Origin: Saccoglossus kowalevskii
Taxonomy: Eukaryota; Hemichordata; Enteropneusta; Harrimaniidae
DNA length: 33,390 nucleotides
Reading direction: 5' to 3'
Assembly (NCBI RefSeq): GCF_000003605.2
Contig: NW_003135342.1
Span: forward strand, 511,334 to 544,723
Part shown: positions 1 through 33,390 of the stretch, one piece after another
Layout: the number at the start of each line of letters is the position of its first letter
Numbering within the stretch: position 1 is the stretch's first letter
Position numbers and translations under genes: made by a program
Notes under the pieces: generated by a model
Seen by the model: only the letters and a program-made list of their open reading frames with translations
The model's database searches: none
What the model was told of the DNA's origin: nothing

Positions 1-2780
1 TTTGTTTACCCTTAGTTGCCTGATTAAATACGATAAATAATGATGTTTTAATTATAAGTACTACGTATGGATTATTTGAACACACCAAATTGGGTTGGTT
101 TTGTCACGACACATGTAAAAGGGAACTGAAACCCTGATATTACGGCAATATGAACTACCAAAGCATTCATATTTTCGACGAACGACGTAATTTGTTATGC
201 TCCAGTTCCGGACAGTCACAGTATTCGGCCAGTGGCCGATCATATATGTTACACAATAGGTTAGACGGTTACTTCCGTTACAGAGAAATTTATCCAACTA
301 GCCACGTACTAATAGTTTCTTATTTTTGTGAAGCTGCTGACTTCAAGGAATATCTGAAAATTGAAAATAAAAATAAGTTCATGACGAATCTTATTCAATA
401 ATACTATTTCCTAGAAACAACTCCTAATGTTGCCTTGAGTGATTACAGCCATAACACGTGTTTTTGATTTGATGGTTAAACACCACGACCCTCAGTACAG
501 GCTCGTATCTGTACTCCAATATTTCAGGATTCGTTGCCGTACCAAGTGATTTTTATGCTAGTGCGAAGCGGTGTGCATGTAGGAGCGTCCAGTCTTGTTT
601 GCATATAGCTAGTGTCTTCAAATCTGATAAATAAGATATGGAAAAATTGGGGACAAAGGTCAAACTTACACCATATCTACTAAACAATATTTCTACACGG
701 TAAACACACGCAGTGCATGTAAACTTGGCACATATGTTAACCGTGCTAGCATTAACAAGACCCGACGACATTTTCGGGTAAAAGGTCGAGGTCATAGTAA
801 GTACTTTATTTGTAAAGTATATAACTCGAAGTGAAATATCTATGGTCTTCAAAGTTGGCACACGTTTGCCCATGTGCTTCACAACAGCTGTTTACATTTT
901 AGATACAAATGGCCAAATGTCAAAGTCACAGCATGTACTTATGTACTGATATATAACTACAAGGACTTCATCTACTAATTTTAATCTGAAACGACCATTA
1001 CCAGCGTTAAAATGTAGTTACCATAGTAATTTAATCATATCATAGCAAAGAACACAGCCCGTGTATACAACAAACATATACTGTACTATATAATAACTTT
1101 GCTTGCAGGGAAGACTAGTGGCCCAACATAAAATTTGATATCTAAGATAAACAATATATAACATTTTAAGTCAGTTATGTGCTGCATTGTCAGCGATTGA
1201 GGGAAGTAAGGGTGCATGGTAATCCTAATTTTAAATAATAAATAAAGTTCATAATGCACGCAGAATGACCTTTTGGCATCCCCACTTTATGGTTTTACGA
1301 TATATTTTTTTGAAAGGGTTGTTAAGAATCATATTCTGATTATTTCTAGTAGTTTCAGATGTGAATGATAATGTGATCATGCTATAAACCCCACGTACCT
1401 CGCTTACCGTTTTTAATTTCACCCAACCCGCAATTCAATGAACTTCACCGTTTTTTTTAAGTCTATTGGGAATTTTCCACGACATGTATGAAGGCCAGGG
1501 TTGAATTCACGTAGTTATTAGTGATCATGTCACAAATACATCAAATACACCATTTGTTCGTTTTTTCCAACCACAAAATATGTGAACGTAAGATAAGTAC
1601 ATAATTCAGAGAAATTGTGACGGGAAACATAATGAGTAGCTCTATTTGTGTTATTCATTCATGTCTCACTATAATAATAACATTGTCATTATAAATTGTT
1701 TTTCAAAGCATTACAATCGATTTTGTTGTTAATTATTTGTAACAACTTAAACTAGTAATTTCGTAAATGTTATTTTCTTGCTATTGGTTATAAGTGTCAA
1801 AGTAGAATATTACTAACATTATACCACGTTGCCCTATGAATGGACACAATTGACCATGTGTTATGTGAATGTGAAATGCGCATGGGATATTTAATATTAT
1901 TTCTCCCTAAAATTCTCCCTTTTAAATATAAAGCGCAAATATATTGATAGCTCCAATAAAACTGTTTTTAATCTCATGAGGATAAACTGACAGTAATCGG
2001 TGTGGAGACAGACGCTCTACGGAGTGTTGAAAACACGTTCAAAAATTTGGTTGCCGCGTTAGTTTGTGTTTAAAAAAACAAAAACAGGATATTAATCTCA
2101 CAATGTCAGATTTATTAAACTTGTTCCTCACCAAACACGACGGCTCGAAACAAATTAAAATCACTAAATTAGTTTAAATATAAATCGCATATTTGTAGAA
2201 TCCTACTTAATACATCTATATGAAACCTTAATTAGGTTTTAAAACAAATAATGTTTACAAATTTATTAGTATCATTCTGTTCATCAGATGTCGGGGAGCC
2301 GCCTTTCATGACAACCTCCCAATGAATAGACGCAGGATGATTACACTTCCTCTGCCCCAGGCAGTTCTGGTCACACCTTCGAATAAATTCGAGGTCAGTG
2401 GGGGAAACCCCTAATCTTGCAATACTCCTCCATTGCGGGATATAGAGCCCGAGTTCCACTGGTTGCCTACGACCACATTTACTCAAATAATAATAATCAT
2501 TTATATGATATGACTATGATATTTTCTCAAACATTAACTAATATTTTATTTTAAATAAATATTTTTAAAGTTAAACACAGTCAATAATTCACTTATAAGG
2601 AGTAGTGCGAAAGTACATATCTCGTATAATACGTGACATAATCTCGAGTCAAATAGCAATGAACCGAGATATTGACTTGAACGATGTAAATACACATATT
2701 CCTGATTTACTTATCTCTCTGTCTTTAGAAATAGAGTAAGTCTCACACATTTTTGACTGTCAGTTAACGCGTACTATGTG
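1..2780. other. Intergenic, no supportable gene
   Basis: AT-rich sequence with frequent stops in all frames. Two minus-strand open stretches (553-882 and 2232-2486) lack splice context, start context or a recognisable domain. The 553-882 stretch contains phrases of the 'tgacctcgacctttt' kind often seen in dispersed invertebrate repeats. The 2280-2470 stretch is locally GC-rich compared with its flanks and could be an old SINE or transposon piece. I see nothing definite in the rest. Confidence 0.5.
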
Positions 2781-2811
2781 TGGCTCACACTAGGTCACAA
2801 CTCAAGTATGC

Positions 2812-2822
2812 GGGGATTCCCC
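2812..2822. promoter_or_regulatory. Perfect kappaB (NF-kappaB) palindrome
   Basis: GGGGATTCCCC is a full match to the NF-kappaB/Rel consensus GGGRNWYYCC and is the form known from the MHC class I (H-2K) enhancer. It ends 18 bp before a TATA box, the usual place for a proximal activator site. Seen directly: the motif and its spacing. Inferred: Rel-dependent induction of the transcript starting near 2870. Confidence 0.6.
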
Positions 2823-2840
2823 TCACGGCGTTCAATAGTC

Positions 2841-2848
2841 TATATAAG
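2841..2848 (+). promoter_or_regulatory. TATA box of an unidentified gene
   Basis: TATATAAG lies 29 bp before an initiator-like TTCACTG (A at about 2870), the standard TATA-to-start distance. With the kappaB site just upstream and a GTAAGT donor downstream it forms a compact core promoter. The gene's later exons were not recognised. Confidence 0.55.
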
Positions 2849-2869
2849 AACTCGACTGCTTCTGTGTTC

Positions 2870-2911
2870 ACTGCTTGTGTGACAGTAACATTTATGATAT
2901 TTGATGTTTCA
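2870..2911 (+). other. Candidate first exon of a kappaB-driven gene
   Basis: From the inferred start site to a consensus donor (TTCA|GTAAGT at 2911/2912). It is mostly 5' UTR. An ATG at 2894 would give only MIFDVS before the splice. One later acceptor (ends 4053, preceded by a pyrimidine-poor tract) would extend this in phase 0 by 17 short codons to a stop, which is not convincing. No Ig-type exon was found between here and the gene A promoter, so the partner exons are unknown; it may be a non-coding leader. Confidence 0.3.
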
Positions 2912-4489
2912 GTAAGTGAATACATCGTAAAAAAGAAATAGCGCTATTTTATTCATTGACGAGAGAGGAAATATATTTATCAATCGCCATGTTTTCTTTA
3001 TGGTTATGATGTGTACGTTTTCCTTTACCTAAAACTGAAGTGAGCAGTCAGTGTACAACACATGTTTGGGCGTTGGGCGACTGCACCCACTCAAAAGACA
3101 AAGTTTAGCATATCGGGCTATTCAATAAACACGTAACATCGAGCCTCGGATGCAGCATTTTATTCGAACGATGATATATTCTGCATTCTATTAAATTACG
3201 TATTGACCGCGTGATCTAATATATTCACGTTTATTTACACGTTTTGTATCGCAATGTTTGTGTTCTCAATATTACATTAAACTTTGCTGAATATACTGTA
3301 AAATATTTTTTAGCTATCATGTTATTTTAACTAATTTCGGTAATTCAAGATGTCACTTATTTAAGATAAAGTCTATTCTCACAATGAGTTTGTTGGCACT
3401 TTAGCTAAATTAAGATTCTGTTAATTAATGCATGTAGTCAAATTCGGAATAAGGCTTTTAAGATACGGAATAAATACAAAAACAAATCACACGCAATTCG
3501 GATTCGTAAAATTAATAAATGATTGTGATAGAGATTGTCACACCCAGTTACTTCCCTGTTCTGTCGGAAGCCATATACGGGGAAAGTGGGTTGGGCTCTC
3601 ATCATGTAGTTGGAATTCCCCCAGCATAGTCTATGTAAGGTTTCGGTGGTGCATTGTTATTATGATTTCTAATTTGGAATGAATTCCATCTCTCGCTTTT
3701 ATACAAACACTGACACTAGACATTGGATGAATGAAGATTTCTGCGAACAAGTTGATATTGAAATAATGCTTCACATATATGCGAGTTTATATTACGAACG
3801 CACTTTTAGCTTACGTCTGTTATTTGAAAAACATAATTTCTAGACATCCGTCAAAAAATCTAAGTGTGAAACTGACAGTGAATTGAAATATTTTTACATA
3901 GTCAGTCATGATGTCAACGTTTCAATCTGCGTACATTCTGGATTGTGACGTCATCCCCATATTTTCTAAAAAATGACTCATTTGACGACTTTGCAATACC
4001 TTTGTTCACAGTTTAGAATATTATTATTTCCGTTATATATCGATAATTTCAGACATTCACCAACTTGTGTTTTGTCGCATATACCGAATCCGCCCTTTTT
4101 TAATTATCCCCAACCTCACATTGGCAGCGCAAGGGATTAGTTCCCCGATATATCTGTCACCGAGCTGTCATAAAATATGTAAAAATCCGCCAATAGAATT
4201 CCTTCCAAAATTATTAAAATGTTACGAATACAAATGAATACCGAAGGCTTGGAACATATAAAAATTACTACACTCGTTGAATAAATCCGATATCACACGG
4301 TCACTCATTGTACATCTATGTCCATATGTGACATTCCTGTTTTGTAAAACAGATATATAGGAGACTTCACCATCAATCACGATGTCACGTGACAAATAAT
4401 GCTTTTCGAAATATTTGTTCACACAGAGAGGCTAGTCATTCCAACTATAACAGACTTTCGCTTTACTTTTCCACAATTTAGAAAAAAAT
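2912..4489. other. Non-coding stretch
   Basis: No exon can be supported. An 84-codon open frame at 3428-3682 has no splice sites in suitable phase and no recognisable domain. A kappaB-consensus match on the minus strand at 3612-3621 lies far from any promoter and is at about the level expected by chance. Confidence 0.4.
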
Positions 4490-5695
4490 AGAATAGCGCA
4501 TTGAAATTGCCATTAGATAGGAAGATGGTCACACAGCCCTGTCATGTAGTTCCATACACGAATATGACTTCTGTGGCAAAATGCACTATGTGTCACAAGT
4601 GCACGAGCACTTGCAATTTGCACTTACAAAAAAAAAAAGTCCGGAGAGACAACAGTGAAAAAATAATTATACAGTACAGATTTAAAACTATGTAAAGGTG
4701 AAAAAAATATCAATATTACATTTAAATGAAATGTCATTAAATAATGTCATACACCTTAAAAGTGATGAATGCTTCCTGCAGTTGACTGATCCACAGTCAT
4801 GTTTAAAAAATAGTTTGCGTCTCAAACACATATTTAGAACATAAAAGTAAATATTGACAAGAATAGAAAGGCAGTCATAAGAAGAATTAACAAATTTGAA
4901 TTTTATATAAAATAAGAAGATCAAGAATAGTTCTCCTATTAGATAAAAGTGGAATGTCAAAACGTTTGCAATAAATAGGATAACATGAAATACTACAATG
5001 CACACGTAATTTTTTACATAAATATTTAACAAATTTGAATTCCACATAGATGAGGGGACCACACCATAGAGCCATATTCAAGAACAGATATGACATAAAC
5101 AAGATACAAAGAAATAATTACAGAAATATCATTAAAGCTATAACAAGAACGTTTAATAAAACCCATAGATTTTAAGGCTCTAGAAACAATAGAATTGATA
5201 TGGCAGGTTAGAAGTCAAATAGACAGCCAAGTCTTTATGATGGAAACTTGCTGTAAAGGTATATCTTTGATAGAATAGTTATAGCTTGAAATAGGTGATA
5301 AATTTACACTTCTCTAAATTGAGTGATAATTTCCAAAGGTCGCACCACTCTACAAACTTATTAAGATCAGTTAGCAAAGTGTGACTGTCAGTTGGAGATG
5401 TAATAGACCTATACAGCATGGTATCGTCAGCGTAAATACTAGATTGGCAGAGATATCAGGGTAGGTGATGTTATTAATATACATAACAAAAAACAAAGGC
5501 CCCAGGAGTGACCCCTGTGGTACACCAGACAATGCGGGAAACCATTTAGACACGTGACCACCCGAAACTACACCCTGCTGCCTATAACTTGGGTACGATG
5601 ATAACCAATGATGTAAACTACCGCAAATACCAAGTTTAAAGGCCTTGTGGAGTAGCAGTGGGTGGCACACAGTGTCGAAAGCGATTCAAATAACC
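4490..5695 (-). mobile_element. Decayed non-LTR retrotransposon (Jockey/CR1-like LINE), 3' part
   Basis: Read on the minus strand. Residues at 5371-5670 include SGVPQGSLLGPLFF, the classic motif of LINE reverse transcriptases. Codons for the catalytic YADD follow at 5423-5434 but in a different frame, so a frameshift separates them. Further on come typical thumb phrases (LEYGSMVWSPH, near 5050-5100), then more frame changes and an AT-rich 3' tail ending in AATGCGCTAT near 4492. The endonuclease and the N-terminal half are absent. The copy is 5'-truncated and dead; the same tail stands alone at 21905-22072. The clade assignment is from motif style only. Confidence 0.8.
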
Positions 5696-6344
5696 ATCAA
5701 GCATTATGAGAACTACTGTATTCACGTACTCGTAAAATGTTGTGGAAAGTCGAAAACCTTGTTAAAATTATAAACCAGTATACTAAAATGATTGATTTAG
5801 GGACATCATTAGGACAAGGTGTGTTCTTGAACCGGAAGGGCAAAATTATGCAATAAATTAACTAATAATCAGATTTTCTAAAATAATTGTATTTTCATTT
5901 TGAAACTATATTGTCATGAATCCGATTTCCTCGTCAGTTGGAATAAATTTTAAATTGTAATGAATATCAAATTTCCGATTTTGTCACGTTAATCTTTTCA
6001 CCACCAGAATTGTTTCATATATTCTTTAATATTACTGGGAACGAGCCCTAATTTTGGAGCCAACTGACAAACGTTTTCACTCAAAACATTGGGCTATTTT
6101 TGCCCCAATTTTTTAAAGGAAAATGCAGACTATAAACGGGATAGGAAAATAGGGAACTGGTGGAGAAAAGGATAAACCACGATTTAAAAAAAAATGCCAA
6201 TCTGATCAAACAATTATAGATAAATGTGAAAAATTTTGGTCTATAATTTTGGCGGGAAAACATGTCGTTCAGCTGAAAGTGTCAAAGTCTATTATGTGTA
6301 ACAAATTAAGTTTTGCAATTGAACCATTAGAATGAATCTTTGAT
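5696..6344. other. Non-coding stretch
   Basis: AT-rich, with no splice-bounded open frame and no repeat recognised. The only listed-size open frame, 60 codons on the minus strand at 6081-6263, is low-complexity and phenylalanine-rich. Confidence 0.4.
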
Positions 6345-6509
6345 TTAAAGCGGGAGGATCGTCACCTGCGCACGCGCGAGAATTGAGTCCCAAGCGACGA
6401 TAACAACACACGCTAAAAACGCAAAGTCTCATGGGTGGACGCTTGTTTGTAAACAATGACACGCTATGTTTATCTGACGCATGCGCAGGTTACAACTCCC
6501 CCGCTTTAA
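6345..6509 (-). mobile_element. TTAA-flanked MITE, family 1, complete
   Basis: A 165-bp element with TTAA at both ends and imperfect terminal inverted repeats beginning TTAAAGCGGG. It lies in reverse orientation to most copies in this window. It contains the NRF-1-type 12-mer TGCGCACGCGCG at 6367-6378 and TGTTTAC-like forkhead cores. No coding capacity. The TTAA flank is the known target of piggyBac-superfamily transposases; assignment to that superfamily is inferred. Confidence 0.85.
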
Positions 6510-7393
6510 ACTCTCAAATTGCGAACACAATTGTCCCGCCACGTTTTAACAAGGGCGACACAATAAACACAGAATAATAAGATTGACGTTTTAAAAAAAC
6601 TAATGCAATAACTCAAACAAAGCTACATAAACAAATTACGAGATCAAACTGTAGTGTCAAACTCCATATCTTAATTTGTTCAGGTTGAAACAGTGGAAGT
6701 GGAAGAATGCTTAATGAGTTTGCAAATTAGGTCAAGAAATGTATATCGATTATAACCGAACTCTATTTCGTTTAGTTGTGCGATAGATAGTATTGTCTGA
6801 CAGACACACAGAAACATTCTTCTATGCACGATACGTTCAGCTATAATACCACATTTGTTAACGTTGGAAGAACGGTTAATTGAAGGTCAAAGTAACATCT
6901 TTAAACTCTACATTTACTGGTACCACCCATAACAATGACTCATCACAGACGCTAAAGGTGAAATGAACAACGTCATCCATGTTTAGCCTAAACTCGTAAA
7001 AGGTTTATCAACTAAATCGAACATTTGTTGAAATGACTTCATACACAACACATAAACATATGCATTTTCGGTTTCAAGACAACTGCCACCCCCTCTGGCG
7101 GATATTTACCCCCCATCCCACTGTGTTAAAACTCCACAAAAGTATTAATTTTCAGCCAAAGCATTTTTTTAGTGGGGTGCAGTATTATTTACTAAAGAGT
7201 TCACGATCCATTGACCCCCTACTACTAAATCCATTGAAACAATAGTACACACTTAATCGTTAACGAGACATAACATCAATGACACAATATCAAAGAACAC
7301 AATGTCTGAACAAATTACCAATATTATTGTTCTTTTAATATAGCAAACCATGGTTTGTAAGTGAATAATGCATTCCTCTGATTCCCTGCATGG
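6510..7393. other. Non-coding stretch upstream of gene A
   Basis: No exon or repeat copy recognised. A 70-codon frame at 7033-7245 has no support. The last part probably contributes to the gene A upstream region. Confidence 0.35.
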
Positions 7394-7438
7394 TGACGTC
7401 AATAGCTAATCAGGTCGATGATGACCGGGGATAGTCCC
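7394..7438. promoter_or_regulatory. Gene A proximal control sites: CRE and kappaB-like
   Basis: TGACGTCA at 7394-7401 is a perfect cAMP-response element (CREB/ATF). GGGATAGTCCC at 7428-7438 has kappaB half-sites around a non-standard centre. Both lie within 80 bp upstream of the TATA box at 7471. The motifs are seen directly; use by CREB/ATF or Rel factors is inferred. Confidence 0.4.
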
Positions 7439-7470
7439 TTAGAAGTAAATATAACCTAGTATTGGGAGCC

Positions 7471-7478
7471 TATAAAAA
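7471..7478 (+). promoter_or_regulatory. TATA box of gene A
   Basis: TATAAAAA lies 80 bp before the ATG at 7551. A start near 7500 would give a 5' UTR of about 50 nt. It is the only good TATA box close to this signal-peptide exon. Confidence 0.6.
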
Positions 7479-7550
7479 CCAGTTAGCTCTCGCTTTTCTT
7501 TTAGACAAACATTGCTCAATTACAGGTGGTTGTTACTCTACAAGTGCAAA

Positions 7551-7617
7551 ATGATTCCAACGTTGGTGTTTCTTTGGATGGAAGGAATGATCTGTCTGTT
7601 TGTATCAATATTTCTAG
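7551..7617 (+). CDS. Gene A exon 1: signal peptide
   Basis: Encodes MIPTLVFLWMEG followed by ten hydrophobic residues, then stops after one nucleotide of the next codon at a consensus donor (CTAG|GTAAGC). The phase-1 exit matches the entry of exon 2. The start was chosen as the ATG nearest downstream of the TATA box that opens a hydrophobic leader. Confidence 0.6.
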
Positions 7618-9981
7618 GTAAGCTATGTGTTTGGCATTTTAAACACGAACTTCTTAAAGTTTTATTGCCATCGACATTCTGTTTAATGCTTAGGGCATGT
7701 TAAAGAGCGGTAGTCGTTGCTCCGCGTCCTGTTCGATACGGGAATCAGAGCAACGTATACAACGAGTGTAAAATACATTGTTTGTTTACATGAAATTCGA
7801 ACAGGTGCTGTGCGACGACTACCTTTAAGTAATACGTGTATGCGCAATATAATGAAAGCAATAGTTTCGGTTATTCGCAAAACATCTGTGTTTTTGCAGA
7901 TAGCATAAATCATTTCCATGGATTCATTTCTGATTGAGTTTTCAGCTCTGTTTTGTCATGACGTCACCGAGTTTTTTGTTCGACGACCAAAGCCTGCAGG
8001 CCATTAGCCAGGAATTTGCAACTGCCAGTCCCCCAAAAAATCAACATCATGAAAATGTAGATGGTTTTGGATAGATTTTGGTAAAATTATCAAACAACAA
8101 TTGGGAAAAAAACAAAACAGAAAAATGGGAAAAAGTTGCCAGTCCAAAATCAAAGTTGTCTGTCCGTTTGGTGGGTCGACTGGTGGTGGCTGGCTATTCA
8201 TGTTATCGCAGCATCTGGGCGAAATTACGTACGTGTTTGTCGATCCCCATGCGCAGGTGACGACTCCCCTGCTTTATTTGACCCCAGAAGTATACTACTT
8301 CTTTCTCTCATTTGCAATTTACACATAGCTATGAAGACCAGTTTAAAACGTGGGAGTCGTCACCTGCGCATGCGTCAGATGGCCATAGCGTGTCGATGTT
8401 TACAAACAAGCGTTAACCCATGATCCTTTGCGTTTTTACCGTGTGTTGTTATCGTCGCTTGGGACTCAATTCCCGCGCGTGCGCAGGTGACGACCCTCCC
8501 GCTTTAAATTTAGATTTCATGAGAACCCACACTATAAAGCAACACGACTAAAACAAATAATTACTCACATCCCTGTAATTAACAAATTTTAGAATCATAT
8601 TTTTTGTTGCATTCAACAGTAGCTGCCGGGACAAGGGCTGATTTAACACCCAAACGTCCACTCAGGCTAGCACCTGACAATGTTGTCTACACGGCAACTC
8701 TCAATCGTCCATTCACTATGGCGGTGTCCATGGCAGTCGATAGACTGCGTAGAACGGATGATATCATAGTGGGGGTGGAGGATGCAGACAGTGTGTTAAT
8801 TCGCAGATACAGCGACAGAGACGATAAAGAATCGTGCACACCCAGCAACTGCGTGTTTGTGCACCGCAGCAGGAAGCACGTTACAGTGGAATTCCAGCTA
8901 TTGAATGTGAAAGAGCCGGATTTAGGCCCCCGGCGAATTGACATTTTGATCAAACCGAGGATGAAACGGAGAAATATGACTCATGGCATTGGACATTTTA
9001 CCTTACAGACGAATGGTAAGGATCTCCCACAATTCAAAGTTATAAAGCGCGGTAGTCTCGCGCTGCGCAAGTGCGACATTTGTGTTGATAAACATTGATT
9101 TCCCACAATCCAATGCGTTCTTCAAATGGAAATCACAAGTATGAGGTTTGACCTGGGCGCGTCTTGCACTGATTACCGACGGTGACTCCTTCGATACCTT
9201 CCAATCACATGAAAATTGCCTAATTAAAGCTTGGAAACGTCTCAGTTTGTACTCGTTGATCAGTCAAAGTCGCCACCTTTGTTTATATGAGACCCACATA
9301 TCTCGCACATGCGCAGCGCGATGACTACCGCGCTTTAATATACCATATACAGTAACACGACTTGTTAAGGCCACCGGCGTGACGATCGGTCATATTTTTT
9401 TATTTTAATTTTACCTTTATTCTTTGTTCACAGAAACCGAAAAGAAACGTTCCTGTTTATAACTGGGGCACACGTAATTGCACTACAAAGCTGTTACAGG
9501 CCATGGGTTATGTTATGATCACCATCGTAAGGAGATTTGACTTAAAAAAACAAAAAAACAGTATTATAAAAAAAAAACATTCGTGAAAAGCCAGTGAGTG
9601 GTTAAAGCGAGGGAGTCGTCACCTGCGCATGCGTCAGATGGCCATAGCGTGTCATTTTTTACGAACAAGCGTCTACCCATGAACCTTTGCGTTTTTAGCG
9701 TGTGTTTTTATCGTCGCTTGGGACTCAATTCCCGCGCGTGCGCAAGTGACGACCCTCCCGCTTTAACTCCAACTCCTTCAAAGGAGCATTAAAGTCCGTG
9801 TGCATGGAACTAATTCATGATATTCATTGAGTATTACAATGTGTTTTTAGAAGTAGCATGTATTCCCTGTCTAATATTTACTATTATACTAACGATAGTT
9901 CCAGTATGTCGAAGTTCGACTTTGTCAAAATCTGCACATAAAGTCAATGCAATGAGGAGCTCAAGAAGACAAACAAGCTGA
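7551..9981 (+). CDS. Gene A: small secreted protein with one atypical Ig-like domain (three exons)
   Basis: Model: exons 7551-7617, 8620-9015 and 9905-9981. Spliced length is 540 nt, giving 179 residues and a stop, and both introns are phase 1. Residues 1-22 form a hydrophobic leader. Residues 23-154 hold one Ig-like domain with a C95-x4-C100 pair, an HRSRK motif at 104-108 and DLGP at 123-126; it lacks the DxGxYxC cysteine of a normal Ig domain. The last 25 residues are basic and Ser/Arg-rich with no membrane segment, so the product should be secreted. A TATA box lies upstream and AATAAA 35 nt after the stop. Introns carry four TTAA elements. The domain is paralogous to the one at 19423-19770 near gene B. 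Function unknown; the promoter and neighbours suggest an immune or recognition role (inference). No transcript evidence. Confidence 0.65.
7700..7828 (+). mobile_element. TTAA-flanked MITE, family 2, in gene A intron 1
   Basis: A 129-bp element with TTAA at each end and terminal inverted repeats starting TTAAAGAGCGGTAGTCGT. The internal part (cgtatacaacgagtgtaaaa...catgaaattcg) recurs in the copies at 10095 and 21269 and, decayed, near 12676. Confidence 0.8.
8246..8275 (-). mobile_element. Solo end of a family 1 element
   Basis: CATGCGCAGGTGACGACTCC plus CCTGCTTTA is a clean outer arm of family 1 in reverse orientation, without the remaining 130 bp of the element. It could be a fragment left by deletion, or the terminus of a different, longer element sharing the arm. 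Confidence 0.6.
8343..8507 (+). mobile_element. TTAA-flanked MITE, family 1, in gene A intron 1
   Basis: Complete 165-bp copy ending 112 bp before the gene A domain exon. The left TTAA is followed by a slightly altered arm (AACGTGGGAGTCGTC), while the right arm is intact. A perfect NRF-1 motif lies at 8474-8485 and a TGTTTAC core near 8397-8403. Confidence 0.85.
8620..9015 (+). CDS. Gene A exon 2: atypical C-x4-C Ig-like domain
   Basis: 132 codons, phase 1 at both ends (acceptor ...TTCAACAG|TA, donor GAATG|GTAAGG), the classic symmetric Ig-domain exon. It starts with a basic linker (TPKRPLRLAPD), then beta-strand-like segments. The core reads C-TPSN-C-VFVHRSRK-HVTVEF and ends NVKEPDLGPRRIDILIK. 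The position of the D-x-G turn matches an Ig F strand, but the following cysteine is missing and the only cysteine pair is C-x4-C. About 40% of positions match the 19423-19770 domain by eye. No family name is claimed. Confidence 0.7.
9040..9338 (+). mobile_element. TTAA-type element, family 3, in gene A intron 2
   Basis: About 299 bp. The left end is ttataaagcgcggtagtctc (flank altered to TTAT) and the right end ...gatgactaccgcgctttaa. The termini match families 1 and 2 but the inside is different (contains gacctgggcgcg and ttccaatcac). A second, 5'-truncated copy is at 22966-23217. Confidence 0.75.
9602..9766 (+). mobile_element. TTAA-flanked MITE, family 1, in gene A intron 2
   Basis: Complete 165-bp copy with intact TTAA on both sides. 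Perfect NRF-1 motif at 9733-9744. The internal TGTTTAC of other copies has changed to 'ttttttacgaac'. Confidence 0.85.
9905..9981 (+). CDS. Gene A exon 3: basic C-terminal tail and stop
   Basis: The acceptor TTCCAG|TA is preceded by a textbook branch-point sequence (actaac) about 16 nt upstream. Entry in phase 1 gives V-CRSSTLSKSAHKVNAM then RSSRRQTS and TGA. It is Ser/Arg/Lys-rich with no hydrophobic stretch, so there is no membrane anchor. It is short and has no conserved domain, so the exon rests on splice sites, phase and the poly(A) signal that follows. Confidence 0.5.
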
Positions 9982-10015
9982 CTATTGTTGTGGCCTGAGA
10001 TGCAACGATCAATGC

Positions 10016-10021
10016 AATAAA
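10016..10021 (+). terminator. Poly(A) signal of gene A
   Basis: AATAAA 35 nt after the stop codon at 9979-9981, a suitable distance for a short 3' UTR. Confidence 0.5.
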
Positions 10022-10094
10022 AATGTAAATTGTGATTTAGGCCAGTTAAAAATGTGCGCCGATTTTAGGAAACAAATTGGCAAGATATATTATC

Positions 10095-10209
10095 TTAAAG
10101 GGCGGTGGTCGTCGCGCCGCGTTCTATTCGATATGGGACTCAAAGCGACGTATACAACGCCAGTACATGAAATTCGAACACGCGCTGCACGACGAACACC
10201 GCCATTTAA
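10095..10209 (+). mobile_element. TTAA-flanked MITE, family 2
   Basis: A 115-bp copy just downstream of gene A with TTAA at both ends. The left arm is TTAAAGGGCGGTGGTCGTCG. Compared with the 21269 copy it has lost the 'aaaatacattgtttatt' middle. Confidence 0.8.
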
Positions 10210-11610
10210 ACTTTGCTGTATATACACTGTATATTTACTCATATTTATGTAATTTTTGCACAAGGTGTAAATGTTGAAACACTATTTTTTTTTTCGTGAA
10301 TATAATTTCATAAGTGTGAATATTGTGTACATATTATATTTATATTAAATTAATTTATACTATTTTTAATTTATTATTATTTATTCACTTTTTACTAATT
10401 TACGTACAGGGAATCGAAGATACATAAATTATCGTACAGCCATACAAACTTGTTGTATCGTGATACGACCAACCGTTGTATTTGTTTAAACATCGACTTA
10501 GATATTTACAGTTTATATGAAAGAACATTACAACATTTTCAACTATACAAATTTTAAGCTTCGTACATATACATAATCTTAAATGTTCGACTGCATAGGC
10601 AAAACACACGTCCTGCCATGGAAAAATATTTCCATAATATTAATCGAGGTTGGAGACTGATATTTAATTATTATGATATTATACAATACTGGAACGTTAA
10701 CTACCGTGGCCTCGCTTATTACTGTGATCTCGAAATGGCTTTGAAAATAGGTGAAGCACATTTAAGCGACCTGAAAGCTTGCAGTGACGACATTAGGTTT
10801 TTCCCAAGAATGAATGACTGACTGGAAATTCCCGAATAGGAAGTAAGAACTATACAAGAGGCTATTTATATTACACACAAGCAAAATAACAGGATATAAT
10901 CAGAAACTGTCAATATTTATTACCACACTCATTCCCTATAATCTCTCTACAATATATACATATAAAGTTGGTTCCCTTGGCAACAGGTGTCTGTCAGTAC
11001 TGCCCCGCGTTGGCGTCCGCCATTTTTTTTACTGACCTTGGTGACCTCGATAGAATATGTCATTTCTTCCGCCAGTAGTCGACCAATTTCATCCTATTTT
11101 GTCTTGCCAGTCAGATCTGAATACTCCCAGTGTCCTGAGTGCCCAATCGTCGCGATGTTCCGACTTACAGAATTGTATATTGTGTGTAATAAATGAAACA
11201 CCACAACCCGTGTTGACGAAAAAATGACAGTCATTGACCGAGACTCCACTGATTCGATTAAAAGGGAAGTTATGCATTCTATACAAAGTCATGCGGCGTG
11301 GGCAGCACTATATCCAATCTTCACGAGCGATTACCAAGTTAAGACGAACATTCGATTGACAACAATTAACCTATTTTGTTGTAGCTGTTCTAAAAACCGA
11401 GACGTACACACAGTTCCTAATGAGGTCAAGGGTTATCAGTGTGCATGCGCGTTGTCAGTGTAAGAAAAGACGTGCTCCCGGTTTATCCCCCGTTTTACCG
11501 CAATAGAATCGTAAACATTGCACAAATGTCAGATAATCAAACGACTTTGTTAAATTATAACACAGCTGCTGAATAACTTTGAACACTAGTGTCATAACTG
11601 GATTCATAAC
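10210..11610. other. Non-coding stretch
   Basis: AT-rich, with short unsupported open frames on both strands (for example 10618-10821, 10987-11196 and 11224-11463). None has flanking splice sites in a consistent phase or a known domain. A kappaB-consensus match at 10824-10833 has no promoter beside it. Confidence 0.4.
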
Positions 11611-11829
11611 AGTGGCGGCAGCACATGGAGGGGGGGGGGGGGCAGAGGCCCGGTCGCCCCCTCGAAAATCAAGCTGAAGCCTTTTGTGTCAGCAAACGTC
11701 GCCCCTCAAATTGCAGGAAATAGCGTTTCAGAGGATCTAGATTTCAAAATTTCTAAGGGAAAGTATGCTCCTGGATCCCCCTAGTGAACAGATCTCGCCC
11801 CTTCATGCAACATTTGGTGCCGCCACCTC
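11611..11829. mobile_element. Small inverted-repeat element with GGCGGC ends and a G13 tract
   Basis: The left end AGTGGCGGCAGCACATGGAG followed by 13 G faces the right end CCCCTTCATGCAACATTTGG plus TGCCGCCACCT in inverted orientation. The interior is non-coding. A related end (C13, then CTCCATGCAAAATTTCGTGC and CGCCGCC) occurs at 15897-15937, supporting a repeat family. No clear target duplication was seen. Confidence 0.5.
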
Positions 11830-12675
11830 AGCATAAACACCATTACGTGTTAACTACGTCAGACAAGCATGTCGAGTTCGTCATGTTCATTTGAAATACA
11901 ACAACACAAGGCCAGTCTATAAACATAGCCCACAACGATTAGTTTAGCCATATTCAATATATTCACGGTGCATCTATACGTTTCCTAAGTATATTGAGTC
12001 CATGATCTATAATATCACTATTGTATCATACACGTTTGTTAAAACGCTGTTCCGTAATTAATGACTTATAAACTAGAAAATCATGTTTACACAGTCAGAA
12101 ATATATTTGACTACCCAGCTTAACGAAATAACTATCTTACAACTTATTCTTACTGAAAGTTATCGAACAAGATTTCGAGACACGGGACTCTTAACCGACG
12201 GTAAATTGAATGAAATTCATTTTTTATGAATATTTAACTCCTGATTTAAATATATCATACTTTTGTACATTTTTTTAAAATAGTAAACACTTTAATTACA
12301 CTGTGATCAGTAAAGTGAAATATATTTTTGATGTCAGCCAGCTATCTCAATGATGCATGTTAATTGTTTTTTGTAATATGCTGGCCATTCGCTCTTGTAG
12401 GATAACGTTCGTTATTGCCTTCTCTTTCGTTCACGTTCGTTCAGTCCTTTCAATGCCTTCATATTGATCGCAAACATAAATGATACTTGTTCTTATGGCC
12501 GAGAAAAATGCATTCACTGCATACAGGCATTAATACAAATTAAATACACACGAGAATACTGAAACTGACATAATATTCATGACTATTCCCGTAAAATAGT
12601 AATTATTTAATTAACATTAATTATTGTTTAGGTGTATGCGAGTGTTTGCAATGGAACCCCTGACTATTAGCAGTT
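11830..12675. other. Non-coding stretch
   Basis: AT-rich; no exon, repeat or promoter recognised. Confidence 0.35.
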
Positions 12676-12779
12676 TAGTTGGTGATATGCTTCGCGTTGC
12701 ATTGAAATTAGGCTCCGTGTACAACGTATACAACATGTAAAATACAAAATTGTTTTACTTGGAATTCTAATGCGCAACA
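12676..12779 (+). mobile_element. Decayed family 2 element
   Basis: The internal part cgtatacaacatgtaaaatac...ttgttttacttggaattc aligns with the family 2 interior, but both arms are badly eroded and the TTAA flanks are gone. This would be the oldest copy in the window. Confidence 0.45.
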
Positions 12780-13669
12780 ATTAATTAATCAGTACACGAG
12801 ATTCATGTAATCCCGAATTTTACGATAACAGCGTATGTCGCTTAGAAGTTTTGATAATGTGCAATAATGGTTACACATATCCATATACATGTACATTTCA
12901 AAACATGCGATTTTGTCAGATTCATGGATAGAAAGGTTGTAGCAGAGTATCTATCATATTGTAAGCTTTTCGAGTATTAATGAGTATTATTATTTCGAGT
13001 ATTAAGTATCTATGCAACAGTCGTTCCCATGATTACATTGATTAATAAAACTGTTTTTTTTTCATTAAAATTCGCTTTCTCGCGTCTCTGGGCATATACT
13101 CGGAAAACAAAAAAATGTTTGATCCAAATCACCTGGAAAGCTAGTCCTATCGATCTTGCGTTTTCAAAAAAATAAAACAAAGCCAACCAGGTAAAAAAAA
13201 CGATCAATTTTCGTCCAAACTTCATGAAGTTTTAGATAATAAAGTTTATGGCAAACTGCCGGTAATAATGACCAAAGGAGGTAAGACATTAAATTTCTAA
13301 AACAAAATCATATGTATGGTATATAAAAATCATGTAAATCCTGAACTGGAATTGTTAAATATAGCGTTTTATTTATATAATATCAAGTGGCTAACTGGCA
13401 AGGTTAACGTGCCATAAAGAGCAGAAGTAAAGTTTTTTTTAAAGAATATATCAAGAAATATTACGTCACAACAACGTCATTAATTGTATTCTTTGTTAAT
13501 CGGTGTGGGAGGCGGCAAATAATTACAATTAGTTATGCATAAATCTACTTGTTGAAATTCAGAGGCGTTCCCAAAGTACCTTTCGCCATGATGTCACGTG
13601 TTCAGAGTAAACTACATAAAAATAAGAGAAGTTTACCCAAATAAATCAGATCGCCCTGGTATCGTGGTC
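12780..13669. other. Region upstream of gene B
   Basis: No coding exon found. Just before the gene B ATG are an octamer-like ATGCATAAAT near 13540 and a weak TATA-like CATAAAAATA near 13615. Neither is strong enough to annotate as a promoter alone. Confidence 0.3.
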
Positions 13670-13715
13670 ATGGCGTTTCACTTAGCATTTGGTGTTTATG
13701 TGATCGCTTTTATAG
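13670..13715 (+). CDS. Gene B exon 1: signal peptide
   Basis: Encodes MAFHLAFGVYVIAFI and one nucleotide of the next codon, then the donor ATAG|GTGAGT. It is short, hydrophobic and phase 1, built like gene A exon 1. The next exon is 2.8 kb away, so the link rests on phase and order only; an intervening small exon cannot be excluded. Confidence 0.5.
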
Positions 13716-16700
13716 GTGAGTACTATGTACCATTTCAGCATTCAATTCACCCGTGGGGCGCTTTCTCTTTTTTTGTTATCATTTTTGTCTCTACGTATAA
13801 ATTTGTATCAATTGCGTGACTCGTCTTATGACAAAAAAAAAAAAAAAAAACGTTCGATATTATTTATTATCCTGGGTATTCAATTAAAGCATCTAGAAAA
13901 ACATGATTGAGAAATATAAAATAAATCCTAAAACGAACATGTCGAATTCAAAACTAGCTTTGCGATTCAGAACTTGTATATTAATATCACGCTGCGATAG
14001 AAGAGAACCTTTTAAAATATTGTTTGTTCCGTCAATTGCAGAAGTTAATTTAGAAAAAAAACAACGCAGTTACTCGTAGACTACAACGAGAGAGAGGTTT
14101 CTTATTTGATAGTTGTATGCTACATTTTAAGATAGACATTATTCAAAACACACTGAACCAATCGAATTTACCGTCTTGAATAATTGACTTAAATATTAAA
14201 AATTAAATTGGTCTGTCATTTCAACACATCGCGTTCGTGACAAACTGCATTTTCCATAGTAATAATATTACATACGAAACCACATGACGCTCTTCTCTCT
14301 GGTGGTCGCCATGGCACTGCGATATGGCTGACAGACCCATAAACTCTGCTTTCGGTTATCTCAAGCAATGCTGTCGTCTCTATTTAATCAAAATACAATA
14401 CTATTTTAAATACATCAGTGTATCAGTGTCATGAATTCATCATTATCATTGGACGAGACCATTTTTAATGTATGCGAGTCATGGTCACGTGACATAATGC
14501 ACAGCGGCACCCATGATCTTCTAATTTAGGTCTTAAATTACAATAAGCAAAAATTAATAATAAAGTTTGGTTTTAAATATGTTTTATTCTGGAAAAAGGA
14601 ACTGAAAAGTTAAACATTTAGATATACAGGAAGTGTGATTACAACGGGAGGTGACTTTATTTAGTAAGCCAAACTAAAGTAATACACTGTCGTCTGCTCT
14701 GGTACCTACGAGCGTGCATGACTGCTTCCAAGGTCAGTGCTTGCGCGATTTAGTGTGTACGGCGTTGTTCGAAAACATTTTTGAAATATGTTTATTATAA
14801 ATGCATTAAATCAATTGAATTCATTGCAAAACAAAAAAACAAACAAAATTTTGACCATGGTTGTCGTAATCGTAATGTTATAATTCATGCCATGTATGCG
14901 CTGTTGCAAGTTACTTTTCTTTCCCCAACATTTTTCTCATGTTTCTGTAGTACTTTGAACCCGAAACGGTTTTCTCTTCGAGGTCAATTCTGAATTTTGT
15001 GAGAATTAAGTCGGGTGAAAACATGAATGAAAATTTAGTCAAACGAGACTCGTGCTAACATGCATAAAAAACATATACTCTTTTATATGGGATCCTGTGA
15101 ACAGCATCCGTAACATACGTAGATTCATTGAAATAATGACGTATGTTGTGACGTAATAATTTTATCATTCAATTACAATGCATGCAATCAAAACACAGTT
15201 AAATCAAACAAAACCAAAAAAAAAATAGTCAACACTTGAGGGCGTTATTCACATTCGATAACAGCATCAGTGACCGTTGAGGAAGATTAAAACTACGTAT
15301 TCTGAGGGCGCTGCCACTAAAAAAATAAGCGCCCAGTTCAACTGTCGATGACAGGCAATAACCAAACCACACCACTCACGTAACAATAATTGTAGTGATG
15401 ATTGAAGAGACTACACTTTTTCACTGTGTCTCAATGATATACTAAGTTAAAATAATACCAAACATACAAAGAATGTAATAACTAATTTAGGTGCTGAATA
15501 AAATAGTTATCGAGACACATGATATGTTGACTGGATGTTAAGCAGGGGAATCGTCACCTGCGCATGCGTCAGATAGCTATAGCGTTTCATTTTTCACAAA
15601 CAAGCGTCTACCCGTGAGCCTTTGCGTTTTTAGCGTGTGTTGTTATCGTCGCTTGGGACTTAGATTTATTCCAAAAATGTGAGTAGATAATATTCTATTC
15701 GTGTACTTGTCATTTAGGTGGCGTATGCTTATACATACTAATCGGCAAAAAAAATGGTCCATAACAATCATCTTGGCATATTAAATATTAATTTACTTAA
15801 ATAATGATATTATTCGAGTAAAATAATTATTAGAAAAAAATTTAAGGGAGAGATGCTTAATAAGGTTGCGCTTTCGGTGCGAGGTTGGTGAGCAGACCCC
15901 CCCCCCCCCTCCATGCAAAATTTCGTGCCGCCGCCTATGTCCTTACTAAACAAGACGACAGTTAGATTGGAACTCGGTATCACGGCTGCGCTCGTCAGCA
16001 TATAAATTGTTGCAGAGACAAAATCCACCCCAGGCGATACGAAAAAACATTTTAGCAGACGATCGCCACAACGATAAAACACGCTATAATTCACGCTTAA
16101 GTTGTTACTCCTTAGTGTGTACATGTTCTTGTATACCTTCCTATAGGTTTGACCCACGACCGATGAAATTGATATGCGACACATCTTCTGAAATTAAACA
16201 TGCGTTAGACGCTATACCATAAACAATAATAACTGATTGTACTGCTTAGTTGCACGACGGTGACCAGACACGAAAGGTTTTACCTGACGCACGGCAGAAT
16301 TTGTAGTTCTTCACGCGTTTCAATAAATTTATAATACAAATTAGTCTTATTCTGTCAAAAAACAAGAAGCGGGCTTTTGAAAATGAATGTCATTCTGTCA
16401 TTGGCATTTTGCCATTGATATTAGTGGCAACTTACTCTGCACCCACGACACATACTACAAGTCGTTTTGCGCTGCTCAAATAATTTTAGATACTCACGTT
16501 CTTTTTATTTATATTGCTGCTATAGAAGCCATACTGTTATATGGAGAGTCTTCAGCCGCTCTGGCAAAAGAATCCCAAACAGCAATAGCGGGTGATGCAT
16601 CTGTTCATCTGCCATGTTATTACGATAAACCAGCTGGATCGGTAGACGTTGGCAATGTATGGCTGCAGTGGAGGAATGAAGAACTTATTCTCCTTGAACT

Positions 16701-19444
16701 GAAACTGTTTAGTTCAAGTTTGGCGAGTTATCTTAGTGTCGAAAAATACAGCGTTGACGATGATGGGCGCATGGTCATACACAATGTTACAATCGAAGAC
16801 GAAGGAAAGTACTTGTGTCTGGTAAACTGGGATATGAAAGACTATTACATAACGCAGCAAACAGAAGTGAATTTGAGAGTGTTAAGTAAGTACCGCAATG
16901 TTTTTAATTGTTATTTTGTGACGGTTTATTCAGATAATTCAGGCTGGTATGCTGCGCATATTAATTAGGTATCTGTCAACCGCTTCCTAATACAAGTACA
17001 CGAGCTGCAAGTCATAGAATTCTAAATGTGTTATGAGTCAAGCAGATAAAACGCATCTTAAATATTCGGAATTGAGGCATTCGAACATCTAATAACCTGA
17101 AACAAAAACTAGTAAAACTATTTGTTATCTTATTATCTGGGACCTTTACCTAAATATTCGATTTTGAATTGGAATAGTTTTCCTTTTTTTAAAGGGTTCA
17201 CAGATTTGTTTGTGTGTGTGTTCATAAATTTGTTGAGTATGCACTCAAAGTATGCACTCAGACAGTACGCCGCGCATCGACCTCCGCTGCGCATCGGTCA
17301 ATACTTCCGCTGTACTGTCTTCGTGCATACTTTGAGGTATTCATATTCAGATCCAGCCAAACCTGTACATGACTGAGATCGGAAATAATAGTTGGTTTTA
17401 TCTCCTCACTGATGTTTTTAAAGCGAAAAATAAAGCAATACCATTCACACAATTTTACATTAGGAAGATTTGTAATATAAATTCTAAAACAAATTCAGGT
17501 GCTCTTTCCCTTTTGTCTTTTTACATACATAACTAACCGAAGTTCAAATTGCTTTTTGCAAACAAAAGTGCACCCTATGTACACAGGAGTGCTGTACGAT
17601 GCACAACACAGTAGTTAGTAAGACATTACAGATCCCTCAATGTGTCTTACACTCCAGCCATTTCTTCTCGCGATACACTATAATGCAACAGTAGGTGATT
17701 TTCCGTTTAACTGCGAGATCTCGCGAGATGCATGAAAGACGAGCGTCGAACGTCTGCCGCAAAAATCGAACGATTTGATTTTAAACAGACAGAGGAATAT
17801 TGCTTTCGAATACCCTTACTTAATTGAAATTGCATATCATCAAATGTGTACAGCACATTATTAAGCATGGAAATGTCCCCCAAAATATGTTCGCGTTTGT
17901 CGAATTCCACGCGATGATTGACGCCACTACGACGCTATGACCTTCGTTTGTCCTATTTTTACGTTCGATTTCACGCATAACGCGTGATTCTCGCAGTGAA
18001 TGGAAAATGGTCTATTATATTAGCGATTCAAGTACAATTTTAAATGAGCACCATTAACTAATTATCAATTAACAATCTATTGGGCAATAAACACTGATCA
18101 ATTAGGATCTAACTAACACGCACGCATTATAAGTTGATTCTCACATTCTTTAGATATCAACTGAGTATCAACTGTTCACTCTACAGGTCCAAAACGTGAA
18201 GTTTATCTACATTTAGAACCGTCCGGAAAGAGACAAAACGTAACACATGGCACAGCCATACAACTGGACCAGTCTAAGGACCACGTGATCGAATGTAGTG
18301 CAGCTAACGACGACAGAGAAACACAACTCGTATGGGACGTTCAACCGTCGATATTGAACACTGTAATCGTTTACGGCGAAGAGGATATAAAGACCAGTAG
18401 GCTGATAATACTGGCTGACAATGAAACAGGAATAATTACATGCACGTGTTCCTTGAACCGGCCTCCATTACCACCAATGACCACGAGCATCACAGTGGAA
18501 TTGATAAAGCCATCTGAGAAAAAGACTAAAAGTAATTATTTCCACAATGTTTCTTAATTTTTTTTCAAATTCAAATTTATGTATTGATTTTTCCATGTCT
18601 CATTTCCATTAATTGCATTTTAGTTAATTAGTTTTGAAATTTATACCTGAAGTAATGACATGGTTTACATAGACAAAGATGTTTCAAGTAAAAAAGAAAA
18701 TTCGCCCCTCCCCCTCGATGTATGTTGGTTTTCAGCTGGGAGCCAGCTAAACACGTTTTGGAACTTTCTCTTTTGTGTTACGTATACCACTAAAATAAAG
18801 ATTTTCCGTTTCCGACATGGCAAATTCTTTCGTGTTTTTTTTCTGTGAAAACAATTGATTTTGATAAGAAAATTAAAAAATACGAAATGTATTTTTTATA
18901 TTCACATCAATGATAATTTTCATAATCAGCGTTTACACAAGAATATTACAGAAATATATTCTCAATATATTTGCATTTTATTTGTCTTGAATTATGACAG
19001 AAAAAAGCTGAGTGAAATCACAAAATATGTGGAGTGCTCAACAGCTCACGTGAAGACTAACATAAATAAATTTGGTTTTGAAAATACTGTATATTTCTGC
19101 ATAAAAACGAAGAAAAAATCACAATATCGAAAGCGAAAAGTCTTTATCGTTTTGTTCTATATGTTCACTCGGCGACTGTGCGTATAACCAACCAAATCAT
19201 ACATATTAATATATGTCAATATCAGCTGATACGGTTTTATTTGCATAAATATAATATAATAATTACTAAATATTATCTAATAAATATCATATGCATATCT
19301 AAACGGTTACTCTAATTGGCAGAAAATACAGAAAATAGACGGGATAGGAAAAAACGGCGACGTAGGCCAGCAGATTCATCCCATCCGAAACGACGACGTA
19401 AGCCAGCCAATTTACACCACAGAATGTCACCATTTACACTGTGA
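13670..19444 (+). CDS. Gene B: Ig-superfamily protein (signal, V-set, C-type, basic exon), possibly incomplete
   Basis: Model: exons 13670-13715, 16526-16885, 18187-18531 and 19323-19444. These add to 873 nt, 290 residues and a stop, with all three introns phase 1. Residues 1-15 form a hydrophobic leader. The V-set domain has C46, W61/W64 and DEGKYLC at 107-113. The C-type domain has C172, W185 and C221. The tail is arginine-rich (DRKKRRRRP, KRRRKP). The architecture matches B7/VCBP-type surface or secreted immune receptors, but no orthologue can be named. The last exon ends in TGA at 19442-19444, while an intact atypical Ig-like domain lies in another frame from about 19423. The real protein may therefore run on into or past the gap; no membrane segment was found before it. 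Confidence 0.6.
13833..13850 (+). repeat. A18 homopolymer
   Basis: An uninterrupted run of 18 A in gene B intron 1. Lengths of such runs are often misassembled. Confidence 0.9.
13851..15537. other. Gene B intron 1, no further exon seen
   Basis: AT-rich. A 70-codon frame at 14781-14993 has no splice support. No repeat copy was recognised before 15538. Confidence 0.4.
15538..15661 (+). mobile_element. TTAA MITE, family 1, truncated on the right
   Basis: Starts with TTAAGCAGGGGAATCGTCAC and follows the family through 'cgcttgggact', then breaks off. The right 40 bp, including the NRF-1 arm and the right TTAA, are missing. It lies in gene B intron 1. Confidence 0.75.
15897..15937. repeat. C13 tract with GCCGCC end, related to the 11611 element
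   Basis: Thirteen C, then a CCATGCAAAATTTCGTGCCG phrase and CCGCC, closely matching the right end of 11611-11829. Only one end was found here. Confidence 0.45.
16526..16885 (+). CDS. Gene B exon 2: V-set immunoglobulin domain
   Basis: A 360-nt exon, phase 1 at both ends (acceptor TGCTATAG|AA, donor TTAA|GTAAGT). It shows a B-strand cysteine (VHLPCYY), tryptophan in VWLQWRN, and the F-strand signature NVTIEDEGKYLCLV. The cysteines are 67 residues apart, the usual V-set spacing. A G-strand (TEVNLRVL) closes the domain at the exon edge. This is the most secure domain call in the window. Its closest relatives by look are B7, VCBP or nectin-type V domains; no ligand can be predicted. Confidence 0.85.
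17235..17342. mobile_element. Fold-back element, 108 bp
   Basis: The left arm GAGTATGCACTCAAAGTATG...ACAGTAC is the inverse of the right arm GTACTGTC...CATACTTTGAGGTATTC. The arms are about 34 bp around a GC-richer centre containing two copies of 'gctgcgcatcg'-like sequence. It lies in gene B intron 2. It would form a long hairpin in RNA or single-stranded DNA. No clear target duplication. Confidence 0.7.
17343..18186. other. Gene B intron 2, no further exon seen
   Basis: No open frame with splice sites and phase; the reverse-strand frame at 17707-17910 has no support. Confidence 0.4.
18187..18531 (+). CDS. Gene B exon 3: C-type immunoglobulin domain
   Basis: A 345-nt exon, phase 1 at both ends (acceptor CTACAG|GT, donor CTAAAA|GTAATT, a weaker donor). 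It reads VIECSA, then LVWDV 13 residues later and GIITCTCS 49 residues after the first cysteine, the C-W-C pattern of C1/C2-type Ig domains. Two potential N-glycosylation sites are visible (NVT near residue 153 and NET near residue 214). It ends in a proline/lysine-rich linker (KPSEKKTK). Confidence 0.75.
19323..19444 (+). CDS. Gene B exon 4: arginine-rich tail in the spliced frame
   Basis: The acceptor GGCAG|AA takes the phase-1 reading into KNTENRRDRKKRRRRPAD, then SSHPKRRRKPANLHHRM and a TGA at 19442-19444. The exon contains two imperfect copies of about 42 nt (aaacggcgacgtaggccagc and gaaacgacgacgtaagccag), so it expanded by tandem duplication. The matching linker in gene A is basic but shorter. 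Relative to gene A, the stretch between AAACG and AATG is 8 nt longer (39 against 31), which throws the downstream domain out of frame. Confidence 0.45.
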
Positions 19445-19770
19445 CTACAGGACGATCCTTCACTATTCCCGTATCTGTTGAACTTGAATGTCGTCTGAAA
19501 AAGAGAGACTATATTACGGTACTAGTGGAACGAATGAATGGTGAACTGATTCAGAAATTCAGCGACAAAAAGGGGTACGGTCAATGTGAGGAAAACACCT
19601 GTATCTTCATCCATCGCGGGAGAAAACGTATCACTATTGAGTTTAAAATTTCAACAGTCCGTGAAGAAGACATTGGACCCGGACATGTGTCGATATCGGT
19701 GAATAGCAAACGTCACAAAACATCTACGTTGAAGGCCGAAGCGGACATGTATTACTCCCTGCAAACATAG
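19403..19770 (+). CDS. Second atypical C-x4-C Ig-like domain, frame-conflicted with gene B
   Basis: Open for more than 120 codons up to TAG at 19768-19770. From NVTIYTVTTGRSFTIPVSV it aligns with the gene A domain. It keeps C-EENT-C-IFIHRGRK-RITIEF and VREEDIGPGHVSISV, with a second upstream cysteine (ELEC) that gene A lacks. It is not in frame with the gene B exon 4 reading. A poor acceptor at 19401-19402 (CGTAAG|CC) would enter it in the correct phase 1. A GTGAGT donor overlaps the stop (19770-19775). It may be a recently shifted domain, an alternatively spliced exon, or an assembly error. Confidence 0.55.
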
Positions 19771-19805
19771 TGAGTTCCTGTGCTTTATCGTATTGATTTA
19801 AAGGG

Positions 19806-20559
19806 NNNNNNNNNNNNNNNNNNNNNNNNNNNNNNNNNNNNNNNNNNNNNNNNNNNNNNNNNNNNNNNNNNNNNNNNNNNNNNNNNNNNNNNNNNNNNNN
19901 NNNNNNNNNNNNNNNNNNNNNNNNNNNNNNNNNNNNNNNNNNNNNNNNNNNNNNNNNNNNNNNNNNNNNNNNNNNNNNNNNNNNNNNNNNNNNNNNNNNN
20001 NNNNNNNNNNNNNNNNNNNNNNNNNNNNNNNNNNNNNNNNNNNNNNNNNNNNNNNNNNNNNNNNNNNNNNNNNNNNNNNNNNNNNNNNNNNNNNNNNNNN
20101 NNNNNNNNNNNNNNNNNNNNNNNNNNNNNNNNNNNNNNNNNNNNNNNNNNNNNNNNNNNNNNNNNNNNNNNNNNNNNNNNNNNNNNNNNNNNNNNNNNNN
20201 NNNNNNNNNNNNNNNNNNNNNNNNNNNNNNNNNNNNNNNNNNNNNNNNNNNNNNNNNNNNNNNNNNNNNNNNNNNNNNNNNNNNNNNNNNNNNNNNNNNN
20301 NNNNNNNNNNNNNNNNNNNNNNNNNNNNNNNNNNNNNNNNNNNNNNNNNNNNNNNNNNNNNNNNNNNNNNNNNNNNNNNNNNNNNNNNNNNNNNNNNNNN
20401 NNNNNNNNNNNNNNNNNNNNNNNNNNNNNNNNNNNNNNNNNNNNNNNNNNNNNNNNNNNNNNNNNNNNNNNNNNNNNNNNNNNNNNNNNNNNNNNNNNNN
20501 NNNNNNNNNNNNNNNNNNNNNNNNNNNNNNNNNNNNNNNNNNNNNNNNNNNNNNNNNNN
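19806..20559. other. Assembly gap (754 N)
   Basis: Unknown bases. The last known bases before it, from 19798, are TTAAAGGG, identical to the first eight of the family 2 element at 10095, so the gap may begin inside a repeat. Any further exon of gene B, such as a membrane anchor, could be hidden here; no open frame should be read across it. Confidence 0.95.
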
Positions 20560-20868
20560 TTTTACGACATCAAGCTGTCGTCACACTGTCACGTTATATT
20601 TACACTAAAGAAATGCAAGCCACATAATCCCATTAAATACAAAGAAGACAGACGCCACCTGTATGCCAAAGATATGTCAGCATTTCTTCTAATGTTTAAG
20701 ATGCTACAACTTTATTATACATATATATATTTTTAAAGAATGTTTATTATTGTATTAATGAGCCAAATAATCCCAAATGGTTGTAGTAGTGTGTTATTTC
20801 GTGTTGTCATTACATACTACTTATACATGTAATATACTATGCAATAACTGTTGTATACGATGAATAAA
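20560..20868 (+). other. Possible 3' end of a transcript with poly(A) signal
   Basis: A 58-codon open reading from the gap edge to the TAA at 20734-20736, then AATAAA at 20863-20868 followed by a GT-rich stretch. Composition is lysine/histidine/tyrosine-rich with no domain, so it could equally be untranslated. It might be the 3' end of gene B, but the gap prevents a link. Confidence 0.25.
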
Positions 20869-21060
20869 TATGGTATGTTCTCAGTCACCTACCAGATGAT
20901 ATTCTTGTAGCACGTACTAAAATATTTTATTTAAAAGAATATATATAACATGTCTGTGATTTGAAATATGGTTCAAATTTGTTGGCTATAAAATTATTAC
21001 CCATTCAAAGTTAAAGATATATTATTATTATTGTATACCTTTGCATTTTAAATATTTTAA

Positions 21061-21072
21061 TGCGCATGCGCA
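21061..21072. promoter_or_regulatory. Perfect NRF-1 palindrome outside an element
   Basis: TGCGCATGCGCA matches the NRF-1 consensus YGCGCAYGCGCR in full. It is not embedded in a recognisable MITE, though TTAA-type elements lie within 200 bp. No promoter is seen beside it. Confidence 0.35.
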
Positions 21073-21207
21073 TAGAACAAAATTTATTTATACGGTATGC
21101 TCTTTTCTATAAAATGTTGGAGTCATGTTTCTAAAAAAAACTGTACGATGATCTTATATCTTGATGACATTACTAATTAGAGCACGAAAGAGGTAAACTA
21201 TATCACT

Positions 21208-21236
21208 TGAAGCGGGAGGGTCGTCACCTGCTTTAA
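21208..21236 (+). mobile_element. Family 1 deletion remnant (about 29 bp)
   Basis: TTGAAGCGGGAGGGTCGTCA CCTG is directly followed by CTTTAA. It looks like one arm joined to the last bases of the other, with everything between removed. It lies 33 bp before a complete family 2 copy. Confidence 0.55.
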
Positions 21237-21268
21237 TTTGGCCCAAAGCTCTTTGAATTCCCATATAA

Positions 21269-21401
21269 TTAAAGCGTGGCAGTCGTCGTGCCGAGTCCTG
21301 TTCGATATGGGCCTCACAGCGACTTATATAACCCGTGTAAAATACATTGTTTATTTACATGAAATTCGGACACGCGCTGCGCGACGACCACCGCGCTTTA
21401 A
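21269..21401 (+). mobile_element. TTAA-flanked MITE, family 2, complete
   Basis: A 133-bp copy with TTAA on both sides. The arms TTAAAGCGTGGCAGTCGTCG and CGACGACCACCGCGCTTTAA are strongly inverted. This is the best-preserved family 2 copy. Confidence 0.85.
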
Positions 21402-21627
21402 TATTAAGTGACATTTGATATATTCCTGTACAACCATGGCGCAGGTCTAGTTTAGAATACAGATGATATGACACGGTAAGCGTCTGGCATTACGCCTTAC
21501 GATTTGTGTGTGTTCAAGGAGTGCTTGGAGATGATGAATACTAGCTTATGACGCCACTCATTTCAACTGGTTACACGAAAACGTGTTATAACTTTATAAA
21601 TTCAACTTACTTTATATACCAATTGTA

Positions 21628-21724
21628 ATTGAATGTAAAATATAGGGAAAAAAGTATATTCGCTGGATTTTATTTTCACTGAATCATTCCTTCAGCGAAA
21701 ATAGCGAAAATTAATTCCAAGCGA
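21628..21724 (+). repeat. Dispersed repeat, inverse copy at 25841-25935
   Basis: About 97 bp ('ttgaatgtaaaatataggga...cagcgaaaatagcgaaaatt') whose reverse complement recurs near 25841-25935 at roughly 90% identity by eye. It is rich in 'gcgaaaat' and 'attttatttt' phrases. Non-coding. Confidence 0.65.
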
Positions 21725-21904
21725 AAATTAAGTATTTTACAGTACTAAAAATTATGTGCTTATTTTTGTTTTCATAAAAATACAGAATATTTTATTTTCA
21801 CAGGGCATTATTATGACAACATTTTCAGAATTTCTTTGTATTCAGTAAACATTTTTTTTAATTTTTTTTTTATATTTTTTTGTGCCAGGCAACAGTTCCG
21901 GACA

Positions 21905-22072
21905 TTGAGTGTCACTGTTGTCTCTCCTGACTTTTGTTTCTGTATTTGCAAATTGCAAGTGCTAGTGACGACACATAGTGCATTTTGCCACAGAAGTCTT
22001 ATTCATGTTTGGATCTACATGACAGGGCAGTGTGGCCATCTCTCTGCCAAATGGCAATTTGTAATGCGCTAT
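21905..22072 (+). mobile_element. LINE 3' tail, solo copy
   Basis: Matches the reverse complement of 4492-4655 (cactgttgtctctcc..., cacatagtgcattttgccac, ...aatgcgctat). Both copies lose similarity at the same base after AATGCGCTAT, marking the 3' end of the LINE. This one is truncated to its tail of about 168 bp. Confidence 0.7.
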
Positions 22073-22965
22073 CCTGGCGTCAACCAGGCCCGGTCGAACA
22101 CAAGTACCTGCGGACTTTAACCAAGGTTCCCCCAAAGTCGCATTCGTTAGTGAATTAATCTCGGCCAGTGGAATTGGCCTTCCCATTGAGTCTGTGGCAC
22201 ACTCACCCAGGGTAGGGGTCGACCCTTTGATGTTCAGCCTAAGGTAGGATTTGTACATTTAGTTGTTTCGAATTTGAAAAACAACAACATTATAAATCTT
22301 TCGTTTAGCATGTATATATATTTCACATAGAGATAATTATAGAATTGAAATAAGTTACATTTTAGTTTCATAATATAACAGTAAATACTGGCGTAATCAA
22401 AATGCCGGGTTTCCCATAATACTACCTTTAAAAAGGAAGTCCATACCGAAAACTTGATTAACCGAAACTGATAACCAATTCATGTAGACACTTGCGGCAA
22501 TTTGAACATTAATATACATCGTGGCTCATATACATTTCTGCAGTAAAGAACAAAACACTACCTACGCAAAAAAAAAAAAAAAAAAAATATTTGTATATCT
22601 ATAAACGGGATTTTTCATGAGAGTATTTAATAACCATGCTGCATGCCAATCGAAACGTTTAGCAGGAAATATTACTGCTTATTTGATACGGTGCAAGATA
22701 CCATATGCACATTACGGGTAAACATCATCACACGAGGAAATGAAAATCATGTGAAGGAACCGTTTTTAATGCAGCGATATGAGAGTATTACAAAAATAAT
22801 AATAAGTATATAAGCCCAACGATGCAATAAACAAATAGATCACCTGGTATCACATATTTGTAAAGCTGGCTGATACTCTAAGCATCGTGAGATGTACTAT
22901 ACACTCATCTTAGTTTCGTTGGTTATACTAGCACGGGACTTCCTCGTGTCAACAATATTACGCAT
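22073..22965. other. Non-coding stretch
   Basis: The first 190 bp are less AT-rich and may be an unidentified repeat, since an open minus frame crosses both this and the LINE tail. An A20 run lies at 22568-22587. Nothing else was recognised. Confidence 0.35.
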
Positions 22966-23217
22966 TACTTTTCCCACAATCTAATGTGCTCTTCTAATGG
23001 AAATCACAAATTCGAGGGTTGACCTGGGCGCGGCTTGCCCTATTTACCGCCGATGACTCCGTCGACACCTTCCAATCACCTAAAAATAACGTAATTAAAG
23101 CTTGGTAACTTTCCAGTTTGTACTCGTCGATCTACGCAACAGTCAAAGTCGCCATCTTTGTTTATATTAGACCCATATATCTCACGCATGCGTGGCGCGA
23201 CGACAACTGCACTTTAA
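22966..23217 (+). mobile_element. TTAA-type element, family 3, left-truncated
   Basis: Follows the 9040-9338 copy from 'tttcccacaatctaatg' to the right end 'cgacgacaactgcactttaa'. The left arm has been replaced by unrelated sequence. It still contains gacctgggcgcg and ttccaatcac. Confidence 0.75.
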
Positions 23218-24979
23218 AAGTGAAAATAACATATTCAACCACTGACCAAAGGCATAAAGAAAATACCATTGAAATCGCAGAACATCTACAACTTAAATAC
23301 AGATAATACATTGCAAAACATGGCTAAATCAGTGAAAGAATAGACCAGGGCCCAGGTGTATCGATAAGAGTGAGCACATCCCGCTTCATCTGTAACACTC
23401 CTCATTTATATTTCCGGGTCATACTCAAACGCTTGCTTTCTGACTGAGAGGTAATCTTACAAAGGACATTGATGACACCCGAGATCAACTGTGTAATATT
23501 AACCACGTGATGTTTGTCAGATATCGTTTAAATGTTATAACCAGGTTTAAAGGGGAACCGCTCAATCTAATGGATTGCACCAAAGAATCATGGGACACTA
23601 TTGTTTATGTTGCTACAATCTATCTTTTATTATCCATTGTTATTTTAATACAGAAAATAAATTTGTTGTGAGATTAGGCTTAACTGGAAGGTGCCCCTTT
23701 AATAATTTAGACAAAACAGTGCCGCATTTAAAACACATACACACTTCAGGCCCGGACATAACTTTAAAATGTATAACCCGTATGGGCATACTAGGCATAA
23801 CACGTTATAACTCATAATATACAAGCCATTTTTTGTGGGTTTAGAAATTATTCATCGGTAATAAGACCTTACCCTGGATCACCTAAAACCACCCTCGTTA
23901 TAATCGTATACACGTTTGCTCGTTACTTTATATGTCAGTATTCGCCTACACACACTGGTTACTAAAATCATACCATCTTCATTTTACTGACTTTCTAACA
24001 TAAAGTAAATCTAGATATTGCTCTATTAAGCTAGTAATTAAGAAGCGTAAATTATGTCGTGACAGACTCTGTACACATAATGAATAGAGAGGCACGCATT
24101 ACTTATAGTTTAACACGTGTCACTGTTATATATAATACAAAAAAAAAATGTTTTGAAAAATAAGTTTTTTTTAATTGTACTAGTAGTATCATACGTTACA
24201 TTGTTGTATCACACCCACTTTTACGAGTCTGTCATTTGAGAAGCTTTGAAATAAAGCATCACTTGCTCTATAATTGAGGCATGTGTTCTATTTCCGAATA
24301 TATATGTATATTAGACTGTTCAATGCTTCCGCAAAATTGCTTCGTTATTGCCATAGCAGTATCAATTAGTACATATACGTGAATTCAAAGGTATCATGTC
24401 TGAGATTCGATTCGACCATTGTGTATGACGTACGGGTCAGTAGACCGCCCAGCGTAATATCACCTGCCTGTCAATCATTTCCCATGTTTCAGTTTCCCAA
24501 CAATACATGTGGTCAAATTAATGTTTCCTCATTGTATTAAATAGTTATTCACTTTATGTTATATTTCCATTCCAAAGCAATATATTTATAGGATTTGGCT
24601 ATAATTCGCGTATGGTCAAGGTACGTAAAACAGTATAAAACACGGTTGGCAATACATGGGAAGTAAACAGTGAAGAAAATAGAATTCCCCTATAAAATAA
24701 TTCAGCAGGGGCCATTGTATTCAACTGTTTTGAGATAGTATCGGCTATCCAAGAGTCGCTTTAAGACAATCACTCAGCGCGAAAGAATGTACCCAGGTTC
24801 GTGTTGTATACACTAGCGTTGTGTCCAGAGAACTTAGCCCACTTAGCTGATACGACCTACACGTAGATATACTAGATTCGACCCAAAGGAATTCACACAT
24901 TAGTTCATTACAGATAATCGAGCATTAATCATCCAAACTGTAAGCTGAGGTAATGTCTCTCTCTCCAGTTCTCTCCTTC
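23218..24979. other. Non-coding stretch
   Basis: No supportable exon; the 80-codon frame at 23575-23817 has no domain. A phrase at 23868-23900 (ccttaccctggatcacctaa) recurs in the same orientation at 26493, so part of this is repeat-derived. Confidence 0.35.
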
Positions 24980-24989
24980 TCTTCCTTGC

Positions 24990-25130
24990 AAAGTCTAACA
25001 AACTCTACCATTAACTCTAAGGCGTGACAGAATAAACATGCGATCAGCCAATCGCTGCAGTCGTTGGCACGATCACGTGATTACCAGGGTTGTGTCTCAC
25101 CCTTAAAGCATTGCAGAAGTCGCCACCAAT
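24990..25130 (-). repeat. Dispersed repeat, inverse copy at 30338-30475
   Basis: About 140 bp, including gatcagccaatcgctgcagt, cacgatcacgtgattaccag and gtctcaccc. Its reverse complement recurs near 30338-30475 at high identity in the centre. The centre holds a CCAAT-like box and an E-box palindrome (ATCACGTGAT). Confidence 0.7.
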
Positions 25131-25840
25131 AGATACAAATGTAGCTATTTAAACATGTTCAGTTACCCCTTCATTATTTAGATAGCAGTCAACTATGCCT
25201 AAAGTTGCGAATAGTTGTATTTCGGATTCAAAATATAAGACTATTTATCACCAAGGGGAATACCGGCAGAGGAACTAAAATATGCGTGTTGTACTTTCAA
25301 AGTGTCAGTTCGTGTTTTGTGTTCATATGTGTACTCAGCGAGGGGTAGCATTCGCCTGGCTATGATTAAAAAATATTCTATTTAAAGTGAGAGAATAGAA
25401 ACAGGAATTTCATATTGCAGTCCATCGTGTGCAACCAGTTCGATTTCGTATGTAAATAGACCACTGATTGGTAGATGGAAATTGCCAGCGTGTGTTTTGT
25501 ATGTGTAAATAAGCCAGTGTTGCCAGGCTTACGAAGCTAGTACACAGATTGAAGACCATGGTTCTGAAGTCGCATTGACTCGCACTTTTTATTCATGAAA
25601 TGGTTGGCCATCCATCGACAGAAACTGACACTGGTGTTGTTGCTTGCAAAGCTTTTATATATAAGTAGACACATTTTTATGAACGCTCCTGACTGCGTTT
25701 CCTCATTTTCTGCATACTCAATCATACATAAGGTCTGACACTCCATGTACATGCATATCGTTTAATGTTGTGTACCCCATAGGCAGAACGTAGGTTGAAT
25801 ACACGTCTCTTTATTTCTCTCTTTGAGCACCAAAATCAGC
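25131..25840. other. Non-coding stretch
   Basis: No splice-bounded exon. The reverse-strand open frame at 25537-25752 has no recognisable domain. Confidence 0.35.
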
Positions 25841-25935
25841 TTGGAATTCATTTTCGCTATTTTCGCTGAAGGGATAATTCAGTAAAAATAAAATCCAGTG
25901 AAAATACCTTTTTTCCTATATTTTACATTCAACTC
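25841..25935 (-). repeat. Dispersed repeat, inverse of 21628-21724
   Basis: Reverse complement of the earlier copy, with a few substitutions. Similarity fades into further 'gtgaaaataaa' phrases up to about 26030. Confidence 0.65.
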
Positions 25936-27074
25936 GTCAAAAATCTGTGAAAATAAATTCCATACAAAATACCCAAAAAGTCTTTTCAGCGAAAATTAGT
26001 TCTAACTAAAATAAAATATTTTACCACAGTTTTTTTCATGCGTGTTCAAAAATTTGCTTGCGGCACGTAGCTAATAAAAAACGTTGTCCATTTGGTCCAA
26101 AAAATATCCAGAAAAAAAATGACAAAATGCATAAAATTAGACAAAATGTGGCGCCAAATATCGTGCTCGAAGGGTTAAGGCATTTATACTCCCTTTGTAG
26201 TGTGATGTGCTGATGTATTCATCAATGTGAGGACATTGGTTCAACCACCTGTTGCTCCTAACTAGTGGTAAAATAAGAAGATGAACATTCAGTCCGCTCC
26301 CATTAGACAATATAATAGCCAATGCCCGTTCAGCTGACGGATAAATATACTTACAAGTATTTGCCCATAGTACACACATTTTCACAAAACTGTGATCGTC
26401 AAGAATGCAGTATCTTGGCTTTTTATCGTTAATCTGTTCTTCACTACACAAGCCATCATGTTTTGTACCTTCTAGAAACCACTTATTAGTACCTTACCCT
26501 GGATCATCTAAAAGCCTCCTTGTTATCATCGTTTCATTCCCCAAGAAATTCTAATATCCTTTGCACGTAATATATACCTACTTAATTAGCGTCTTTCAAA
26601 TGTAAGTACAATAGATTCTAATTCTTCCTGTTTCGGTTTGTGTGCAATCTGTAATAACGATTTTGGACAGGTTTGAAAAGCTTAAGGCTGATGCTATTCA
26701 CAATTTTGACCAAGTAAATTAGAAAGACAGGAACACTAGAAACCCATTTCTTGACGAAATTAAATGTTTAAATTAGCATATAACTGTTTATTGCAGCATT
26801 GGACCTCGTTATACATCGTTCTAGGTGTGTACTACAAGTAAAATACAATTCAATGTATTAACCTGGATATTCATACAGTTGTGCACTTCACAGTTAGACC
26901 AGGGTGATTTTTCGGATGATTTTTTCAAATCTGATATTGTCGGCCCAAACCATTCTCTGAACCAGCAGTGTCTGTGATGATACTATCTACAATCGATTAT
27001 TTTAAAACATTTCATGAGATATGTAGTCATTTGCGACTCGTGAATAATAAATATTACTATAGCAATACGAATAT
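25936..27074. other. Non-coding stretch
   Basis: Contains a 104-codon reverse-strand open frame (26137-26451) with no domain I recognise. Its 3' part reads 'ttaacccttcgagcacg', a phrase common in dispersed invertebrate repeats. I do not call it a gene. Confidence 0.35.
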
Positions 27075-27231
27075 TCCCCGGAAACACCTGTGCATGCGGC
27101 AAACGACCATAGTGTGTCGTTGTTTACAAACAAACGTCTACCCGTGAGCCTTTGCCTTTTTAGCGTGCGTTGTTTTTGTCGCTTGGGACTCAATTCCTGC
27201 GCGTGCGCAGATGACGATCTCACCACTTTAA
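27075..27231 (+). mobile_element. TTAA MITE, family 1, diverged
   Basis: The left arm is eroded (ccccggaaacacctgtgcat), while the interior and right arm are clear, ending in 'caccactttaa'. TGTTTAC core near 27119-27125 and an NRF-1-type TGCGCGTGCGCA in the right arm (about 27198-27209). Confidence 0.75.
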
Positions 27232-28480
27232 AATGTGAAACAATGTTTCTTTTATATAAATAGAGACTGGTCGTCGTAATCAAAGTTAGCTGCCCATTAG
27301 GTATAGCGATAACTATCGTAGATGCTAAATGTACATTCGACTCCTATGCCTTAGTTTTCCCCACGCTTTAGTAGTTATGTGAGCGGAAATGTCCACCCAC
27401 ACTGAGAACAAGAACAGAACACGGGATAGACGGCTTGACCAGCCCTGTGACTGAAGGTCTCATGCCACTAATTAACCAATGGCTGCTCGTAGTCAATTTA
27501 AATGCCCAGCAAGAACCAATGAAATTTTTTAAATATTATTTTTCTCAGGTGCTCCCTGTTTGAGGGCGTAATCACCTGGGTGAGACCAACATGTGGTCTT
27601 TTGTTTACTACTTAGCGGCTGTGTACCTGTGGGTTTATTCTGTGTGTTAATGGATGTTCTAATCTTGGTGTTTTTCCAGTGATTTCTCTTGGTGCAATCC
27701 AAATACAGTAGGTGTGTCTTGTTTACCTGAGATTTGCAAGAGTTTGAGCTGGCCAACATGTTAGTTTTTTTCATATGGTTGATTACTGGCATGTTGATTT
27801 CCCATTTTTGAGCCATATTTTCAACTTTCTTCGTCATTTTCATATAGCAATCTCGTCATATGTTAACATTGTCGTCTATGGAAATTCAATTAGTGGTATG
27901 AGCCCAGAACCGCTGTTCTCCCGGCCATGATTGGAGCAGATTTGGCATGTTGGCAGAATGTACTCATCTTTCACTGCCGAGCAAACCAGTCCACCCCGGG
28001 AAATGAGCAGCCAATTTAACTAAGGCTGAGGAAGACGCAATATGATCCGTTGAGCCAACAATTCGGTCGTAAATCTATGAGTGATGCAACTGCAGTACAG
28101 TAGTGATTTGTGTGGAACTGAGGCAAATCAAATTGAGGCGTAGAATAAAAAGCAGCAACATGAGGGGACATGTTGATTGATGAATGTATATAAGCTAGGG
28201 GGCCGTATATCGGAAATACTTCAACATTCTAACAAATTGACATCACTATTTGAGTACTATTTTAACTGCCTTAACGATTTAGAAAAAACAATAAAAATTT
28301 ATTGAGCTTTAATAATATCGTTTTGTTCAGGACTTATTCTACGCTTTGGAATAATAATATAAATTCACATCGCCATCGTTACTCATTGTGTTTGGCAAGA
28401 ATCCATAATACAATGATTTATTTTTTCTAGATGTTTAACGTGATAATAATATTAAAAAAAAAGGACGCGCATAAAAAACA
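27232..28480. other. Non-coding stretch with a possible weak inverted repeat
   Basis: The phrases 'ctcatgccactaatta' (27463) and 'attagtggtatgag' (27889) face each other about 430 bp apart and may be ends of an old element. The 104-codon reverse frame between them (27529-27843) is lysine/asparagine-rich without a domain. Confidence 0.3.
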
Positions 28481-28720
28481 ACATATGTTGTGGTTGCCAT
28501 GGTATACGTGCGTTCCATGCTTCCTTTCAACACCCCCAAAACAGCCGTCAGGTTGAGATGTTGTTATCAATCAACGCCAACGCATCGGTGTCATGACCAC
28601 GGCAACATTGAACACCTCAGCGTCAATTTGAGTTCAGTTGTGACACGATCACCATTCTATACACAACTTACAGCAATCGCTTCCGCACAATTCTGCCAAA
28701 GGCGAGCTTTTGTTGTCGAC

Positions 28721-28849
28721 ATGGCATTATTTTCTGTTCTGTTTGTGGCTATAGTGCTCGTCGTCTCCGTGACAATGTTGACCTGGGTATATTACCGAAG
28801 TTGATACTATAATTATCGTCCCTTGCGTCAATATGAAAACAATGATCGG
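28721..28849 (+). CDS. Hydrophobic tail segment, copy 1 (ends WVYYRS stop)
   Basis: In frame from ATG 28721, a run of about 24 mainly hydrophobic residues ends in TMLTWVYYRS and TGA at 28802-28804. A phase-1 acceptor (GGCTATAG|TG at 28754/28755) lies inside it, so it may be either an ATG-started 27-residue peptide or a terminal membrane-anchor exon. A GTAAGT donor follows at 28850. The last 22 codons align without gaps to 31013-31081, with many synonymous differences. The host gene is unknown. Confidence 0.4.
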
Positions 28850-29430
28850 TAAGTTACCTTCACGTTCTTTTTACCAAATGCGACTTTCGAACACGTTCAC
28901 TAACCTGATACGATCTGGCACTGAATTACGCTCATCGATCTGCCTAACCTGTGTATCATATTAAGAAATACCGTATGATATTATTTCAAACCATATATAT
29001 TCGATACAATATTACAGACCGAATCGTAAGTATTGGTTCATCGTCCTTGATATAACATGTTTGGATGTGTCTGTATACCACTTTTATTACTACTTCAGTA
29101 TGTAGCATTGTCGTGTGCTTCAAAGCGGTACGATTGACCTAATTTAAAGGCGATTAAGGTCGGAAAAAAATAAATCAATGGAAATTATAATCCGACAGTT
29201 GCGCGTCCATGACGTATTGCAACGGTACAGTGGCTGGTAAACATAAGGCATACACTGTGCGCATGCGTATACAAGAACAGATATATCGCATTTAATTTCA
29301 TTTAATTAATTTCTTTTGATTTGGTACGTCTACTCACGTAATTAATAATATTATTTGATGGATTTGTTTGTTCGGTATCACAACCAAGTAATGTGTTTTA
29401 CAAAGCATTTTCCCTAACATCAATTTTCAG
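28850..29430. other. Non-coding, probable intron-like spacer
   Basis: No exon recognised. The first bases after the GTAAGT donor resemble those after the donor at 31198, consistent with a duplicated unit. Confidence 0.3.
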
Positions 29431-29561
29431 ACAATAGCAGCACTAAGCAATGCCATGGTGATGAGATGTGTGTTCTGACAATGCAGCGTTTGGGAAAGAG
29501 AAATCAAAGCAGTTTTGGCGTATTCATACATTCATTCATCGCATTCTGTTGTGGACTGTGA
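29431..29561 (+). CDS. Candidate short cysteine-containing exon
   Basis: A strong acceptor (ATCAATTTTCAG|AC) entered in phase 1 gives NSSTKQCHGDEMCVLTMQR, then LGKRNQSSFGVF and ...FCCGL before TGA at 29559-29561. The same frame is then open to a TAA at 29724-29726, including HTPCSEQNCSTKNN. The C-x5-C spacing and the later C-x4-C recall small cysteine-rich secreted domains, but the match is too weak to name. Possibly a pseudo-exon with one internal stop. Confidence 0.25.
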
Positions 29562-29726
29562 CGTCATAATCCTTCGGCGCATCCTACGTGGACGCGGCGA
29601 TACGTCGTGATTTCGTTGCGAGGGGATACAACCACGACTCATGATGAGGAGAACAGACCGCTAACACAACATACCCCATGTTCAGAGCAGAACTGTTCAA
29701 CTAAGAATAATCACGTTTCAGAGTAA

Positions 29727-30337
29727 ACCACAAATACTGTGACCTAGGTACTTCAATCATGTATTTCTCTGAAACTTCGAAACATCGGAAAATGGGCCAG
29801 CGGAGGTCAACACGTTCGCCAATACTTTTGATTACAAAAAACAGCTATTAAAAAAACGTGTGCATATTGCCAGAATTGTTAACGCCGCCACAATAAACCT
29901 AACACGAACACTAAAATGTTTATTAAATATACGCGTATGTTTATCAAAATATATAATTAAAAACTATAATGCAATCTACAATTCAACATCAAAGTCTCCA
30001 TAAACGCACGATTGAACACAGACGTTATGCAACTCGGCGTGAATTATTTTAATCTTTATTGTAAAACTGAAATACGTGTATGCAATTTTATACATTTTTT
30101 TTGTGAACAAGTCAAATAACTTATTTATTAGAATTGAATCTCTTTGATCTATTGGAAGCTTTTCATGTTGATTAAAATTGATATTTATCTAACTTTTATC
30201 CTAGTTTCCTTGGTATTATTCTTTATGGGTTTGTTCCTATCGCTTAGCACAATTATTCGTTTAATTAATGTATTCGGGGTAAGTTGTCCCACATACAGGA
30301 ATTTGATGATCAATAGATTGTTTACCTATTGTATGTA
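29727..30337. other. Non-coding stretch
   Basis: AT-rich; a 64-codon hydrophobic frame at 30144-30338 is compositional and lacks support. Confidence 0.35.
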
Positions 30338-30475
30338 GTAGTTGCAACTTCGCAAGGCTTTAACCGTGAGACACTTCCCTGGTAATCACGTGATCGTGCC
30401 AACGACTGCAGCGATTGGCTGAACGCAGTGTTTACTAAATTACTTTGACACGCCTTACAGACTTTTAACATAGAC
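30338..30475 (+). repeat. Dispersed repeat, inverse of 24990-25130
   Basis: Includes ctggtaatcacgtgatcgtg and ccaacgactgcagcgattgg. Inverted relative to the other copy, 5.2 kb away. Confidence 0.7.
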
Positions 30476-31012
30476 GGTAGGTAACTTTTTGTGACAAGAG
30501 AACGAAGAAGCTGGACAGCGAGGGGTTACCTCGGCTGACAGATGGAACAGATGTATAAAGCCAAAAATGTGAGCGGAATGAAACGAGAATAGACAACGGA
30601 TTTAGTATGTAAGAATACGTCTATATGTTGAATTAGGAAACAAGTTTAGTGTATATATTCTGTTAGTAGTGGGTACCATTACAACAATAAATCATAGATG
30701 TATTAAAAGTGCTAATTCTACACATCCTTGCCAGTACTCACATATCCCCGTCTTTATTTCATACACTTCACTTCATAAGTGAGTATCAGTGGTATACTCC
30801 CTAAGCAATTGAAAGGTTAAAAAAACAGCTGTGGCTGTCAACATGTTTTGTTCACTAAGCGCTCTCTGCAATTATGATACACCCACGTTCAATGTGCCCA
30901 CTAACATAACGTGTCAAGGTTTGCCACGTCGAATTAGTAAACATCATATCCAATATAACCGATCAAATCACTCAGCTCACTCCAAAAATAAAACAAAAGA
31001 GTTTTTTTTCAG

Positions 31013-31081
31013 GTTCCGTTTGTCTCAGTCGTTCTCGTTTCTGTCGCGACCATGCTTGTATGGGTGAATTACAGATCATAA
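31013..31081 (+). CDS. Hydrophobic tail segment, copy 2 (ends WVNYRS stop)
   Basis: After a T8CAG acceptor (ends 31012), 22 codons and TAA encode VPFVSVVLVSVATMLV then WVNYRS. There is no ATG in frame (a stop lies at 30989-30991), so it must be spliced in or be a relic. A second AG at 31027-31028 would enter in phase 1. It pairs residue by residue with copy 1. It looks like the membrane anchor and very short cytoplasmic end of a surface protein. The upstream exons were not found. Confidence 0.4.
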   Translation, partial: VPFVSVVLVSVATMLVWVNYRS

Positions 31082-31128
31082 TACACGGTTATAGTTTCAG
31101 AAGAATGTAATAGTCAGCCACAGTTTGA

Positions 31129-31197
31129 ATGAAAAGTGAATGGATTAACGATGAGAGCTTCATCTACAAAATACTGTGTGTTTGTATCTGGATCGGT
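31129..31197 (+). CDS. Possible leader exon with phase-1 donor
   Basis: ATG 31129 opens MKSEWINDESFIYKILCVC then IWI and a G|GTAAGT donor at 31197/31198, the same exit phase as the other leader exons. The hydrophobic part is short. It sits 48 nt after the stop of tail copy 2; a reduced equivalent (MKTMI, G|GTAAGT) follows tail copy 1. It could be non-coding 3' UTR ending in a donor rather than a leader. Confidence 0.25.
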
Positions 31198-31765
31198 AAG
31201 TTCGATTTCACGTGTCATAAACGAAATTCCTTCGATGACGCGGTAAATAGGACGGACACGCAGCAATTGTTTTCAATGCGCCATCTGTTTTATAATACAT
31301 TGCTACACATTGCTACGTGCGATTAGAAGCATCACTGAACATTGTTTACGCGTATCATTCGCTCATGCAACACAAGCTACAAGTCACTTTGGTACAAATT
31401 AGAACACTGTTCGAGAAAGAAACGAAACGCAACTAAGAGTGTATCGCGTCGCTGCGATCTCTGGTAAGCCTGCTCCCAAAACCCCGTTAGATTCGTTTTT
31501 TTTAGCAGCACCGGCACTCTTACCTCAGCCGTTTTGGTGTTTATTTTCAAGATTAAAATTTTATCAATTTTAGGATATTACAATTAGTTTCTGTAACAGT
31601 GACTGTTCATTGTCTATACGGATATCCCATGCTATGTAGTATAAAGTTATACGGGTTATATCGAACCTAATTGAAGGCGCTGCTCACCAGTTTGTAATGT
31701 ATATGATTTGTAGTATATTTATTACAACAACAAAATAATTACGACCCACAACATTTTATTTTCAG

Positions 31766-31931
31766 TTTTGCGTTAAAAGATAATTTTGCCAGGAGGCGTT
31801 TTCATACAACAACTTGTGCGGGAATGCACGGAATTGTCTATGTCCTTCATTCTGATGGGGATGCTCATACCATTAAATCACTGGATGTTGCGATTACTCC
31901 AAATGATAATGATTATATACTGCACTATTAA
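31766..31931 (+). CDS. Candidate exon of uncertain reality
   Basis: A good acceptor (TTTTATTTTCAG) followed in phase 2 by 54 open codons, FALKDNFARRRFHTTTCAGM...GIVYVLHSDGDAHTIKSLDV...NDNDYILHY, and a TAA. The end faintly resembles an Ig E-F region (hydrophobic strand, then ND-D-YIL) but lacks the cysteine. The phase differs from every other exon here, so it may be chance or a relic. Confidence 0.2.
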
Positions 31932-32235
31932 TAACGAACAATTAAAGTATTGTTCGTTTCTATGGCAACGCCCTTACTGATGAGTATGAGTGATACGGTT
32001 GCTAGAGGGAGAAGATAAAAACTATGGACAGTACAGGTTCAACATGAGATCGTTCCGGTTTGCAGAACAACTGCCGCACGTTATCAACCCTGTAACTAAA
32101 TATGTACTATATGCATCAAATTAGTAACTGTTTTTGCACTGAACAATCGAGGTACTAAGAATAATGTCATCAGAGGGTTTATTGTTTACCCATTTGTTTT
32201 TATTTCCATTATTCCTATCGAACGTTTGGCATTTG

Positions 32236-32388
32236 TTAAAGCGGGGGAGTCGTTACCTGCGCATGCGTCAGATGGTCATAGCGTGTCATTGTTTACAAAC
32301 ATGAGCCTTTGCGTTTTTAGCGTGTGTTGTTATCGTCGCTTGGGACTCAGTTCTCGCGCGTGCGCAGGTGACGACCCTCCAGCTTTGA
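32236..32388 (+). mobile_element. TTAA MITE, family 1, with short internal deletion
   Basis: TTAA on the left, but the right flank is mutated to TTGA. The segment 'aagcgtctacccatg' between the forkhead-like core and 'gagcctttgcg' is missing. NRF-1 motif at 32355-32366. Confidence 0.8.
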
Positions 32389-33321
32389 ATTCTTCCTTCA
32401 AATTTGTTTTCTTGCTCGATAGTCATCAATATATTATCAATAATGCGGATTGTTTTTCATTCATACATTGCACGCAGGGTGTAACCAGAAATCATTTTTC
32501 TGTCTACAAATTTTCACATATTTCTATCATTACTTTACGAGATTTCAATGAGCTTCGATTTATGATACATTTCTCTGCGTTTATTAGAAGTTAGAAATAA
32601 AAGCGTGCAAATTCATCAAGCTGTTTTGTTAACTTTGGTCACGTATTATGTATATATATGGTACGATTGACAGCAGATTAGTATATATTATAATACACTC
32701 CCGTGCGATGTTATTATACGACCATTATCTAGTGTCGAGTTTCAACACGTTTGCGTAATACAGCTGATGATTGCGTGTACATTTCCTTTGTTTCCATGGC
32801 GTTTTTTTCTTTCTGTTTTTGATTCACTAAACAAAATACACTACATAGTAGTTTAGCCCAATACGCGACCACAATGTTCTTAGTAGTATTTTTCTTATAA
32901 TAATGCAGCAAACTAACAGATGGGCGAATACTGAAATGTATTCATCACGAACACAGCGTGTATAAACTAACTGGATTTCCGTGACTGCGATAACGTGCAC
33001 GCACCAGGTCACACTATGAAAAGCCGTGCAATAATTGGTATGAAGTTCAATATATTTCAATCAATGGAACAATATACATGTCAAATATGAATTTATTCAA
33101 GGTATGCTTTCCCTGGTGAGTTTTTTTTTAATTTACATCGAAGCGTTGGAGATCCATTTACATGTATAACTAGTCTATGCTTTTAAATTAAATTAAAAAT
33201 ATTTCTTCAGGCTTTAAACTATTGTTACGGGGTTGTGTTCAGCGAACTTTGACTCGCCTGGCAGATAACACTGGAACGTAAAGATACCAGGTTCGACACA
33301 CACATGAGTTCATTCAAAGCG
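32389..33321. other. Non-coding stretch
   Basis: AT-rich; no exon, promoter or repeat recognised. Confidence 0.35.
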
Positions 33322-33390
33322 GCAAAGCGGGGGAGTCGTCACCTGCGCATGCGTCAGATGGCCATAGCGTGTCACTGTTTACAAACAAGC
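33322..33390 (+). mobile_element. Family 1 MITE running off the window end
   Basis: CAAAGCGGGGGAGTCGTCAC and the following interior match family 1. The left TTAA has become GCAA. The right half lies outside the window. Confidence 0.75.

Follow-up and report, generated by a model that had tools for sequence, protein, structure and literature searches.

Gene models in the window

The window, that is, the whole stretch of DNA that was analysed, comprises 33,390 nucleotides of the Saccoglossus kowalevskii genome (positions 511334-544723 of its contig). Two candidate immunoglobulin (Ig) genes, gene A and gene B, were found in it, both on the + strand, and both gene models were read from splice sites only. 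A TATA-like box, TATAAA, recognized by sequence only, lies at 7471..7476 (+), upstream of gene A and at most 200 bases before the ATG. Exon 1 of gene A (7551..7617, +) carries the ATG and a signal-peptide-like stretch, MIPTLVFLWMEGMICLFVSIFL, judged by its hydrophobic profile, and ends at the donor GTAAGC in phase 1. Exon 2 (8620..9015, +), with the acceptor cag/TA, the donor ATG/GTAAG, and phase 1 at both ends, encodes a predicted Ig V-type domain without the canonical cysteines, in which Cys72 and Cys77 form a C-x4-C pair. The frame runs on into exon 3 (9434..9462, +; acceptor tttgttcacag, pyrimidine fraction 0.82), which encodes the tail ETEKKRSCL with one more Cys and ends with a TAA stop. 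A candidate polyadenylation signal, AATAAA, follows at 10016..10021 (+), and ATTAAA is present besides at 9788. The joined exons form a single 163-aa open frame; the introns of gene A are in phase 1, and the domain exon is symmetrical (phase 1-1) as modelled. The product after the signal sequence has about 140 residues, a pI of 9.9, two N-glycosylation motifs, and an odd Cys in the tail, through which it could form a dimer. No transmembrane stretch was found behind the domain in gene A as modelled, and the signal-peptide-like start and the single domain, as read from the sequence, point to secretion.

Exon 1 of gene B (13670..13715, +) also carries an ATG and a signal-peptide-like stretch, MAFHLAFGVYVIAFI, by hydrophobic profile, and ends at the donor GTGAGT in phase 1. 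Exon 2 (16526..16885, +) encodes a canonical Ig V-set domain, which matched Pfam V-set with 2.5e-06 and 28.1 bits (cutoff 26) and has Cys30, Trp at 45 and 48, and Cys97 in its protein. Exon 3 (18187..18531, +) is Ig-like by its C-W-C pattern, with Cys at 36, 85, and 87, and a Pfam search with it gave no match. The introns between exons 1-3 are in phase 1. Exon 4 (19403..19769, +; start uncertain) carries the other copy of the V-type domain that lacks the canonical cysteines, behind the two other Ig domains. It is followed by a run of 754 N (19806..20559), in which any further exon would be hidden.

Exon 3 of gene B was joined to exon 4 at each of four candidate starts, 19323, 19403, 19423, and 19451. 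Start 19403 keeps the frame of exon 3 and all of the homology to gene A, with a poor acceptor (pyrimidine fraction 0.41). Start 19451 is also in frame and has a better acceptor (0.59), with loss of the first domain strand. The domain was out of frame, with stops, when start 19423 (0.59) was joined to exon 3, and it was out of frame from start 19323 (0.53) as well, via an Arg/Lys-rich open stretch (19323-19402, +; over 19323-19422 it reads NTENRRDRKKRRRRPADSSHPKRRRKPANLHH). This stretch has a possible phase-1 acceptor before it, directly precedes the gene B domain in another frame, and meets a stop when read into the domain exon. None of the four candidate acceptors reached a pyrimidine fraction of 0.65, the threshold for the highest 10% of + strand AG sites in the window, whereas the other four acceptors of genes A and B lay at 0.65-0.82. 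At the other end, an in-frame TAG (19768-19770) overlaps a GTGAGT donor starting at 19770. A phase 1 start is possible for exon 4, and its exit at the GTGAGT donor is in phase 2. These oddities may stem from an error of assembly, or exon 4 may be unusual or decaying. The sequence-only reading had placed the domain exons at 8620-9015 and 19423-19770. Both open frames were found at these places. In gene B the homology begins upstream of the proposed start (P-x-N-V aligns in both domains), and the proposed end is at once the last base of the TAG and the first base of the donor.

Several other features were observed in and near the window. A short repeat with ends like gcgggagtcgtcacctgcgcatgcgtcagatggcc occurs in both orientations at about 6295-6540, 8282-8548, 9598-9789, 15542-15679, 27063-27260, 32240-32390, and 33282-33390, and probably represents a non-autonomous DNA transposon. 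Repeats of another family, gtcgtcgcgccgcgt..gttcgatatggg.., lie beside both genes, at about 7704-7905, 10099-10249, and 21211-21408. When ten other open frames of the window were compared with Pfam, the only match near the cutoff was a reverse transcriptase fragment at 5371-5685 (-) (RVT_1, 9.1e-07, 29.2 bits, cutoff 29.6). Two short open frames with hydrophobic products lie at 28721-28804 and 31007-31081 (+). They have 27 and 24 residues, end in TMLTWVYYRS and TMLVWVNYRS, respectively, and are identical at 15 of 24 positions (tblastn 2e-08); both are followed by GATCGGTAAGTT. Neither of them matched Pfam at the cutoff, and no match to frame 28721-28804 was found in the PDB. They could be membrane micropeptides, and they may resemble the C-terminal half of sarcolipin. 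About 55-57 kb upstream of the window, at L007:3387-5018 (-), lies a frame of 544 aa in one piece for an amino acid permease (AA_permease_2, 1e-39).

Paralogy of the two domains and searches for relatives

The observation that the two domains are paralogous was confirmed, as the open frames and all of the motifs named by the sequence-only reading were found in both. The alignment of domains A and B covers 120 positions at 34% identity (E 1e-26), and their Smith-Waterman score was 199, whereas 500 shuffles of one sequence gave no score above 43. Over 118 aligned codons, differences numbered 51 at first, 45 at second, and 89 at third positions; identical codons were used for 12 of the 42 identical residues, and by NG86 dN was 0.60 and dS was not finite. 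The identity, the excess of third-position differences, and the small number of identical codons show long constraint on both copies at the protein level. Comparison of the DNA of 7401-10100 with that of 13501-21000 aligned a dispersed repeat and short matches only, and the exons and introns of the genes were not aligned. Between C-x4-C and D-x-G-P, 15 of 32 positions are identical, against 41 of 118 overall (p 0.07). Since identity is not significantly concentrated there, the proposal that the D-E hairpin is a contact surface is weak.

Neither domain matched any Pfam family at E<=10, which agrees with the earlier statement that no named family with this signature was recognized. Among PDB sequences, the only matches were three GTPase RAD chains (E 0.91-1), which were rejected as relatives and taken as chance. 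A genome-wide search with domain A (572 Mb, 4830 contigs), in which the best candidates only were scored, returned the two copies in the window and no other place. No third copy was found when the window and 100 kb of flank on either side were scanned with a profile of both domains; the flanks were scanned in 10 kb pieces, and an exon spanning two of them could escape. The V-set exon 2 of gene B, used as a genome query, gave itself and three weak places (best E 0.003). On another contig, an open frame of 671 aa in one piece (L024:220-2235, -) is receptor-like and contains several Ig domains: Pfam assigned three stretches to Ig_3, three to I-set, and one to V-set, and a hydrophobic stretch was seen by eye. 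Its tyrosine motifs VIYAQV, LMYAEL, and VTYAEL resemble ITIMs.

Against predicted viral protein structures, domain A gave 60 matches at E<=0.001. Of the 50 matches listed, 19 are unnamed, and the others are phage proteins and membrane or Ig-like proteins of DNA viruses, including adeno-, pox-, and herpesviruses. The TM-scores by query were 0.34-0.61 in the viral list and 0.45-0.64 in the PDB list. A scan of IMG/VR with the two-row alignment gave 49 pattern matches, none of which was confirmed, and tblastn with domain B gave no match in phage records.

Predicted fold, core residues, and the cysteine pair

Structure models and superpositions of both domains predicted a two-sheet V-type beta sandwich with C' and C'' strands. 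The top structural matches of both domains were V domains, over almost the full length, with D-x-G in the F strand. For domain B, three of the five models lay at a pLDDT of only 70-74. The A and B models are not independent, as both rest on the same two sequences. No link to the other two Ig domains of gene B emerged from profile-profile comparison, so the Ig assignment depends on predicted structure. The Ig-like fold claimed earlier was thus borne out by prediction, and neither a named Pfam family nor a non-Ig fold was found. We hold the modelled fold and strand positions with good confidence, and on the models the domain is a divergent V-type relative of a very common building block, not a new fold.

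According to a passage of PMC12051499, canonical Ig domains have in common the cysteines of strands B and F, a Trp in strand C, and the Tyr corner. D-x-G-P is retained in both domains here. Counting from D-x-G, Ile106 (A) and Val95 (B) occupy the place of the F-strand cysteine, and Arg (A) and Gly (B) that of the F-strand Tyr. The B-strand cysteine site, placed by hand from the strand B positions, is Val35 in A and Val23 in B. The only cysteines of the domains are 72 and 77 (A) and 29, 61, and 66 (B), and no Trp is present in either domain, hence none in strand C. The data agreed with the earlier statement that the F-strand cysteine is absent in both domains and the B-strand cysteine in gene A. 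The B-strand cysteine that it had implied for gene B was not borne out: Cys29 falls outside strand B of the model (19-26), so both copies are without the canonical pair. The implied novelty of a missing Ig disulfide was likewise not upheld, because the same passage gives CD2 as an exception without that disulfide among Ig domains, and its loss is in itself already known (PMC12051499).

The C-x4-C pair (72/77 in A, 61/66 in B) runs to the start of strand D from the element before it, which is a short strand in A and in the domain B model a C'' strand of one bridging residue only. The models put it outside the B-F core site, at the C''-D edge. We infer that the pair forms a disulfide in the modelled fold; from its position this would be an edge staple at most and not a core substitute, contrary to the suggestion that it stands instead of the Ig disulfide.

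Compared with the Ig V-set (PF07686; CTLA-4, NKp44, PILR, TREM2, TCR V), the domains here are without the B-F disulfide, the C-strand Trp, and the F-strand Tyr. Identity to domain 1 of CD2, a V domain without the B-F disulfide, is 16%. The best structural match of domain A is of the CTLA-4/CD28 type, and the lone Cys after the gene A domain is comparable with the stalk Cys of CTLA-4. Unlike the CTLA-4/CD28 receptors, gene A as modelled has no membrane stretch after the domain and no B-F disulfide. Part of the TREM/NKp44/PILR group has an extra disulfide between strands C and C', whereas the pair here lies at the C''-D edge in the models. The Alr allorecognition family of Hydractinia, likened here by description only, comprises 41 genes (PMC11999971), against two copies found here by one genome search.

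Proposed account and alternatives

We propose that the two exons carry copies of one Ig V-type domain that lacks its core pin, that is, the B-F disulfide, the C-strand Trp, and the F-strand Tyr corner. Val or Ile would be packed where the pin would sit, and the C-x4-C disulfide would probably staple the C''-D edge. Gene A would encode a small, basic, secreted single-domain protein, possibly paired via its lone C-terminal Cys, and gene B a protein in which this domain would come third among at least three of Ig type. One gene would have received the domain from the other by exon duplication, the common route for Ig modules. A candidate contact surface is the conserved basic D-E hairpin, F-x-H-R-x-R-K, and by analogy with other Ig proteins that are secreted or modular, extracellular recognition of a protein or glycan would be the likeliest role. 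The exon joins and all function are drawn by inference, and we regard the account as a whole, from the paralogous V-type domains and the edge staple to extracellular recognition, as probable.

The pair may, with somewhat less than even credence on our part, belong to an animal Ig family that is already described or annotated, for example in InterPro, PANTHER, or a transcriptome paper. The searches covered Pfam, PDB sequences, and openly licensed papers, and Pfam misses the Ig-like exon 3 of gene B as well. Against such a family stand the lack of a Pfam match and of any meaningful PDB sequence match, and no such domain was found in the titles and abstract openings returned by word searches of openly licensed papers, some of them aimed at Hydractinia, which is weak evidence of absence.

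Decay of the copies, in which drift in a relic would have removed the cysteines and exon 4 of gene B would be a pseudo-exon, would fit the weak in-frame acceptors, the out-of-frame Arg/Lys-rich stretch, the TAG at 19768-19770, and the gap after exon 4. We consider it improbable, because both frames are open at 34% identity with a third-position excess, which needs long constraint on both; moreover, the joins at 19403 and 19451 are open, and gene A reads through as one frame. Even less credible in our judgement is a beta sandwich of another kind, such as a lectin or cytokine-like fold, that resembles an Ig V domain by convergence. The sequence profiles give no link to Ig, and the canonical core residues are missing; yet V domains lead the structural matches, over almost all of the length, with D-x-G in the F strand, and the phase 1-1 exon in gene A and the V-set domain in gene B also argue for Ig.

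Within the preferred account of paralogous V-type domains without the core pin, a further reading is rather unlikely. The pair would represent an Ig family restricted to one lineage, with the core pin lost in a common ancestor and the C''-D staple and basic D-E hairpin kept; it would be used both as a secreted single domain and as domain three of a multi-Ig protein. The small protein could then serve as a soluble partner of, or decoy for, the ligand of the larger one.

A structure model from two sequences finds an Ig domain that the profile library misses, because the residues on which the profiles key are gone. If the pattern holds across species, it would provide a natural test of V domain stability without the disulfide, and the small secreted Ig protein would join the candidates for invertebrate recognition and immunity.
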